Positions 1-64,000 of a stretch of 64,000 nt of DNA are shown one piece after another. The stretch is from Polaribacter pectinis (GTDB taxonomy: Bacteria > Bacteroidota > Bacteroidia > Flavobacteriales > Flavobacteriaceae): assembly GCF_014352875.1 (NCBI RefSeq), contig NZ_CP060695.1, positions 1,519,501-1,583,500 on the forward strand, written 5' to 3'. Numbering within the stretch: the stretch's first letter is position 1; each line of letters opens with the position of its first letter. The notes under the pieces were generated by a model. That model had not been told where the DNA came from and ran no database searches. It saw only the letters and a list, made by a program, of their open reading frames with translations. The position numbers and the translations under genes were made by a program.

Positions 1-2521
<2,521 letters not shown>

Positions 2522-2536
2522 AATTTTTATTTTATG

Positions 2537-2555
2537 CAAGGGTTTAAAACCCTTG
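2537..2555. repeat. 19-bp inverted repeat upstream of pirin-1
   Basis: CAAGGGTTTAAAACCCTTG has perfect 9-bp arms around one base and ends 15 bases before the pirin ATG. It could be an operator or a hairpin in the leader. Without a T-run on either side it is a poor terminator. Confidence 0.5.
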
Positions 2556-2620
2556 TTAAATTGTTAGACTTTTTGATTCATAAAGAGCTAAAGTAATTTG
2601 TTATTGACTATCGTCTTTCT

Positions 2621-2712
2621 GCGTTAGGGATTGAGTGGTTTGTTTGAGCTCTTTTTTCTTTTTCAGAAAAAAAGCGAGTAGCGAAAGCCCGACCTTTTTA
2701 GGGAACGCCCTA
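2621..2712. repeat. Dispersed intergenic repeat, copy A
   Basis: The segment opens GCGTTAGGGATTGAGTGG, passes through a short T-rich/A-rich hairpin core, then reads GCGAAAGCCCGACC and ends GGGAACGCCCTA. The same flanks and core order occur at 13356-13459 and, more diverged, at 5931-6006. Its last bases supply the stop codon of pirin-2 (TAG, complement of 2710-2712). I recognise this as a repeat type common between flavobacterial genes; its mobility and function are unknown to me. Confidence 0.7.
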
Positions 2713-3579
2713 ATATAAATGTCCCATTTTGCCTTGCTGAAAATCACGCATTGCTTCCAAAATTTCTGTCTGTGTATTCATAACATAAGGGCCATATTGA
2801 GTTACTTTTTCTTTAATTGGCGCTCCTGAAAGTATCAATAAAGTACTTTGTTTTTTTGCTTTAAATTGAATAAAATTTCCATCTTGATTGAACGTAATCA
2901 TTTGGTTTTCTCCTTTTTGTAAAACTTCGGAATTATTTACCAAAATTTCTCCTTCCAACAAATAAATTAAAGATTGATGGTTTTCTGGAAGTTCAATTTC
3001 CATTTGTCCATTTTCATCTGCAATTGCAGTAAAAACATTTACTTCGGTTTGTGTTTTAATCAGACCATTTTCAGTTGCTTGATTTCCTGCAATAATGTTC
3101 AATAATACTTTTTTATCTTCTGAAAATAACTTCGGAATTTGTTCGTCTTCTAAATGTTGATAATTTGGCGGAATCATTTTATCTTTTGCTGGTAAATTCA
3201 GCCATAATTGAATTCCTTCTAAATCGCCACCTTTTTTTACAAACTCTTTTGTTGGAGCTTCAGCATGAATAATTCCACGTCCAGCAGTTGTCCATTGAAC
3301 ACCACCAGCTTTTACAACCATTTCATTTCCCAGAGAATCTCTGTGCAATTGTTCTCCTTTAAACAACAACGTAATTGGCTCAAAACCTCTGTGTGGATGT
3401 GGCCCTAAATCGAACGGATTGTTAAATTCTGAAATTGCATAAGGTCCATAATGATGCAATAATAAAAACGGATCTACATTTTCGAGTCCTTCTGTTGGCA
3501 ATGGTTGACGCAGTTTTATTGGCCCCATATTTACCAACGGACTTGTAACTTTATGTTGAATTGTTTTTTGTGTTCTCAT
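2710..3579 (-). CDS. Pirin family protein (long form)
   Basis: A 289-residue bicupin, close to the length of typical pirins (about 290). The metal ligands are His61 and His63 in GPHPHRG, then His105 and Glu107 in IIHAEAP. The N-terminal cupin is well conserved and a C-terminal pirin_C region follows. Family members are Fe-dependent, with reported quercetinase activity or redox-sensing roles; the substrate here is not predictable. It is the second pirin in tandem, distinct in length and sequence from the one at 1814-2521, so probably an old paralogue. It lies 51 bases downstream of the MarR gene and may be co-transcribed, although a TTTCCAAGGGAAA inverted repeat in that gap suggests its own control. 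The stop codon is contributed by the adjacent dispersed repeat. Confidence 0.87.
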   Translation of the reverse strand: MRTQKTIQHKVTSPLVNMGPIKLRQPLPTEGLENVDPFLLLHHYGPYAISEFNNPFDLGPHPHRGFEPITLLFKGEQLHRDSLGNEMVVKAGGVQWTTAGRGIIHAEAPTKEFVKKGGDLEGIQLWLNLPAKDKMIPPNYQHLEDEQIPKLFSEDKKVLLNIIAGNQATENGLIKTQTEVNVFTAIADENGQMEIELPENHQSLIYLLEGEILVNNSEVLQKGENQMITFNQDGNFIQFKAKKQSTLLILSGAPIKEKVTQYGPYVMNTQTEILEAMRDFQQGKMGHLY

Positions 3580-3598
3580 GATTTTTACATTTATTTTA

Positions 3599-3611
3599 TT
3601 TCCCTTGGAAA
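3599..3611. promoter_or_regulatory. TTTCCAAGGGAAA inverted repeat before pirin-2
   Basis: On the minus strand, TTTCC and GGAAA arms are separated by three bases, 20 bases before the pirin-2 start. The extended block TATTTTCCAAGG also occurs upstream of the doxX-osmC pair (5804-5813), where the core TTCCAAGGAA overlaps the -33 promoter element. A shared operator is plausible. Confidence 0.4.
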
Positions 3612-3630
3612 ATATTTTTGCAAATTTTTA

Positions 3631-4068
3631 CTATCGAATTTTGTCTAATAAATCACTTAATTGAGACGCTTCTTTCTCCGTTAAATTCTCTAAAAAGGAT
3701 AGGTTTTTATTCACGTCAATATTGGAAAGTAACTCTAAACCTTCTTCTGTAATTTTTACATACACTACTCTTCTATCGTGTTCGCAACGAATTCTTTCAA
3801 TTAAGTTTTTCTCACATAATTTATCCATTAAACGTGTTGCATTTGGTGCACGTTCAATCATTCTATCTTTAATAATTTGAACCTTAATTTCTTTCTTTGC
3901 TCCTCTTAAAATTCGTAAAATATTAAATTGTTGTGGCGAAATTCCATAAGGTTTAAAGAAATCATTTTCTTTACTATTCAGCCAATTTGCTGTATATTTT
4001 ATGTTGATTAAAGCCTTTATTTTATCGTCTTTAAAATTCGATTGTATGTCTTTAGAAATATCGCCCAT
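3631..4068 (-). CDS. MarR family winged-helix transcriptional regulator
   Basis: A 145-residue one-domain DNA-binding protein, normal for MarR/SlyA. The recognition region reads YGISPQQFNILRILRG, followed by the conserved wing block NATRLMDKLCEKNLIERI and DRRVVYVKITEEG. Two cysteines, in DKLCEKN and RIRCEHDRR, sit beside the recognition helix and wing. MarR proteins of the OhrR/QsrR/YodB kind sense oxidants or quinones through cysteines, so these are candidates for sensing residues (inference; their positions are not the canonical N-terminal one). The gene begins two bases after the glutaredoxin-like gene, which in turn follows the FMN reductase closely. It is therefore the third gene of a tight operon and is probably autoregulated. 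Likely targets are the surrounding pirin, OsmC/DoxX and fadH genes. Confidence 0.88.
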   Translation of the reverse strand: MGDISKDIQSNFKDDKIKALINIKYTANWLNSKENDFFKPYGISPQQFNILRILRGAKKEIKVQIIKDRMIERAPNATRLMDKLCEKNLIERIRCEHDRRVVYVKITEEGLELLSNIDVNKNLSFLENLTEKEASQLSDLLDKIR

Positions 4069-4070
4069 TT

Positions 4071-4319
4071 TTACGCTCTTAAATTTAAGTCTTGCATTAT
4101 TTTATTAAATTCTTCTGTTGTTGGTGTTAAATAAACTTCTTCATCAACAATTAAAGTTGGGTATTTAACAACGCCACCATATAATTCTTTTGTATGTTTT
4201 TTTGCCTCTTCATCTAACGCAACATCTTTATAAACATAGGGAATGTCTGTAGAATTTAGGAAATTCTTAAATGCAACTGTGTATGCATGTCCTTTTCTTC
4301 CGTACAAAGTTATTTTCAT
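4071..4319 (-). CDS. Glutaredoxin-fold protein lacking any cysteine
   Basis: An 82-residue protein with glutaredoxin layout: an initial strand MKITLYG, a helix AYTVAFKNFL at the usual active-site helix, the mid-chain cis-proline block VKYPTLIVDEE (TVP-like), and a C-terminal helix. The CxxC position reads GRKGHAYT, and no cysteine occurs anywhere in the protein. It therefore cannot do dithiol or monothiol redox chemistry and may bind a partner or a thiol ligand, or be a degenerate relative. It sits between an FMN reductase (3-base gap) and a MarR regulator (2-base gap), so its transcription is tied to them. The fold is inferred from pattern alone and no function is known. Confidence 0.75.
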   Translation of the reverse strand: MKITLYGRKGHAYTVAFKNFLNSTDIPYVYKDVALDEEAKKHTKELYGGVVKYPTLIVDEEVYLTPTTEEFNKIMQDLNLRA

Positions 4320-4322
4320 AAT

Positions 4323-4859
4323 TTATTGATTTACCGATTTTTCAAAATCATTTACTGCTGTTTTTAATTGCTCGTTTAAGTCTTCTTCTATAATTTTTCC
4401 GTCTTTAAAATTATCAGAAAAACTTGGTAAAGAGAATGTTAAAAGCTCTTTTACTCCCATTCTTGGAAACTTTGAAACTCCTGCTTCTAAAACTGATTGT
4501 CCACCTCTTGCTCCAGGTGAAGTAGCCATTAATAACAACGATTTATTTCTAAAAACTTTTGCTTCTATTCTTGAACTCCAATCGAAAATATTTTTAAAAG
4601 CGGATGCATAAGAACCATTGTGTTCTGCTAAAGACAAAATAAAACCATCGTATTTATCTAATAATTTTGAGAATTTCTCTGCGTTTTCTGGAAATCCGTT
4701 TTCTTTTTCTTCATCTTCGCTGTAGATTACCATTGGATAATCTCTTAAATCGATTACATCGAATTTTGTGTTTTCTAAATTTTCTGAAGCGTAAGTTGCT
4801 AACTTTTTATTAATTGATGTTGAACTTGTACTTCCTGCAAATGCTAATATCTTTTTCAT
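4323..4859 (-). CDS. NAD(P)H-dependent FMN reductase / quinone reductase-like flavoprotein
   Basis: A 178-residue flavodoxin-fold protein of the NADPH-dependent FMN reductase family (like ChrR/YieF/AzoR-type flavoproteins). The phosphate-binding loop is AFAGSTSSTSINKKLA near the N-terminus. The conserved flavin-contact block EHNGSYASAFKNIFDW follows in mid-chain, with SPGARGG after it. Members reduce quinones, azo compounds, chromate or free flavin, usually in two-electron steps that avoid radical formation. It heads the tight run FMN reductase, glutaredoxin-like, marR. No clear promoter was found in the 151 bases upstream, which are filled with low-complexity repeats. A detoxifying quinone reductase role is likely given the context, but the substrate is unknown. 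Confidence 0.85.
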   Translation of the reverse strand: MKKILAFAGSTSSTSINKKLATYASENLENTKFDVIDLRDYPMVIYSEDEEKENGFPENAEKFSKLLDKYDGFILSLAEHNGSYASAFKNIFDWSSRIEAKVFRNKSLLLMATSPGARGGQSVLEAGVSKFPRMGVKELLTFSLPSFSDNFKDGKIIEEDLNEQLKTAVNDFEKSVNQ

Positions 4860-4870
4860 ATAATTTAAAA

Positions 4871-5018
4871 TGTGTAATTGTGTAATTGTTTAACTGTGTA
4901 ATTGTTACAGTTGATTGTTTTTTTTCTCGCAAAAGCTCAAAGTTTTAAACTTCTATACTGTTACTGAAAACTGCGACTGCAAACTGTCCTACTGAAAACT
5001 GCCAACTGATCTACTGAA
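4871..5018. repeat. Low-complexity intergenic repeats: TGTAATTG units then ACTG-rich units
   Basis: From 4871 to about 4915 the unit TGTAATTGT recurs with variation. From about 4957 to 5018 the motif ACTG recurs roughly every 6-10 bases (ACTGAAAACTGC, ACTGCAAACTG and similar). The second block runs into the last codons of the osmC gene. Similar ACTG-rich stretches occur at 7748-7763, 12190-12240 and 13462-13530. Confidence 0.6.
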
Positions 5019-5406
5019 TGCTACTAACTATTTCAGTTTCTCCTTTTACCATTTTTGCGACTGGACATTTTCCTGCAATTACTAACAAACGTTTTCTTTG
5101 ATCTTCATCTATTTCTTTTTCGAATGAAATTTCTTCACTTAAATGAGTTCCATTTTCGTCTTTTATTTGTGAAACATTTACTGTGATTTCTCCAACATCC
5201 CAACCTTTTCTTTCTGCATAAATTCTTAATGTGATAGAAACACAACCACCAATTGCAGTTAATAAATATTCTACTGGTGTTGGCCCATTATCATCTCCAC
5301 CAACATTTACGGGTTCGTCTATTACTGCAAAATGATTTCTCATTTTTGCTTCTGCTAAATATTTTTTGGTAGTTAAAACTACTTTTGAATTTGTGTTATC
5401 TGACAT
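5011..5406 (-). CDS. OsmC/YhfA-like peroxidase family protein
   Basis: A 131-residue OsmC-fold protein. The two family cysteines are present, in the helix AIGGCVSITLRIYAERKGW and in AGKCPVAKMV, with the usual GPTPVEYLL stretch before the first. OsmC/Ohr proteins reduce organic hydroperoxides through this thiol pair; the YhfA subgroup is less well characterised. Length is normal. Its start overlaps the end of the doxX gene by 11 bases, so the two are translationally coupled. The candidate operator before doxX would control both. The combination of a thiol peroxidase with DoxX membrane protein, pirins and MarR fits a peroxide/electrophile response. Confidence 0.85.
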   Translation of the reverse strand: MSDNTNSKVVLTTKKYLAEAKMRNHFAVIDEPVNVGGDDNGPTPVEYLLTAIGGCVSITLRIYAERKGWDVGEITVNVSQIKDENGTHLSEEISFEKEIDEDQRKRLLVIAGKCPVAKMVKGETEIVSSIQ

Positions 5407-5758
5407 TATTTATTTTTTTATTGAATATATATGAAACTATTAATAGTATCATTGCAACTACTGCTCCCATTTGTTCTCCATCTCCAATCATAAAATGTGC
5501 GAAGAATGCAAAAATAAATGCGAAGAAAAAACCTGCATAAGCCCATTCTTTTAATGTTTTGTTTCCTATGAACCATATTGCTGTTAATCCTAATAGTTTT
5601 GCAATTGCATATGGATAAATAATATAAGTTGGATACCCAAAATTGGCAAACATTCCTGCTACTTCTGCGTGATTAAAAATATACATTCCTGCAGAAAAAA
5701 GCATTAATAAAGTTAATAAACCCGTACTTATATAATAAACTATTTTGTTTGTTTTCAT
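5396..5758 (-). CDS. DoxX-like four-helix membrane protein
   Basis: A 120-residue integral membrane protein with four hydrophobic segments, beginning IVYYISTGLLTLLMLFSAGM and ending in AVVAMILLIVSYIF. It carries the YPxYIIYPYAIAKLLG pattern typical of DoxX-like proteins. DoxX relatives act with thiosulfate:quinone oxidoreductase or in membrane-associated oxidant defence complexes; the role here is unknown. The ATG at 5756-5758 is preferred. A TTG 18 codons upstream would place the start inside the promoter and operator, which is unlikely. It is the first gene of the doxX-osmC pair and has a near-ideal promoter (TTG-N20-TAACTTTG). Confidence 0.78.
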   Translation of the reverse strand: MKTNKIVYYISTGLLTLLMLFSAGMYIFNHAEVAGMFANFGYPTYIIYPYAIAKLLGLTAIWFIGNKTLKEWAYAGFFFAFIFAFFAHFMIGDGEQMGAVVAMILLIVSYIFNKKINNVR

Positions 5759-5781
5759 TTCGATTGGTTTTAAATTGAATA

Positions 5782-5831
5782 CAAAGTTACGAAATAAATA
5801 TTTATTTTCCAAGGAATATAATTCTATGGAA
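5782..5831 (-). promoter_or_regulatory. doxX-osmC promoter with TTCCAAGGAA operator over the -33 element
   Basis: On the minus strand the -7 element TAACTTTG (complement of 5782-5789) and a -33 TTG (complement of 5810-5812) are separated by exactly 20 bases, the Bacteroidota consensus. The palindrome-like TTCC-AA-GGAA at 5807-5816 covers the -33 element. A second, similar site, TTCTATGGAA, lies at 5822-5831. Repression by occlusion is the natural reading. Confidence 0.65.
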
Positions 5832-5868
5832 TATGATGTATTTGTTTTGATTATTTCTGTAAAACTAA

Positions 5869-5900
5869 AAACCCTTCAGATAATAGATTCTGAAGGGTTT
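5869..5900 (-). terminator. Terminator closing the AAA+/coiled-coil gene cluster
   Basis: Arms AAACCCTTCAGA (5869-5880) and TCTGAAGGGTTT (5889-5900) pair perfectly across an 8-base loop, with a T-rich stretch following on the minus strand. It lies beyond repeat copy B and is the only strong terminator found between 14878 and the doxX promoter. Confidence 0.75.
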
Positions 5901-5930
5901 ATTAATAAGTAATATGGTTTACAAACAAGT

Positions 5931-6006
5931 TTAGCCCTGATTGAAATGGCATCCTTTTTTTGATTTTTCTTCAAAAAAAGATATAATGGAAAGCAGGAAA
6001 TAGCTT
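5931..6006. repeat. Dispersed intergenic repeat, copy B (diverged)
   Basis: It reads TTAGCCCTGATTGAAATGGC, then ATCC with a T-run, a small A/T hairpin, then ATATAATGGAAAGCAGGAAA and TAGCTT. The order of parts (ATTGAA...ATCC-T-run, hairpin, GGAAAGC..GA) matches copy C at 13356-13459, so I treat both as one family although the outer flanks differ. Confidence 0.6.
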
Positions 6007-6015
6007 CAAAAAAAA

Positions 6016-7707
6016 TTATTGATTAATACGAATAGAATCTATCTGTTTTTGAAGACGCTGAATTTCTTTAACGTTCTTTTCCTTTTTAGAAATCAGTTGA
6101 ATGGAATCTAATATTGCCTGATTTTTTTCTATAACTGTCAGCTCTTTTTCGAAATAAATATTTTCTCCTTCACTGGTTCTCCACGCTTCGTTTAATTGAT
6201 TATAAACTTCCTCGTTCCAAGTACTTGGTTTCTTTGCGTTGATCCAAACAACATCTCTGTATTCGCTGTCTACCAAAGCTAAATCTGGTGTTGCAGAACC
6301 ATCAAACTGATTGGGATTGTTTGTACTAATCGTAGAAACTGTCCCTAAAAAGAACATGCGCTTTCTACCTGCAATATTCTTAATATATGGTCTGAATTCA
6401 ACTGGAGAATTCGCGTTCCAATCGTATTCTTTTTTAGATTCTTTTACTTTTAAAGGCATCGCAGAAACGCCTGCATAACCTTGTTTTTTTGATGCGTGAT
6501 CGTAATAATAAAACTTATCAGTACCATCTGCAGGAATAAAAACACTGTAACTTAAACTGGTTCTTTCTTCGCCAACTGGCTCTAAACCAAACCAATGATA
6601 CAACCCGCTAAATGCGCCAATTTTTGTATCAGAAAAATCGAAATCGGTTACATAAGGTTGTGCATTTTGGTCTTTTGGAGCCACTGGAATCTTAACTGCG
6701 CTTTTCATATTCCAAGGTAATGGATCTGAAAAACCTGCTAAAAACTTTAAAGATTCGGCTTGTAAACGAGAAACTTTTTCAGACAATGTATTTTGTTTTG
6801 TCAAATATTCGTAGTTTTTCATTTCTTCTGGTGAAATATAGGTTCCTTTTCCGATGGTTATTCGCTCTAAATAATCATTGAAATTATGTTCGCCATTTTC
6901 AACAACCATTACTCCACCAAAAGTTGGATATGGAAAAAAGAATCCTCTCCACTTTATTAAACTCACAACTTGAACCCAAGCACCTTTGTCGTTTTTCATG
7001 TAAAATGTGTCACTTGGCTCGTAATTGAACAACATCCAAGGGTTTAATCTTTGAACAACTGCATTGTAAGTATTTCTGCTGAATTTTAAAGATTCGCCAA
7101 TTGAAAAAGTGACTGGAATTCTATTTTCGCTCGAAAATCTTGGAAAAGGAGTTGTACTTGACACTGAAAAAACTTCTTCTGTATTGTCTTTTAAACCTTG
7201 CCAATAATATTTTTCTGTGGGCTGAATTGCCATTGTCCATTGATTGTTTCCATCTACTCTAACCAAATGTGGTAAAGAAACATCTTTGGTTTCGCCAACG
7301 GATTCGTTAGCCATCGAAAAAATATTTCTTAAAGGTTGAATTCTCTCATTTTGAGTTAATGGAAGTTCTACAATTTCAATTCTTTTTAAATCGTTAAATA
7401 CATTGTAAGTCTGCATGTAGTTGTACATTTTCTGTTGAAAACCTACGTAATAAATTGCTCCAAAAAAAAGTGCTAATAGAAACAAAATTCCTATTCTACT
7501 TCCTGTACTTGCAGATTTTCGGAATTTTCTTAATCCGAAATATAAAACAGTAAAACACAATAAAATTATAAATATGAACTTTCTAAAAAACAACAATGCT
7601 GGTTGATAATCGTCTCTTAAAAAAAACAATAATGCTATTATAATTAAAGAAAATATGATGACTCTCTTTTTCTGTTTTGATCCTTTATTCCAATAATTTT
7701 TTATCAT
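6016..7707 (-). CDS. Unrecognised membrane protein with large exported or cytoplasmic domain
   Basis: A 563-residue protein I cannot assign. Three hydrophobic segments near the N-terminus are visible (about residues 15-30, 38-59 and 70-88). They are followed by a long soluble domain rich in Trp, Tyr and Phe (WQGLKDN, GGVMVVENGEHNF, YHWFGLEPVGEE) and a C-terminal helix ELTVIEKNQAILDSIQLISKKEKNVK with coiled-coil character. No catalytic motif is evident. It is the last gene of the run starting at 14878 and is followed by repeat copy B and a terminator. It begins 56 bases after the 173-residue membrane protein. Its constant company with the AAA+ ATPase suggests it is the membrane-anchored end of one system (inference). 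Confidence 0.6.
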   Translation of the reverse strand: MIKNYWNKGSKQKKRVIIFSLIIIALLFFLRDDYQPALLFFRKFIFIILLCFTVLYFGLRKFRKSASTGSRIGILFLLALFFGAIYYVGFQQKMYNYMQTYNVFNDLKRIEIVELPLTQNERIQPLRNIFSMANESVGETKDVSLPHLVRVDGNNQWTMAIQPTEKYYWQGLKDNTEEVFSVSSTTPFPRFSSENRIPVTFSIGESLKFSRNTYNAVVQRLNPWMLFNYEPSDTFYMKNDKGAWVQVVSLIKWRGFFFPYPTFGGVMVVENGEHNFNDYLERITIGKGTYISPEEMKNYEYLTKQNTLSEKVSRLQAESLKFLAGFSDPLPWNMKSAVKIPVAPKDQNAQPYVTDFDFSDTKIGAFSGLYHWFGLEPVGEERTSLSYSVFIPADGTDKFYYYDHASKKQGYAGVSAMPLKVKESKKEYDWNANSPVEFRPYIKNIAGRKRMFFLGTVSTISTNNPNQFDGSATPDLALVDSEYRDVVWINAKKPSTWNEEVYNQLNEAWRTSEGENIYFEKELTVIEKNQAILDSIQLISKKEKNVKEIQRLQKQIDSIRINQ

Positions 7708-7720
7708 TTCTTTTACTTTT

Positions 7721-7763
7721 TTGCCACGAATTCACAAATATTTTTTAACTGAAAACTGAATAC
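7721..7763. repeat. CCACGAATTCAC fragment followed by ACTGAAAACTG unit
   Basis: The 56-base gap between the two membrane-protein genes consists almost entirely of a CCACGAATTCACAAA stretch and ACTGAAAACTGAATAC. Both resemble simple intergenic repeats seen widely in flavobacteria. No promoter was recognised. Confidence 0.4.
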
Positions 7764-8285
7764 TTAAAGCAATCCTTTGTCTTTTAAACGTTCTCTTGCG
7801 CTCTTCTCTTCTACTTTTGGCTTTTCTATTTCTTCTTGTGCTTTTTTAATTGCAACTGGCTCTTCTCCTTTTAAATCTTCTATAAAATCTTTTCCTTTTT
7901 CTACAACATCGTTGAATTTATCTTCTAAAGAATCTGACTGTTCATCTATAATTGCTGATGATTTAAAGATAAACCCTGCTAAATACGTTCCTACTAATGT
8001 TCCGAAAATCATAGAAGCAAATAATGAAATTGTTGCTAAATCAATCGGAATTAAAAAACGTGTGATTAAAATTCCAATCAAGAAAAATGATACTATAAAC
8101 ACCAATCTTAAAAGAAAACTTTGCTCATAAACAAAACCTTTTTTATCTGTAGTTTTCATCTGTAACTCTTTCGAATTCATTAATTTATTAAAGAATCTAT
8201 ATACTCTATTGGTTTGTGATTCTCTCCAATAAATAATGATTCCGAATACAATTGAGGCGATAAATATAATGAGTTCTAATGTCAT
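7764..8285 (-). CDS. Small membrane protein with acidic/basic C-terminal tail, function unknown
   Basis: A 173-residue protein with an N-terminal hydrophobic segment (about residues 3-19), a basic stretch (WRESQTNRVYRFFNKLMNSKE), a hydrophobic region at about 60-82 and another at about 86-109. A charged tail follows (DKFNDVVEKGKDFIEDLKGEE, then KKAQEEIEKPKVEEKSARERLKDKG) with helical, possibly coiled-coil character. I recognise no domain. It sits 42 bases after the 411-residue unknown gene and 56 before the 563-residue membrane protein, so the three are probably co-transcribed. It may anchor or scaffold other products of the cluster; that is a guess from layout only. Confidence 0.6.
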   Translation of the reverse strand: MTLELIIFIASIVFGIIIYWRESQTNRVYRFFNKLMNSKELQMKTTDKKGFVYEQSFLLRLVFIVSFFLIGILITRFLIPIDLATISLFASMIFGTLVGTYLAGFIFKSSAIIDEQSDSLEDKFNDVVEKGKDFIEDLKGEEPVAIKKAQEEIEKPKVEEKSARERLKDKGLL

Positions 8286-8327
8286 AATTTTAAAGTTTAG
8301 TGTTCTTATAATATAAGTCTATTTTTT

Positions 8328-9563
8328 TTAAAAATTGTTACAAATTGTTTCTACAATCCAATCTTGAACAGATTCGTCTAACGTTTCGAATCGCTCATAA
8401 AACTGTTCTTTGTCATACCAATATAAAAACAAAACATCTTTAGGTGCAATGTTTACCAACAAATACCAAATTAAATCTTGGTTTGCAGGTTTTAAAGATG
8501 AATGTGGTTTATTTAAAGCGACAAATAATTCGTCGTCTAAAATATCTTTCGCTTTTAATGTTTTTGAAATCTCTTTCTTTTGGAGAAAAAGTTCTAAACC
8601 CATCACTTTTTTACGTGCTTGTATATCTATTTTATTCAAATAACTTTTAAATAAAATTGGATCTTCTAAAACATCTTTTACTGGATGATTCGTTTCTTTT
8701 AAATATTCTGAAAAAATGTATTTTTTGATTCTATCATATCTTTTTCCTGAAACTTCTTCGTTTAAATCGAACTCAATTACATCGTAACTTAACAGTCTTT
8801 CAATTAATTCTTTATGAGAAATATGATACATTAAGACATCATACGTTGTGTCGTTTATGGCTTCTTTATAGGTTTCTTCTTTTTCGAAAATTAAGATGGG
8901 TTTTACAAAATCTCTTAAAACAAATATTCCTCCAAATGCTTTCGTGTAGAAAGAATCTGATGTAAAAGAAACCGATTCTAAATCTAAAGTTCTTTCTCTT
9001 AAATCACCATATTTTTTTGCAGATGCCAATAATTTCTGATGTAAATTTTCATCAATGAAATTTGTGTCCTCGTTAAAGATTTCAATCAGTTTTAATTGTT
9101 CTGCTTTTGCAACATCTAAATTATTTATTAAATGAAATTTAATGTTGACTTCTTTATATTTTAATACATCTAAAGGCTCGTAAAATGTATCTATATTTTG
9201 ATCAAAGTCTACACAAATCGCTGAATCTCTTGTAATATTATTTATTTTATCTCCGTGTTTTCTAAAAACAGTTTTCATCATTTCTCTGTCAAAAGAATGA
9301 AACGGATTGTAAACTGGTAATCCTTTTTGTAATGGAGTTATGATAATTGCGTGTGTGTTTGCTTCGCCATTATTTAAATAAAAAGCTTCCTTTTTTTCTT
9401 GGGCAATTTCTGGGCTCCAACCAACTCCATCAATTGAAAAATTGGTGAGTTTTGTCGCTGAAAAACCTAATTTCAACAAACATTTATTGTAACGTTCTAC
9501 TAATTTTCCACTGATGGGAATTAGTTCGCTTCTGTATAAATTGGCTTTTTTTAGTTTTTGCAT
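8328..9563 (-). CDS. Unrecognised 411-residue soluble protein of the AAA+ cluster
   Basis: No domain recognised. The protein is soluble, with mixed alpha/beta composition and no signal peptide or membrane segment. Segments that stand out are GWSPEIAQEKKEAFYLNN, the run VYNPFHSFDREMMKTVFRKH, and a Trp/Tyr-rich C-terminus. The preferred start is the ATG at 9561-9563 (MQKLKKANLYRSEL). A further ATG at 9576-9578 would add five residues, but it lies inside the GTCATTCCTGC inverted repeat, so it is probably an accidental start supplied by the repeat. It is flanked by the Nudix gene (upstream, across the repeat) and two membrane-protein genes (downstream). It is presumably a cytoplasmic partner in the same system. 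Confidence 0.6.
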   Translation of the reverse strand: MQKLKKANLYRSELIPISGKLVERYNKCLLKLGFSATKLTNFSIDGVGWSPEIAQEKKEAFYLNNGEANTHAIIITPLQKGLPVYNPFHSFDREMMKTVFRKHGDKINNITRDSAICVDFDQNIDTFYEPLDVLKYKEVNIKFHLINNLDVAKAEQLKLIEIFNEDTNFIDENLHQKLLASAKKYGDLRERTLDLESVSFTSDSFYTKAFGGIFVLRDFVKPILIFEKEETYKEAINDTTYDVLMYHISHKELIERLLSYDVIEFDLNEEVSGKRYDRIKKYIFSEYLKETNHPVKDVLEDPILFKSYLNKIDIQARKKVMGLELFLQKKEISKTLKAKDILDDELFVALNKPHSSLKPANQDLIWYLLVNIAPKDVLFLYWYDKEQFYERFETLDESVQDWIVETICNNF

Positions 9564-9571
9564 ATTCTTTT

Positions 9572-9641
9572 TTGTCATTCCTGCGAAGGCAGGAATCTAA
9601 ATTATACTTTTTATGGATTCCTGCCTACGCAGGAATGACAA
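9572..9641. repeat. Head-to-head pair of GTCATTCCTGCG...GGCAGGAATC repeat units
   Basis: A 26-bp unit (9572-9597) contains the palindromic core CATTCCTGCGAAGGCAGGAAT. A reverse-complement copy lies at 9616-9641 (differences only in the core loop, GAAG versus GTAG), separated by 18 bases. The transcript can fold into two small hairpins or one long one. This is a REP/BIME-like element of a type widespread in bacterial genomes. Here it fills the 86-base gap between the Nudix gene and the next gene of the run. Confidence 0.8.
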
Positions 9642-9649
9642 ACGTCTTT

Positions 9650-10234
9650 TTAAATTAATCCTTTTACTTTCAAATGATACAACAACATAATTGTTCTTGC
9701 ATCTATAATTTCTTTGTTCTCTATCATTTTTAAAGCTTCATCAAAAGAAGTTTCTAAAACTGTAATTTCTTCACTTTCTTCTGCTAAACCTCCTCCTTTT
9801 TCAACTTTGTCTTCATTTGTATATTTTGCAACATATAAATGGACTTGCTCTCTCATTAATCCTGGTGATAAAAAAACAGTAGTTACTTTTTCGATTTCAG
9901 AAATATTGTAACCAATTTCTTCTTTTGTTTCTCTGATTACACTTGCTTCTGGTAATTCTTTTTTATCAATTGAACCCCCAACAACTTCTATCGAAAATCC
10001 GTTTTTAATACCAGCAACATACATTGGTATTCTAAATTGCTTCGATAAAACAACCTTTTTTGTTGATGGATTGTATAATAAAACTGCAACTCCATCTGCT
10101 TTTCCATACACTTCGTGTGTTAAACGTTCAGTTTTTCCGTTTTTGAAAGTAAAATCGAAACTGACTTGCTCTAACTTTGCCCAAATATTGGAAAGTACTT
10201 TTGATGTTACATTTTTGATTTTATTATCTGTCAC
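9650..10234 (-). CDS. nudK: Nudix hydrolase, GDP-mannose pyrophosphatase (NudK)-like
   Basis: A 194-residue Nudix protein. The box matches GX5EX7REUXEEXGU as GSIDKKE, then LPEASVIRETKEEIGY. The N-terminus (KVLSNIWAKLEQVSFDF) and the later blocks VFLSPGLMREQVHLYVAKY, GGGLAEESEEI and EIIDARTIMLLYHL follow E. coli NudK, which hydrolyses GDP-mannose and other nucleotide sugars. The substrate here is unproven; ADP-ribose is the main alternative. I choose the GTG at 10232-10234, which overlaps the end of the ATPase gene by 11 bases. A TTG at 10264 would extend it by ten residues without family support. The translational coupling to an AAA+ ATPase is notable and suggests a role inside this cluster beyond simple housekeeping. 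Confidence 0.8.
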   Translation of the reverse strand: MTDNKIKNVTSKVLSNIWAKLEQVSFDFTFKNGKTERLTHEVYGKADGVAVLLYNPSTKKVVLSKQFRIPMYVAGIKNGFSIEVVGGSIDKKELPEASVIRETKEEIGYNISEIEKVTTVFLSPGLMREQVHLYVAKYTNEDKVEKGGGLAEESEEITVLETSFDEALKMIENKEIIDARTIMLLYHLKVKGLI

Positions 10235-12185
10235 CTCCAAATGTTTTTCTCGCTTCCAAATCAATATTTAATTGATTCACTCTACTATCTACTTTTCTCT
10301 TGAAATCTGTATCTGCAATCGTTGCAACATTGTCTAAATAACGCACAACTTCTTGTCTCCTAATTTCTGAAAAATCTAAACCTTTCATGTTACTTTTCAT
10401 CAATTCTTGCAACATATTAAACTTGGTTTCATAATCTTTCTTGAAATATATTTCAGGGTTTTCGAACCAATCTTTTTCTAAATCGAAATCTGTTAATCGT
10501 AATGAAATTGCAGATTGAATATTACGCACATCTCTTGAAGAGAAAAAAGGAAATATTTGCTGAATTTCTTTGTACAAACTCGCAAAAAATAAATGATGAT
10601 TCGTTTTATGCAACTTTTCAGCTTTATCATAGGCTTGTAAAACTCTTTCTTCGGAAGGTTTTCCTGCCGAATCTAAAATTTCTCCCATACTTTTTGCCAA
10701 ACCTTGGTCTTTTAAATATTGATAATTTTCTGGGTTTTGCATATTCACAAAATCTGGAATTGTTTTATCAAATTTCTTCCACCAAATATAATCTTGGTCT
10801 AAAAAGTCGTGTTCAGTTCTTGCTCCATCAATTTTGAATCTTCCTTGCACACGAGAAATAACAGCTTTATCTAACATTTCTGGTAAATTCGTAAATAAAC
10901 CTATTGAAGAATTTCCATAATTTACTGCATAAGCGCCTTCTGTATAACGTAAGAAAACACCAATTACTTCTTTAACACCTGCTGAAACTCCTTGTGCAGT
11001 TCTTTCTTGTAAATTATTTTCTGCATCGTCAATTGGCGCAAAAATTAATTTTGTTGGATCTTGCATTGGCTTCATCCACTCCACCATTTTTTCTGCAGAA
11101 CCTCCTTGAAAAGTACTAATTAAAGTATCTGGCATTGGGTGAAACAAAAACGGAATATCTAAATTATCTGAGTGTTCTTTTAAACGCGTTGCAATGGCCG
11201 CAATTAACATACTTTTTCCTGTTCCTGGAATTCCATACCCCATAAAAACTGGCATAAAACCTCCTAATTCTTGAAACGGATTTTTCTTCGCATCAAAATC
11301 GTAGCTCAACATTCTTTCTGTTAATCTACGTGCAAAATGTTTTGCATCTTTATTCCCTACAATCTGCTCAAACTGAATTTTATTAAACTCAACACTTTTT
11401 GCGGTTCCAGCAAAAACATTGTCCCAACCTGAAACTGCAAAATCGCTGTTTTCTAATTTATAAGTTCTATCTACAATTGTTTCTACATATTCTAACGTGC
11501 TTTTTCGAAGCTGAATTTCATCAATAAATGCTTCAAAATAAACGACTGTAAAATCGATAACATCTTTATCCGTTTTTACAATATCTGGATGTCCTAAATA
11601 TTTATCAAAATAAAATAATGCACACGCAATTCCTTTTAATGGTGAAGTAAAAGATACTTCAGGAATTCCTGCAAATTTCTGCTTCATTACAGATAAATCG
11701 TCTGAAGCATGAGGTTTTAAATCGTGTAAAATTTTATACGCAGTTGCAAATAATTGAAACGCAGTTGCTGTTTGTAATTTGCTTTCGTATTCTCTTTTTC
11801 CTGAATTATCTAAAGCCGATTTTCGTTCGTTTAAACTCGATAAACCAGATGCATCGTAATAACTATCTTTTATCCAAATTCCTAAAGTAATTCCTTCTTG
11901 AACAGCATACAAAGTCTGATTCAAATACACAGGAATTGCAATAGAATCTGGCAATAATCGCTTTTTTAAGCCTAAAATAGTTTTAGAAACAGAGGTGATT
12001 TCTACGTTACTTCCGCTATTCGCTCTTGACAAATACAATAAAATTGAATCGTCTTTCGCGTCTTTATCTTTATTTTTTGCTCTATTACTTTGTTCCCATT
12101 GAATAGATTTTAAATAACCAGAAGCTTCGTCTCGAAGCATGTCTAATTCGTTTTGTTTTATTGGGAAAGTTGAGTTGTGTTCCAT
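10224..12185 (-). CDS. AAA+ ATPase of an uncharacterised gene cluster
   Basis: A 653-residue protein with a single AAA+ module in its centre and C-terminal half. Walker A GIPGTGKSML lies near residues 316-326, Walker B LIFAPIDDAEN near 379-389 (Asp-Asp rather than Asp-Glu), sensor 1 GLFTNLPEM near 427-435, and a candidate arginine finger SRVQGRF near 442-448. About 300 N-terminal residues precede the module and show no recognised domain. The sensor/finger block resembles the classical AAA clade (VPS4/SpoVK-like), suggesting a hexameric remodelling ATPase that acts on protein partners. Candidate clients are the coiled-coil and membrane proteins encoded beside it. The next gene (Nudix) overlaps its end. 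The family is unfamiliar to me and no function should be assumed. Confidence 0.8.
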   Translation of the reverse strand: MEHNSTFPIKQNELDMLRDEASGYLKSIQWEQSNRAKNKDKDAKDDSILLYLSRANSGSNVEITSVSKTILGLKKRLLPDSIAIPVYLNQTLYAVQEGITLGIWIKDSYYDASGLSSLNERKSALDNSGKREYESKLQTATAFQLFATAYKILHDLKPHASDDLSVMKQKFAGIPEVSFTSPLKGIACALFYFDKYLGHPDIVKTDKDVIDFTVVYFEAFIDEIQLRKSTLEYVETIVDRTYKLENSDFAVSGWDNVFAGTAKSVEFNKIQFEQIVGNKDAKHFARRLTERMLSYDFDAKKNPFQELGGFMPVFMGYGIPGTGKSMLIAAIATRLKEHSDNLDIPFLFHPMPDTLISTFQGGSAEKMVEWMKPMQDPTKLIFAPIDDAENNLQERTAQGVSAGVKEVIGVFLRYTEGAYAVNYGNSSIGLFTNLPEMLDKAVISRVQGRFKIDGARTEHDFLDQDYIWWKKFDKTIPDFVNMQNPENYQYLKDQGLAKSMGEILDSAGKPSEERVLQAYDKAEKLHKTNHHLFFASLYKEIQQIFPFFSSRDVRNIQSAISLRLTDFDLEKDWFENPEIYFKKDYETKFNMLQELMKSNMKGLDFSEIRRQEVVRYLDNVATIADTDFKRKVDSRVNQLNIDLEARKTFGGDR

Positions 12186-12240
12186 TTTTTTAGTTTTCAG
12201 TTTACAGTTTCAGTAAGCAGTTGAATTCTGCTACTGCTAC
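12186..12240. repeat. ACTG/CAGT-rich low-complexity spacer
   Basis: The 63-base gap before the ATPase gene is dominated by CAGTTT/CAGTAAGCAG and CTGCTACTGCTAC units. It belongs with the ACTG-rich stretches at 4957-5018 and 13462-13530. No promoter element was recognised. Confidence 0.45.
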
Positions 12241-12248
12241 TCTATACT

Positions 12249-13298
12249 TTATATTTTGTCAATTTTTAAACTTGCTAATTCAATCGGACTTTTCGCCAAT
12301 TTATGCAATACTTCAGGCGTTTGATTGTGCAATAATTGAATAATTCTATGTGGAGCAAAAACATATCTTTGTTTGATTACATCGCTCCATTTTTGCATGG
12401 TTTGTTTCGAGAAAAAACCACCTTCAGTAAATGTTTCTCCAGAAAAAACCTCATCTATTTTTAAGGATAATGCATACGATTCTAAAGGAATTTCTTTTTT
12501 TGAAATTCCAGTTAAAATAGCATGAGTTATTTTGTTTTCGTCTTTTGCAAATACATTATGAAAAGGCCCTAAATCGATTCTTTTGATATGTTTTGGCTGA
12601 ATATTTGGTAGTTTTCTATCAATATTATACGCCATTGTATCTAAAGGCATTTGTCTATCTGCGCTCTCTTTCAATACTTTATAGATGTTTTCTTTTTCAT
12701 CCATAATTCGTTTTCCATCGTAATTAAAATACAAATAACAAATAAATGGTCTGTTATGACTCACATCGTAAAAGCTCCAACTTGTCATTAAATCTGCATT
12801 GCTTCCTTTTGGAGCATTTATGATTTTACCTTGTACAAATCTGTTAAAAATAAATTTTTGATTTACTGATTTATAATATACAATTGAAGATGCTTGAAAC
12901 AATCTATCTCTTCTAACAGGCTGTTTTTTCTTTAATAAAGTGTCTAAAAATTCTTCTTTTAAAGAAACTGTATCTGTTAATTTGTGAATGTATTCGTTTT
13001 TTAATTCTAAATCGTTGTACAAAAAACGGAACTCCAAATAATTAGGAAAACCAGAATCTGTTAAATCGACTTTCATATTATCTTCCTCATCATACATATA
13101 TTTAATACGCATGGCTTCAATGGAATATAAAAGTAAATCTGAATATTGCTTAAAAATCAACAGTTCTTGCTGACTGCATAATTTTTCTTGCTGAACGCTT
13201 ACAATCAATTCTTTTAATACGAAATCTACCATTTTGTGATAAAAAACGTATTGTTCTTTTGAGTCTAAAAGTGCAGAATCTAAAGGTGTTGTAATCAT
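12249..13298 (-). CDS. Unrecognised 349-residue protein of the AAA+ cluster
   Basis: No domain recognised. The first 120 residues are strongly helical and charged (KEQYVFYHKMVDFVLKEL, LYNDLELKNEYIHKLTDTV). The remainder looks like alpha/beta (SFYDVSHNRPFICYLYFNYDG, LGPFHNVFAKDENKITHAILTG, RYVFAPHRIIQLLHNQ). There is no signal peptide or membrane segment and only two cysteines. It lies between the coiled-coil gene and the AAA+ ATPase gene in the same orientation, with a 63-base gap to the ATPase. It could be an adaptor or substrate-recognition partner; only position supports that idea. Confidence 0.6.
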   Translation of the reverse strand: MITTPLDSALLDSKEQYVFYHKMVDFVLKELIVSVQQEKLCSQQELLIFKQYSDLLLYSIEAMRIKYMYDEEDNMKVDLTDSGFPNYLEFRFLYNDLELKNEYIHKLTDTVSLKEEFLDTLLKKKQPVRRDRLFQASSIVYYKSVNQKFIFNRFVQGKIINAPKGSNADLMTSWSFYDVSHNRPFICYLYFNYDGKRIMDEKENIYKVLKESADRQMPLDTMAYNIDRKLPNIQPKHIKRIDLGPFHNVFAKDENKITHAILTGISKKEIPLESYALSLKIDEVFSGETFTEGGFFSKQTMQKWSDVIKQRYVFAPHRIIQLLHNQTPEVLHKLAKSPIELASLKIDKI

Positions 13299-13355
13299 TT
13301 TTTTAGTTGAAATTCTTTTAGCTATTCAATTTAAAATTGGCTGGCAAATATGTTT

Positions 13356-13459
13356 GCGTTAAGGATTGAAGCGTTATCCTTTTTTCTTTTTTGAAAAAAG
13401 ATTTAAGCGGAAAGCCTGACCTTCTTTTTGTATTTCAAAAAAAGAAGGTAACGCCCTTA
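13356..13459. repeat. Dispersed intergenic repeat, copy C
   Basis: It opens GCGTTAAGGATTGAAGCG, continues ATCC plus T-run, a T/A hairpin, then TAAGCGGAAAGCCTGACC, a second hairpin (CTTCTTTTT with AAAAAGAAG), and closes GGTAACGCCCTTA. Start, core and end match copy A at 2621-2712. It occupies nearly half of the 236-base gap after the coiled-coil gene. Confidence 0.7.
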
Positions 13460-13461
13460 TT

Positions 13462-13530
13462 AGTCGGCTGTCTTCAGCAGGCAGTCTTCAGTCAAAAACT
13501 GACTGTTAACTTGGAGACTGCTGACTGAAT
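13462..13530. repeat. ACTG/CAGT-rich low-complexity spacer
   Basis: Directly beyond copy C, CAGTCTTCAGTC, ACTGACTG, GACTGCTGACTG and similar units repeat up to the stop codon of the coiled-coil gene. It is the longest ACTG-rich block of the cluster. Confidence 0.5.
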
Positions 13531-13534
13531 ACTT

Positions 13535-14878
13535 CTATCCTAACAAATCATCGTTAGAAGATTCCTTTTTTGGAGCTGCAGCTGGTTCGTCATCATTTCC
13601 AGAAGGTGCGTTTGCATCTGCTTTGTAATAGTCCTCGAAAATCTCTTTCATGTCGATTCCATATCTGTCTGCAAAGTTCTTTTGAATGTCGATATCTTTT
13701 TCACGTATTTCATGTAAAGCCTCTGCATACGTACTGTAAACACCTTTCATAACTTTCTCATGAACTGGAATATTTTCCATCATATCTTGACGCGCTCTTG
13801 CACTCGCAGAATGCATAGAAGCCAAGGTTTCACCAATATGTTCGTCTGTTTTCACACCTAAATGCTCTAAAATAGCTGCGAATTCTTGGTCTGTTCTTGC
13901 TTTTAACGCAACAATATAACCATCGTAATATTTTAGCCTTTCTTCAGTATCTGACTTTAATTTTGCTCTGTGCGTTTGTAAATTAGAACGTAAAGAAGTT
14001 AATACTTTTATCGTTAAATTGTGTTTGTGCACAAAACTATCTTTACTGGCAGCCAAAGTTGTATAAGCGTTTTTCAACCCTTCTAATTCCTCTACTTTTT
14101 GCTCAATCGTTGTTACTTTTCCGATTGCTTCTGAATAGGCTGTAGATTGCTTGTCAGCAATTTCGTCTAATTCTTGGCGAGATTGTTTTAAAAGTGCATA
14201 TTGCTCTTCTAATTTATCTTCTACTTCCTTCTTCTTTTCTAATGCTTTTGTATGATTTTTTGAAGCTTCTACAATCGCCGTTTTTAGTTTTTCTTCTACT
14301 TCTTTAATCTCTACTTCTCTGTTTTTTAAACGTGTAACTGCAGCTTGAGATTTAAAAGAAAGTTCGCCCAATAAAGTTTGAATATCTGCACTTTCAATTC
14401 TTGTTTGAAACAATGCTTTTGCTTTATTATCTGCACCTGCCCTTGTTTTTTCTGCTTGTGCAAATTCTGCTTCTTCTTTTTTAATCTTCGATTTTCTTCC
14501 CCACAAATTATTCCACCAAGTATCTGGTTTGTTTTTTGCGTCTTCTAATTCGATTCTTGCTCTTTCTAATGCTTTTTGTGCATCGTCAATAACCTTTTGT
14601 TCTTCTGCATTTAAAGCTGAAAAACCTTCGAATTTAATACCAACTTCATCTTGATAATCAGTTAAATCTTTAATGGCATCTAACAATGTACTTCTGTCTT
14701 GTTTTGCCATATCTACAACATCATCTAACGTTGCATTTAATATTTTTTGACGCTTTTCTGGATCTTCTTCTTGAGACAATTTAGATTTCATTGTATCAAT
14801 CGCTTTTCCCCAATTAACATCTACTTTTTCAGTTTTTTGAGTAGAGTTTGTTTCTAATAAGTCAAAGTCATCAGCCAT
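13535..14878 (-). CDS. Long coiled-coil protein, first gene of the AAA+ cluster
   Basis: A 447-residue, highly charged, almost entirely helical protein. Heptad-like stretches run from about residue 75 to 330 (QKALERARIELEDAKNK, REVEIKEVEEKLKTAIVEA, KKKEVEDKLEEQYALLKQ). Two tryptophan-rich breaks occur at TWWNNLWGR near residue 120, and the tail is acidic and Ala/Pro-rich (GNDDEPAAAPKKE). There is no signal peptide or membrane segment. In general appearance it recalls scaffold proteins such as PspA- or TelA-type helical proteins, but I cannot place it in a family. It is the first gene of the minus-strand run that includes the AAA+ ATPase, and is the likely structural client of that ATPase (inference). 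A 199-base divergent promoter region lies upstream. Confidence 0.65.
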   Translation of the reverse strand: MADDFDLLETNSTQKTEKVDVNWGKAIDTMKSKLSQEEDPEKRQKILNATLDDVVDMAKQDRSTLLDAIKDLTDYQDEVGIKFEGFSALNAEEQKVIDDAQKALERARIELEDAKNKPDTWWNNLWGRKSKIKKEEAEFAQAEKTRAGADNKAKALFQTRIESADIQTLLGELSFKSQAAVTRLKNREVEIKEVEEKLKTAIVEASKNHTKALEKKKEVEDKLEEQYALLKQSRQELDEIADKQSTAYSEAIGKVTTIEQKVEELEGLKNAYTTLAASKDSFVHKHNLTIKVLTSLRSNLQTHRAKLKSDTEERLKYYDGYIVALKARTDQEFAAILEHLGVKTDEHIGETLASMHSASARARQDMMENIPVHEKVMKGVYSTYAEALHEIREKDIDIQKNFADRYGIDMKEIFEDYYKADANAPSGNDDEPAAAPKKESSNDDLLG

Positions 14879-15077
14879 ATGTATTTAGTTTTTTAAGTTG
14901 AACAATTTTTTAAGTGAAGCAATTTCGTTAATTTTTTTCAGAAAAAAGAAGTTTTGCTTTAATTATATGTAGCAATTAAACATTAATTGTTACAAAAAGT
15001 CTAATAATTTTAAAAGTTTATTAAATTCTTATGAATTTCTCACTATTTTTAGCCAGTTATACTTAATTAAAAATTCA
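14879..15077. promoter_or_regulatory. Divergent intergenic region between the AAA+ cluster and the giant T9SS protein
   Basis: These 199 very AT-rich bases must contain both start signals. No exact TAnnTTTG was found on either strand. The nearest plus-strand match is TATTTTTA, 25-30 bases before the ATG at 15078. No palindrome or RNA structure stands out. Confidence 0.35.
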
Positions 15078-18000
15078 ATGTTAAAAAATAACTTTTCTTT
15101 CTTTTTATTATTCCTTTTTGGTTTATTAAGTTTTCAACATATAAATGCTCAATTAAGTAAAAAACATTTTATACCGCCCTTAACTTACGCGGAAACAGGA
15201 AATGCAAATCCTGAAGATCAATTCTTTTACATTTCTACACCAAGTAACCAGAATGTTTCATTTAGAATAAAACAAGTAGGTTTTCCGACAAATGATATTA
15301 CAGGTGTAGTTTCTAGCACAAGTCCGCAAGAAATAGCTATTGGAAATGGAGACAGTCAGTTGTTTGTAGATTCAAGACAAACAAGTGTTGTATTTACAGA
15401 CAAAGGATATATAATTGAAGCTGAAGACGTTATTTATGTTTCCATAAGAGTTTCTGCTGGTGGTGGAGCACAAGCTGGGGCTTTAATTAGTAAAGGTTCT
15501 TCAGCTTTAGGTAAAACTTTTAGAGCAGGAATGTTTACCAATGAAAATCCGCAAACAAATTACCTAAACTTCATTTCTGTAATGGCTTCAGAAAATAATA
15601 CGGTGGTTAATTTCGATGATTTGCCAGCAGGAATATCAATCAAAAATTATTCAGGAGCCTTACCAATTTCTAACATTATATTAAATGAAGGAGAAAGTTA
15701 TGTTGTGGCAACTAATGCTGCAGACAATACAATAAATAGAGATGCTTTAATTGGTACTTTAGTTACTTCAGACAAAGAAATAGTTGTAAATATTGGTTCT
15801 GCAAATGGAAGTTTTCATAATGGTGGAGGAAGAGATTATGGAATTGATCAAATTGTAGATGTCTCTAAAATTGGCTCTGAATATATTTTTGTAAAAGGTG
15901 ATGGTTCTGATGGTTGGGAAAATGCTTTAATAGTTGCTCATGAAGATAACACTACTATTAATATTAATGGAAACGGAGTTACATCAACCATAAATGCTGG
16001 CGAATATTTTGTTATAGAAGGTGATAATTTTAACGCTAATGGCAATATGCATGTACAAACTTCCAAACCTGTTTTTGCATATCAAGGAATTGGAGCAAAC
16101 ACAAGTGAAGCAAACCAAGGTTTGTTTTTTGTACCACCATTAAGTTGCGAAAACAGAGGAAAAGTAGATAACATACCAAATATAGAAAGTATTGGAACTA
16201 CCACTTTTACAGGTGGAATTACAATTGTTACTAACAAAGGTGCAACTGTAAATATAAACTCACAACCAATTGCAAATTTCTCTACATCAGGGCCTTTTGA
16301 TGTTGATGGAAACGCAAATTACGTTACTTATAAAGTAACAAATTTAACTGGAAACATTTCTATTGAAAGTAGCGAGGAATTGTATTGTGCTTATTTTAAT
16401 CAAAATGGTGCCGCAACTTCTGGTAGTTTTTATTCTGGGTTTCCTTCTGCTCCAGAAATTAATTTCGACGCAACAGTTTCTGCACTTGGAAACTGCATAC
16501 CAAATGTAACTTTAAAAGCCGCAAATACAGATTTATTTGATACGTTTGAGTGGTTTTACGACGATGAAACTGGTGGTGGTTTTATTGCAACTGGTGTAAC
16601 TGCCCCAACTTTAAAACCAACTCAACCAGGTAAATACAAACTAAAAGCAACCATAATTTGTACAATGTCTGATTTTGAATCGATAGAAGTACCAGTTAGT
16701 ATTTGTCCAGATGATTATGATGGAGATACTATAATAGACAATTTAGATGATGATATTGACAATGACGGAATCTTAAATTGCGATGAATCTATCGGAAATG
16801 CCAATATAAATATTACAGATATTAATAATCCAAGCATTACCTTTCAAGACAATTCTACAAACTCTACAATTATATCAAGTAGTTTTTCACAAAACTCTTC
16901 TGGCACAGCAAACACTTTTTCTGGCCAACCAGATGGTAATTTTGTTTCTACTTTAAATGCAGAAAATATTTCTAATTTAAAATACGAATTAAACTTCACC
17001 CAGAACATTAATTTTGAACTCACACAAGCTTCTGGTGCAAATCATACTATTGTAAATGGAGAGTTTTTTATCGTAAAAATTGGACCTAACAATAAAAACA
17101 TTACACTTTTAGACCCAGACAACAACCTACTAGTTGACACTAATTTCGATGGTATTTTCGAATCAGGAATCACAACTATTTCTGCTTCAGAAATTCACTT
17201 TACATTCAACCCTTCTCCTACGGGAACAACTCCGTTTAAGTTTGTAGCAAATCAAGTTAATAATATTACTTTTGAACACAAATCGAATTCAATATCAGCA
17301 ACCTCTATTTTTAATGGAAACCTATTATTGACTTGTTTTTCTCGAGATTCTGATAATGACGGAATCGAAGATATGTTCGATTTAGATGCTGATAATGATG
17401 GTATTCCTGATGCTATTGAAACAGCAAATGACACTGACAATGATGGCGTTTTAAATTATTTAGATTTAGATGCAGATAATGATGGTATTTACGATTCTAC
17501 TGAAGCTGGCCATAATTTAGATACCAATTTCGACGGAATTGTAGACAATGCAAACACCTTAATTGGCGCAAACGGCTTGGCAGATAATTTAGAAACTACA
17601 CCAGATAATAAAACGCTTTCTATCAACTACATAATTACTGATACAGATGCAGACAATAATTTTAATTTTCTTGAATTAGATGCTGATAATGATAATTGTA
17701 ATGATGTTATAGAAGCTGGTTTTACAGACGAAAATGACGATGGAATTTTAGGTAACATTCCCTTACAAGTTGATACAAATGGAAAAGTTATAAATACCGT
17801 TAATGGATATACAAATCCTAACGCAAATTATACAACTTCTGCCCCAATTGTCATAAATACTCCTTTTAACGATTTTACGTTTTGCGAAAACTCAACCTCA
17901 AACATCACTATAGATTCTAATGCGGATGGGTTTCAGTGGCAAGTTTCTACAGATACAACAACTTGGAACAATGTAAACAACAATTCCGTTTACAATGGAG

Positions 18001-20630
18001 CAACTTCAACTGCATTGCAAATCATAAGTACTCCATTAACTTTTAATAACAATCAATACAGAGTTGTATTAAACAGAAATGGAAATAGCTGTAATTTTAT
18101 TTCAAATTCAATAACTTTAACAGTAAACCCTTTACCAATTCCTAAAGAAAATCCAACAGAATTAAAACAATGTGATTCTGACCCAGACAAGCAAACAACT
18201 TTTAATTTAACCCTGGTTGAAGAAAATATTTCTGACAACCCTAAAGATACATTTCAATATTTTGAAACAGAAACAGATGCTATTTCTGGAACCCCAGAAG
18301 TTACAGATAAAACAAGTTATTTTGTTGATACAACTGGAGAAGCTTGGGTTAGAACAATATCAGAATTTGGATGTTTTGCTATTTCAAAAATTAATTTAAC
18401 CGTAAGTTTTACACCTAATGAACCGTATGAAGAAACATTTATTTCTTGTGATGATTTTTTAGATGAAGATGGAAATGATACAACTGCAAATTCTGATACC
18501 GATGGAATAACTAATTTCGATTTCAGCATTGCTCCAAGTCAAATTACAACTGACCCAGATGTAGAAGTAGAATTTTACGAAACTGAAGATGATAGAACAA
18601 AATCTATCAATAAAATTAGAGAAACACAAAACATTTCTCAATATAGAAACAAAAATATACCCAATACAACCGGAAATAGATTTCCTATTTTTTATAAATT
18701 AATTAGCAAATCTAACAACGATTGTGAAGGTTTGGGTAGAATTTATTTACAAGTAAATGCCATTCCATTAGCAAATCCTGTTGCTGATTTAGAACTATGT
18801 GATGATGCCCTTTCTGGAAACACAACAGATGGAGAAAACATCAACATTAACTTAAGAGATAATGTACCAACAATTTTGGGTACAACACAAACTGAAGCAG
18901 ATTATATTGTAACATTTCACACTTCTCAAAACGATGCAGATGATGTTACAACCACAGGAATTACAAACGATACTAACTTTAGAAACACTGCTCAGGCAGG
19001 CTTTACTGCTGGAGATATTAGCGAACAAACTATTTTTGTGCGTGTATTAGATAGAAACGCTAATCCACAATGTAAAAACACAGCTATTTCTTTTAAAATA
19101 ATTGTAAATCCTATTCCAGAGGTTTCTAACACAATTACACCTCTTGCTGTTTGTGATGTGGCAACTCCTACTGATAGTGATCCTAGAAATAGAATTGCAC
19201 AAAGCATAGATTTAACTTCTAAAAACATTGAAATCTTAAACGGAAGAACAAATCATAGAGTTGCTTATTATGCTACTCAACAACATGCTGTAGATGGAAC
19301 TCCTGAAATTACAAATCCTAGTAATTTTCAAAACAATCCTTCGCAAACTGCTTTTCCTTCTGATTTTAATACAGATGATCCAGGAATACAAACCATTTTC
19401 TTTGCGGTTATAGATCAAGGTGGTAACATGTGTAGATCTGTCTTTTCTACTTATCAATTATTGATTTATCCTGAACCTAATATCCCTATTAATATCTCTG
19501 ACTATACAGATTGTGACAACACAACTGACACAGAAATGGATGATACCAATGGTAGAAATGGAGATATTTCATTAAAAAATAAAATACCAGAAATTCTTGC
19601 AAACTATCAACCTGCAGAATTCCCTGATTTCGATGTTACTTTTTACACCTCTTTAGCTGAAGCTGAATCTGGTGATAAAACATTAGCTTTAGACGAAGAT
19701 AAATTTGAAAACTCCATAAACAATCAAACCATTTATGTACGTGTAGAAAACACAAAAAACACACCTGTTGTTTGTGTGCACACTCGTTTATCATTCAAAA
19801 TAAATATTATTCCTTTACCTGAATTTACGGTAACTGGAGAAGACCCAGACAATCCTCAAATTCTTTGTTTAAACTACACAACACCTCATATTTTAGAAGC
19901 TGAAAACCCTGCAAGTGGTTATGATTATGAATGGACAGATAAAAACGGAACTGTTTTAGGAACTGACCAAACTCAAATTGTAGATAAAGGCGGAGAATAC
20001 ACTGTAAAAGCCACAAATACTACAACTACTTGTAGTAGAAGCAGAACTATCTATGTAAAAGAATCGGAAAAAGCGACTTTGTTAGAAGAATATGTAACTA
20101 TTATTGACGAATCTAACAATATTGGTTCTCAAGATAATATTTCAATTTTTATTGATACTATAAAAAATTCTTTAGGGAAAGGAGATTATCAATTTGCCAT
20201 TAGAAATGATGATAATGGAGAGAGAATTCCGTTTGCTGGTTTTCAAGACGAACCCTTATTTGAAAATCTAGAAGGTGGTGTTTACACAATTATTGTAAAT
20301 GATAAAAATGGTTGTATAGCTGATGAAACTCTTCAGATTTCTGTAATTCAATTTCCAAAATTCTTTACTCCAAATGGTGATGGAAAAAATGATACTTGGG
20401 TAGTAAAAGGTGCTAATAAAGATTTTTACCCGAATGCGAGTATTAATATCTTTGATAGATATGGAAAATTAGTGGCACAAATTCCTATAGACAGTCAAGG
20501 TTGGAACGGAACTTATAATGGAAAAGTACTTTCTTCTGATGATTATTGGTATAATGTACAGCTAATTCCTGCAGACCCTACAAAACAACAAGTACTTAAA
20601 AAAGGACATTTCTCACTGTTGAGGAAATAG
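15078..20630 (+). CDS. Giant secreted T9SS type B cargo protein with IgGFc-binding-like and TSP3 regions
   Basis: An 1850-residue cell-surface or secreted protein. A signal peptide (to about residue 25, ending in INAQ) leads into a region like the IgGFc-binding domain (about 130-450; VTSDKEIVVNIGSANG, GRDYGIDQIVD, SKPVFAYQGIG). Thrombospondin type-3 calcium repeats follow at about 541-565, 755-815 and 854-890 (DSDNDGIEDMFDLDADNDG). Five modules of roughly 95-120 residues, each opening with a Cys-Asp pair, start near 1027, 1121, 1238, 1356 and 1476. The C-terminal 95 residues form the gliding-motility-type sorting domain (FTPNGDGKNDTW, INIFDRYGKLV, WNGTYNGK), which directs export by the type IX system and surface attachment. 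It is a single-gene unit ending in a strong terminator. It is likely an adhesin; the ligand is unknown. Confidence 0.87.
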   Translation: MLKNNFSFFLLFLFGLLSFQHINAQLSKKHFIPPLTYAETGNANPEDQFFYISTPSNQNVSFRIKQVGFPTNDITGVVSSTSPQEIAIGNGDSQLFVDSRQTSVVFTDKGYIIEAEDVIYVSIRVSAGGGAQAGALISKGSSALGKTFRAGMFTNENPQTNYLNFISVMASENNTVVNFDDLPAGISIKNYSGALPISNIILNEGESYVVATNAADNTINRDALIGTLVTSDKEIVVNIGSANGSFHNGGGRDYGIDQIVDVSKIGSEYIFVKGDGSDGWENALIVAHEDNTTININGNGVTSTINAGEYFVIEGDNFNANGNMHVQTSKPVFAYQGIGANTSEANQGLFFVPPLSCENRGKVDNIPNIESIGTTTFTGGITIVTNKGATVNINSQPIANFSTSGPFDVDGNANYVTYKVTNLTGNISIESSEELYCAYFNQNGAATSGSFYSGFPSAPEINFDATVSALGNCIPNVTLKAANTDLFDTFEWFYDDETGGGFIATGVTAPTLKPTQPGKYKLKATIICTMSDFESIEVPVSICPDDYDGDTIIDNLDDDIDNDGILNCDESIGNANINITDINNPSITFQDNSTNSTIISSSFSQNSSGTANTFSGQPDGNFVSTLNAENISNLKYELNFTQNINFELTQASGANHTIVNGEFFIVKIGPNNKNITLLDPDNNLLVDTNFDGIFESGITTISASEIHFTFNPSPTGTTPFKFVANQVNNITFEHKSNSISATSIFNGNLLLTCFSRDSDNDGIEDMFDLDADNDGIPDAIETANDTDNDGVLNYLDLDADNDGIYDSTEAGHNLDTNFDGIVDNANTLIGANGLADNLETTPDNKTLSINYIITDTDADNNFNFLELDADNDNCNDVIEAGFTDENDDGILGNIPLQVDTNGKVINTVNGYTNPNANYTTSAPIVINTPFNDFTFCENSTSNITIDSNADGFQWQVSTDTTTWNNVNNNSVYNGATSTALQIISTPLTFNNNQYRVVLNRNGNSCNFISNSITLTVNPLPIPKENPTELKQCDSDPDKQTTFNLTLVEENISDNPKDTFQYFETETDAISGTPEVTDKTSYFVDTTGEAWVRTISEFGCFAISKINLTVSFTPNEPYEETFISCDDFLDEDGNDTTANSDTDGITNFDFSIAPSQITTDPDVEVEFYETEDDRTKSINKIRETQNISQYRNKNIPNTTGNRFPIFYKLISKSNNDCEGLGRIYLQVNAIPLANPVADLELCDDALSGNTTDGENININLRDNVPTILGTTQTEADYIVTFHTSQNDADDVTTTGITNDTNFRNTAQAGFTAGDISEQTIFVRVLDRNANPQCKNTAISFKIIVNPIPEVSNTITPLAVCDVATPTDSDPRNRIAQSIDLTSKNIEILNGRTNHRVAYYATQQHAVDGTPEITNPSNFQNNPSQTAFPSDFNTDDPGIQTIFFAVIDQGGNMCRSVFSTYQLLIYPEPNIPINISDYTDCDNTTDTEMDDTNGRNGDISLKNKIPEILANYQPAEFPDFDVTFYTSLAEAESGDKTLALDEDKFENSINNQTIYVRVENTKNTPVVCVHTRLSFKINIIPLPEFTVTGEDPDNPQILCLNYTTPHILEAENPASGYDYEWTDKNGTVLGTDQTQIVDKGGEYTVKATNTTTTCSRSRTIYVKESEKATLLEEYVTIIDESNNIGSQDNISIFIDTIKNSLGKGDYQFAIRNDDNGERIPFAGFQDEPLFENLEGGVYTIIVNDKNGCIADETLQISVIQFPKFFTPNGDGKNDTWVVKGANKDFYPNASINIFDRYGKLVAQIPIDSQGWNGTYNGKVLSSDDYWYNVQLIPADPTKQQVLKKGHFSLLRK

Positions 20631-20667
20631 AAAAAAATCTCTTTGAAATTTTCAAAGAGATTTTTTT
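20631..20667. terminator. Bidirectional terminator between the T9SS protein and aceA
   Basis: An A-run, TCTCTTTGAAA, a single T, then TTTCAAAGAGA and a T-run form a long perfect hairpin with A-tract/T-tract on both sides. It serves the two convergent genes. Confidence 0.85.
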
Positions 20668-20678
20668 TGATTGAAATT

Positions 20679-22310
20679 TTAAGCAACTTTTCCTATATTT
20701 CCTCTAACAGTTACTGTTGTTTCTTTAACTTCGAATTGATTAGAAGTATTTTTTGCTCCATCAGCTTTCAAAGCTTTGTCACCAGCAAAGAATGTTTTAT
20801 GATCATCACCAAGATTAGAACCTGCCATTCTTTGGTGTTTTACACATGAAACTCCTTTTCTAATTTCTTGTCTTTGAACACCTTTTACATACGCCAACAT
20901 TCCTTCATCCCCAAAATAACCTTCAGTTAAATCATTCATATGTAATGCTGTTGTATGGTAAGTTGGCAACGTAATTAAGTGGTGAAAAATACCAGCTTCT
21001 CTTGCCCCATCTTTTTGAAAAGTTTTAATTTTTCTATCTGCTCTATGACACAATTCAGAACCATCATATTGTGCATCCATTAAATTGTTTCTATCATAAG
21101 CAGTCATGTTTTCACCTTCTGCAAGCATATCATCATACGCTTGATGACGGAAATTTAATGTCCAATTAAAAGATGGAGAATTGTTATAAACCAATTTTGC
21201 ATTTGGTATAATTTCTTTTACTCGATTTACCATGTGAGCAATTTGTTTCACATTTGGTGTTGGAGTTTCAATCCATAATAAATCTGCACCATTTTGTAAA
21301 CTTGTAACACAATCTAACACAACTCTATCTATATTAGAACCTTCTTTAAATTTGTACAAACCGTTTGGCAATCTTACTGGACGAACTAATTTACCATCTC
21401 TTTTTAATAAAACATCATCTTGTTTTGCATCATCAACTGCAATTTCTTCAGCTTCAACAAAAGCTAAATATTGCGAAGCTAAATCTCCAGTTTCTTGACT
21501 TACTGGTAATTTTTGCGTTAAACCTGCTCCTTCAGAATCTGTTCTTGCTACAATAATTCCATCTTCTACTCCTAATTCTAAAAACGCATATCTAATAGCA
21601 TTTAATTTTGCTATAAAATCTTCATGAGGAACTGTAACTTTTCCATCTTGATGACCACATTGTTTTGCATCAGAAACCTGATTTTCAATCTGAATTGCAC
21701 AAGCTCCAGCTTCAATCATTTTTTTAGTTAGTAAATAAGTTGCTTCTTCATTTCCAAAACCAGCATCAATATCTGCAATAATTGGCACAATATGAGTTTC
21801 AAAATTATCTATTTGATCCTGTACATCTTCACCATTTTCTAATCTCCTGAATAAATCGTTCAATTCTATTGCATCTGCTTGTCGTAAGAAATCATAAATT
21901 TCTGCAATTAAACTAGGTACAGCAGTTTTTTCATGCATAGATTGATCTGGTAATGGCCCAAATTCCGAACGCAAAGCTGCAACCATCCAACCAGAAAGAT
22001 ACAAGTAACTTTTATTAGTTGTTTTATGATGTTTTTTAACAGCAATCATTTTTTGTTGTGCCACAAAACCATGCCAACAACCTAAAGATTGTGTATAATT
22101 AGACGAATCCGCATCATATTCTGCCATATCTTTTCTCATAATAGCAGCTGTGTATTTAGCAATATCTAAACCTGTTTTAAAACGATTTTGAGTTACCATT
22201 CTTGCAGCACTTTCTGGATTTATTGCATTCCAAGAGTTGCCATATTTTGCTTTTAAATTTCTTACAGTTTCTAATGCTGAACTATAATTACTTTGTGCTA
22301 AATTTTTCAT
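20679..22310 (-). CDS. aceA: Isocitrate lyase (long form)
   Basis: Cleaves isocitrate to glyoxylate and succinate, the first step of the glyoxylate shunt for growth on acetate or fatty acids. At 543 residues it is about 100 longer than the E. coli enzyme, as in the long ICL subgroup. Visible family blocks are ADIDAGFGNEEATYLL (Mg2+ and substrate binding), the catalytic loop DAKQCGHQDGK with the nucleophilic Cys near residue 216, and YNNSPSFNWTLNF. The classical loop signature is K-[KR]-C-G-H; here the second position is Gln. It follows aceB by 85 bases that hold a stem-loop, so it is probably an operon aceB-aceA. Control by the divergent RamB-like regulator upstream of aceB is likely. Confidence 0.95.
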   Translation of the reverse strand: MKNLAQSNYSSALETVRNLKAKYGNSWNAINPESAARMVTQNRFKTGLDIAKYTAAIMRKDMAEYDADSSNYTQSLGCWHGFVAQQKMIAVKKHHKTTNKSYLYLSGWMVAALRSEFGPLPDQSMHEKTAVPSLIAEIYDFLRQADAIELNDLFRRLENGEDVQDQIDNFETHIVPIIADIDAGFGNEEATYLLTKKMIEAGACAIQIENQVSDAKQCGHQDGKVTVPHEDFIAKLNAIRYAFLELGVEDGIIVARTDSEGAGLTQKLPVSQETGDLASQYLAFVEAEEIAVDDAKQDDVLLKRDGKLVRPVRLPNGLYKFKEGSNIDRVVLDCVTSLQNGADLLWIETPTPNVKQIAHMVNRVKEIIPNAKLVYNNSPSFNWTLNFRHQAYDDMLAEGENMTAYDRNNLMDAQYDGSELCHRADRKIKTFQKDGAREAGIFHHLITLPTYHTTALHMNDLTEGYFGDEGMLAYVKGVQRQEIRKGVSCVKHQRMAGSNLGDDHKTFFAGDKALKADGAKNTSNQFEVKETTVTVRGNIGKVA

Positions 22311-22358
22311 AATTTTGCTTTTTAATTATTAAGGTTTTTTGTGAATTTTGATAATTAC

Positions 22359-22389
22359 GTCTCGCAATCTATTGCCGTAGTTGCGAGAC
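22359..22389 (-). other. Stem-loop in the aceB-aceA intercistronic gap
   Basis: GTCTCGCAA (22359-22367) and TTGCGAGAC (22381-22389) form a 9-bp perfect, GC-containing stem with a 13-base loop. No T-run follows on the minus strand, so it is not a standard terminator for aceB. It may set mRNA processing or the relative expression of aceA. Confidence 0.55.
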
Positions 22390-22395
22390 ACTTTT

Positions 22396-23991
22396 TTATA
22401 TGTATTTATATGCTTCCAGAGTTAAAAACTCTTGATAATCTTCCGTTAAAACAAGCTGGTCAAATAACTGTATCGCTTTCTCGAATTGACCAGAATTGAA
22501 TCTATTTTCACCAACATAATTTTTAATTTTTTCAATCTCTTGATGTTTGAATTTTTCATAAGTTTCTATATTAAAAGTTTCACCATTATTTATTGTAATT
22601 CCATTTTGAAGCCACAACCAAACTTGCGTTCTAGATATTTCTGCTGTTGCTGCATCTTCCATTAAATTATACAAAGCAGCTGCTCCATTTCCTTGCAACC
22701 AACTTTCTATGTACAAAATACCAACGTTTATATTTTTCCTAATTCCATCTTCAGTAATCGTTCCTTTTGGCATTTCTACTAAATCAGTTTCAGTAACATT
22801 TACATCAAATCTTTTTACATGAATTTGATTTTTAGTTAACATATTTTCATTAAAAACATCCATTGCTACTTTTACCAATCCTGGATGCGCAACCCAAGTT
22901 CCATCATGTCCATTTTTTACTTCTTGTTCTTTATCTGAAAATACTTTTGCAAATGCTAAATCATTTGCTTTTTCATCATTTTTAATCGGAATTTGAGCAG
23001 CCATTCCTCCCATTGCATGCACATTTCTTTTATGACAACTCTGTATTACTTTTAAAGAATATGCTTTCATAAAAGGAGAACTCATAGTAACCTGATCTCT
23101 ATTTGGCACCATAAAATTAGCATGGTTTTTAAACTTTTTGATGTAAGAGAAAATATAATCCCAACGTCCACAGTTTAAACCTGCCATGTGATCTTTTAAT
23201 TCATAAATAATTTCATCTAACTGAAAACTTGCTGTAATTGTTTCTACCAAAACAGTCGCTTTTATACTCTTTTGCGGAATTGACAAATAGTTTTGTGCAA
23301 ATACAAAAACATCATTCCATAAACGCGCTTCTAAATAGTGCTCTAATTTTGGTAAATAGAAATAGGTTGAAGAATTATTTTCTTGTAATGTTTTAATATT
23401 ATGAAAAAAATAAAGCCCAAAATCAACCAAAGAACCAGACATTTCTTGCTCATCTACTACAAAATGCTTTTCATTTAAATGCCAACCTCTTGGACGAACC
23501 AACAATGTAGCAGTTTCATTATTTAATGTATACGTTTTATCTTTTTTCTCATTATAAAATGAAATTGTCTTATTATTTGCATCACGTAAATTAATCTGAC
23601 CTTCTAAATTATTTGCAATATTTGGTGAATTACTATCTTCAAAATCTGCCATGAAAGTTTTTGCTCCAGAATTCAAGGCATTAATTACCATTTTTCTATC
23701 AACAGGACCTGTAATTTCAACTCTTCTATCTAATAAGTCTTGTGGAATTTCAGCACAGACCCAATCAGATTCTCTAATGTTTTTTGTTTCTTCTGGAAAA
23801 GAAGGATAATTCCCAGCATCAAAATAAGCTTGCTCTATTTCTCTATCCGCAAGTAATTTTAATCTTCTTTCATTAAACTTATCATGCAATTCTAACAAAA
23901 AAAGCTTTGCCTCATCCGTTAAAATCTCTTGATACTCATCAATTTTAAATCCCTTAAAATCAATTCCTTTTGTAATAATACTTTCCTGCAT
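22396..23991 (-). CDS. aceB: Malate synthase A
   Basis: Condenses glyoxylate with acetyl-CoA to malate, the second step of the glyoxylate shunt. The 531-residue length is typical for the A form. Family blocks are visible: ITGPVDRKMVINALNSGAKTFMADFEDSNSP, in which the first Arg and the FEDS Glu/Asp belong to the active site; LLVRPRGWHLNEKH; the CGRWDYIFS block; and HGMGGMAA-like HAMGGMAAQIP. The C-terminal region has the expected EISRTQVWLW block. It is the first gene of the aceB-aceA pair. A promoter of the form TTG-N20-TATCATTG lies directly before it, next to a palindrome shared with the divergent regulator. Confidence 0.95.
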   Translation of the reverse strand: MQESIITKGIDFKGFKIDEYQEILTDEAKLFLLELHDKFNERRLKLLADREIEQAYFDAGNYPSFPEETKNIRESDWVCAEIPQDLLDRRVEITGPVDRKMVINALNSGAKTFMADFEDSNSPNIANNLEGQINLRDANNKTISFYNEKKDKTYTLNNETATLLVRPRGWHLNEKHFVVDEQEMSGSLVDFGLYFFHNIKTLQENNSSTYFYLPKLEHYLEARLWNDVFVFAQNYLSIPQKSIKATVLVETITASFQLDEIIYELKDHMAGLNCGRWDYIFSYIKKFKNHANFMVPNRDQVTMSSPFMKAYSLKVIQSCHKRNVHAMGGMAAQIPIKNDEKANDLAFAKVFSDKEQEVKNGHDGTWVAHPGLVKVAMDVFNENMLTKNQIHVKRFDVNVTETDLVEMPKGTITEDGIRKNINVGILYIESWLQGNGAAALYNLMEDAATAEISRTQVWLWLQNGITINNGETFNIETYEKFKHQEIEKIKNYVGENRFNSGQFEKAIQLFDQLVLTEDYQEFLTLEAYKYI

Positions 23992-24018
23992 AATTAGATT
24001 ATTTTAATTTCTACTCTG

Positions 24019-24114
24019 CAATGATAAAAATAATTTTTGAACCCCACAAGCGAACGTTCGCTAAATTTATAAAAAACTTTTTTATTACAAGTTCGCTAAA
24101 TATTCTTATCTTTG
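24019..24114. promoter_or_regulatory. Divergent promoters and operator of aceBA and its putative regulator
   Basis: Minus-strand promoter for aceB: -33 TTG (complement of 24047-24049), 20-base spacer, -7 TATCATTG (complement of 24019-24026, one mismatch). Plus-strand -7 for the regulator: TATCTTTG at 24107-24114. A perfect palindrome AGCGAACGTTCGCT lies at 24049-24062, touching the aceB -33. Its half-site with flank, GTTCGCTAAAT, is repeated directly at 24091-24101, inside the regulator promoter. Binding at both places would control both genes. Confidence 0.65.
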
Positions 24115-24119
24115 ATTTT

Positions 24120-25604
24120 ATGATGATAGAAGACGAATACATTCGCTTAATTTTCGGGTTAAAACTTAAGCAAATAAGAACAGAAAGAAACCTTTCTCTT
24201 TTCGGGTTAGCCAAATTAACTGGTTTATCTAAATCGTATTTAAACGAAATTGAAAAAGGAAAAAAATATCCAAAAACTGATAAAATTCTTATTTTATCAG
24301 AAAAATTAGAAACTCCTTACGATCATTTAGTTTCTTTAAAATTGGACAAAAACCTTGCTCCTATTGGAGAAATTTTACAATCAAAAATTTTAAAAGAGAT
24401 TCCTTTAGAGCTTTTTGGTATAAAAGAAAACAACTTAATAGATATTGTGGCAAACGCTCCTGCAAAAGTGAATGCATTTATTAGCACAATTATTAAAATT
24501 GCACAGAACTACAATTTAACAAGAGAAAGTTTCTTTTTAGCTTCTTTACGTTCTTACCAAGAAGCGCACAGTAATTATTTTGATGATATAGAAAATGATG
24601 TAGAAAAATTTGCTGAATCATATCATTTAGATTTATCAAAAAAAATTGATTCTAATGATCTTGAAGAAATTTTAATAGAAGAATTTGGCTACACAATTAA
24701 CAGTGATGAGCTTTCTAAACATGATAATCTTGGTGAATTAAGAAATATATTTATCGCAAAAAATAAAACTTTATTAATTGATAAGAATATTTCTGAAGCT
24801 CAAAAAATATTCATTTACGCTAAAGAATTAGCTTATAATTTTCTTACTTTAAATGACAGACTTTTTACTTTTCCTTGGATAAAATTCGAAAGTTTCGACC
24901 AAGTTTTAAATAACTTTATTGCCTCTTATTTTGCAGGCGCTTTAATTATTCCAAGAAAATCAATTACTGAAAAACTCAACAACTTTTTTGCTTTAGAAGA
25001 ATGGAATCCTTCTGAATTAGAAAAAATAATGAATCATTTTAATTGTTCTCAAGAAACATTTTATCAACGTTTAACAAACATTCTACCAAAATATTTTAAT
25101 ATTAAAAACTTATTTTTCTTACGATTTACTCATAAAGTAAACTCGCCAGAATTTAGGTTAAATAAAGAATTGCACATTACACAACAGCAAGCGCCACATG
25201 CAAATAGAAATAATGAGCATTATTGCAGACGTTGGATATCACTAAAAACGATTCAAGATTTAGAAAATAATTCTAAAACAAAATCGACTTTTGGCGCACA
25301 AATATCTTCTTATGTAAATCAGAAAAATGAATATTTGGTATTATCATCAGCAACAAAAGATCCTTTTAAAAAAGACATTAACAGAAGTGTAAGTATTGGG
25401 TTGTTGTTATCATCACATTTAAAAAAGAAACTCAACTTTTTTGATGAAAACACTTTTCCAAAGAAATTGGTTGGCGTAACTTGTGAAACTTGCGCTGTAA
25501 AAGATTGTAGTGAAAGAGTTGCAGAACCTTCACGATTAGAAAAACAAGAAAAATATAAAGAAATAGCAAATACTGTAGAGAAAATCATAAACTCTTTCAG
25601 CTAA
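24120..25604 (+). CDS. XRE-family regulator with ImmA/IrrE-like and C-terminal DUF2083-type region (RamB/ScfR-like)
   Basis: Probably controls the adjacent glyoxylate shunt genes, as RamB does for aceA/aceB in Corynebacterium. The start is taken at one of the tandem ATGs at 24120/24123; an earlier frame extension has no ATG within the promoter that fits. An N-terminal helix-turn-helix (LKQIRTERNLSLFGLAKL, GLSKSYLNEIEKGKKYP) is followed by an ImmA/IrrE-like middle region in which the zinc motif HExxH is replaced (YAKELAYNFL), so no protease activity is expected. The C-terminal region ends with the family cysteine cluster GVTCETCAVKDCSERVAEP. About 494 residues is normal for the group. These regulators respond to short-chain acyl-CoA or acetate status. 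The -7 element ends five bases before the ATG, implying a leaderless or nearly leaderless mRNA. Confidence 0.82.
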   Translation: MMIEDEYIRLIFGLKLKQIRTERNLSLFGLAKLTGLSKSYLNEIEKGKKYPKTDKILILSEKLETPYDHLVSLKLDKNLAPIGEILQSKILKEIPLELFGIKENNLIDIVANAPAKVNAFISTIIKIAQNYNLTRESFFLASLRSYQEAHSNYFDDIENDVEKFAESYHLDLSKKIDSNDLEEILIEEFGYTINSDELSKHDNLGELRNIFIAKNKTLLIDKNISEAQKIFIYAKELAYNFLTLNDRLFTFPWIKFESFDQVLNNFIASYFAGALIIPRKSITEKLNNFFALEEWNPSELEKIMNHFNCSQETFYQRLTNILPKYFNIKNLFFLRFTHKVNSPEFRLNKELHITQQQAPHANRNNEHYCRRWISLKTIQDLENNSKTKSTFGAQISSYVNQKNEYLVLSSATKDPFKKDINRSVSIGLLLSSHLKKKLNFFDENTFPKKLVGVTCETCAVKDCSERVAEPSRLEKQEKYKEIANTVEKIINSFS

Positions 25605-25644
25605 AAAATTCTTATTTTAGCAACAGATAAAAACAAACATTTTT

Positions 25645-27273
25645 ATGGATATCAACTTCAATAAAAACGAAGATTATAATAAGCTTTTAGCATCAGATTT
25701 AAAAAGACGTTTCGCCAAAGTAAAATTAGGTGGTGGTCAAAAAAGAATCGACAAACAACACGAAAAAGGTAAAATGACAGCTCGTGAAAGAGTAGATTAT
25801 TTATTAGACCCAAAAACGAAATCGATTGAAATTGGTGCGTTTGCTGGTGAAGATATGTATGCAGATCATGGTGGTTGTCCTTCTGGCGGCGTGGTTGTAA
25901 AAATTGGCTACGTTAAAGGAAAACAATGTATTGTTGTTGCAAATGATGCAACTGTAAAAGCTGGAGCTTGGTTTCCTATTACAGGAAAAAAGAATTTACG
26001 AGCGCAAGAAATATCCATTGAAAACAGATTACCAATAATTTATTTAGTGGATTCTGCTGGAGTTTATCTACCAATGCAAGATGAAATTTTCCCTGACAAA
26101 GAACATTTTGGACGCATTTTTAGAAACAACGCAGTAATGAGTAGCATGGGAATTACACAAATCTCTGCAGTTATGGGAAGCTGTGTTGCTGGTGGTGCAT
26201 ATTTACCAATTATGAGCGATGAAGCTTTAATTGTAGATAAAACTGCAAGTATTTTCTTGGCTGGAAGTTATTTGGTAAAAGCTGCAATTGGAGAATCTAT
26301 TGATAATGAAACTTTAGGTGGAGCAACTACACATTGCGAAATTTCTGGTGTTACAGATTACAAAGCAAAAGATGATAAAGATGCGTTGGATAAAATAAAA
26401 TTTATTGTTGATAAAATTGGTGATTATGTCAAAGCTGGTTTTAGCAAAACAGAATCTTTTCCACCAAAAGAAAAAGAAGATGATATTTTTGGAATTCTGC
26501 CAAAAGAAAGAAACGCACAGTATGATATGTTAGAAATCATAAAGCGCTTGGTAGATAATTCGGAATTTGAACAATATAAAGAAGGTTATGGACAAACCAT
26601 TTTAACTGGTTATGCAAGAATTGATGGTTGGGCAGTTGGTATTGTTGCCAATCAAAGAAAATTAGTAAAAACAAAAAAAGGAGAAATGCAGTTTGGTGGT
26701 GTTATTTACAACGATTCTGCTGATAAATCTACCCGTTTTATTGCGAATTGTAATCAGAAAAAAATACCTTTAGTTTTCTTACAAGATGTTACAGGTTTTA
26801 TGGTGGGTTCTAAATCGGAACATGGAGGAATTATAAAAGACGGAGCAAAAATGGTAAATGCAGTTAGTAATTCTGTGGTGCCAAAATTTACAATCGTAAT
26901 TGGGAATTCTTACGGCGCAGGAAATTATGCAATGTGTGGTAAAGCATATGACCCAAGATTAATTGTTGCTTGGCCAAGTGCTGAATTAGCAGTTATGAGT
27001 GGGAATTCTGCCGCAAAAGTTTTATTACAAATTGAAACTGCTTCTTTAAAAAAACGTGGAGAAGAAATTACACCCGAAAAAGAAGCTGAATTATTCCATA
27101 AAATAAAATCGCGTTACGACAATCAAGTTTCTCCTTATTATGCAGCTGCAAGAATTTGGACAGACGCAGTTATAAATCCATTAGATACAAGAACTTGGAT
27201 TTCTATGGGAATTGAAGCTGCAAACCACGCTCCTATTGAAAAGAAATTTAATATGGGAGTTTTACAGGTTTAA
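25645..27273 (+). CDS. Acyl-CoA carboxylase beta (carboxyltransferase) subunit, methylcrotonyl-/propionyl-CoA type
   Basis: Carboxyltransferase half of a biotin-dependent acyl-CoA carboxylase, 542 residues. Visible family blocks are the N-terminal GKMTARERVDYLLDP, ADHGGCPSGGVVVKIGYV, the acyl-CoA site region PDKEHFGRIFRNNAVMSSMGI, VMGSCVAGGAYLPIMSDE and the second half VFLQDVTGFMVGSKSEHGGI plus GNSYGAGNYAMCG. The HFGRIF and SCVAGGAYLP blocks are closer to methylcrotonyl-CoA carboxylase beta (leucine breakdown) than to propionyl-CoA carboxylase, but substrate cannot be fixed by eye. No biotin carboxylase alpha gene lies next to it; the partner must be elsewhere. It follows the glyoxylate regulator by 40 bases in the same direction, which would suit a role in acyl-CoA catabolism. 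Confidence 0.88.
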   Translation: MDINFNKNEDYNKLLASDLKRRFAKVKLGGGQKRIDKQHEKGKMTARERVDYLLDPKTKSIEIGAFAGEDMYADHGGCPSGGVVVKIGYVKGKQCIVVANDATVKAGAWFPITGKKNLRAQEISIENRLPIIYLVDSAGVYLPMQDEIFPDKEHFGRIFRNNAVMSSMGITQISAVMGSCVAGGAYLPIMSDEALIVDKTASIFLAGSYLVKAAIGESIDNETLGGATTHCEISGVTDYKAKDDKDALDKIKFIVDKIGDYVKAGFSKTESFPPKEKEDDIFGILPKERNAQYDMLEIIKRLVDNSEFEQYKEGYGQTILTGYARIDGWAVGIVANQRKLVKTKKGEMQFGGVIYNDSADKSTRFIANCNQKKIPLVFLQDVTGFMVGSKSEHGGIIKDGAKMVNAVSNSVVPKFTIVIGNSYGAGNYAMCGKAYDPRLIVAWPSAELAVMSGNSAAKVLLQIETASLKKRGEEITPEKEAELFHKIKSRYDNQVSPYYAAARIWTDAVINPLDTRTWISMGIEAANHAPIEKKFNMGVLQV

Positions 27274-27299
27274 GTTAAGATTAATAAATAATATTAAAA

Positions 27300-27734
27300 A
27301 TGCAAATTGAAGAAGCTAAAGAATTAGTAAAAAAATATGAATTAGATTTTAGAAATCCTAAACTAGAGGGTTTTGAAATAAGTAAAAATTATGATTTATT
27401 TCCTGATAAAAGTTCAGATAAATACGCTTCGAAATGGCCCGACAAATATTATCATAATGGACGATTTGGAGTTTATTTAATATTAGATGAAAAACTTGAG
27501 GTTATTTATGTTGGTAAAGCAAATAATATTGGAAAAAGATTAGGTTCATATTTTATGTACAATAAAGATGATAAATCTTGTTTGATTAGACATGATAGCT
27601 GGAAAAAAAGACCTAAATATATTTGCAGTATTGCAGTTTCTGATAAAACTTGGTTCGAATGTTTATCTTTAGAAGAATACTTAATTCACAACATTAAACC
27701 AATTGATAATATTAGAAGTAAAGAATATAAATAA
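27300..27734 (+). CDS. Small GIY-YIG nuclease-domain protein
   Basis: A 144-residue protein whose C-terminal 85 residues form a GIY-YIG-like domain. GVYLIL (for GIY) and IYVGKANNIGKRL (for YIG with the conserved Arg) are followed by the conserved Glu in ECLSLEEYLIH and a terminal Asn region KPIDNIRSKEY. The N-terminal 45 residues show no known domain. Stand-alone proteins of this kind occur in restriction, repair and mobile contexts, and many have no known role. It sits between a carboxylase gene (26-base gap) and pta with no metabolic link, and may be an inserted gene. There are no flanking repeats. Nuclease activity is inferred from the family only. Confidence 0.75.
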   Translation: MQIEEAKELVKKYELDFRNPKLEGFEISKNYDLFPDKSSDKYASKWPDKYYHNGRFGVYLILDEKLEVIYVGKANNIGKRLGSYFMYNKDDKSCLIRHDSWKKRPKYICSIAVSDKTWFECLSLEEYLIHNIKPIDNIRSKEYK

Positions 27735-27758
27735 CACTTATATTTTCATAAATAATAT

Positions 27759-27802
27759 ATGACGAATATCACAATTAGTCATTTTTTTATATTTTATTTT
27801 TG
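27759..27802 (+). promoter_or_regulatory. pta promoter (-7 TATTTTTG) with upstream ATGAC-N14-GTCAT dyad
   Basis: The -7 element TATTTTTG lies at 27795-27802, 19 bases before the pta ATG. No TTG is found at the right distance. A dyad ATGAC (27759-27763) and GTCAT (27778-27782) sits just upstream of the -33 region, where an activator could bind. Confidence 0.5.
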
Positions 27803-27821
27803 CAAAACAAATCAATAAAAA

Positions 27822-29915
27822 ATGAGTAAAGCCATATATATTGCCACAGTAGAATCTGATAGTGGAAAATCTCTAATATCATTAGGTCTTTTAAGAATGA
27901 TGTTAACAAAATCTGCGAAAGTGGGTTATTTTAGACCCATTATTAACGAGATTAATACTGATGGATATGACGAACACACAAATACTGCCATTAATTTTTT
28001 CAACCTAGAAATTGATTATAAAGATTGTTATGCCTTCACACAAAGTGAAGTTGTAGAATTATTAAGTGAAGGGAAAGAAGATGAAGTGATTCATAATGTC
28101 ATCAAAAAATATAAAAAATTAGAAGCAAACTACGATTACGTTTTAGTAGAAGGGACTGATTTTTCTAGCGGTGGAAGTTTTACAGAATTAGATGTAAATT
28201 TAATGATAGCCAAAAACTTAAACATTCCTGCTTTAATCGTTGGTTCTGGAAATGGAAAAAAGAAGAAAGATTTCATTAATACAATGCAACTTTCTTACAA
28301 CGCTTTTGTTCAGAAAGAAGTGGATGTTATTGGAATTATTGCCAATAAAATTGAGGAAGATGAAGTAGATTATATTAGACAAGAACTCATTAAAAGTTTT
28401 CCGGATAAACTTCAAATAGATATTATTCCGAAGATAGATTTTTTAGCATTTCCAACAGTTAAAGAAGTTGTAAAAGCACTAAATGGACGTGTTTTATTTG
28501 GAGACCAATTTTTAGATAATGCCATTGGAAGTTATAGTACTGGAGCCATGCAACTTCGAAATTATCTAACAAGAATCAAAGAAAATGCGCTGGTAATTAC
28601 ACCTGGAGACAGAGCAGATATTATTTTAGGTGCATTGCAAGCTAACGCCTCTAAAAATTACCCAAAAATTGCAGGTATCATTTTAACAGGAACATTAATT
28701 CCTGAAGAATCGATTATAAAATTGATTGAAGGTGTGCAATCTACAGTGCCAATTATTTCTGTTGATGGAGGCACTTTTAATATTTCTAACAAAATTGGTA
28801 GCGTAAAATCTAAAATTTATGCAACTCATGATAAAAAAATATTATTATCATTAGACACGTTTGATAAATTTGTGAATGCAGAAGGTTTAACAAATATTTT
28901 GACTTCTTATCAGTCAGATAGAATGACGCCAAGCATGTTTCAATATAATTTATTGCAAAAAGCAAGAATTCACAAAAAACATATTGTGTTGCCAGAAGGA
29001 GATGATGAACGAATTATAACTGCTGCTGCACGTTTACAATTATTAGACATTGTAGATTTAACGTTATTAGGAGACAGAAATACAATTCAATTAAAGTGCG
29101 ATCAGTTGGGAATTCAGATAGATTTAGATAAACTAAACATTCTAAATCCAGAAGATTCTATTCATAATAAAGACTTTGCAAATACGCTTTTTGAGGCAAG
29201 AAAACATAAAGGTTTAACAGAAACAACTGCAGCAGATTTAACTAGAGATGTTTCTTATTATGGAACTTTAATGATTTTAAATGGTTTGGCAGATGGAATG
29301 GTTTCTGGAGCTGTTCACACAACTATGCACACTATAAAACCAGCTTTACAATTAATAAAAACAAAACCTGGAGTTTCTGTAGTTTCATCAGTATTTTTTA
29401 TGTGTTTGTCTGACAGAGTTTCTGTAATGGGAGATTGTGCTGTAAATCCGAATCCGAATGCAGAACAACTTTCTGAAATCGCTATTTCTTCAGCAGCTTC
29501 TGCAGAAGCCTTTGGTATTCCTGCAAAAGTTGCGATGTTATCTTATTCTTCTGGAAGTTCTGGAAAAGGAGAAGAAGTAGAAAAAGTTAGAAAAGCAACT
29601 GAATTGGCAAAAGCTAAAAAACCAGATTTAAAAATCGAAGGTCCAATACAATATGATGCAGCTGTAGATATGTCTGTCGCGAAAACAAAAATGCCAGATT
29701 CTGAAGTTGCAGGACAAGCCTCTGTATTAATTTTCCCAGATTTAAATACTGGAAATAATACGTACAAAGCAATTCAAAGAGAAACGGGTGCTTTGGCAAT
29801 TGGCCCAATGTTGCAAGGTTTAAATAAACCTGTAAACGATTTAAGTAGAGGCTGTACAGTGGATGATATTTTTAACACGGTTTTATTAACTGCTATTCAA
29901 GCAAATCAAGATTAA
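27822..29915 (+). CDS. pta: Phosphate acetyltransferase (long form with N-terminal P-loop and DRTGG domains)
   Basis: Interconverts acetyl-CoA and acetyl phosphate, forming the acetate node with ackA. The 697 residues fit the long Pta class. An N-terminal P-loop-like domain (TVESDSGKSLISLGLL, near residues 9-24) leads into a central DRTGG-type region, and the catalytic C-terminal domain starts near residue 366 (HIVLPEGDDERI, GTLMILNGLADGMVSGAVHTT, FFMCLSDRVSVMGDCAVNPNPNAEQLSEIA, SYSSGSSGKGEEVEKV). The N-terminal domain is regulatory in enterobacterial Pta. ackA starts two bases after its stop, a tight operon. Together with the glyoxylate genes upstream this suggests active acetate metabolism. 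Confidence 0.95.
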   Translation: MSKAIYIATVESDSGKSLISLGLLRMMLTKSAKVGYFRPIINEINTDGYDEHTNTAINFFNLEIDYKDCYAFTQSEVVELLSEGKEDEVIHNVIKKYKKLEANYDYVLVEGTDFSSGGSFTELDVNLMIAKNLNIPALIVGSGNGKKKKDFINTMQLSYNAFVQKEVDVIGIIANKIEEDEVDYIRQELIKSFPDKLQIDIIPKIDFLAFPTVKEVVKALNGRVLFGDQFLDNAIGSYSTGAMQLRNYLTRIKENALVITPGDRADIILGALQANASKNYPKIAGIILTGTLIPEESIIKLIEGVQSTVPIISVDGGTFNISNKIGSVKSKIYATHDKKILLSLDTFDKFVNAEGLTNILTSYQSDRMTPSMFQYNLLQKARIHKKHIVLPEGDDERIITAAARLQLLDIVDLTLLGDRNTIQLKCDQLGIQIDLDKLNILNPEDSIHNKDFANTLFEARKHKGLTETTAADLTRDVSYYGTLMILNGLADGMVSGAVHTTMHTIKPALQLIKTKPGVSVVSSVFFMCLSDRVSVMGDCAVNPNPNAEQLSEIAISSAASAEAFGIPAKVAMLSYSSGSSGKGEEVEKVRKATELAKAKKPDLKIEGPIQYDAAVDMSVAKTKMPDSEVAGQASVLIFPDLNTGNNTYKAIQRETGALAIGPMLQGLNKPVNDLSRGCTVDDIFNTVLLTAIQANQD

Positions 29916-29917
29916 TT

Positions 29918-31105
29918 ATGAATATTTTAGTTTTAAACGCTGGTTCTTCTTCTTTAAAATATCAAGTGATAGAAATGCCTTCGCAACATGTAAAATGTGT
30001 TGGTTTGGTAGAAAGAATTGGAATGGAAGATGCTATTTTTAATCATGAAATTAATGATGAAAAACACAAAGAAATTCTACCAATTTTAAATCATGAAATT
30101 GGTTTACAAAAAATTGCTAAAACTTTATTAGACAAAAAAATTGGTGTTTTAAATTCTGTTGATGAAATAAAAGCGGTTGGACACAGAGTGGTTCATGGAG
30201 GAAGCAAATTCAGTAAAACTGTAGTTGTAACACAAGAAGTTAAAGACAATATTAGAGATTTATTCGATTTAGCGCCTCTACACAATCCTGCAAATTTAAC
30301 AGGAATAGAAATTGCGGAAACGATTTTTACATCCGCTAAACAAATTGCAATTTTTGATACTTCTTTTCATCAAACAATGCCAAAAGAAGCGTATCAATAT
30401 GCAATTCCGAATAAATATTTATCGACACATAAAATTAGAGCTTATGGCTTTCATGGCACAAGTCATAAATATGTTTCTGAAAAAGCGATTGAGTATTTAG
30501 GCGAAGAAAAATCAAAAAACATTATCACTATTCATTTAGGAAATGGTTGTAGCATGTCTGCAATTAAAAACGGGAAAAGCATAGAGAATTCTTTGGGTTT
30601 TGGCCCAATGAATGGATTAATTATGGGAACTCGTTCTGGAGATATCGACCAATCTGTTATTTTCTTTTTGATGAAAAAACTCAACAAATCTGTTGAAGAG
30701 GTAAATAATTTATTGCAAAAAGAATCAGGAATGCAAGGTTTAACTGGTTTTTCTGATTTAAGAGAAATATCCGAAAAATCAGCACAAGGAAATCAAGATT
30801 GCAAAAATGCACTGAATTTAGCAGGATATAGAATAAGAAAATATATTGGAAGTTATGCTGCTATTTTAAATGGTTTAGATGCAATAGTTTTTACTGCCGG
30901 AATTGGAGAAAACTCTGCAATTATGAGACAATTAGCTTGTGAAAATTTAGATTTTTTAGGAATTGATTTAGATGAAACCAAAAACGAAATTCGTTCTAAA
31001 GACATTAGAGAAATTCAGAAATCTATTTCAAAAGTGAAGATTTTAATTATTCCAACAAACGAAGAAATTGAAATTGCAAAGCAATCTTATCAATTGATAA
31101 AATAG
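29918..31105 (+). CDS. ackA: Acetate kinase
   Basis: Interconverts acetyl phosphate and acetate with ADP/ATP. The 395 residues are standard. Signature blocks are LVLNAGSSSLKYQVIE at the N-terminus, VGHRVVHGG, FDTSFHQTMP (with the catalytic Asp), AYGFHGTSHKYVS, HLGNGCSM, GTRSGDIDQSV and FTAGIGENS near the C-terminus. It is co-transcribed with pta (2-base gap). No terminator hairpin was recognised in the 103 bases that follow, where the yebC promoter begins. Confidence 0.96.
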   Translation: MNILVLNAGSSSLKYQVIEMPSQHVKCVGLVERIGMEDAIFNHEINDEKHKEILPILNHEIGLQKIAKTLLDKKIGVLNSVDEIKAVGHRVVHGGSKFSKTVVVTQEVKDNIRDLFDLAPLHNPANLTGIEIAETIFTSAKQIAIFDTSFHQTMPKEAYQYAIPNKYLSTHKIRAYGFHGTSHKYVSEKAIEYLGEEKSKNIITIHLGNGCSMSAIKNGKSIENSLGFGPMNGLIMGTRSGDIDQSVIFFLMKKLNKSVEEVNNLLQKESGMQGLTGFSDLREISEKSAQGNQDCKNALNLAGYRIRKYIGSYAAILNGLDAIVFTAGIGENSAIMRQLACENLDFLGIDLDETKNEIRSKDIREIQKSISKVKILIIPTNEEIEIAKQSYQLIK

Positions 31106-31140
31106 ATTCTTACATTTACAGCACTCAACAATCAAAAAAA

Positions 31141-31171
31141 TTGTAAAACAACGTTCAAATTTTTACATTTG
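31141..31171 (+). promoter_or_regulatory. yebC promoter, full Bacteroidota consensus
   Basis: TTG at 31141-31143 and TACATTTG at 31164-31171 are separated by exactly 20 bases, matching the TTG-N17-23-TAnnTTTG consensus known from Flavobacterium and Bacteroides. The predicted start of transcription lies about 30 bases before the ATG. Confidence 0.75.
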
Positions 31172-31208
31172 CGGAGTTAGAATAACACATAAAAAATAAT
31201 CACAAGAA

Positions 31209-31925
31209 ATGGGTAGAGCATTTGAGTTTAGGAAAGCAAGAAAAATGAAGCGTTGGTCTGCAATGGCAAAAACATTTACCAGAATTGGTAAAGATATTGT
31301 TATGGCAGTAAAAGAAGGTGGGCCAAACCCAGAATCTAACTCTAGATTAAGAGCTGTTATACAAAATGCTAAGGCTGCAAACATGCCTAAAGATAATGTA
31401 GAAAGAGCTATAAAAAAGGCAACAGATAAAGATACTGCAGATTATAAAGAGGTACTTTTTGAAGGTTATGCGCCACATGGAATTGCTATTCTATTAGAAA
31501 CTGCAACTGACAACAACAATAGAACTGTAGCTAATGTTAGAGCAGCTTTTAACAAGTGCGATGGAAATTTAGGAACTTCTGGTTCTGTAGTTTTTATGTT
31601 CGACCATACTTGTAATTTCACTTTGAAAAAAGAAGATATTACAATGGATATGGAGGAATTAGAATTAGAATTAATAGATTTTGAAGTTGAAGAGGTTTTT
31701 GATGACGAAGAAGGAGTTATTATTTACGCACCTTTTGAACAATTTGGTTCTTTACAATCATTTTTTGAAGAGAATAATATAGAAATTTTGTCTTCTGGTT
31801 TCGAAAGAATACCAACCACTACAACAAAACTAAATGAAGAGCAAAAAGCAGATGTAGAAAAGCTTTTAGAAAAATTAGAGGAAGATGATGATGTAAATTC
31901 TGTTTACCATTCTATGGAAGAATAG
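31209..31925 (+). CDS. yebC: YebC/PmpR family protein (TACO1-like translation or transcription factor)
   Basis: A 238-residue YebC-family protein, normal length. The N-terminal block reads MGRAFEFRKARKMKRW, where most bacteria have MAGHSKWANIKHRK; this alternative beginning is usual in Bacteroidota. It is followed by the conserved MAVKEGGPNPESNSRLR, IQNAKAANMPKDNVERAIKKA and EGYAPHGIAILLE. Family members bind DNA as regulators in some species, and recent work links YebC to easing ribosome stalling at proline-rich stretches, a role parallel to that of EF-P (also encoded in this window). It is monocistronic, with its own consensus promoter and a terminator hairpin lying inside the end of the convergent menE gene. 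Confidence 0.92.
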   Translation: MGRAFEFRKARKMKRWSAMAKTFTRIGKDIVMAVKEGGPNPESNSRLRAVIQNAKAANMPKDNVERAIKKATDKDTADYKEVLFEGYAPHGIAILLETATDNNNRTVANVRAAFNKCDGNLGTSGSVVFMFDHTCNFTLKKEDITMDMEELELELIDFEVEEVFDDEEGVIIYAPFEQFGSLQSFFEENNIEILSSGFERIPTTTTKLNEEQKADVEKLLEKLEEDDDVNSVYHSMEE

Positions 31926-31936
31926 TTTTTATAATT

Positions 31937-32980
31937 TTATAAATTAATGAAATCCAATGTTTTAGTACGTTGGATTTTTTTTGTTTCCGTTTCTACAAAT
32001 TTATCAATAAAATAAATCTGTTTAGGAGTTTCATATTTTGATAAGTTAGCATCTTCAAAACTAATTTTTTGCTCTTTCCCTTCAATAATTAAGATTAACT
32101 TTTCGCCTAATTTTTCATCAGGAATTCCAGCAACAAAAAAACGGTTTTCAATTATTTTTGATAGTTTTTCTTCTATCTTTTCTGGGTGTAATTTTATTCC
32201 GCCTGAATTTATAACATTATCAAAACGTCCCAACCATTGGAATTTGGTATCTGAAATTAAATCGACAACATCATTTGTAAAGATGATTTTTTCTGAAACT
32301 TTTTCAGCATCAATTACTAAACAATTTCTTTTGTCTTTATAAATTGTTACGTTTGGTAAAGTTTGATAATAATTAGGTTGAATCTTTACATTATTTAATC
32401 TTTTAACGGCAACATGAGTTATAGTTTCTGTCATACCATATGTTGCAAAAACCTCTGAAGAAATAACTTGTAATTTTTCTTGAAGCTGATTAGAAACAAC
32501 TCCCCCACCAACAATAAGCTTCTTTATTTGGTGAATTTTATTTAATGAATTCTCTAATTGTAAGGGAACCATTGCAGAAAAATCATACTCTTTTTCAGTA
32601 TCTTTTAAAGGTTCTGAATTTGATTCGATTATATCTAAATGCCAACCTAGAGTTAATGCTCTTATCAGCATCATTTTACCAGCTATGTACTGAATAGGCA
32701 AACATAATAAAGCAGTTGTATTTTCTTTTAAATTGAAGAATTTTCCAGTTGCAATTGCTGAATTCTTCATCAACTCTTTATTTAACTGTATTGGCTTTGG
32801 TATTCCTGTAGAACCAGAAGTATTTACAATAACAAAATCTTCTTCAGAAAACCATTCTTTTAAAAATTGATGAATTTCATCAGAAAAACCTATTGTAAAA
32901 GCTAATAACTCATCAACATTGGAAAACGAATGATTATTTAATTTAAAATTTTCATGAAAGATATGTTCCTTAAATTTCAT
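31937..32980 (-). CDS. menE: o-Succinylbenzoate-CoA ligase (short MenE)
   Basis: Activates o-succinylbenzoate with CoA and ATP in menaquinone synthesis. It is an adenylate-forming enzyme of 347 residues, about 100 shorter than typical MenE and usual for Bacteroidota. Visible motifs are the P-loop-like VNTSGSTGIPKPI (about residues 53-65), the mid block SEVFATYGMTETITHVA, the hinge FQWLGRFDNVINSGGIKLHPEKIEE, and a C-terminal KIQRTKTL that would supply the catalytic lysine. Its start overlaps the CPBP protease gene by 11 bases, so it is translationally coupled. It is the last gene of the long minus-strand run that also carries menC and menA. Confidence 0.9.
   Translation of the reverse strand: MKFKEHIFHENFKLNNHSFSNVDELLAFTIGFSDEIHQFLKEWFSEEDFVIVNTSGSTGIPKPIQLNKELMKNSAIATGKFFNLKENTTALLCLPIQYIAGKMMLIRALTLGWHLDIIESNSEPLKDTEKEYDFSAMVPLQLENSLNKIHQIKKLIVGGGVVSNQLQEKLQVISSEVFATYGMTETITHVAVKRLNNVKIQPNYYQTLPNVTIYKDKRNCLVIDAEKVSEKIIFTNDVVDLISDTKFQWLGRFDNVINSGGIKLHPEKIEEKLSKIIENRFFVAGIPDEKLGEKLILIIEGKEQKISFEDANLSKYETPKQIYFIDKFVETETKKIQRTKTLDFINL
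31951..31982 (+). terminator. yebC terminator embedded in the 3' end of menE
   Basis: AATCCAA (31951-31957) and TTGGATT (31970-31976) form a stem with a 12-base loop followed by a run of T. The whole hairpin is inside the menE coding region (C-terminal residues KTLDFINL), so one stretch serves as protein code on one strand and transcription stop on the other. Confidence 0.7.
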
Positions 32981-33938
32981 CTAAAACTCTATAATTTTCT
33001 TTTAAATTAATAGGTTCTTTAATTTTACCAGTCAATTTTTCTTGCCAGTTTTTCCAACCATATTTTTTAGAAAACAACAATAACATTAGTGGATATAAAA
33101 CTAAAACCGGAAAAAACATTTCCCAACCAACAGAAGGTTCAGAAGTATCTATATATAATGCCTCTGTTTGAAAAACAGTCCAATCTGTGGTGACAAAAAA
33201 TGCTGCAACAATATTATTTATGGCATGTAAACCTAATGCCAACTCTGTTCCTTCGTCCATTAAAGTTGTAATTCCGTAGAAAAAACCAGTTCCAATATAG
33301 AAAACCATAGAAATATAACCTAACTTTTCTACTTCTGGATTTGCTCCATGAAGCAAGCCAAAACAAACAGAAGTTATAATTAAAGGCAACCATCTATTTT
33401 TTGCTAGTATTCCTATTCCTTGCATAAAATAACCTCTAAATAACAATTCTTCGAACGAAGTTTGAAAAGGTAAAAACAAAAAAGAAATTGCGACTAAAGT
33501 AAAAAATGGTGTTGCTTTAAAATTCCATGTATAATCTTCTGGACTCATTAAAACACCCAAATAAATCATTATTGAAGCAACAATTCCCCAAGTAAAAAAG
33601 CCGAACCAAAAACGTTTCCAATCTATCTTTTTTCTACTGGTAACCAAAGATGTAATTGTTCTTTTATGTACATACTTTACGCCAATAAGTAGAAAAATTA
33701 ACCCTACAAAAAACATAAGTATCATTAAAAATAGAAACAGATTACTATCAATTCCTAAAGTCATAAAATTATTCTCAGCAGCTTTTAAAAATTCTGAAGT
33801 ATTTCCAGATTTAGCTGCAGCTGCCATAACCAAAGGAATAATCCCTAAAACTTGCCACCCAAAAAATACAAGTATTATTGTAAGAACCCAATGATACCAT
33901 TGGTTTTTTCCTGTATACGCTTGTTGAATATAGTTCAT
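32970..33938 (-). CDS. CPBP family intramembrane metalloprotease (Rce1/Abi-like)
   Basis: A 322-residue integral membrane protein with about eight hydrophobic segments. The CPBP motifs are present in order: SFEELLFRGYFMQG (motif 1, Glu-Glu and Arg, near residue 163), VCFGLLHGANPE (motif 2, F-x3-H) and LHAINNIVA (motif 3, H-x3-N). Relatives include Rce1 CaaX proteases, MroQ and bacteriocin-immunity Abi proteins; the bacterial substrate is usually unknown. It lies between menC (3-base gap) and menE (11-base overlap), so it is made together with menaquinone enzymes. Whether it processes something in that pathway or is a passenger cannot be told from sequence. Confidence 0.87.
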   Translation of the reverse strand: MNYIQQAYTGKNQWYHWVLTIILVFFGWQVLGIIPLVMAAAAKSGNTSEFLKAAENNFMTLGIDSNLFLFLMILMFFVGLIFLLIGVKYVHKRTITSLVTSRKKIDWKRFWFGFFTWGIVASIMIYLGVLMSPEDYTWNFKATPFFTLVAISFLFLPFQTSFEELLFRGYFMQGIGILAKNRWLPLIITSVCFGLLHGANPEVEKLGYISMVFYIGTGFFYGITTLMDEGTELALGLHAINNIVAAFFVTTDWTVFQTEALYIDTSEPSVGWEMFFPVLVLYPLMLLLFSKKYGWKNWQEKLTGKIKEPINLKENYRVLDEI

Positions 33939-33941
33939 TTT

Positions 33942-34979
33942 TTATATTTTAAAATTCCATTTTTTAGAATTAGTATATTGTAATGTTCCGTTTAAGACTT
34001 CTAACGGACTTTCAAAATTATTTGTAAACAAACCACCAGTTCCTAAACCTTGTGGTAATTTACTCTGTAAAGTATATGTAAATTGTGCAATTGCGTTTAA
34101 ACCAATATTGCTTTCTAAAGCAGAAGTTATCCACCAATCTGCATTATTATTTTCAGCTAATTGAATCCAATCTTTACTTCCAGAAAAACCACCAATTAAA
34201 CTTGGCTTTGAAATGATAAATTGTGGCTTAATCGTTTCTAATAATTTGCGTTTATTTTCAAAAGAAAAAACACCAATCAATTCTTCGTCTAAAGCAATTG
34301 GTAAAGGTGTTTTAGAACAAAGTTCTGCCATTTCTTGTATCTGACCTTGCTTTATTGGCTGTTCTATAGAATGAATTTCTAATTCTGATAAAATCTCTAA
34401 TTTCTCTAAAGCTTCATTTGGGTTAAAAGCTCCATTTGCATCCACTCTTAATTCTATTTCGTTTGATGAAAATTCTTTTCTGATTGATTTTAATAATTCA
34501 ATTTCCGATTCAAAATCAATAGCACCAATCTTCATTTTAATGCAAGAAAAACCTGTTTTTAATTTTTCTTTAATTTGGTTTTTCATGAACTCCTTCTCAC
34601 CCATCCAAACTAAACCGTTTATAGGAATTGCTTGCTCTCCTCTTGTAAATTCTGATGGAAATAATTCAAATGAATTGTTACTTTCTAATGATAAAAATGC
34701 TTGCTCTAATCCAAATTGAATAGAAGGGAACTCGCAGAGTTCTTTAAGTAAATTATGTAAACCTAAATTAATATTATTACATACCCATTTTATTTTCTCT
34801 TCATAATTAGGAACATCGTCGATACTTAAACCTCTAAACAAACCTGTTTCTCCAATTCCTATTTTACCATTTTTTTCTAAAATAATAAACCAAGTTTCTT
34901 TTGTTCTTAAAATACCACGTGAAGTACCACTTGGGTTTTTAAAATTTAGAATGTACTTTTTATAGCTGGCTTTTATCAC
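33942..34979 (-). CDS. menC: o-Succinylbenzoate synthase (MenC)
   Basis: Dehydrates SHCHC to o-succinylbenzoate in menaquinone synthesis; enolase superfamily, 345 residues. The catalytic Lys pair is in CIKMKIGAIDFE. Metal ligands are in LRVDANGAF (Asp), SIEQPI (Glu) and ALDEELIG (Asp), and the second catalytic Lys in FIISKPSLIGG. The start is a GTG (complement of 34977-34979); no in-frame ATG fits the conserved N-terminus better. N-succinylamino acid racemase and dipeptide epimerase are related folds, but the men context settles the role. It lies between a SRPBCC gene (7 bases upstream) and the CPBP protease gene. Confidence 0.9.
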   Translation of the reverse strand: MIKASYKKYILNFKNPSGTSRGILRTKETWFIILEKNGKIGIGETGLFRGLSIDDVPNYEEKIKWVCNNINLGLHNLLKELCEFPSIQFGLEQAFLSLESNNSFELFPSEFTRGEQAIPINGLVWMGEKEFMKNQIKEKLKTGFSCIKMKIGAIDFESEIELLKSIRKEFSSNEIELRVDANGAFNPNEALEKLEILSELEIHSIEQPIKQGQIQEMAELCSKTPLPIALDEELIGVFSFENKRKLLETIKPQFIISKPSLIGGFSGSKDWIQLAENNNADWWITSALESNIGLNAIAQFTYTLQSKLPQGLGTGGLFTNNFESPLEVLNGTLQYTNSKKWNFKI

Positions 34980-34986
34980 TTGAAAA

Positions 34987-35502
34987 TTATTTCTTTTCTA
35001 CAAATTCTTTAAAATTATTCAAATAGGCTTGATCTTGTTCTTGAAAAGTTCCTTTAAAATAAGGAAATAGACAAGCCATAATAAAAGAATCGCTTTTACA
35101 GCTAGATTTTAAAATAATAGTAGTTACGCCATCTTCTTCACAAAAGAGGTAATCATCTGTCTTTAACATGTTTTCAGCATCAAAGAAAAGTGTTACTTTT
35201 TCATTGGGTACGTATGCCAAAACTTTCTCTGTCATTGTAATTTCTTCTCCTTGGTTTTCTACCACAATTTTATAAATACTTCCTGTTTTACCTGGATTGT
35301 CATTTACAACTTCGAAAGATTTTATCTCTGGAATCCAATTTTTAATGTTTTCTGAATTATTAAAAACACTAAAAACTTCTGTAACAGGTTTATCTACAAA
35401 AACCTGTGCAGTATAATTTGTTTCTTTTATTATTAACCCCGTAAGAAAAAAACCTATTACCAAAACAGATATAATTCCTAAAATTATTTTTATTGCTTTC
35501 AT
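34987..35502 (-). CDS. SRPBCC (START/polyketide cyclase-like) family protein with N-terminal membrane anchor
   Basis: A 171-residue protein: an N-terminal hydrophobic segment (IILGIISVLVIGFFLTGLII, about residues 5-24) followed by an SRPBCC lipid- or ligand-binding domain. The recognisable opening is VDKPVTEVFSVFNNSENIKNWIPEIKSF, typical of polyketide cyclase/START-like proteins. The fold binds hydrophobic ligands. It lies 9 bases after menA and 7 before menC, so it is embedded in the menaquinone genes; binding of an isoprenoid or naphthoate intermediate at the membrane is an attractive but untested idea. No catalytic residue can be named. Confidence 0.75.
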   Translation of the reverse strand: MKAIKIILGIISVLVIGFFLTGLIIKETNYTAQVFVDKPVTEVFSVFNNSENIKNWIPEIKSFEVVNDNPGKTGSIYKIVVENQGEEITMTEKVLAYVPNEKVTLFFDAENMLKTDDYLFCEEDGVTTIILKSSCKSDSFIMACLFPYFKGTFQEQDQAYLNNFKEFVEKK

Positions 35503-35511
35503 ATTTATAAT

Positions 35512-36459
35512 TTAATAAAGTTGTCCTATTCCAAAAAGAATGGCAAACAAAAATGTACTTAATGCTACTTTTTTTAACTCACTATCTAATTCTGAATGAA
35601 TAATATTCTTTGCTACTACTACTATGTTTATAGCTAAAGGAATAAAAGCAATTAGAAATAAATACTGTAGAGGAGAGTAATAATTTAACTGAACATAAAC
35701 AATAGCAGCAATTAAAGCTCCAATAATTAAAGCATAATGATACATTTTAGCTTTCTGGCTACCTAGTTTTACAACTAATGTGTTTTTATTATTCTTTTTA
35801 TCTTCAATTTGATCTCGCATATTATTCAAATTTAAAACAGCAGCACTTAATAATCCTATTGAAATTGCTGGTAAAAAAATTTTAAAATTGATGTGTTTTG
35901 TGTACAAGAAATAAGATCCAACAACACTTAATAAACCAAAGAACAAGAACACAAAAATATCACCTAAACCGCTATAACCATAAGCAGATTTACCAACTGT
36001 ATATTTTATTGCTGCTGCAATTGAAGCAATTCCTAAACCAAAAAATAAGATTGAAAACCCAAAATTTTCTTTTCCAAAAGAAACATAAATCAATAACAAT
36101 GCAATTATTAAAGTGATAATTGTAGTAATTATCATAGCCGTTTTCATTTGTTTGGGAGTAATTGCGCCTGAAGCCACCATTCTAGCTTCGCCAGTTCTGT
36201 TTTTATCAGAACCTTTTACTCCATCACCATAATCATTTGCAAAATTTGATAAGACTTGAAAACCTATTGTTGTTAGAATTGCTAACCAGAAAATAGGTGA
36301 TTGTAAAATTGTTGGACAACCAAAATCACAATAAGAAATTAAAGATGACTTATATTGAAAAGAATCTTGATTCCCTAAAACACTTCCAACAATAATTCCG
36401 GAAATAGATAAAGGAAGTGTTCTTAAACGTGCAGCTTTAATATAATTTGAAAAACCCAT
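35512..36459 (-). CDS. menA: 1,4-Dihydroxy-2-naphthoate polyprenyltransferase (MenA)
   Basis: Transfers the polyprenyl chain to 1,4-dihydroxy-2-naphthoate, the membrane step of menaquinone synthesis. A UbiA-superfamily protein of 315 residues with about eight to nine membrane segments. The first Asp-rich motif reads NFANDYGDGVKGSDK and the second NNMRDQIEDKKNNKNTL. The N-terminal IKAARLRTLPLSISG is characteristic of MenA. It follows the SPOR-like lipoprotein gene by 12 bases and precedes the SRPBCC gene by 9. menB, menD, menF and menH are not in the window, so the pathway is completed elsewhere. Confidence 0.93.
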   Translation of the reverse strand: MGFSNYIKAARLRTLPLSISGIIVGSVLGNQDSFQYKSSLISYCDFGCPTILQSPIFWLAILTTIGFQVLSNFANDYGDGVKGSDKNRTGEARMVASGAITPKQMKTAMIITTIITLIIALLLIYVSFGKENFGFSILFFGLGIASIAAAIKYTVGKSAYGYSGLGDIFVFLFFGLLSVVGSYFLYTKHINFKIFLPAISIGLLSAAVLNLNNMRDQIEDKKNNKNTLVVKLGSQKAKMYHYALIIGALIAAIVYVQLNYYSPLQYLFLIAFIPLAINIVVVAKNIIHSELDSELKKVALSTFLFAILFGIGQLY

Positions 36460-36471
36460 TTTTATGAAATA

Positions 36472-36846
36472 CTATTTTAATAAAGCTTCTTTAATATGGA
36501 TTGGTTCTCCGTTTTTTATAGCTTGTACAAAAGCTCCTGGATATTTATTTAAAAATAAACTTCTAGTTTTTCTTGCTTCATTATAAGTTAAAAATTCACC
36601 AAATCTAAATTTAGTTAAACCATTTTCTTTGTATGTTTTAACACTATCTATATTCGCCAATGTTGAATTTTCTTTTTTTAAAGCAGCTATTTGAACTGTA
36701 AAAATAAGCTCTGGAACTTCATCAACAATGCTTTTAGGTTCTATTGTTGTTACATCAGGTTTACTTATATCTAAAGAATCTTTTTTTTCTTCTTTTTTTC
36801 CACAAGAAATTATCAAGATAAAAACAAAAAAGTAAGCGTATTTCAT
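36472..36846 (-). CDS. SPOR-like domain lipoprotein
   Basis: A 124-residue lipoprotein: signal YFFVFILIISC followed by GKKEEKK, with the lipidated Cys near residue 15. A SPOR-like module of about 75 residues follows (TVQIAALKKENSTL, FRFGEFLTYNEARKTRSLF, AFVQAIKNGEPIHIKEAL). SPOR modules bind denuded peptidoglycan at division sites. The neighbouring 130-residue gene carries the same pattern (QIGAYRNENKAL, YRLGEFPTYKEAIEFKR, AFIVPFNKGKRIHIREAL), so the two are tandem paralogues. A more distant version ends the amidase at 40552-41643. Its position in the menaquinone run may be incidental to function. Confidence 0.75.
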   Translation of the reverse strand: MKYAYFFVFILIISCGKKEEKKDSLDISKPDVTTIEPKSIVDEVPELIFTVQIAALKKENSTLANIDSVKTYKENGLTKFRFGEFLTYNEARKTRSLFLNKYPGAFVQAIKNGEPIHIKEALLK

Positions 36847-36921
36847 AATTTAACTGTTTCTAAAGTATCTTTTAATTTAATCTAAAATTCTTCCTCAATT
36901 AAATTAATTCTTTTTAAGCAT

Positions 36922-37314
36922 CTATAAAATTGGTGCTGATATTTTTAGAGCTTCTCTAATATGTATGCGTTTCCCTTTATTAAATGGAACAATAAAAGCA
37001 TCTGTACAAACATTTAAAAGAATTCTTTTAAACTCTATTGCTTCTTTATAAGTAGGGAATTCTCCTAATCTATACCTAGTAATATTGTCTTCTTCTTTAG
37101 TAATAACAATATTGTCTACACTTTCTAAAGCTTTATTTTCATTTCTGTATGCACCAATTTGAATGGAAAAAAACAAACTAGTATTAGATTTAATATAATT
37201 ATCAGGTAAACTACTTGCAATAACTTTAATATAATTTTCTTCTTCTTGAGCAGATAATTCAGTCGTTGAAATAAAAATAAACCCAGTAATTAAAAAGAAA
37301 ATAATATTTTTCAT
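36922..37314 (-). CDS. Secreted SPOR-like protein, paralogue of the preceding lipoprotein
   Basis: A 130-residue protein with a cleavable signal (IIFFLITGFIFISTTELSAQ) and a C-terminal SPOR-like module similar along its length to that of the 124-residue lipoprotein downstream. It lacks the lipobox, so it should be periplasmic and soluble. It starts two bases after the CCG-domain gene, implying co-transcription. A 75-base gap separates it from the lipoprotein gene. The duplication with different anchoring (soluble versus lipidated) is the notable point. Peptidoglycan binding is inferred from the module. Confidence 0.72.
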   Translation of the reverse strand: MKNIIFFLITGFIFISTTELSAQEEENYIKVIASSLPDNYIKSNTSLFFSIQIGAYRNENKALESVDNIVITKEEDNITRYRLGEFPTYKEAIEFKRILLNVCTDAFIVPFNKGKRIHIREALKISAPIL

Positions 37315-37316
37315 TG

Positions 37317-38096
37317 TTACAAATTGTTTGCTTCAGCAATTAACTCTGCAATATCTTTTACTAAAACTTCAGCTTCTTTTTCTTTGAATTTAATTCCGTC
37401 TGTCATCATTGTATTACAATAAGGACAACCAGTAGCAATGATTTGCGGTTTGGTTTCTAAAGCGTCTTCTGTTCTTAAAACATTAATATCTTTATCTCCC
37501 TTTTCTGGCTCTTTAAACATTTGCGCTCCTCCAGCTCCACAACATAAAGCAGTAGATTTGTTGCGCTTCATTTCTGTTAAGTTTACACCTAGTCTTTTTA
37601 TTAAATTTCTTGGAGATTCGTAAACTTCATTCGCTCTTCCTAAATAACATGGATCATGGAATGTAACTCTTTTTCCTTTTAGAGTAGTATCGTCTATTTT
37701 TAAACGCCCTTCAGAAATTAAATTTTGTATGAATTGTGTATGATGAAAAACCTCATACTTCCCTCCTAAACTTGGATATTCATTTTTTAAAGTATTAAAC
37801 GAATGTGGATCGCACGTAACAATTTTCTTTACTTCATAACCATTCAATACTTCAATATTCATCATTGCTTGCATCTGAAACAAAAATTCGTTTCCAGATC
37901 TTTTAGCTGCATCACCTGTAGAAGATTCTTCCGTTCCTAAAACAGCAAAATCTACGTTTGCTTGATGTAATATTTTTACAAATGCTCTTGATATTTTCTT
38001 TGCTCTATCGTCATAACTTCCTGCTGCGCCAACCCAAAACAACACTTCTGGTTGTTTACCTTGAGCCATCATTTCTGCCATTGTTGGTACTGTCAT
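37317..38096 (-). CDS. CCG-domain Fe-S protein (heterodisulfide reductase subunit B/D-like)
   Basis: A 259-residue protein with two CCG-type modules. The C-terminal one is intact: HDPCYLGR, then ALCCGAGGAQMF, then ATGCPYCNTM, the ligand set for a non-cubane 4Fe-4S cluster as in HdrB. The N-terminal one is degenerate (TEESSTGDAAKRSGNEFLF), with Ser replacing the usual Cys. Gene order suggests it works with the membrane protein upstream, which supplies ferredoxin-type clusters and a haem/quinone-like membrane part. Together they resemble a split EtfD/HdrDE-type quinone reductase that could pass electrons to menaquinone. GlpC- or LutA/LldE-type enzymes are alternatives. Confidence 0.8.
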   Translation of the reverse strand: MTVPTMAEMMAQGKQPEVLFWVGAAGSYDDRAKKISRAFVKILHQANVDFAVLGTEESSTGDAAKRSGNEFLFQMQAMMNIEVLNGYEVKKIVTCDPHSFNTLKNEYPSLGGKYEVFHHTQFIQNLISEGRLKIDDTTLKGKRVTFHDPCYLGRANEVYESPRNLIKRLGVNLTEMKRNKSTALCCGAGGAQMFKEPEKGDKDINVLRTEDALETKPQIIATGCPYCNTMMTDGIKFKEKEAEVLVKDIAELIAEANNL

Positions 38097-38167
38097 AAAT
38101 TACAAATTTTGAATTATTGATTATGAATTAATACAATTCTTAATTAATAATTGTTTATTAAAAATCT

Positions 38168-39484
38168 TTAGTCTTCTTTGGCCCAGTTTAATCTATCTTG
38201 TTGATTGTATTGCCAAGGTGCACCATTGTTTTCGATGTTTGTCATCATCATGTTTAATTCTTGAGGTGCTGCACTTTCTTCCATTACTAAATATCTTCTC
38301 ATATCCATAATAATAGAAAGTGGATCGATATTTACTGGACATTCTTCTACACAAGCATTACAACTTGTACAAGCCCATAATTCTTCTGGCTTTATATAAT
38401 CGTTTAATAGCTGTTTTCCATCATCTACAAAAGTTCCGCCATTTGCATCTATATTTCTACCAACTTCTTCTAAACGATCTCTAGTATCCATCATAATTTT
38501 ACGAGGAGATAATTCTTTACCCGTTAAATTTGCAGGACATGAAGATGTACAACGTCCACATTCTGTACAAGTATATGAGTTTAATAGTTGCACCCAATTT
38601 AAATCTGTAACGTCAGAAGCTCCAAATTTTTCTGGAACAGTTTCTTCTGCTCCTTCAGCTGGAGCGGCATAAGGATCTGCATCTGGATCCATCATTAATT
38701 TAACCTCGTTTGTAACGGATTCTAAATTATTGAACTGTCCTTTTGGATTTAGGTTTGCTAAATAAGTGTTTGGAAACGCTAATAAAATGTGCAAATGTTT
38801 AGAATAATACAGATAGTTTAAGAAAACTAAAATTCCTAAAATATGAATCCACCAAGCACTTCTTTCTATTGTGTGAATTGTTTCTGCAGAAAAACCATCA
38901 AACAAAGGTGCAATAAATTGACTTATTGGATTCCCTATTCCTGCTTGTTGAAATGCTGTATCTGTTGCATTCATTACTAAAAATAAGGTCATTAAAACCA
39001 TTTCGAAATACAGAATATTATTTCCATCATTCTTTGGCCAACCTTTCATTTCTTTACTAAAAAAACGTTTGATGTTTGATACGTTTCTTCGCAACCAAAA
39101 TATAACAACTGCTACAAAAACTAGCGCTGCTAAAATTTCGAAAGTACCTATTAAGAACGCATAAAAACCATTACCTAAAACGCCTTGAAAAATTCTGTGT
39201 GTTCCAAATAAACCATCAATAATAATTTCTAAAACCTCTATATTTATAATAATAAAACCAACATAAACTACAATATGCAAAAAACCTGAAAAAGGTCTTT
39301 TTACCATTTTAGATTGCCCAAGAGCAATCTTTATCATGTTTTTTAATCTTTCTGGTTTTCTATCTGTTCTATCTACATCTTTTCCTAATTTAATGTTTCT
39401 AGATAGTTTGTGAATATTCATCACAAAAAAACCAATTCCTAAAAGTAACGCTATTGCAAAAATTATGTTTGGTAAGTATTGCAT
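38168..39484 (-). CDS. Membrane-bound Fe-S oxidoreductase (NarI-like membrane domain plus two 4Fe-4S sites)
   Basis: A 438-residue protein. About six hydrophobic segments fill residues 1-240 and carry spaced histidines (FLHIVVYVG, WWIHILGIL, SKHLHILLA), as in NarI/HdrE-type cytochrome b domains. The C-terminal part has two ferredoxin motifs: CTECGRCTSSCP near residue 307 and CTSCNACVEECP near 370. It is followed 71 bases later by the CCG protein. Membrane domain, ferredoxin clusters and CCG domain occur fused in EtfD-like proteins that link electron-transfer flavoprotein (beta-oxidation) to menaquinone. Here they are split between two genes placed just upstream of menA-menC-menE. The electron donor is not shown by sequence. 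Confidence 0.82.
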   Translation of the reverse strand: MQYLPNIIFAIALLLGIGFFVMNIHKLSRNIKLGKDVDRTDRKPERLKNMIKIALGQSKMVKRPFSGFLHIVVYVGFIIINIEVLEIIIDGLFGTHRIFQGVLGNGFYAFLIGTFEILAALVFVAVVIFWLRRNVSNIKRFFSKEMKGWPKNDGNNILYFEMVLMTLFLVMNATDTAFQQAGIGNPISQFIAPLFDGFSAETIHTIERSAWWIHILGILVFLNYLYYSKHLHILLAFPNTYLANLNPKGQFNNLESVTNEVKLMMDPDADPYAAPAEGAEETVPEKFGASDVTDLNWVQLLNSYTCTECGRCTSSCPANLTGKELSPRKIMMDTRDRLEEVGRNIDANGGTFVDDGKQLLNDYIKPEELWACTSCNACVEECPVNIDPLSIIMDMRRYLVMEESAAPQELNMMMTNIENNGAPWQYNQQDRLNWAKED

Positions 39485-39502
39485 CTTATAAGTTTAAAAA
39501 TA

Positions 39503-40498
39503 TTATTGTTTCAATTCTTCAATCTCTTTTTTTAGCTTTTTTAATTCTTCTAATTCATCTTTTGTTGGAGAATATGGTTTAGGCTTTTTCCCGAATATAG
39601 AAAAATGTACATATCTTTTCGGGTTCAACTTTAAATCTCTTAATAATTCTTCAAGCTCTTTTGTAGCTGCTTCAATATTATCATATAACTTTTTATCGTT
39701 AATCAATTTACCTATAGAACCTTCATTAGAATTCATTTTTCTAGATAATTCATTAAAATTATCTACAGCATTTTCTGCCTTTTTAACAATGTTATTAATA
39801 TTAACAGTAGTTAAACTGTCTGACACTTTGCTGAAATTTTCTGTAATATTTTTAGTGTTTTCTAATGTTATTTTTAAATTCTCTTGATTATCTGTAACCA
39901 TAGAATTTACAGATTTTACAGTCTGTCTTAACTCATAAATTGTTGCTGATAAATTTGATACAGAATTATTAATACCTGTAATAGTTTTATCATTTAAAAT
40001 CTTGTTAACACCACTAAATAAAGTGTCTGCTCTAACAATTACTTTTTCTATTTTTTGTTGTAGCGGGTTTAAACGCTCTCCAATAGAAGTAAACAGACTT
40101 TCTTCCATTTCTCCTTCTAGAACATCTCCAGAAACTGCCATTTCTCCTTCATAGCTTGGTATTACAGCCAAGTTTGAACCACTTAATGGATTTGGAGAAT
40201 AAATTCTAACAATACTATTTTTTGAAAACTGAAAATCATCTTCAACAGAAAAACGAACAATTAAATGCCCTCTTTTTTCAGGTGTATTATTAAACTTTAT
40301 TTCATCTACCTTACCAACTTTTAAACCGTTAATAGTTACAGAACTAGACCTATTAAGACCTCCAATTTTACTATATTCAACTTCAAAATAACGAGTATTT
40401 CCATCTAATATATTTTGGCCTTTTAAAAAGTTAAATCCCCAAATAAAAATTGCAATAATTACTACAACAACAATTCCTGTTTTTAATTCTTTTGACAT
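39503..40498 (-). CDS. MlaD/MCE family lipid transport protein
   Basis: A 331-residue protein with an N-terminal membrane anchor (TGIVVVVIIAIFIWGFNFL). It is followed by one MCE domain (EVEYSKIGGLNRSSSVTINGLKVGKVDEIKF, then a CSNPLSGSNLAVIP-like block NPLSGSNLAVIPSY) and a long helical region (about residues 150-300) ending in a Lys/Glu-rich coiled coil. MCE proteins form hexameric rings and periplasmic tunnels for phospholipids between the membranes. The matching ABC ATPase and permease (MlaE/F) are not adjacent. It lies between the amidase gene (53 bases) and the Fe-S membrane protein, an arrangement I regard as usual in Flavobacteriaceae. Confidence 0.88.
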   Translation of the reverse strand: MSKELKTGIVVVVIIAIFIWGFNFLKGQNILDGNTRYFEVEYSKIGGLNRSSSVTINGLKVGKVDEIKFNNTPEKRGHLIVRFSVEDDFQFSKNSIVRIYSPNPLSGSNLAVIPSYEGEMAVSGDVLEGEMEESLFTSIGERLNPLQQKIEKVIVRADTLFSGVNKILNDKTITGINNSVSNLSATIYELRQTVKSVNSMVTDNQENLKITLENTKNITENFSKVSDSLTTVNINNIVKKAENAVDNFNELSRKMNSNEGSIGKLINDKKLYDNIEAATKELEELLRDLKLNPKRYVHFSIFGKKPKPYSPTKDELEELKKLKKEIEELKQ

Positions 40499-40551
40499 GC
40501 ATTAAAATTTAACAACAATATTACTACTATTTTTTTACAGAAACCACCAAA

Positions 40552-41643
40552 CTATTGCATTTTAACAGCATCTGAAACTGATATTTTTTCTCCGTTTTTA
40601 AAAGCAACTATAAAAGCTGTTTTATATCCTTTTCTTTTTACTTCTTCAAGTGATTTTTTAACCTCTTTATAATTAGAAGTGTTTCCATAATAATATTTAT
40701 AAAATGAACTTACTTGAACTCTCTCAACATCTTGTAAACCTTTAAAATTATAAGATTTAGTTGCAAGTTTATTTTTACCAGAAGCTATTTGAATTTTATA
40801 CTCAATATCATCTACCATTTTCTGTTGAGTAACAACATCTATAACTGTATTTAACTTTAAATTACTGATATAATTTTGTATTGCATCTGCAATGGAGTTT
40901 CCCATTTGCTCCTGTCCTTTTTTTGAATTTAAATATTTCCCTTCTTTTTTATTTGTAAGAAACCCCAATTCAACTAAAACACTTGGCATAATTGTTTCTC
41001 TTAAAACCTGAAAATTATCTTGTTTTACTTTTCTGTCTTCTCTTTTTAGTTTTAGCGCAAAATTATTCTGAATTAAACTTGCAATTGCCAAGCTTTTGTC
41101 TAAATTTTCTTCTTGTAAAAGAGATAAACCAATAACAGATTCTGCAGAATTAGGGTCAAAACCTTTATATCTTTCTTTATAGTTATCTTCTAATAAAATT
41201 ACAGCATTTTCTCTTTTTGCAATCTCTAAATTTTTTTTATTTCCACGCAAACCTAACACAAAAGTTCCTGCTCCATGTGCATTACTTGTATGAGAATCGC
41301 AATGAATAGAGACGAATAAGTCTGCTTTTGCATGATTTGCTACATCTCCTCTCTTCCATAAATCTATAAAAACATCTTTACTTCTTGTATAAATTACCTT
41401 TATATCTTTCTTTTTGGCAAGTTTTTTACCAACAATTAATGCAACTTTTAAAGCAATATTTTTTTCTTTATATCCGCTTCCTAAATTTCCAGGATCTTTT
41501 CCACCATGTCCTGCGTCTATAACTATGACATATTTTTTTTGTGAAAAAACATTAGAAGACTGTGCTAAAAATAAGAATATGCACAGAAAAACAAAAAATG
41601 TTTTTGTTTTGGTATTAATTTTGTGTGTTTGTTGGAATCGCAT
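40552..41643 (-). CDS. N-acetylmuramoyl-L-alanine amidase (AmiC-type) with C-terminal SPOR-like tail
   Basis: Cleaves stem peptides from peptidoglycan, typically during daughter-cell separation. 363 residues: a signal peptide (to about residue 34, FSQ), an amidase_3 domain with zinc ligands in VIVIDAGHGGKDPGN (His), KEKNIALKVAL (Glu) and SIHCDSH (His), the catalytic Glu in PSVLVELGFLTNKKEG, then a SPOR-like C-terminal module (YKIQIASGKNKL, AFIVAFKNGEKISVSDAV). The ATG at 41641-41643 is chosen over a TTG one codon earlier. A strong promoter lies upstream. Two small genes downstream in the run carry the same tail module, suggesting related targeting. Confidence 0.92.
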   Translation of the reverse strand: MRFQQTHKINTKTKTFFVFLCIFLFLAQSSNVFSQKKYVIVIDAGHGGKDPGNLGSGYKEKNIALKVALIVGKKLAKKKDIKVIYTRSKDVFIDLWKRGDVANHAKADLFVSIHCDSHTSNAHGAGTFVLGLRGNKKNLEIAKRENAVILLEDNYKERYKGFDPNSAESVIGLSLLQEENLDKSLAIASLIQNNFALKLKREDRKVKQDNFQVLRETIMPSVLVELGFLTNKKEGKYLNSKKGQEQMGNSIADAIQNYISNLKLNTVIDVVTQQKMVDDIEYKIQIASGKNKLATKSYNFKGLQDVERVQVSSFYKYYYGNTSNYKEVKKSLEEVKRKGYKTAFIVAFKNGEKISVSDAVKMQ

Positions 41644-41716
41644 CAATAAAATTTAACTAATTTTGGGGACTTAAAATTTGGTGCTTCAAATATTGAGCCA
41701 TATTTTTACTTTTATA

Positions 41717-41747
41717 CAAAAATAGCATTTATAGCATTGCAAACAAA
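41717..41747 (-). promoter_or_regulatory. Promoter of the amidase run
   Basis: On the minus strand a -33 TTTG (complement of 41744-41747) and a -7 TATTTTTG (complement of 41717-41724) are spaced by 19 bases. The -33 element lies within the first codons of the divergent LptD-like gene, so the two transcription units overlap at their starts. Confidence 0.65.
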
Positions 41748-44424
41748 CCTATCATACATACTTTTATTTTGCTGCTTCTTTTTAACGGAAATAGGTTTTT
41801 CGCAAGATATTAAACCTAATAATAAAACGGTTATACCTATTATTAAAAAAGATACTGTTAAACCTATTAGAAAAGAGTTAAAAAAGAATATAAAAAAGGA
41901 CTCTTTACTTTCTAAAAAGGTAGATACTATTGCAATAGATTCTATCAAACCAAAAGAAACTATAGAAGATATTATAACTCATAATGCAAAAGATTACACC
42001 ATACAGGATGCAAAAAATAAGAAAGTTACCTTATATAATGAAGCAAGCATAGTTTATACAGATATCGACTTAAAAGCTGGTATTGTAATTATCGATTATA
42101 ATAAAAACACACTTTTTGCAAAAGGAATTAAGGATAGTACAGGTTATGTACAAAGACCAGTTTTTAAACAAGGTGGTCAAGAATCTGAACAAGATTCAAT
42201 TATCTATAATTTTAAAAGTAAACGTGCTTTAATTTATGGCCTAAAAACCAAACAAGGCGAAATGTTTACTTATGGTGAAAAAACAAAACGAGTAAATGAC
42301 TCAACTATTTACATAAGAAAGATACGTTTTACAACTTCAGAAAAAGAAAACCCAGATTATTACATAGCTACAGATAAAGCAAAATTAGTTCCTGGTAAAA
42401 AGATAATTGTTGGTACAAGTAATTTAGTAATTGCAGATATTCCTACACCTGTATTTTTACCTTTTGCTTATTTTCCTATGACAGAAACTAGCACTTCTGG
42501 TTTTTTAATTCCAGCTTTCGATACCGGAAGTTCAGAAAGAGGAATAGGTTTTCAAAACGGAGGATATTATTTTGCCATTAATGATTATTTCGATTTAACG
42601 GTTTTAGGTGATGCATATTCTAACGGAAGTTGGGGATTTAGAACCTCTTCTAACTATAACAAAAGATACCGTTTTAATGGAGCTTTTTCATTTAATTTCG
42701 AAAACAATATAAATGGAATTCGTGGTTTTGATGATTATTCTAAAGCCAATAACTTTAATATTAGATGGAATCATAATCAAGATTCTAAAGCAAGTCCAAA
42801 TTCTAGATTTACAGCTTCTGTTAATTTAGGTAGTAGTAAGTTTTTTAGAGAATCTCAAAATCAATTTAACGTTTCTCAATCGCAAACCAACACATTTAAT
42901 TCATCTATAAATTATAGCAAAACTTTTGTTGGCACACCTTTTAACATGAGTGTTACAGCTACTCATCAACAAAACACAAATACAGAAAAAATTACCATGA
43001 CATTACCGTCTTTAACGGTTAATATGAATAGAGTATATCCATTTGCTGGTAAAGGTGGTGTTCAAAAAACACCAATTCAAAAAATGGGTTTTAATTACAC
43101 TATGCAAGGTCAATACTTAATTAATACAGATGATGATGAGTTTTTTACTAGCAAAATGTTTGAAACTGCAAGAGCTGGCATACAACACAAAACTGGTACA
43201 AACACAAACATTAAGGCATTTAAATATTTTACATTATCACCAAGCGTAAGTTATGAAGAAACTTGGCAATTTGATTACATTCAAAAAGAATATGATATTA
43301 CAGACAATGTAGTTGTTACTGATACTTTAAGAGGTTTTAAAAGTTATAGAGAATATAATGCTGGTTTAAGTTTATCTACTACATTATATGGTGAATTCGC
43401 ATTTAAAAAAGGGCGTCTAAAGAAAATTAGACACACATTTAGACCTTCTATTTCTTATTCTTATAGACCAGATTTTAAAGACAATTACCTTAAACAGGTA
43501 CAAAGTAGTGCAGATCCGTTAGATGTTGAAGAATACACTGTTTTTGACCAAGGAATATATGGAGCTCCTTCTTCTGGTTTAAGTAATTCTATAGGAATAA
43601 CTTTAAATAACGTTTTAGAAGCAAAAGTTGCATCTAAAGATCCTGATAGTGATGAAGAAGATGAAAAAATCACTATTTTAAACAACTTAAATTTTAGCAG
43701 TTCTTATAATATTGCAGCAGATAGTTTGCGGTGGTCTCCCGTTAGTTTTTCTGCCGGTACAAGGTTATTTAAAGATAAATTAGCTGTAAACTTAAGTGGT
43801 TCTATGGATCCTTATAAAGTTATTGAATCCTCTACTGGTTCGCCAATTCGAATTAATGAATTTAATGCAAATATCTTTAGGCTAACCAACGCTAGTTTAA
43901 CTGCAAACTATTCAATTTCTAGTGCAGACTTTGATAAAGACAATAAAAATAAACCAACTAATAATGCTAATAATCCTCCAGATATTATTGGAGCAGACAT
44001 TAATCCTACAGATAGATTCGGACAAAGAAGTAATATAAATTCTAATAAAGAAGATAAGAATAAAGAAACCAAACTATACAGAGCAGATATTCCATGGTCC
44101 GTAAGTTTAGGATATTCTGCAAGCTACAATAATAATGGAATTGATGGTGGAGAAGTTGGTGTACATAGTATTGTATTTAGTGGAAATGTAGAGTTATCAC
44201 CTAAATGGAAACTAGGATATTCTTCTGGTTATGATGTTAAAGGAGGTGCTTTTACTTTTTCAAGATTCAATTTTACAAGAGATTTAGACAGTTGGCAATT
44301 CAACTTTAATTGGGTTCCATTTGGTACAAATTCTTCTTATACCTTTTTTATTGGTGTAAAATCTTCTGTTTTAGCAGATTTAAAGTGGGATAAAAACAAA
44401 CCACCAGATAGAACTTTATTTTAA
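41737..44424 (+). CDS. lptD: LptD-like outer membrane LPS assembly protein
   Basis: An outer-membrane beta-barrel of 895 residues. A signal peptide (ILLFCCFFLTEIGFSQ) leads into a Lys-rich linker, an OstA/jellyroll region (about residues 90-240; VTLYNEASIVYTDIDLKAG, KSKRALIYGLKTKQGE) and a long barrel. The LptD hallmark IPTPVFLPFAYFPMTE followed by SGFLIPAF marks the barrel entry. LptD, with LptE, inserts lipopolysaccharide into the outer leaflet, matching the lipid A genes at the right end of the window. No ATG fits the signal peptide: the start is TTG at 41737-41739, with the frame open but ATG-free upstream. A DUF3592-like gene follows four bases after the stop, so the three plus-strand genes form a unit. 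Confidence 0.85.
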   Translation: MQTNLSYILLFCCFFLTEIGFSQDIKPNNKTVIPIIKKDTVKPIRKELKKNIKKDSLLSKKVDTIAIDSIKPKETIEDIITHNAKDYTIQDAKNKKVTLYNEASIVYTDIDLKAGIVIIDYNKNTLFAKGIKDSTGYVQRPVFKQGGQESEQDSIIYNFKSKRALIYGLKTKQGEMFTYGEKTKRVNDSTIYIRKIRFTTSEKENPDYYIATDKAKLVPGKKIIVGTSNLVIADIPTPVFLPFAYFPMTETSTSGFLIPAFDTGSSERGIGFQNGGYYFAINDYFDLTVLGDAYSNGSWGFRTSSNYNKRYRFNGAFSFNFENNINGIRGFDDYSKANNFNIRWNHNQDSKASPNSRFTASVNLGSSKFFRESQNQFNVSQSQTNTFNSSINYSKTFVGTPFNMSVTATHQQNTNTEKITMTLPSLTVNMNRVYPFAGKGGVQKTPIQKMGFNYTMQGQYLINTDDDEFFTSKMFETARAGIQHKTGTNTNIKAFKYFTLSPSVSYEETWQFDYIQKEYDITDNVVVTDTLRGFKSYREYNAGLSLSTTLYGEFAFKKGRLKKIRHTFRPSISYSYRPDFKDNYLKQVQSSADPLDVEEYTVFDQGIYGAPSSGLSNSIGITLNNVLEAKVASKDPDSDEEDEKITILNNLNFSSSYNIAADSLRWSPVSFSAGTRLFKDKLAVNLSGSMDPYKVIESSTGSPIRINEFNANIFRLTNASLTANYSISSADFDKDNKNKPTNNANNPPDIIGADINPTDRFGQRSNINSNKEDKNKETKLYRADIPWSVSLGYSASYNNNGIDGGEVGVHSIVFSGNVELSPKWKLGYSSGYDVKGGAFTFSRFNFTRDLDSWQFNFNWVPFGTNSSYTFFIGVKSSVLADLKWDKNKPPDRTLF

Positions 44425-44427
44425 TTA

Positions 44428-44892
44428 ATGAGTATTCTATTTTTTATTATTGGAACCTTTGCTGGTTTTTACTCAATTTACAAAGCAGTTACATCACTTG
44501 ATAAAATTTACGCTATCAATAAAAATGGGATAAAAGCGAAAGCTTCTGTTATTGAAATTAGAAAAAAAAAGCAAACTGATAGTGATGGTGACACTTCTTA
44601 TCTATATTATTATACTGTAAAGTTTAGAGATAATAGAGGAAAAGAAGTAAGAGAAGAAATTGATTTTCCTGTTAATAATAAATCATTAAGAACACCACCT
44701 TTTGATGTTGACATTATTTATCGTAGAAAAGAAAATCAAGAATTCGATATAATTTTAGAAACTAATAATGGTAGAAATACTGGTTTTTATATTAGCCTTA
44801 TTACTGGTATTGCAGTTTTATCTTATGTAATTTACACGTATGATGGACAAATTGATATAATTTTAGAATTTATAAATAACTTATTCAAATGA
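44428..44892 (+). CDS. DUF3592-like membrane protein
   Basis: A 154-residue protein with one hydrophobic segment at each end (ILFFIIGTFAGFYSIY; FYISLITGIAVLSYVIY). Between them lies a soluble beta-rich domain with the pattern of DUF3592 proteins (IKAKASVIEIRKKK, TVKFRDNRGKEVREEI, FDVDIIYRRKENQEFDI). The function of this family is unknown. It is wedged between the LptD-like gene (3-base gap) and ridA (4-base overlap), so it is co-expressed with both. No catalytic feature is visible. Confidence 0.7.
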   Translation: MSILFFIIGTFAGFYSIYKAVTSLDKIYAINKNGIKAKASVIEIRKKKQTDSDGDTSYLYYYTVKFRDNRGKEVREEIDFPVNNKSLRTPPFDVDIIYRRKENQEFDIILETNNGRNTGFYISLITGIAVLSYVIYTYDGQIDIILEFINNLFK

Positions 44893-45269
44893 AAAAAATA
44901 ATAACAACAACAAAAGCACCTGCTCCTATTGGACCTTACAACCAAGCTGTTTTAACAGGAAATACATTATACACCTCTGGACAAATAGCCATAAACCCAG
45001 CAAATGGAGAATTGGTTTTAGATTCTATTACAATAGAAACAAAACAAGTAATGGAAAACTTAAAAGAAGTTTTAGCTGCCGCAGAAATGACATTTGAAAA
45101 CGTCATTAAAACTTCCATTTTTATTTCTGATATGAATAATTTTGCTGAAATAAATTCCGTTTATGGAGAATATTTTGATAATGAAACGGCACCTGCAAGA
45201 GAAACTATAGAAGTTGCAAACTTACCAAAATTTGTAAATGTAGAAATTAGTGCGATTGCAGTTAAGTAG
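44889..45269 (+). CDS. ridA: RidA family enamine/imine deaminase
   Basis: Hydrolyses reactive 2-aminoacrylate and related enamines released by PLP enzymes. 126 residues, standard. Signature blocks are APAPIGPYNQAV, LYTSGQIAINP, and the C-terminal APARETIEVANLP, containing the substrate-binding Arg, followed by VNVEISAIAV with the conserved Glu. The start overlaps the preceding gene by four bases (ATGA type). The stop codon TAG is followed directly by the 8-bp tandem repeat array, then by a terminator shared with gap. Confidence 0.95.
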   Translation: MKKIITTTKAPAPIGPYNQAVLTGNTLYTSGQIAINPANGELVLDSITIETKQVMENLKEVLAAAEMTFENVIKTSIFISDMNNFAEINSVYGEYFDNETAPARETIEVANLPKFVNVEISAIAVK

Positions 45270-45270
45270 A

Positions 45271-45342
45271 CTTTTAGACTTTTAGACTTTTAGACTTTTA
45301 GACTTTTAGACTTTTAGACTTTTAGACTTTTAGACTTTTAGA
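45271..45342. repeat. Nine exact tandem copies of CTTTTAGA
   Basis: Nine perfect 8-bp units, 72 bases, begin one base after the ridA stop codon and end just before the terminator hairpin. The perfect identity points to recent slippage; copy number is probably variable between strains. Because it lies between stop codon and terminator, variation would change only the 3' untranslated region. Confidence 0.95.
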
Positions 45343-45351
45343 CAAAACTAA

Positions 45352-45387
45352 AAAAAACCTGATAGAAATAAATCTATCAGGTTTTTT
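45352..45387. terminator. Bidirectional terminator between ridA and gap
   Basis: The 15-base arms AAAAAACCTGATAGA (45352-45366) and TCTATCAGGTTTTTT (45373-45387) pair perfectly around AATAAA. It stops both convergent transcripts. Confidence 0.88.
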
Positions 45388-45409
45388 AATTTTAAATAAT
45401 TTTATTCTA

Positions 45410-46426
<1,017 letters not shown>

Positions 46427-46439
46427 TTACTTATTAATA

Positions 46440-47423
46440 TTATGTGGTCATGATATCTGAAACTCTTAAAAGTTCCTGATTAATTGAATGACCTCCTTTT
46501 ATTGCTTCTGCAATACTTGTACTTATTACTTCGTTGTTTTTTAAACCAACCATTAAATTTGTTTGTCCGTCTAATAATAATTCTACAGACTTTACACCTA
46601 ATCTACTTGCTAAAACTCTATCGAAACAAGATGGAGAACCTCCTCTTTGCATGTGCCCTAATACAGAAACTCTTACGTCATATTCTGGTAAGTTTTCTTC
46701 TACATACTGTGCTAATTCGTAAACGTTTTTACCCGATTTATCTCCTTCTGCAACAACAACAATACTAGAAGATTTTCCTGTTCTTCTACTCTTTTTAAGA
46801 GATTCTAGCATTCTTTCTAAACCTAAGTCTTCTTCAGGAATTAAAATTTCTTCTGCTCCTGCTCCAACACCTGCGTTTAATGCAATAAAACCAGCATCTC
46901 TACCCATTACTTCAACAAAAAATAATCTGTTGTGAGAAGATGCAGTATCTCTAATTTTGTCGATTGCTTCAACAGCTGTGTTAAGTGCTGTGTCATAACC
47001 TAAAGTATGTGTTGTTCCAAAAATATCGTTATCGATTGTTCCAGGAATTCCAATAACTGGGAATTTATATTCTTCGTTAAAGATTACTGCTCCTGTAAAA
47101 GAACCATCTCCACCAATTACAACCATAGCTTCGATATCATTTTCTTTCAAATGCTCGTAAGCTTTTGCTCTACCTTCTTTGGTTCTGAACTCTTTAGATC
47201 TTGCAGATTTTAATATAGTACCACCTTTGTTAATAATATTATTAACGCTTCTAGCAGTTAACTCTATAAAATCTCCTTCTATAAGGCCTTCATAGCCTCT
47301 GTATATCCCTACACAACTAACTCTATAATAAGCACATGCTCTAACAACAGATCTAATTGCTGCATTCATTCCTGGAGCATCTCCTCCAGAAGTCATGACT
47401 GCTATTTTTTTGATTTTTTTCAT
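46440..47423 (-). CDS. pfkA: ATP-dependent 6-phosphofructokinase
   Basis: Phosphorylates fructose 6-phosphate, the committed step of glycolysis. 327 residues. Signature blocks are AVMTSGGDAPGMNAAIR, the ATP site GGDGSFTGA (Gly after GGD, as in ATP rather than PPi enzymes), the catalytic block GTIDNDIFGTTHTLGYDTA, EVMGRDAGFIAL and LGHMQRGGSPS. It is first in the pfkA-gap pair. The 229 bases upstream, to the end of tamB, are AT-rich; TAATTTTA near the start is only a one-mismatch -7 candidate. Confidence 0.96.
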   Translation of the reverse strand: MKKIKKIAVMTSGGDAPGMNAAIRSVVRACAYYRVSCVGIYRGYEGLIEGDFIELTARSVNNIINKGGTILKSARSKEFRTKEGRAKAYEHLKENDIEAMVVIGGDGSFTGAVIFNEEYKFPVIGIPGTIDNDIFGTTHTLGYDTALNTAVEAIDKIRDTASSHNRLFFVEVMGRDAGFIALNAGVGAGAEEILIPEEDLGLERMLESLKKSRRTGKSSSIVVVAEGDKSGKNVYELAQYVEENLPEYDVRVSVLGHMQRGGSPSCFDRVLASRLGVKSVELLLDGQTNLMVGLKNNEVISTSIAEAIKGGHSINQELLRVSDIMTT

Positions 47424-47652
47424 ATAATATTATGTAAAATTACTGCTTTTTAAGCATTTAAAATAAAAAAACTACGAAATCGTTTTAGCCTTTTTTCCCT
47501 TTATTTAAAAGGATTTTTAATTTAGAAACACCAAATATTTCATTAATTTTATTTTGATGAATCATCAATATTTATAAGATATTAAAATTGAGTTTTTAGT
47601 TTTATAATTGAGTGGAATTTAGGAATTTCAATAATAAATTAACGTTTAGTTC

Positions 47653-50600
47653 TTAATTTCCTTCAAAATTTTTAAACTCTTTTTCTTTAACTTTAAGTGT
47701 ATCTTTTTTTACTGATGGTGTAACGTTCTTAATGGTTCTTTTTTTCAACCCCATTTTTTTAAGTAAATCTGATAAAGTATTAAAGTTTACTTGGTAAGTA
47801 AGACCTACGCCTTGTGTATATCCTTCTTCTTCTGTAGAATATTGAATTTCATTTTGTCTGTTAAAAATTACTCCTCTAAAGTTTCCTTCTTTATTTAATA
47901 AGACTTCTACTTTAACCTCCCCTACAACACTAGATTGTGTTTGGCTTCCAACAGGGACTCCAACTTTTCCGTTTATAATAACTCTGTTACTAACTTGTGT
48001 ACTTACAGATAAATCTACTTGATTATCTATATTTAATCTATCTAAATCATTATCTACTTGCCCTTGCTGATAATCTAAACCTAACTGAAATTTACTATCT
48101 GGATTATTTAATAAACTAGAAAAAGCGGCAGTTATTGCACTTGAAGCTGTACCTGCTAACGTATTGTTTACATCAAAATTTACTTTGTCTGGGTTAGCAA
48201 AATTTCCGAATGCTAAAAGCGATATAAACTGTGTTGTTTTTTCGTTTACGTTATTATCATTTAAAATAAATTCTAACTCATTTGCAATTGATGGATCTAC
48301 ATTAGATAGTTGAATATCTAACTCTTGTTTAGAACTAAATAAACCTCCTGTTATTCTTGTTACTAAATCTACTTCAATTTTTCTATTTGAATTAAAATTC
48401 TCTAACAATACACCAGGGTTTGCCTTTGCTTTATATACAGCAGTAACGTCTAAATTAGCCTCGTAAGGATTACCATTCCAAGAAACTGTTCCTCCTTTTT
48501 GAATTACAAAAGGCTTATTTACAATACCACCATATTTAAAGTCATAGACTCCTTTTTGTATGGTATAATCTCCATACATATTAAACTTACCACGTGTATC
48601 TATTTCTATTCGTAAATTTCCATCTCCATTACCTGTTAACTGGCTTCCATAAACCTCATCTATAACTACTTGTGCTCTTGCGTCTTTGGTTACATCTAAC
48701 TCTATATTTAAAGACAAGCCTTTTAAAGCTTCTTGTGCAATTTCATTCTGTCTGTCTTTAACACCAATTTCATCTGTTTTAAAATGAATTAATCTAAAAC
48801 TATCTACAGTCTCTACATCTTTTAATGGAACAACAAAAAGAGTTCCTGGCATTGTTTTAGCGTTTACATCTATCGTTAATTGGTCTGTTAAGCCTGTAAT
48901 ACTAGCAGTACCGTCTATAAATGCGGAACCATAATACAAAGCTTCTTCTGTATTTTCGGTATCTAAAACTAGTAAGTTTTTACTTTCTATTTCTATATTT
49001 AAAAACCACTGTTTAAAGTTAAGATGCGTTATATCTCCAATTAATCTTCCTTTTGTTTTATGCTTTTTATCTAATAAAGAAAAGTTTTCAAAAATAAAAG
49101 ATTGTTGCTGTAGAGTTATTACAGATTCCCCTTCAAAATCATAATCTACATTTAAATAAGGGAATTTTAAACCTGCGTTTTTTAGCACTAGAGTTCCATC
49201 CATTTCCGGATTTCCTAAAAACCCTCTTAACGCAAAATCTCCGGAAGCTGTTCCTCTAATAGAGGATAAAACATCTTGACCTAAAGGACTAAAAGCATCT
49301 AAACCAAACTCTTCTAAAAATACTTCTAAATCTATTAATGGTCTTTCTGTAGAAAAATCTAAAGAACCTGTAGCGGCTATACTTTTTACGTTTTCATTAT
49401 TTATAGCTAAATCTACCAAATATTTTTCATAAGAATTATCTCCTTTTACATTTATAGATAAATCTCCTTGAGTAAAATTATTTACTTGAAAATCTTTTAT
49501 TGACAATAATGCTTCTGGACTATATACTCCTTCTTTTTGAACAAAATCTAGATTTCCAGAAAGAGTACCTTTTAAGGCTAGACTGTCTATTTTAGGTAAA
49601 AAACTTTCTAATTTAACTTTAGTAAAATCTGCTAATAAAACCTTTTCTTCATCTCCTTTAAGACTTCCTGTAAATTCAATTTTTTGTTCATTAGACACTA
49701 ATTTAAATTGACTAAAATTAAACTCATTAGACTTTAAATCGAAAGTAATTTTATCTGTATTTAATTCATCTGGGTTTATATCCCAAACATTGTCTTTAAA
49801 CTTAAATGATGATTTTTCGAAACCTAGTACAGACTTCCCTTCCTTATTAAAAGTGTAGAAAAAATCTAAATTGAAATCCTCATTTTTCTTATTTCCTCCT
49901 TTAAAAACAGATTTAAAATATAGAGTATCATTTTGAGTTCTATTTAAAAGATTCAATTTAGAAACATTATAATATTTTGTGTTTATTTCATCTGCTGTTA
50001 AGTGAGAATTATAGAGCGGATTTTGATTATCTGTTCTTAATAAAACTTCTTTAGCTTCTGTACCAAAAGCATCTATTTTAGGTGATGAAAAAGTAAGTTT
50101 AAAAAGGTTTTTATCAGAATTAATTTTTCCTTTTATTTTGGTGTTATTATCTATTGAAATATCAGGAAAAAAGACTGTTACAATTTGATTATATATAGTA
50201 AAATTAAAATCTAAAAATTGATTTGGAGCAACCTGATATGGTGTATAGTTTGTATAAATACTACCCAAAGCATTTTGCGCTACATATGGCAACTCTGAAA
50301 AAGAAAACTTACCAGAAATATAACCATTTGCAATGTCTTCTGAAGAAACTTCTATCGTTTTAATACTGTCTTTTAAAGAGGAGGAAACATTAAATTCTTT
50401 AAAAACATATTCTTCTTTATGATTTGTGTACAGAATATTTTTAAAGGTTGCCATACCTGTAATATCATCAAAAGTATTTCCTTCTACATCTAACGCAATA
50501 TTTCCTTTTAAAATTGCAGTACTATCTCTTGTAAAAAGATTTGTTTCTTTTAGGTTTAAGTAATCTATATCTGACTTAAAATCGAACTTATGAACTGCTG

Positions 50601-52068
50601 ATGACAAGTCTGCCAAACCATTAAATTTCATTTTAAAATTTACGTCATCTATTTCTAAATCTCCATCGAATTTATTATTTTGATACTGTCCGTTTGCAGA
50701 AATATTCTTGTAAGGATAATTGTTAAAGTTCAATTCAGAAACATTACCAATAAAAGAAGTATTAATGTTCTCTAGTTTAAAACCTGTTCCATTTACATCT
50801 CCTTTTAAAGAAACAATACCAAATAAAGGGTCATTAAAAAAGGCGCCAATATTAAAGTTATTTAAATTAATTTCTCCGCTATAACTTGCATAATCGATAT
50901 TACTAATATTAGAAATTTGAAGATCTGAAACAATATCTCCAATTTCTGATTTTAAATCTACAGTAGCACTCATTTGCTCTGGAGTTACACTAACTTTTCC
51001 TACAATTTTAAATTTCCCAAATTTATCAAACTCTGTTGGTAACGTTTTTCCTAACACATTTGGCAAAACACTTTTCAAGCCTTTATAAGTTGCCGTTAAA
51101 TTCTTTAAATCTCCATCAAAAACAAAACCTTTTTCTGGATTTACTGCATTTAAAAAAGATAAATCTCCTATAATTTTTATCCCATTTCTAGATGATAAAT
51201 TAAAGTTTTTTAAATCGAAATTATTTAGAGGTCCATTTAATTTACCAGAAAATGTTACAACATCATTACCACTTAATTCATTGTAATATTTTTTTAAATC
51301 TTTAATAGCTAATTTACTTTTATCAAAAATTGCTTTTATGGTTACTTTATTATTAAAATCTGTTAAATCTTCTCGTTTATAAGTAAAATCAATATTGGCA
51401 TTTACATCAGATTTTTCTGTCTGTAATCTGGTGTTTTTAAAATGCATTGCTGTTTTTGTATATGTAAAATCTGTAGTTAAATTGGTAACTTCTAACCCTT
51501 TGTTGTCTACAAAATATAAGCCTCTAATATTTGAAGAAAAATCTGAACCAATTATAGATAAATCCTGTAAATTTCCTCCCGTATTTCTTGCAGAAAAGTT
51601 TAAAGAATCTTTACTGTTTGCATTAATTATTTTAACGTATAAATTACTAACATAAACATTAGAAGATTTTAGAACAAAAGGCGGGGCTAGTGAATCTTTA
51701 GGTGTACCATCATTAAAACTATCAATAAAAACACCCATATTATCATCCGTTTCTCCTTTATAGGTCTTCATATAATAATATGCATCTTCTAATTTAACAC
51801 TGCTTAACAGTATCTCTCCATCCAACGCTTTTTTTGCATCTAGTAAAGAAGTGCTTAATTTTTTCACAAAAATTAAAGTGTCTTTATGGTGATCTCTAAT
51901 CTCTATGCCTTTTAAATCTGCACTTCCTAAAAAAGATAAATCAACTTTTTCTATTTTAATATCTACATTAAAATCTTCGTTAATTTTATTAGTTGCGTAA
52001 TTACCAAGTTTGGTTTGCACAACAGGTAAAGAAAGTAAAACACTAATCAACAACAAAAAGAGCACCAA
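47653..52068 (-). CDS. tamB: TamB-like translocation and assembly module protein
   Basis: A very large (1471 residues or slightly more) inner-membrane-anchored periplasmic protein of the AsmA/TamB bridge family, which carries lipids between the membranes or assists barrel assembly with TamA. A hydrophobic anchor at the N-terminus is followed by repeated beta-rich segments, and the C-terminal 400 residues match the TamB domain (DTRGKFNMYGDYTIQKGVYDF, VSWNGNPYEANLDVTAVYK, and LLAFGNFANP near the end). No ATG starts the frame. The first usual start is TTG at 52066-52068, but the open frame extends upstream to 52131 and encodes IIKKVGKKILKWIGY before it, the basic flank expected of the anchor. 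A non-canonical start (ATC, ATA or CTG) is therefore possible. Confidence 0.88.
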   Translation of the reverse strand: MVLFLLLISVLLSLPVVQTKLGNYATNKINEDFNVDIKIEKVDLSFLGSADLKGIEIRDHHKDTLIFVKKLSTSLLDAKKALDGEILLSSVKLEDAYYYMKTYKGETDDNMGVFIDSFNDGTPKDSLAPPFVLKSSNVYVSNLYVKIINANSKDSLNFSARNTGGNLQDLSIIGSDFSSNIRGLYFVDNKGLEVTNLTTDFTYTKTAMHFKNTRLQTEKSDVNANIDFTYKREDLTDFNNKVTIKAIFDKSKLAIKDLKKYYNELSGNDVVTFSGKLNGPLNNFDLKNFNLSSRNGIKIIGDLSFLNAVNPEKGFVFDGDLKNLTATYKGLKSVLPNVLGKTLPTEFDKFGKFKIVGKVSVTPEQMSATVDLKSEIGDIVSDLQISNISNIDYASYSGEINLNNFNIGAFFNDPLFGIVSLKGDVNGTGFKLENINTSFIGNVSELNFNNYPYKNISANGQYQNNKFDGDLEIDDVNFKMKFNGLADLSSAVHKFDFKSDIDYLNLKETNLFTRDSTAILKGNIALDVEGNTFDDITGMATFKNILYTNHKEEYVFKEFNVSSSLKDSIKTIEVSSEDIANGYISGKFSFSELPYVAQNALGSIYTNYTPYQVAPNQFLDFNFTIYNQIVTVFFPDISIDNNTKIKGKINSDKNLFKLTFSSPKIDAFGTEAKEVLLRTDNQNPLYNSHLTADEINTKYYNVSKLNLLNRTQNDTLYFKSVFKGGNKKNEDFNLDFFYTFNKEGKSVLGFEKSSFKFKDNVWDINPDELNTDKITFDLKSNEFNFSQFKLVSNEQKIEFTGSLKGDEEKVLLADFTKVKLESFLPKIDSLALKGTLSGNLDFVQKEGVYSPEALLSIKDFQVNNFTQGDLSINVKGDNSYEKYLVDLAINNENVKSIAATGSLDFSTERPLIDLEVFLEEFGLDAFSPLGQDVLSSIRGTASGDFALRGFLGNPEMDGTLVLKNAGLKFPYLNVDYDFEGESVITLQQQSFIFENFSLLDKKHKTKGRLIGDITHLNFKQWFLNIEIESKNLLVLDTENTEEALYYGSAFIDGTASITGLTDQLTIDVNAKTMPGTLFVVPLKDVETVDSFRLIHFKTDEIGVKDRQNEIAQEALKGLSLNIELDVTKDARAQVVIDEVYGSQLTGNGDGNLRIEIDTRGKFNMYGDYTIQKGVYDFKYGGIVNKPFVIQKGGTVSWNGNPYEANLDVTAVYKAKANPGVLLENFNSNRKIEVDLVTRITGGLFSSKQELDIQLSNVDPSIANELEFILNDNNVNEKTTQFISLLAFGNFANPDKVNFDVNNTLAGTASSAITAAFSSLLNNPDSKFQLGLDYQQGQVDNDLDRLNIDNQVDLSVSTQVSNRVIINGKVGVPVGSQTQSSVVGEVKVEVLLNKEGNFRGVIFNRQNEIQYSTEEEGYTQGVGLTYQVNFNTLSDLLKKMGLKKRTIKNVTPSVKKDTLKVKEKEFKNFEGN

Positions 52069-52154
52069 GTACCCTATCCATTTCAGTATTTTTTTTCCAA
52101 CTTTTTTGATGATGTGTGTTTTTAAAAGAAGTTAAATATTTATCGATTTACAAT

Positions 52155-52162
52155 CAAAAATA
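52155..52162 (-). promoter_or_regulatory. tamB -7 element (TATTTTTG)
   Basis: The complement of CAAAAATA gives TATTTTTG on the minus strand. A TTTG lies 24 bases further upstream (complement of 52187-52190), slightly beyond the usual spacing. Transcription from here would begin near 52148, leaving a short leader and no ATG before the tamB reading frame. Confidence 0.45.
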
Positions 52163-52248
52163 TTGCCACTTATTACAAAGAACGTGCAAATTTAACAAAG
52201 AATTAAATTTCTATTCTTAAAAAAGCAACATCAACTTAAAAATATACT

Positions 52249-52256
52249 TAATTTTG
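52249..52256 (+). promoter_or_regulatory. tsaD -7 element (TAATTTTG)
   Basis: An exact TAnnTTTG match ends 20 bases before the tsaD ATG. No TTG at the expected -33 distance was found, so it may be weak or need help. Confidence 0.5.
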
Positions 52257-52276
52257 CTTTTAACAATATTTTTTTG

Positions 52277-53302
52277 ATGAAAAAACCAATTTATATTTTA
52301 GCGATAGAATCTTCTTGTGATGATACTAGTGCTTCCGTAATTTGTAATGCTAAAGTTTTAAGTAATGTAGTAGCAAACCAAGAAGTACACTCTAAATACG
52401 GTGGTGTTGTACCAGAATTAGCTTCTAGAGCACATCAACAAAACATTGTACCTGTAGTTCAACAAGCTTTAGAACAAGCTAATGTTAAAAAAGAAAACTT
52501 GTCTGCTATTGCTTTTACAAGAGGCCCAGGATTAATGGGTTCTTTATTAGTAGGTACTTCTTTTGCTAAATCTTTAGCGTTAGGTTTGCAAATTCCTTTA
52601 ATTGATGTTAACCATATGCAAGCACATATTTTAGCACATTTTATTGAAGAAGAAGGTGCTAAAATTCCACCATTTCCTTTTATTTGTTTAACCATAAGCG
52701 GTGGACATACACAGATAGTAAAAATTACCAATCATTTTGAAATGGAAATTTTAGGAGAAACTATAGATGATGCTGTTGGTGAAGCTTTCGATAAATCTGC
52801 AAAAATTTTAGGCTTACCTTATCCTGGAGGTCCATTAATTGATAAATATGCCAAATTAGGAAATCCAAAAGCATTTCCATTTACCAAGCCAAAAGTGGGT
52901 GATTTAGATTTTAGTTTCAGCGGATTAAAAACAGGTATTCTCTATTTTATTCAGAAACAGCAAAGAATAAATCCTAATTTTATTGAAGAAAACCTGAACG
53001 ATATTTGTGCTTCTATACAATATACAATTGTAGAAATTTTAATGAATAAATTAAAAAACGCTGTTAAAAAAACTGGCATTAAACATATAGCTATTGCTGG
53101 TGGAGTTTCTGCTAATTCAGAAATTAGAAATCGTTTACAATTAGCAGAAAAACATTTTGGTTGGACAACTTATATCCCTAAATTTCAATATACAACAGAC
53201 AATGCAGCAATGATAGCAATTACTGGATATTTAAAATATTTAAACAATGATTATTCTGACGTTTCAGTTACTGCAAAAGCACGATTAAAAGTTACTGAAT
53301 AA
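52277..53302 (+). CDS. tsaD: tRNA N6-adenosine threonylcarbamoyltransferase TsaD
   Basis: Transfers threonylcarbamoyl to A37 of ANN-decoding tRNAs, with TsaB and TsaE; near-universal. 341 residues from the ATG at 52277 (a TTG directly before it is ignored). ASKHA-fold blocks are visible: ILAIESSCDDTSASV, GGVVPELASRAH, the metal-binding HMQAH and nearby His (NHMQAHILAHF), ISGGHTQIV, GGPLIDKYA and the C-terminal AIAGGVSANSEIR. It is divergent from tamB. The LTA synthase-like gene follows 8 bases after its stop, suggesting co-transcription. Confidence 0.96.
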   Translation: MKKPIYILAIESSCDDTSASVICNAKVLSNVVANQEVHSKYGGVVPELASRAHQQNIVPVVQQALEQANVKKENLSAIAFTRGPGLMGSLLVGTSFAKSLALGLQIPLIDVNHMQAHILAHFIEEEGAKIPPFPFICLTISGGHTQIVKITNHFEMEILGETIDDAVGEAFDKSAKILGLPYPGGPLIDKYAKLGNPKAFPFTKPKVGDLDFSFSGLKTGILYFIQKQQRINPNFIEENLNDICASIQYTIVEILMNKLKNAVKKTGIKHIAIAGGVSANSEIRNRLQLAEKHFGWTTYIPKFQYTTDNAAMIAITGYLKYLNNDYSDVSVTAKARLKVTE

Positions 53303-53310
53303 CTCACAAA

Positions 53311-55167
53311 ATGAAGAACCTTACAAACAGACTCTTATGCTATGTTTCCTACTTTCTATTATGGGTGGGTTATTTTATTTTTGCACGATTCTTTTTTCTC
53401 CTTTTTTATTTTGATAAAACACAAGAACTAGGCTTTACAACTGCTTTAAAAACGTTTGCTTATGGTATTCGTTTAGACTTATCTTTTGCTGCTTATTTAA
53501 GTTTTATTCCGTTTTTATTAATGATATTTTCGGTATTTGTAAAATCAAAAAAAATTGAACATGTTATAAAATGGTATTCTTACATTCTATTAATTTTTAT
53601 CACCTTATTATTAATTATTGATGCAAGTTTATACCAATCTTGGGGAGTTCGTTTAGACACAAGCTTACTACCTTATTTAAATACTCCTGAATTAATGGTA
53701 GCTTCAGTTTCTACCTTTCAAATGATTTCTGGAATTATTTTTTGGGGGTTCATTTCTTATGTTTTCATAAAATTATTTTCTAAAATAATTACAAAAAAAT
53801 TAAATAATGTAAACACTGCAAATTGGATTCAAGCACCTATATTTTTAATAATAACTGCTGCTTTAATTATTCCTGTTAGAGGTGGTTTACAAACTATTCC
53901 TGTAAACCAAAGTAATGTTTATTTTTCTGATAAAATGTTTGCCAACCATGCTGCAATTAACTTTATATGGAACTTCTCTAACACACTTACCCATAAAACC
54001 GATGGTAAAAACCCTTATAAATATTTTGATGAAAAAGTAGCTAAAAACATAATTAATAAAACAAAAAATAAACTTTTAATTTCTGACACGGACAGTATTT
54101 TAAATACAACTAGACCCAATGTAATTTTAATTATTTGGGAAGGTTTAACAGCTAAAGTTGTAGGTTCTTTAGGTGGAGAACCAACAGTAACAGAAAATTT
54201 AAATAAAATTTCTAAAGAAGGAATTTTGTTCACAAATTTCTATGCAAATGGAGACAGAACTGACAAAGGAATTCCCGCTATTTTAAGTGGTTATTATCCA
54301 GCACCAGTAAAGCGAATCATGAGAATGCCAAACAAAACTAGAAGCTTGCCAATGTTACCTCAAAAAATGATTGATTTGGGTTATAAAACATCTTTTTATT
54401 ATGGTGGAGATCTAAATTTCGGGAATATGAATACTTACCTAAGAAATGCCGGAATTACAAATTTTGTGGATGGAAGTGATTTCGATAAAAAAGATTGGAA
54501 CTCTAAATGGGGTGCTCATGACCATATTTTAATGGAACGATTTGTCAAAGATTTAGCAACAGAACAAGAAGAACCTTTCTTTAAAATTGCACTAACTTTA
54601 AGCAGCCATGAACCTTATCAGTTTCCTGATGATTATAAATTTGGAAAAGATTCTGAAGATAACCTGTTTAGAAGTTCTCATACTTACACAGATAAAAGTA
54701 TTGGTAAATTCATAGAATTTGCAAAAAAACAAACTTGGTATAAAAACACCTTAATTGTTATAATGGCAGATCATGGACATAGTTCTCCCAAACATTTAGG
54801 CCCTTTTAACTCACCAAAAAGATTTAGAATACCTATGCTTTGGTTGGGAGGAGCTTTGCACAAAACAGGCATAGAAATTAGTACTATTTCTAGTCAGGTA
54901 GATTTTCCTTACACACTTTTAGACTTATTAAAAACAGATAATTCTAGTTTTACTTTCAGTAAAAATATTTTTAATACTTCTAGTGAACAATATGCGCATT
55001 ATATTTTTAACAAAGGATTTGGAACTCTTAACAAAAATGGTGTTTTTATGTACGATTATGTAAGTAAAAAACCAATTTTAGAAATTGGTAAAAACACTTC
55101 TAAATTAGATTCTTTTGGAAAGTCTATTACTCAAAATGCTTACCAAGACTTTTTAGAAAGAAAATAA
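53311..55167 (+). CDS. LTA synthase-like membrane sulfatase/phosphoglycerol transferase
   Basis: A 618-residue protein: about five membrane segments in residues 1-185, then an extracytoplasmic alkaline-phosphatase-fold domain. The metal site starts with IIWEGL, the nucleophile Thr is in YANGDRTDKGIPAILSGY, and later ligands are in KWGAHDH and IVIMADHGHSS. Lipoteichoic acid is absent in Gram-negative cells. Relatives here transfer phosphoethanolamine or phosphoglycerol to glycans or lipid A, or remain unassigned. It follows tsaD with an 8-base gap and ends before a bidirectional terminator. Its acceptor cannot be named from sequence. Confidence 0.85.
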   Translation: MKNLTNRLLCYVSYFLLWVGYFIFARFFFLLFYFDKTQELGFTTALKTFAYGIRLDLSFAAYLSFIPFLLMIFSVFVKSKKIEHVIKWYSYILLIFITLLLIIDASLYQSWGVRLDTSLLPYLNTPELMVASVSTFQMISGIIFWGFISYVFIKLFSKIITKKLNNVNTANWIQAPIFLIITAALIIPVRGGLQTIPVNQSNVYFSDKMFANHAAINFIWNFSNTLTHKTDGKNPYKYFDEKVAKNIINKTKNKLLISDTDSILNTTRPNVILIIWEGLTAKVVGSLGGEPTVTENLNKISKEGILFTNFYANGDRTDKGIPAILSGYYPAPVKRIMRMPNKTRSLPMLPQKMIDLGYKTSFYYGGDLNFGNMNTYLRNAGITNFVDGSDFDKKDWNSKWGAHDHILMERFVKDLATEQEEPFFKIALTLSSHEPYQFPDDYKFGKDSEDNLFRSSHTYTDKSIGKFIEFAKKQTWYKNTLIVIMADHGHSSPKHLGPFNSPKRFRIPMLWLGGALHKTGIEISTISSQVDFPYTLLDLLKTDNSSFTFSKNIFNTSSEQYAHYIFNKGFGTLNKNGVFMYDYVSKKPILEIGKNTSKLDSFGKSITQNAYQDFLERK

Positions 55168-55202
55168 CTTATTCTACAATTATAAATAGGTTGATTTACA
55201 AA

Positions 55203-55228
55203 AAAAATCCAGCAAAAGCTGGATTTTT
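55203..55228. terminator. Bidirectional terminator
   Basis: AAAAATCCAGC (55203-55213), AAAA loop, GCTGGATTTTT (55218-55228). It serves the LTA synthase-like gene on the plus strand and the SPFH gene on the minus strand. Confidence 0.9.
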
Positions 55229-55252
55229 AATTTATAAAAAAGTGTTTTTTTC

Positions 55253-56083
55253 TTATTGATTTCCTAAAATAATTGGTAACCCATCTTTTCCAGAACCAAT
55301 AACAATTACTTTACTGTTAGGAGATTTAGATAGCTCTAAAGTAGCGTCAATTCCTTTTTCTTGTAAAATTTTATCAGTTAAAGAAGCACTTAAAATTTTA
55401 TTTGCTATAGCTTTACCTTCTGCATCAATTTTTTGTCTTTCTGCTTCCTTCTTCGCTTTAGAAATTCTAAATTCATATTCTAAAGACTCTTGTTCTTGCT
55501 TTAATTTTGTTTCAATTGCAATTCTAATGGTAGATGGTAATTTAACATCTTCTACCAAAACACGCGTTACAGATAAATATTGATCTTTTAAAACACCTTG
55601 TACTTCTTCTAAAATTTCTTGCTCAATTACATCTCTTTTACTTGAATATAATTGCTCAGGGGTATAACGTCCTACTACACTTCTTGCTGCTGCGTTAATT
55701 GCAGGATCTAGCAATTCACGCTCGTAATCTTGCCCTTTGGTTTTAATTAGCTTTCCTAAATTTTCAAATTCTGGCTCATACCATATTGTTCCATTTACTT
55801 TTACTTCTAATCCGTTTACAGAAAGTACATTCATTTCATCTGAAATAGATTGCTGACGCACTTTTCTAACAATCATCTTGTTCCAAGGCATCATAAAATG
55901 AAAACCTTCTCCGTATGTTTTTTCAGTATCTATACCATCACCTAAAGATTCGAAAATTACACCTCCTTCTCCAGGACCAATTGTTACTGTCGCTTTTGTA
56001 AATAAAATAATTGCTGCTACTCCTAATATGATAAAAAATAATCCGCCTTTTGGAAAATTAAATTCGGGTTGTCTTGTTGCCAT
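55253..56083 (-). CDS. Prohibitin-like SPFH/Band 7 membrane protein
   Basis: A 276-residue protein with one N-terminal membrane segment (about residues 13-30) and an SPFH domain (TIGPGEGGVIFESLGDG, FHFMMPWNKMIVRKVRQQS, YTPEQLYSSKRDVIEQEI). A charged helix (LKQEQESLEYEFRISKAKKEAERQKIDAEG) and a short tail with LSASLTDKILQEKGIDATLELSKS complete the prohibitin pattern. Such proteins form large ring- or cage-like membrane assemblies, often with FtsH-type proteases. Its neighbours do not include a protease. It has its own promoter and terminator. Confidence 0.9.
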   Translation of the reverse strand: MATRQPEFNFPKGGLFFIILGVAAIILFTKATVTIGPGEGGVIFESLGDGIDTEKTYGEGFHFMMPWNKMIVRKVRQQSISDEMNVLSVNGLEVKVNGTIWYEPEFENLGKLIKTKGQDYERELLDPAINAAARSVVGRYTPEQLYSSKRDVIEQEILEEVQGVLKDQYLSVTRVLVEDVKLPSTIRIAIETKLKQEQESLEYEFRISKAKKEAERQKIDAEGKAIANKILSASLTDKILQEKGIDATLELSKSPNSKVIVIGSGKDGLPIILGNQ

Positions 56084-56106
56084 TTTCTATATTTTAAAAT
56101 TGAACT

Positions 56107-56139
56107 CAAATTTACAATTAAAGATTTACAAGGAAGCAA
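56107..56139 (-). promoter_or_regulatory. Promoter of the SPFH gene
   Basis: The minus-strand -7 TAAATTTG (complement of 56107-56114) lies 22 bases from a TTG (complement of 56137-56139). Spacing is at the long end of the consensus. Confidence 0.5.
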
Positions 56140-56168
56140 GCTTCTCTACTTTTTTTGAATCTTTAAAA

Positions 56169-58196
56169 TTAAATTTTTCCGTAATATTTTCTGATAAACC
56201 ATTCTATTGTAAATAAGCTAATTACAAAGAATAAAATCCATTTCCAATCGATTAGATTTTGTTCTTTAATTGTTGATTTTTGTGTAGTATAAAATTCCTT
56301 ATTTTCTAAAAGTAATTTTGATAAATAATCAAATTGATTCTTGTAAAACAATTTTCCATTAGCTTTTGTTGCCAAAACATCTAATTTTTGGTGATTTGCA
56401 TTTGTAAATTGTTCTTCTACTTGATATTCCGTAATTTTAAATTGTCCGTATTTATGAATATTTTGTCCATTTACAGCAACTTTGTATGCGTAATTTCCAG
56501 GTGATAAATTTTCTATTTCAACCTGATAAGAATTGCTAACTAAAGAAAAAGGAAATTTAACAACTTCTTTTGTATCTGTGTTGGTAACTGTAATTTCTAA
56601 AGTTGCTCTATCATCAAATTTGTAATTTTTATCTGTATAATAAGAAGAAATAATAATTGTTGAGTTTGCAGGATATATGTTTTTAGCATTAATTTCTAAT
56701 CGATTTCTTTTCTTGTTTGATGCTAAATACTGAATTAAATTCCCTGTAAATTCATCAAATTCTTGAAAAGAATTAGTGTTTAAAAAACTAGCAGCTCTCC
56801 ATTTCCAAATTCCTTCGCCTAATAAAATTGCCGATTTTTGATTATTCTGTTCGAAAGTTGCCAATAAAGGTTGTTGCGTTTGCACACCGTTAATATTTTG
56901 CGACAATAATAATTGTTGTTCTTTAGTAAATATAACTTCACCAAACTTGTCTTTTAATGGAGGAAATTGATTAAAACCAATATCTTTTTGTAAAAAAGTT
57001 AGAAAACCATCATTATAAATTGCTCCGTAATTTTCTGTTTGATTGATTGCCTTTTTAGTAAAACCTAGCTGTTGTTTATTTATAAAATTCCAATCTGTAT
57101 TTGCACCAGAAACTAAAAAATAATTGCTGTTTTTTTGTTTCAATTCTCCAATAACAGTATTGAATTGAGCTGTTGGTTGATACAAAATTACCAGCTGAAA
57201 ATCATTTAATTGATTTTTATATTTATCAATTAATAACACTTCTACAGAACGTTGTTTATTACTTTCTATCGCTTTTTTTAGTGCGCCAATATCTGGGTGT
57301 AAAACAGACGTTAAAATCAACACTTTTGTTTGTTCATCTATAACCTCTACCGAAAAACTTTTAGTATTGTTTTTGGTATTTTTTTCGCCTTCAATTTTTC
57401 TTATAGTGGCTGTATAAAATTGCAATCCTTCTTTTGTTGATGTTAAATTAGCAGTTATCGTTTTTGAATTTTCTGTTGGAGAAAACTGTACTTTTTGCGA
57501 AAAAACGGTTTTTCCTTTGCTAAAAATTGAAAATTGAGAGTTTACAGTTTCATTTCCATCATAGTTTAACAAAACTTCTACAGGAAACTTATTTTTTATA
57601 TAACTGTATTTATTTACGTTTAACTGACTTATTTTTAAATCTTTATACTTTATAGTGTCTCCAAAAACTACAGGATATATTTTTTGTTTAGAATTGATAA
57701 ATTCATAATCATTTCCAATGGTTTGGTTTCCATCGGATAAAAGAATAATTGGCGCAATTTTACCTTTATGCAATTCGTTTATTGATGAAATTGCATCAGA
57801 AATATTGGTTTCATTTTCTTTAAATGAAAGTGAATCTAAAACTTGTAAAGAATTTCCGAAAGTGAATTTCTTAACTTCAAACTTATCACCTAACTCTTTA
57901 TTGTTCTGAATATTAGAAATGAATTCACTTACACTTTTATCTTCTTTAAAGAAAGGAATTGATTTAGAATTATCTACCAAAACAGACAAAATGGGTTTAT
58001 TATTTTGTAATTCTGTTTTTTTAATTGTGGGATTTATCAGCAATAAAATCAATAAAAAAAGACTTAATGTTTTTAAAACAAAAAGTAAAATTGTATTTTT
58101 TGATGTGTTTTTTGCTTTATAAAAATATTGAAAAAATGCTACTGAAAGACTCAATAACAAAGCAAGTATGATGTATAAAATTGTAGTTGTTTGCAA
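56169..58196 (-). CDS. vWA-domain membrane protein
   Basis: A 675-residue protein with two N-terminal membrane segments (about 4-24 and 35-54), a von Willebrand A-like domain starting at residue 70, and a C-terminal membrane segment (ILFFVISLFTIEWFI). The MIDAS motif is VLVDNSKS (Asp75-x-Ser-x-Ser), followed by IILLSDGNQT. Proteins of this build (BatA/BatB-like or glutamine amidotransferase-like) are common in Bacteroidota and poorly understood; the large central beta-rich region probably faces the periplasm. The start is TTG (complement of 58194-58196), as no ATG lies near. It is convergent with nothing and ends close to the SPFH promoter. Confidence 0.75.
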   Translation of the reverse strand: MQTTTILYIILALLLSLSVAFFQYFYKAKNTSKNTILLFVLKTLSLFLLILLLINPTIKKTELQNNKPILSVLVDNSKSIPFFKEDKSVSEFISNIQNNKELGDKFEVKKFTFGNSLQVLDSLSFKENETNISDAISSINELHKGKIAPIILLSDGNQTIGNDYEFINSKQKIYPVVFGDTIKYKDLKISQLNVNKYSYIKNKFPVEVLLNYDGNETVNSQFSIFSKGKTVFSQKVQFSPTENSKTITANLTSTKEGLQFYTATIRKIEGEKNTKNNTKSFSVEVIDEQTKVLILTSVLHPDIGALKKAIESNKQRSVEVLLIDKYKNQLNDFQLVILYQPTAQFNTVIGELKQKNSNYFLVSGANTDWNFINKQQLGFTKKAINQTENYGAIYNDGFLTFLQKDIGFNQFPPLKDKFGEVIFTKEQQLLLSQNINGVQTQQPLLATFEQNNQKSAILLGEGIWKWRAASFLNTNSFQEFDEFTGNLIQYLASNKKRNRLEINAKNIYPANSTIIISSYYTDKNYKFDDRATLEITVTNTDTKEVVKFPFSLVSNSYQVEIENLSPGNYAYKVAVNGQNIHKYGQFKITEYQVEEQFTNANHQKLDVLATKANGKLFYKNQFDYLSKLLLENKEFYTTQKSTIKEQNLIDWKWILFFVISLFTIEWFIRKYYGKI

Positions 58197-58242
58197 CAGT
58201 ATAAATTTATTGTGAAAGATATAAATAACTATCTAAAAAAAG

Positions 58243-58274
58243 AAAACCTGCAACGTTAAATTGTTACAGGTTTT
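58243..58274 (-). terminator. fabG terminator
   Basis: AAAACCTGCAAC and GTTACAGGTTTT pair with one mismatch around GTTAAATT, with T-rich sequence beyond on the minus strand. It lies between fabG and the vWA gene. Confidence 0.7.
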
Positions 58275-58311
58275 TATAATTTATTCCATGGATTAAAATC
58301 CATTATTGAAT

Positions 58312-59052
58312 CTACATTCCACCATCTACAGACAATGTTTGTCCTGTAATGTACGCACTCATATCTGATGCTAAAAACACGCAAGCATTTGCTACATCTA
58401 TTGGCTGTCCTCCTCTTTTTAAAGGAATTCCATCTCTCCAGCTTTGCACTACTTTTTCATCTAATTTATCTGTCATTTCAGTTTCTATAAATCCAGGAGC
58501 AATTACATTACTTCTAATGTTTCTAGAACCTAACTCTAAAGCCACAGATTTAGAAAAACCAATAATACCAGCTTTAGAAGCTGCATAATTAGCTTGACCT
58601 GCATTACCGTTTAAACCAACAATAGAGCTCATGTTAATAATAGAACCACTTCTTTGTTTCATCATTGGACGAATAACTGCTTTTGTTAAGTTGAAAACAG
58701 ATTTTAAGTTTACTTCAATTACTTTATCGAAATCATCTTCAGAAATACGCATTAACAAATTATCTTTTGTAATACCTGCGTTATTTACTAAAATATCAAT
58801 AGTACCAAATTCTTTTTGAACGTCTTTTGCTAATTCTTGTGCCGCATCAAAATCTGCTGCATTCGATTGATATCCTTTTGCAGAAACTCCATAAGATTTT
58901 AATTCTTCTTCTAATGCATTTGCAGCATCTACAGAAGAGCTATAAGTAAAAGCAACATTTGCACCTTGTTTTGCAAACTCAACTGCAATACTTCTACCAA
59001 TTCCTCTTGTTGCACCAGTAATTATAGCTGATTTATTTTCTAATAATTTCAT
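58312..59052 (-). CDS. fabG: 3-Oxoacyl-ACP reductase FabG
   Basis: NADPH-dependent reduction of 3-oxoacyl-ACP in fatty acid elongation. 246 residues, short-chain dehydrogenase fold. Visible are the cofactor loop ITGATRGIGRSIA, NNAGITKDNL, the catalytic Ser in INMSSIVGLNG, the YAASKAG pair (Tyr and Lys) and PGFIETEMT. The TKDNLLMRI stretch after NNAGI is characteristic of true FabG rather than a generic dehydrogenase. It is a single-gene unit between two hairpins, with a -7 element TATATTTG just upstream. Confidence 0.93.
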   Translation of the reverse strand: MKLLENKSAIITGATRGIGRSIAVEFAKQGANVAFTYSSSVDAANALEEELKSYGVSAKGYQSNAADFDAAQELAKDVQKEFGTIDILVNNAGITKDNLLMRISEDDFDKVIEVNLKSVFNLTKAVIRPMMKQRSGSIINMSSIVGLNGNAGQANYAASKAGIIGFSKSVALELGSRNIRSNVIAPGFIETEMTDKLDEKVVQSWRDGIPLKRGGQPIDVANACVFLASDMSAYITGQTLSVDGGM

Positions 59053-59074
59053 AATGTTTTATTTAGTTGATTAT

Positions 59075-59082
59075 CAAATATA
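59075..59082 (-). promoter_or_regulatory. fabG -7 element (TATATTTG)
   Basis: An exact TAnnTTTG on the minus strand, about 23 bases before the fabG ATG. The region where a -33 would sit is occupied by the sucD terminator hairpin, and no TTG is found there. Confidence 0.5.
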
Positions 59083-59088
59083 AAAAAG

Positions 59089-59132
59089 AAATTCCCGAGA
59101 TATTGAAATTAATCCAATACAAACGGGAATTT
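59089..59132 (-). terminator. sucD terminator (nested hairpin)
   Basis: Outer arms AAATTCCCG (59089-59097) and CGGGAATTT (59124-59132) enclose a second short stem TATTG/CAATA. A TTTCTTTTTTATA stretch follows on the minus strand. Confidence 0.7.
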
Positions 59133-59160
59133 ATATATTTTAATGTTTTAAAATAATGGT

Positions 59161-60033
59161 TTATTTTAAAACTTTTGCTACCATTTCTCCAATTTTAGCT
59201 GGCGAACTCACAACGTGAACTCCATTTTCTGCTAAAATTTTCATTTTTGCTTGTGCTGTATCATCAGCACCACCCACAATTGCTCCTGCATGTCCCATTG
59301 TTCTTCCTGCTGGTGCAGTTTGTCCTGCAATAAAACCAACAACTGGCTTTCTATTTCCATCAGCTTTAATCCATTGTGCAGCTTCAGCTTCTAAATTTCC
59401 ACCAATTTCACCAATCATAACAATTGCTTCAGTTTCTGGGTCATTCATTAACAATTCTACAGCTTCTTTTGTTGTAGTTCCAATAATTGGATCTCCACCA
59501 ATACCAATTGCAGTAGTAATTCCAAAACCTTGTTTTACAACTTGGTCAGCAGCTTCGTAAGTTAAAGTTCCTGATTTAGAAACAATACCAACTCTACCTT
59601 TTTTGAAGATAAAACCTGGCATAATACCAACTTTAGCTTCATCTGGTGTAATTACACCTGGACAGTTAGGTCCAACCAATCTACAATCTTTATCAGCAAT
59701 ATAAGCTTTCACTTTTACCATATCAGCAGTAGGAATACCTTCTGTAATACAAATAATTACTTTAATTCCAGCATCTGCAGATTCCATAATTGCATCAGCA
59801 GCAAAAGCTGGTGGTACAAATATAATTGAAGTATCTGCTCCTACTTTTTCTACAGATTCTGCAACTGTATTAAAAACTGGTTTACCTAAATGTTCTTGAC
59901 CTCCTTTTCCTGGAGTTACACCACCAACAACGTTAGTTCCATAATCAATCATTTGGCCAGCGTGAAAAGTACCTTCACTACCTGTAAAACCTTGAACAAT
60001 AATTTTTGAATTTTTATTTACTAAAACACTCAT
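59161..60033 (-). CDS. sucD: Succinate-CoA ligase (ADP-forming) alpha subunit
   Basis: Alpha subunit of succinyl-CoA synthetase in the TCA cycle; carries the phosphohistidine. 290 residues. Blocks visible are [28 protein letters not shown] (CoA binding), [36 protein letters not shown] and the active-site loop [16 protein letters not shown] with the phosphorylated His. The beta subunit gene sucC is not adjacent, which is usual in flavobacteria. It follows lpxD by 61 bases and has a possible promoter of its own. Confidence 0.97.
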
Positions 60034-60058
60034 TCGTTTCTAATTTTATTTTGTTATG

Positions 60059-60066
60059 CAAAAATA
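60059..60066 (-). promoter_or_regulatory. sucD -7 element (TATTTTTG)
   Basis: An exact TAnnTTTG on the minus strand 25 bases before the sucD start. No TTG at -33 distance. It would let the TCA gene be expressed independently of the lipid A genes upstream. Confidence 0.5.
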
Positions 60067-60094
60067 GTTTATTGCTTGTTTCTAAAAAAGGAAT

Positions 60095-61021
60095 TTAGGA
60101 ATTCTTTCTGTCTTTTAAAAAGCGTTTAATTTCTGCCATTTCTTTTAATTTTTCTCTTGATTCGGATATTGGAGTTCCAAAATAACTTTTTCCTCCAGGT
60201 ACAGATTTTGTAACTCCTGTTTGCCCTAGAATTACAGCTCCTTTTCCTATTGTAATTCCGCTGTTTGTACCAACTTGTCCCCAAATTGTTACTTCGTCTT
60301 CAATAATTACGCAACCAGCAATACCTGTTTGCGATGCTATTAGGCATTTCTTACCAATTACAGTATCATGTCCAACATGCACTTGGTTGTCTATTTTTGT
60401 TCCTTCTCCAATAGTTGTATCTCCTGTAACTCCTTTATCTATAGTGCAAGAAGCTCCTAAATCTACATTATCTTTTAGTACAACTCTTCCTCCTGAAATT
60501 AGTTTATCGAAACCTGTTGATCTGTTTTTGTAATAAAAAGCATCTGCTCCTAAAACTGTATTTGCGTGAATCGTTACATTATTTCCAATTACTGAATTGT
60601 CATAAATTGTAACATTTGGGTGAATCACACAATCTTTTCCAATAGAAACATTGTTTCCAATAAATACATTTGGCTGAATTATTGTTCCTTCTCCAATAAC
60701 TGAGCTTTCAGAAATACTTACTTTTGAAGCAATAAAAGGATTAAAATGTTTTGTTATTTTATTAAAGTCTCGAAAAGGGTCATCAGAAATTAATAATGAT
60801 TTTCCTTCTGGACAAGCAACTTTTTTGTTGATTAAAACAGTTGTTGCAGCTGACTGTAATGCTTTATCGTAATATTTTGGATGGTCTACAAAAACAATAT
60901 CTCCTTTTTCTACAACATGAATTTCATTAATTCCTAAAATTTCAAAACTAGCATCACCAACAAAATCAACATTTAATAATGATGCAATTTGTTGTAAAGT
61001 TTGTGGATTTTTGAATTTCAT
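60095..61021 (-). CDS. lpxD: UDP-3-O-acylglucosamine N-acyltransferase LpxD
   Basis: Adds the N-linked hydroxyacyl chain in lipid A synthesis (third step). 308 residues, slightly short versus about 340 in E. coli. The N-terminal uridine-binding domain (LQQIASLLNVDFVGD) precedes a left-handed beta-helix made of hexapeptide repeats (SVIGEGTIIQPNVFIGNNVSIGKD and so on). The catalytic His is in QVHVGHDTVIG and the closing region SIPGGKSYFGTP-like SVPGGKSYFGTP. It lies 6 bases after the methyltransferase gene in the lpxC/fabZ-lpxA-efp run. Confidence 0.95.
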   Translation of the reverse strand: MKFKNPQTLQQIASLLNVDFVGDASFEILGINEIHVVEKGDIVFVDHPKYYDKALQSAATTVLINKKVACPEGKSLLISDDPFRDFNKITKHFNPFIASKVSISESSVIGEGTIIQPNVFIGNNVSIGKDCVIHPNVTIYDNSVIGNNVTIHANTVLGADAFYYKNRSTGFDKLISGGRVVLKDNVDLGASCTIDKGVTGDTTIGEGTKIDNQVHVGHDTVIGKKCLIASQTGIAGCVIIEDEVTIWGQVGTNSGITIGKGAVILGQTGVTKSVPGGKSYFGTPISESREKLKEMAEIKRFLKDRKNS

Positions 61022-61027
61022 AAAACC

Positions 61028-61792
61028 TTATTTTTTGCTACCATAAATAATAACTCTTGCAAAAAGAGAGTGTAAAAAAGGAATTTTAGAAAAGAATACA
61101 TCTAAATTGTAACCAAACTTATTTATCCAATTATCGTAATTTTTATCACCATAAATTTTAAGTGCAATAAAACCAAAAGCAACTGTAAAAAAGTCAAAGA
61201 AATAATGATCGAACGTAAATTTTTCTCTAATTATTTTAAAATCTTTAGAAACCAAAGCATGTTCGTCTGGTGTTCTTTCTTGAGGATTCATTTTTCTATA
61301 AATCTTATATAAAGGATTCATATTTAATGGTTCTAAAAAAACAACTTTTCCACCAGGTTTTAAAACTCTGTGTATATGTCCTATTGATTTTTCTATATCT
61401 AAATGATGTAAAATTGCTCCACCAAAAACAATATCGAAAGAGTTATCTTCGAATGTTAAATCGTTCGCATCCATTAAATGATGGTTTACTGGAAAAGATT
61501 GTTCAGAAGCATGTTTTTTACCATTTTCTAACTCCGATTCAGAAATATTAATACAGGTTAAACTTTTTGGTTTTGTATTTTTATTAAACCAAACCGCCCA
61601 TGTGTATGATCCAATTTCTAAAACATCTTGACCATTAAAATCTTCTAAAAGTTTATCAAGAATTTTCTTTTCTCTTTTGTAAGAATAAAAAAAAGCGTGT
61701 CTTCTTAATTTTTTAATCTTTGTTCTGTCAAGCTTACCTTCATTCCAGTAATCTTTTTCAGTTTGATTAATTTCTTCTCTAGTTTTAGACAT
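61028..61792 (-). CDS. Class I SAM-dependent methyltransferase-like protein with altered glycine loop
   Basis: A 254-residue protein with a methyltransferase_11-type core: motif I DVLEIGSYTWAVWF, motif II/III region NISESELENGKKHA, MDANDLTFEDNSFDIVFGGAILHHL, and post-motif HRVLKPGGKVVFLEPLNMNP. In motif I the normal glycine-rich GCGTG is replaced by GSYTW, which may weaken or change cofactor binding. The C-terminal 80 residues are aromatic and hydrophobic (FDHYFFDFFTVAFGF, FLHSLFARVIIYG), suggesting membrane association. The substrate is unknown. Its place between efp (8-base gap) and lpxD (6-base gap) is interesting: an envelope lipid or glycan target would fit. Confidence 0.78.
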   Translation of the reverse strand: MSKTREEINQTEKDYWNEGKLDRTKIKKLRRHAFFYSYKREKKILDKLLEDFNGQDVLEIGSYTWAVWFNKNTKPKSLTCINISESELENGKKHASEQSFPVNHHLMDANDLTFEDNSFDIVFGGAILHHLDIEKSIGHIHRVLKPGGKVVFLEPLNMNPLYKIYRKMNPQERTPDEHALVSKDFKIIREKFTFDHYFFDFFTVAFGFIALKIYGDKNYDNWINKFGYNLDVFFSKIPFLHSLFARVIIYGSKK

Positions 61793-61800
61793 CAGAAAAC

Positions 61801-62367
61801 TTATTCCTTAATTCTTTCTTGGTAAGTACCTTTGGTAGTCTCTACCTTAATTTTATCTCCTTCATTAATAAATAAAGGTACATTTACAGACGCACCAGTT
61901 TCTACTATTGCTGGTTTTGTTGCATTTGTTGCTGTATTTCCTTTAACACCAGGTTCTGTTGCAGTAACTTCTAAAATTACACTCGCTGGCATTTCTACAG
62001 AAAGTGGCATATTATCTTCAGAATTAATGATAATAGTAACTATTTCTCCTTCTTTCATTAAACCTGGAGTATCTAAAGCAGCTTCTAACAAACGAATTTG
62101 AGTATAATCTGCCTCGTTCATAAAATGATAGAATTCTCCATCATGATATAAAAATTGAAATTTGTGAGTTTCCACACGAACATCTTCAATTTTTCTTCCT
62201 GCAGGGAATGTATTATCAATTACTTTTCCGTTAGTAACACTTTTTAATTTTGTTCTTACAAATGCAGGTCCTTTTCCAGGTTTTACATGTAAAAATTCTA
62301 CTATTTTATATATATCGTTATTGTATCTAATACACAATCCGTTTCTAATATCTGATGTTGTTGCCAT
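61801..62367 (-). CDS. efp: Translation elongation factor P
   Basis: Relieves ribosome stalling at polyproline. 188 residues with the three-domain KOW/OB/OB layout. The tip loop reads HVKPGKGPAFVRTKL, keeping the Lys that is modified in other bacteria. The C-terminal block ATEPGVKGNTATNATKPA and PLFINEGDKIKVETTKGTY are typical. Modification genes (epmA/epmB or ymfI-type) are not adjacent. It is inside the lipid A run, an arrangement I regard as common in Bacteroidota, between lpxA (31 bases) and the methyltransferase. Confidence 0.97.
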   Translation of the reverse strand: MATTSDIRNGLCIRYNNDIYKIVEFLHVKPGKGPAFVRTKLKSVTNGKVIDNTFPAGRKIEDVRVETHKFQFLYHDGEFYHFMNEADYTQIRLLEAALDTPGLMKEGEIVTIIINSEDNMPLSVEMPASVILEVTATEPGVKGNTATNATKPAIVETGASVNVPLFINEGDKIKVETTKGTYQERIKE

Positions 62368-62398
62368 TTATAGTTTCTGTTTGTACTAATTATAATAA

Positions 62399-63184
62399 TT
62401 AATTTGAATTAAAATACCCTTTCATGATTCCTCTATGTGAATCTTTTATAAATTGAATAATTTCATCTCTCTCTGGAGTTGCTTCCATTTCTGCTTCAAT
62501 TATATCAATTGCTTGGGTATAATTATAGTTTTTCTGAAATAAAATTCTGTATATATTCTGAATCTCTCTAATTTTTTCGGTAGTATAACCTCTTCTTCTT
62601 AAGCCTACTGAATTTATACCAACATAAGACAAAGGTTCACGTGCAGCTTTTACATATGGTGGAACATCTTTTCTAACTAAAGAACCACCAGTAACAAAAG
62701 CATGTTTACCTACAGAAGCAAATTGATGTATTGCAACCATACCTGCCAAAACTACATTATCTCCAATAGTAACATGACCTGCAAGTGTAGTATTGTTTGA
62801 AAAAATACAGTTGTTTCCTACAAATGAATCATGTGCAATATGACAATAAGCCATTATTAAACAATTATCTCCAATTTTGGTTTTCATTCTATCTGAGGTT
62901 CCTCTGTTAATTGTAACACATTCACGTATTGTAACGTTGTCTCCAATTTCTACAGTGGTTTCTTCATCATCGAATTTTAAATCTTGAGGAATTGCAGAAA
63001 TTACAGCACCTGGAAAAATTCTACAATTTTTTCCAATTTTAGCACCTTCCATAATTGTTACATTTGATCCGATCCAAGTACCAGAACCAATTGTTACATT
63101 ATTATGAATGGTTGTAAAAGGCTCTATTACTACATTTCTAGCAATTTTTGCTTGCGGATGAACGTATGCTAATGGTTGATTCAT
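62399..63184 (-). CDS. lpxA: UDP-N-acetylglucosamine O-acyltransferase LpxA
   Basis: First enzyme of lipid A synthesis: transfers a hydroxyacyl chain from ACP to UDP-GlcNAc. 261 residues, standard. N-terminal hexapeptide beta-helix (VIEPFTTIHNNVTIGSGTWIGSNV), the conserved TIRECVTINRGT, the catalytic His region MAYCHIAHDSFVGNN, and the C-terminal helical part beginning NSVGLRRRGYTTEKIREI, diagnostic for LpxA. It lies three bases after the lpxC/fabZ gene. Confidence 0.97.
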   Translation of the reverse strand: MNQPLAYVHPQAKIARNVVIEPFTTIHNNVTIGSGTWIGSNVTIMEGAKIGKNCRIFPGAVISAIPQDLKFDDEETTVEIGDNVTIRECVTINRGTSDRMKTKIGDNCLIMAYCHIAHDSFVGNNCIFSNNTTLAGHVTIGDNVVLAGMVAIHQFASVGKHAFVTGGSLVRKDVPPYVKAAREPLSYVGINSVGLRRRGYTTEKIREIQNIYRILFQKNYNYTQAIDIIEAEMEATPERDEIIQFIKDSHRGIMKGYFNSN

Positions 63185-63187
63185 ATT

Positions 63188-64000
63188 CTATTTTTTTCTT
63201 GCAATTTGTGCCATTAATTCTGCTTCTGCAACTAATTTTCCGTTTGCGTAAGCGTATGCTTGCATATGACATATTCCTCTTCTTATTGGAGTTATCAATT
63301 CACATTTAAAAATTAAAGTATCTCCTGGTAACACTTTCTGCTTAAACTTAACATTGTCCATTTTCATGAAAAAAGTTAAATAATTTTCTGGGTCTGGAAC
63401 TGTACTTAACACCAATATTCCACCACATTGCGCCATAGCTTCTACTTGTAAAACTCCTGGCATTACAGGTGCTCCTGGAAAATGACCTACAAAGAAATTT
63501 TCGTTCATTGTTACATTTTTCAATCCAACAACATGTTTGTCTGAAAGTTCTAAAATTCTATCAACCAACAAAAAAGGTGGCCTATGAGGCAAAATATCCA
63601 TAATTTGATGAATATCCATTAAAGGAGTTGCATGCAAATCATATTTAGGAACATTATTTCTTTTTTCTAGCTTTATAATTTTAGATAATTTTTTAGCAAA
63701 TTGTGTATTTATTAAATGCCCTGGTTTGTTTGCTATAACTTTTCCTTTAATTCTTATTCCTGTTAAGGCTAAGTCTCCAATAACATCTAATAGTTTATGT
63801 CTTGCAGCTTCATTTGCCCAATGCAATTCTAGATTATCTAAAATTCCGTTAGATTTCACTGTTATATTATCTTTATTAAAGGCTTTCTTTAACTTTTCCA
63901 TTGTATTTTCAGATAACTCTTTATCTACATACACAATAGCATTATTTAAATCTCCTCCTTTAATTAAATCGTTTTCTAAAAGCATTTCAATTTCATGTAA
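63188..64000 (-). CDS. lpxC/fabZ: Bifunctional LpxC/FabZ (UDP-acyl-GlcNAc deacetylase plus 3-hydroxyacyl-ACP dehydratase), 5' part beyond window
   Basis: A fusion protein typical of Bacteroidota, with 270 C-terminal residues visible and the frame open through the right edge. The LpxC end shows FLHEIEML-like LHEIEML, GGDLNNAIVYVD, and the late catalytic block NEAARHKLLDVIGDLALTG (His and Asp). A linker follows, then FabZ starts near visible residue 122: DIMDILPHRPPFLLVDR with the active-site His, GHFPGAPVMPGVLQVEAMAQ with Glu. LpxC performs the committed deacetylation in lipid A synthesis, and FabZ dehydrates hydroxyacyl-ACP, competing for the same acyl pool. Fusion keeps the two activities in fixed ratio. 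lpxA follows three bases after the stop. Confidence 0.95.
   Translation of the reverse strand, partial: LHEIEMLLENDLIKGGDLNNAIVYVDKELSENTMEKLKKAFNKDNITVKSNGILDNLELHWANEAARHKLLDVIGDLALTGIRIKGKVIANKPGHLINTQFAKKLSKIIKLEKRNNVPKYDLHATPLMDIHQIMDILPHRPPFLLVDRILELSDKHVVGLKNVTMNENFFVGHFPGAPVMPGVLQVEAMAQCGGILVLSTVPDPENYLTFFMKMDNVKFKQKVLPGDTLIFKCELITPIRRGICHMQAYAYANGKLVAEAELMAQIARKK

Follow-up and report, generated by a model that had tools for sequence, protein, structure and literature searches.

A conserved bacterial AAA ATPase gene cluster with lineage-specific membrane modules and a variable gene slot

A row of genes for an AAA ATPase, a coiled-coil protein, a Nudix hydrolase and two membrane proteins in Polaribacter pectinis raises the question of whether these proteins form one working unit and, if so, what the ATPase acts on. 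Analysis of the window, the whole 64,000-nucleotide stretch of DNA studied here, bore out the original prediction of seven ORFs, here named A to G, all on the minus strand (Table 1). The prediction also treated the seven as a fixed set closed by a terminator. A hairpin is indeed present at 5900-5869, but the scan lends little weight to its reading as a terminator, with 7 sites compared with 6.4 (sd 2.4) in shuffled sequences. Nor is the set fixed: among 40 flavobacterial loci of relatives, A was present in 39, B in 39, C in 40, E in 38, F in 37 and G in 37, but D in 11, indicating a six-gene unit with an optional Nudix gene.

Table 1. Features of the cluster, in positions of the window
Feature	Position	Strand	Description
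Gene A	13535..14878	-	447-aa coiled-coil protein; presumed scaffold/substrate
Gene B	12249..13298	-	349-aa core protein without Pfam family; presumed adaptor
Gene C	10224..12185	-	653-aa classical AAA ATPase; PF00004 1.4e-8
Gene D	9650..10264	-	204-aa Nudix hydrolase (YffH/AdpP family), TTG start; optional passenger of the C-E slot
C-E slot	9579..10226	-	C stop codon to E start codon; occupied by the Nudix gene in this window
Gene E	8328..9578	-	416-aa DUF6638 protein (PF20343 3.7e-36); core component
Gene F	7764..8285	-	173-aa small membrane protein; flavobacterial membrane module
Gene G	6016..7707	-	563-aa membrane-module protein, probably with a periplasmic C-terminal domain
Terminator-like hairpin	5869..5900	-	3' of G; hairpin scan

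Conservation of the A-B-C-E core in two phyla

Neighbourhood comparison found the genes together in relatives rather than separate. With all loci counted, the genes for the cytoplasmic proteins A, B, C and E lay on one strand and in the same order in 37 of 40 flavobacterial loci, 73 of 80 alphaproteobacterial loci (the best 80 of at least 567 stretches, among which one locus may count twice) and all five plasmid loci fetched from Vibrio and Rhizobiaceae. Six of the seven alphaproteobacterial exceptions were short loci or lay at contig ends; the seventh (L090) is full-length, and its E is located elsewhere in the same genome. The retention of this order across two phyla places the arrangement beyond chance. 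Comparison of flavobacterial with alphaproteobacterial profiles gave single-comparison E-values of 3e-10 for A (a 96.7% match), 9e-26 for B, 1e-57 for C and 1e-40 for E, and reversed decoys for A and B, the two proteins given this control, scored 0.09 or worse.

Among 299 Flavobacteriaceae genomes, C was found in 87 and E in 86 of those 87, the lists being matched by eye; the genome with C and without E (G436) is 73% complete, and its C is cut at 327 aa. In the split clusters that were checked, the missing partner lay elsewhere in the genome (E in G380, A in G508), and one genome (G029) had no match for A, C or E. These observations, together with the conserved order, uphold the proposal that the ATPase, coiled-coil and membrane proteins belong to one set. 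Co-divergence among A, B, C, E, F and G, calculated from the 36 flavobacterial loci, of 40, in which the full six were present, ranged from 0.74 to 0.91, a figure uncorrected for shared species history. In total, the core is carried by at least 167 genomes or species loci in two phyla (87 Flavobacteriaceae plus 80), and its relatives occur in the well-studied genera Sinorhizobium, Ruegeria and Vibrio. Viral contigs and phage records that were searched held no relatives of the core.

Protein E, described originally as an unknown 411-residue protein, belongs to an existing family, DUF6638 (125.4 bits, above the cut-off of 27); it measures 416 aa as listed, or 411 aa when begun at the Met that its relatives conserve. 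DUF6638 is the sole labelled component of the core, and a literature search for it found no paper naming the family. The predicted model of E was confident (pLDDT 91.7, pTM 0.87), and fold searches with it gave no clear PDB match. A PADLOC scan of the core found no system match beyond a generic AAA domain: B, E, F and G had no match at E up to 1, and the best matches were weak for A (E 0.0045), IetA for the AAA part of C (3e-5) and, outside the core, PDC-S07 for the passenger D (1.5e-6). Family and PADLOC scans of the core proteins revealed no known sensor family.

The ATPase, its helical partner and the membrane module

Protein C consists of an N-terminal region of about 260-300 aa, an AAA match at residues 317-452 and a C-terminal extension; it matched PF00004 with 35.6 bits, above the gathering cut-off of 21.2, and its best PDB relatives by sequence were VCP-like, Cdc48 and Vps4 chains. 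The motifs GIPGTGKS and LIFAPIDD read earlier in C were both confirmed. All 124 C proteins examined contained a Walker A motif, an aromatic-Q-G pore loop and the sensor-1 Asn, and in all 124 the Walker B motif ended in Asp-Asp instead of the usual Asp-Glu, a variant that is common to the whole group. The replacement of the usual catalytic Glu means that hydrolysis by C could be slow or absent. An arginine-finger pattern sought by script was found in none of the 124, and two Arg columns at that place were invariant in a nine-sequence alignment. A Pfam search at E up to 1 found no MIT domain in C.

Protein A was predicted to consist mostly of long helices in a weak model (mean pLDDT 65, pTM 0.46), with which a fold search returned no significant match, only generic long-helix matches. 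Between two predicted helices lies a Trp-rich basic loop, WWNNLWGRK, whose pattern recurred in 38 of 39 flavobacterial, 62 of 78 alphaproteobacterial and none of five plasmid-locus A proteins; the Rhizobiaceae A proteins that were read have Tyr in place of the loop Trp. In Flavobacteriaceae, both ends of A also carry conserved acidic di-leucine motifs: DFDLLE close to the N-terminus and DDLLG at the C-terminus. No Snf7 or PspA family was detected in A by Pfam search at E up to 1.

The membrane module that follows E is lineage-specific, being F and G in flavobacteria and DUF2333 or DUF1523 in Alphaproteobacteria. Among 80 alphaproteobacterial and plasmid loci with E, DUF1523 was present in 53 and DUF2333 in 24, with both in none and all on the strand of E; the three loci without any module after E were both Vibrio loci and that of Rhizobium leguminosarum. 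Pfam confirmed one member of DUF1523 and two of DUF2333, and the remaining members were assigned by profile. Comparison of G with DUF2333 by hhalign detected no homology (E 0.11), so the membrane modules are equated by position only. F has about three hydrophobic segments, read from hydrophobicity and charge, and a long tail ending in KSARERLKDKG. G likewise has about three N-terminal hydrophobic segments, a topology obtained by reading, followed by a large, strongly conserved C-terminal domain that is probably periplasmic; mean column identity over G was 70%, and no PDB relative of G was found by sequence at E up to 1.

We infer that this cluster encodes a conserved AAA remodelling machine at the inner membrane that acts on a helical scaffold formed by A, Vps4-like in action, and we give this reading about an even chance. 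A would assemble at the inner membrane on its cytoplasmic side, possibly aided by the aromatic and basic loop of A, and the membrane module, here F and G, would anchor A and sense or act periplasmically. B and E may serve as adaptors, linking both A and the membrane module with C, which would form a ring that pulls its substrate through the aromatic pore loop. By analogy with Vps4 on ESCRT-III and Cdc48 on its clients, C could use ATP to disassemble or reshape the A assembly, with envelope upkeep or remodelling as the probable task. On the sequence tests run, the machine does not appear to be a member of the ESCRT family.

The relation of C to the membrane module also permits another reading, in which C, B and E form a MoxR-like assembly or insertion chaperone that loads or matures the module (F and G, DUF2333 or DUF1523), with A serving as a stalk or spacer and not as a polymer on which C acts. 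The presence of a module family after E in 77 of the 80 loci is consistent with such a role, as is the conservation of the large C-terminal domain of G, which would be expected of a working client. However, the clients would vary from lineage to lineage against a constant A, B, C and E, the two Vibrio loci have no neighbouring module, and A diverges less than C (means of 17% and 22%, respectively) and is the best-conserved member of the flavobacterial set. Moreover, the usual companion of MoxR is a vWA protein, and none was found in the cluster by Pfam. We regard a chaperone function as possible, with a distinctly smaller chance than remodelling of A.

The C-E slot and its cargo

The region between the C stop and the E start is a slot for variable genes. 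In alphaproteobacterial loci, gaps of at least 300 bp occurred between C and E in 55 of 78 cases, compared with 8 of 81 between B and C and 20 of 81 between A and B. Slot specificity was weak in flavobacterial loci, where such gaps occurred in 14 of 38 cases between C and E, 10 of 39 between B and C, 6 of 37 between E and F, 4 of 37 between F and G and 3 of 39 between A and B. Slot ORFs, which were called mechanically and some of which may not be genes, overlapped C or E by 4 bp in 29 of 65 cases, and 51 of 116 loci had no same-strand ORF of at least 100 aa in the slot.

The exchange of slot genes was clearest in nine Ruegeria loci, in which C is at least 94% identical and the core at least 85%, and the core lies in a syntenic region. 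Despite this similarity, 35 of 36 pairs of slot genes had no blastp match at 1e-3, and DNA similarity mostly ended at the C stop codon and returned at the E start. The left border fell between -24 and +4 of the C stop in 34 of 36 pairs, with the others at +15 and +61. The right border fell between -5 and +1 of the E start in 21 of 30 measured pairs and at +21 to +31 in nine, and 6 pairs gave no value; in our view, both the nine offset and the six valueless borders reflect too-early E start calls in three loci (L147, L148 and L155).

The original prediction saw no toxin or nuclease here, which holds for the window. In relatives, however, PIN, Mrr, AbiJ-like and DUF559 genes occupy the same slot, which may therefore have a role in conflict. 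Pfam scans covered 20 proteins from 19 of 53 slot-ORF clusters, plus one more protein, and 11 of the 20 had no Pfam family at 0.01. When 46 cargo proteins, including D of the window, were scanned, 17 PADLOC models were matched, each by 1 or 2 proteins, and 16 PHROG families, each by at most 3.

One interpretation is that the slot is a functional socket, such that the machine delivers, activates or controls a payload (in this window the Nudix enzyme; in other loci nuclease, PIN, AbiJ-like or small membrane proteins). We consider this rather unlikely; if true, bacteria would have a type of modular system that is new and lies beyond the catalogued defences. The nine Ruegeria loci, with near-identical machine proteins and slot genes that nearly all differ, provide a natural experiment for distinguishing a functional socket from a passive landing site. 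A further reading is a conflict or stress-response system with exchangeable effectors: a disturbance would be detected by the core, and the effector would be the slot gene, whose translation is coupled to that of C and E. This reading draws on the specific alphaproteobacterial slot, the unrelated Ruegeria cargo with its sharp borders, the 4-bp overlaps and the effector-like families named above. We judge it unlikely, since the core exists without cargo in many loci, evolves slowly and in Ruegeria is syntenic, slot specificity is weak in flavobacteria, 11 of the 20 cargo proteins scanned match no Pfam family, each PADLOC model is matched by only 1 or 2 proteins, and among the nearer relatives of the window the slot gene belongs to one Nudix family in 8 of 9 (28 of 28 pairs related).

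Further alternatives and comparison with known systems

Another candidate relationship would make A a remote member of the TelA (toxic anion resistance) family and place the cluster among the Ter/TelA stress systems as one of their branches. Like TelA (PF05816), A is helical and has a Trp-rich loop at a similar position: Rhodobacterales TelA contains SWWERLIGR, and a profile alignment (E 0.004) runs co-linear through this loop. A has no significant family or profile match to TelA; PF05816 matched neither A nor anything else in the genome of the window, profile probability was 8% at best compared with 1.8% and 5% for reversed decoys (one over-long ORF and ORFs of at least 470 aa were left out of the TelA profile sets), and 14 of 26 core-bearing alphaproteobacterial genomes encode a true TelA besides A. 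We find this quite unlikely.

The Nudix enzyme D matched TIGR00052 (YffH/AdpP-type) with 128 bits, above the cut-off of 79.55, and reached 151.3 bits against the NudK GDP-mannose pyrophosphatase model NF011585, below its equivalog cut-off of 234. An alternative GTG start at 10234 would give 194 aa, near the 194-204 aa of relatives. The original proposal that a nucleotide or nucleotide sugar removed by this enzyme gates the ATPase is very improbable: D overlaps the C stop with either start, and a single Nudix family predominates in nearer relatives, but the core persists without D in most flavobacterial loci, in other loci the slot is empty or filled by unrelated genes, no alphaproteobacterial slot ORF clusters with D at blastp 1e-5, and co-divergence of D with C (0.50, 11 loci) falls below that among the other six (36 loci). 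We infer instead that D is a passenger that shares operon expression and is not a working part of the machine.

Several known systems resemble the proposed remodelling machine in part. MoxR-type systems such as RavA-ViaA pair an AAA ATPase with a dedicated partner near the membrane; C differs in being a classical AAA protein of PF00004, which was not reported as MoxR. CBASS-like operons have exchangeable effectors, with a conserved core and a variable gene position, as seen here; unlike CBASS, the core contains no known sensor family, and its cargo is optional and often lacks a recognised effector domain.

Bacterial PspA and Snf7 neighbourhoods described in a published study include operons of AAA ATPases, coiled-coil proteins and membrane proteins that are read as ATP-dependent membrane remodelling systems (mSystems 2024, PMC11237479). 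The present cluster shares that composition, but those neighbourhoods contain PspA or Snf7 and the core described here contains neither; the A-B-C-E gene set does not appear in the passages of that study consulted here.

A parallel in action is Vps4 with ESCRT-III, together with archaeal CdvC and CdvB. The cluster differs from these systems in having no Pfam-detected MIT or Snf7/PspA domain, an Asp-Asp rather than Asp-Glu Walker B motif, B and E as additional conserved proteins, and modules that probably face the periplasm. As in Vps4/ESCRT-III, however, a classical AAA ATPase stands beside a helical, presumably membrane-associated partner, and the AAA domain of C matches VCP-like, Cdc48 and Vps4 chains with the pore-loop aromatic residue and sensor 1 retained. 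The class to which C belongs remodels membranes and complexes in eukaryotes and archaea, and the shared Asp-Asp Walker B motif of this bacterial group is an oddity that can be tested.

Composition and unity of the gene set

ORF listing confirmed the seven head-to-tail genes described in the original prediction, here called A to G, in a host genome of 3.47 Mb on a single contig. Pfam and NCBIfam scans identified C as a classical AAA ATPase, which is 97% identical to the ATPase of Polaribacter aestuariivivens; E as a DUF6638 protein; and D as a YffH/AdpP-family Nudix hydrolase, scoring under the NudK equivalog cut-off. The coiled-coil protein A, protein B and the membrane proteins F and G had no Pfam or NCBIfam family above cut-off.

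Among 299 Flavobacteriaceae genomes, 87 contained C and 86 contained E, all 86 within the 87 (lists compared by eye); the sole genome with C lacking E has a completeness of 73% and a C truncated at 327 aa. C and DUF6638 likewise occurred in the same four of 296 genomes sampled across the phylum. The 40 flavobacterial loci fetched included A (39), B (39), C (40), E (38), F (37) and G (37), and the missing genes that were searched for were found about 750 kb away (E in one genome), on a different contig (A in another) or just past the end of the fetched stretch (E in G088, a genome of the window's genus). A further genome of this genus yielded no match for A, C or E. Co-divergence among A, B, C, E, F and G ranged from 0.74 to 0.91, as opposed to 0.50 for D and C, and D was present in just 11 of the 40 loci. 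Together, co-occurrence, gene order and co-divergence show that A, B, C, E, F and G form one functional unit, to which D does not belong. The proposal of a single unit was upheld for six genes, and the inclusion of the Nudix hydrolase was not.

Several features adjoin the cluster or its relatives. The Flavo-1 RNA has 63 matches in the host genome, 42 of them above cut-off, and thus looks like a dispersed repeat; it was found in the same A–B gap in one of eight related loci (L057). The genes downstream of the cluster form a small redox-stress group, which may be unrelated to it.

Positions of features in the window and in compared loci
Feature	Sequence	Position	Strand	Description
Genes A to G	window	6016-14878	-	seven head-to-tail ORFs
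Downstream group	window	2710-5812	-	pirin, OsmC, DoxX_2 (Pfam); MarR-like and NADPH-FMN-reductase-like proteins (assigned by reading)
Flavo-1 RNA (RF01705)	window	5929-6004	+	directly after G
Flavo-1 RNA (RF01705)	window	13351-13425	+	in the A–B gap
Gene adjoining A	window	15078-20630	+	divergent from A; 1850-aa protein, type IX secretion CHU_C end
C–E interval, enlarged to ~9 kb	L054 (G088)	1-8990		1490-aa CheB/CheR-PAS protein, RDD protein, two AraC-type regulators, Nudix gene
C–E interval ORF	L133	11923-12618		start GAFPPRTGGAP
C–E interval ORF	L149	11911-12942		start GAFPSRTGGAP
Second variable region	L154	~3750-4750		upstream of A, outside the operon; aligns in 0/8 other Ruegeria loci
Gene annotated mfd	L079	13130-16591		transcription-repair coupling factor, after the core genes; Vibrio vulnificus, plasmid-like replicon

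Distribution across lineages and the membrane module

The finding is larger than the original prediction described: the AAA system spans two phyla and is undescribed in the searches run. Among plasmid records, a protein search identified ten with C, and the same ten also had E; they come from Sinorhizobium, Rhizobium, Shinella and Vibrio, and five were fetched for comparison. A scan of species genomes revealed at least 567 stretches encoding a C relative, in which one locus may count twice; the best 80, all alphaproteobacterial judging by their titles and genera, were kept as the alphaproteobacterial loci. Iterated profiles placed A, B, C and E in this order on one strand in 73 of these best 80 loci, in all five plasmid loci and in 37 of the 40 flavobacterial loci. 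The seven alphaproteobacterial exceptions comprise six short or contig-end loci and one locus (L090) with E elsewhere. A sample of 299 genomes from the phylum to which an alphaproteobacterium belongs included 20 with DUF6638, and all 14 controls lacked it. HMM-HMM comparison matched the flavobacterial and alphaproteobacterial families of A (96.7%, E-value 3e-10), B (9e-26), C (1e-57) and E (1e-40), each value coming from a single comparison; reversed decoys, which covered A and B only, gave 0.09 or worse.

The genes following E differ among lineages. E is present in 80 of the alphaproteobacterial and plasmid loci. Downstream of it, 53 of these encode a DUF1523 protein, preceded in 50 of the 53 by an 88-aa protein with two hydrophobic segments, and 24 encode a DUF2333 protein; no locus has both, three have neither (two Vibrio loci and Rhizobium leguminosarum), and the module is always on the strand of E. 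In Flavobacteriaceae, F and G occupy this position. Profile comparison detected no homology between G and DUF2333, indicating replacement in position. Hydrophobicity and charge, judged by eye, suggest a large periplasmic domain for G and a cytoplasmic tail for F.

A variable slot between C and E

The interval between the C stop and the E start is a real slot for variable genes, best seen in Ruegeria, where it is codon-precise. In nine Ruegeria loci the core proteins (A, B, C and E) average 90–97% identity, and 35 of 36 slot-gene pairs lack a blastp match at 1e-3. DNA similarity stops between −24 and +4 bases from the C stop (34 of 36 pairs). It returns at the start codon of E (21 of the 30 pairs with a measured value), and the remainder of the 12-kb stretch beginning at A aligns in all nine loci except for part of the A–B gap. 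Gaps of at least 300 bp separate C and E in 55 of 78 alphaproteobacterial loci (three from plasmids), compared to 8 of 81 for B–C (Fisher p 8e-16) and 20 of 81 for A–B (p 7e-9). Slot specificity is weak in the flavobacterial loci (C–E 14/38, B–C 10/39, E–F 6/37, F–G 4/37, A–B 3/39).

Slot ORFs of at least 100 aa on the same strand were present in 65 of 116 loci, with 4-bp overlaps with the C stop in 17, the E start in 18 and either in 29. The 76 non-overlapping same-strand slot ORFs, from 62 loci, fell into 43 clusters, 31 of them single-member. Named cargo included PIN, Mrr, an AbiJ-like N-terminal domain, DUF559, DUF2971, DUF433 and an amidohydrolase, with weak matches to HNH and HEPN; Pfam assigned no family to 11 of the 20 cargo proteins scanned. 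Among closer relatives of the window, one Nudix family that includes D occupies the slot (28 of 28 pairs, eight of nine loci). Since 51 of the 116 loci lack a slot ORF of this kind (same strand, at least 100 aa), we favor a site in a translated operon where insertions are tolerated over a functional socket. Two otherwise different slot ORFs, in L133 and L149, share a similar start, which may be a relic of cargo exchange.

Core proteins and a proposed mode of action

All 124 C proteins compared contain the Walker A motif, a Walker B Asp-Asp, the sensor-1 Asn and an aromatic-Q-G pore loop (YQGKS in 84, FQGGS in 40). The script pattern for arginine fingers, itself uninformative, matched none of the 124, and two Arg columns in this region are invariant in a nine-sequence alignment. 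The solved chains closest to C, over the AAA domain, are VCP-like, Cdc48, proteasomal and Vps4 ATPases. The pore loop suggests that C may thread its substrate, and the Asp-Asp, a departure common to all C proteins, may tune hydrolysis.

The model of A, which is weak, consists of long helices broken at a Trp-rich basic loop, and its fold matches were those usual for long helices. The loop resembles WWNNLWGRK in 38 of 39 flavobacterial proteins and TGWExFxGxF in 62 of 78 alphaproteobacterial proteins; five plasmid-locus proteins did not fit the pattern, with Tyr replacing Trp in those inspected. Flavobacterial A proteins carry DFDLLE near the start (35 of 39) and end, after a variable linker, in a di-leucine motif (39 of 39). 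Such tails, possibly contacts for the ATPase or an adaptor, are absent from the alphaproteobacterial proteins. The model of E is confident (pLDDT 91.7, pTM 0.87), and the fold searches run found no clear solved relative.

From what is known of the family, we infer that the pore-loop ATPase C most likely remodels the helical scaffold A at the inner membrane, with the loop of A as the probable membrane contact and the membrane module facing the periplasm. The original prediction, an ATPase acting on a coiled-coil scaffold with possible gating by the Nudix enzyme, is confirmed in its observation and partly supported in its interpretation. Although the cluster fails sequence tests for membership in the Vps4-ESCRT-III system, the proposed action of C on A would be similar to that of Vps4 on ESCRT-III.
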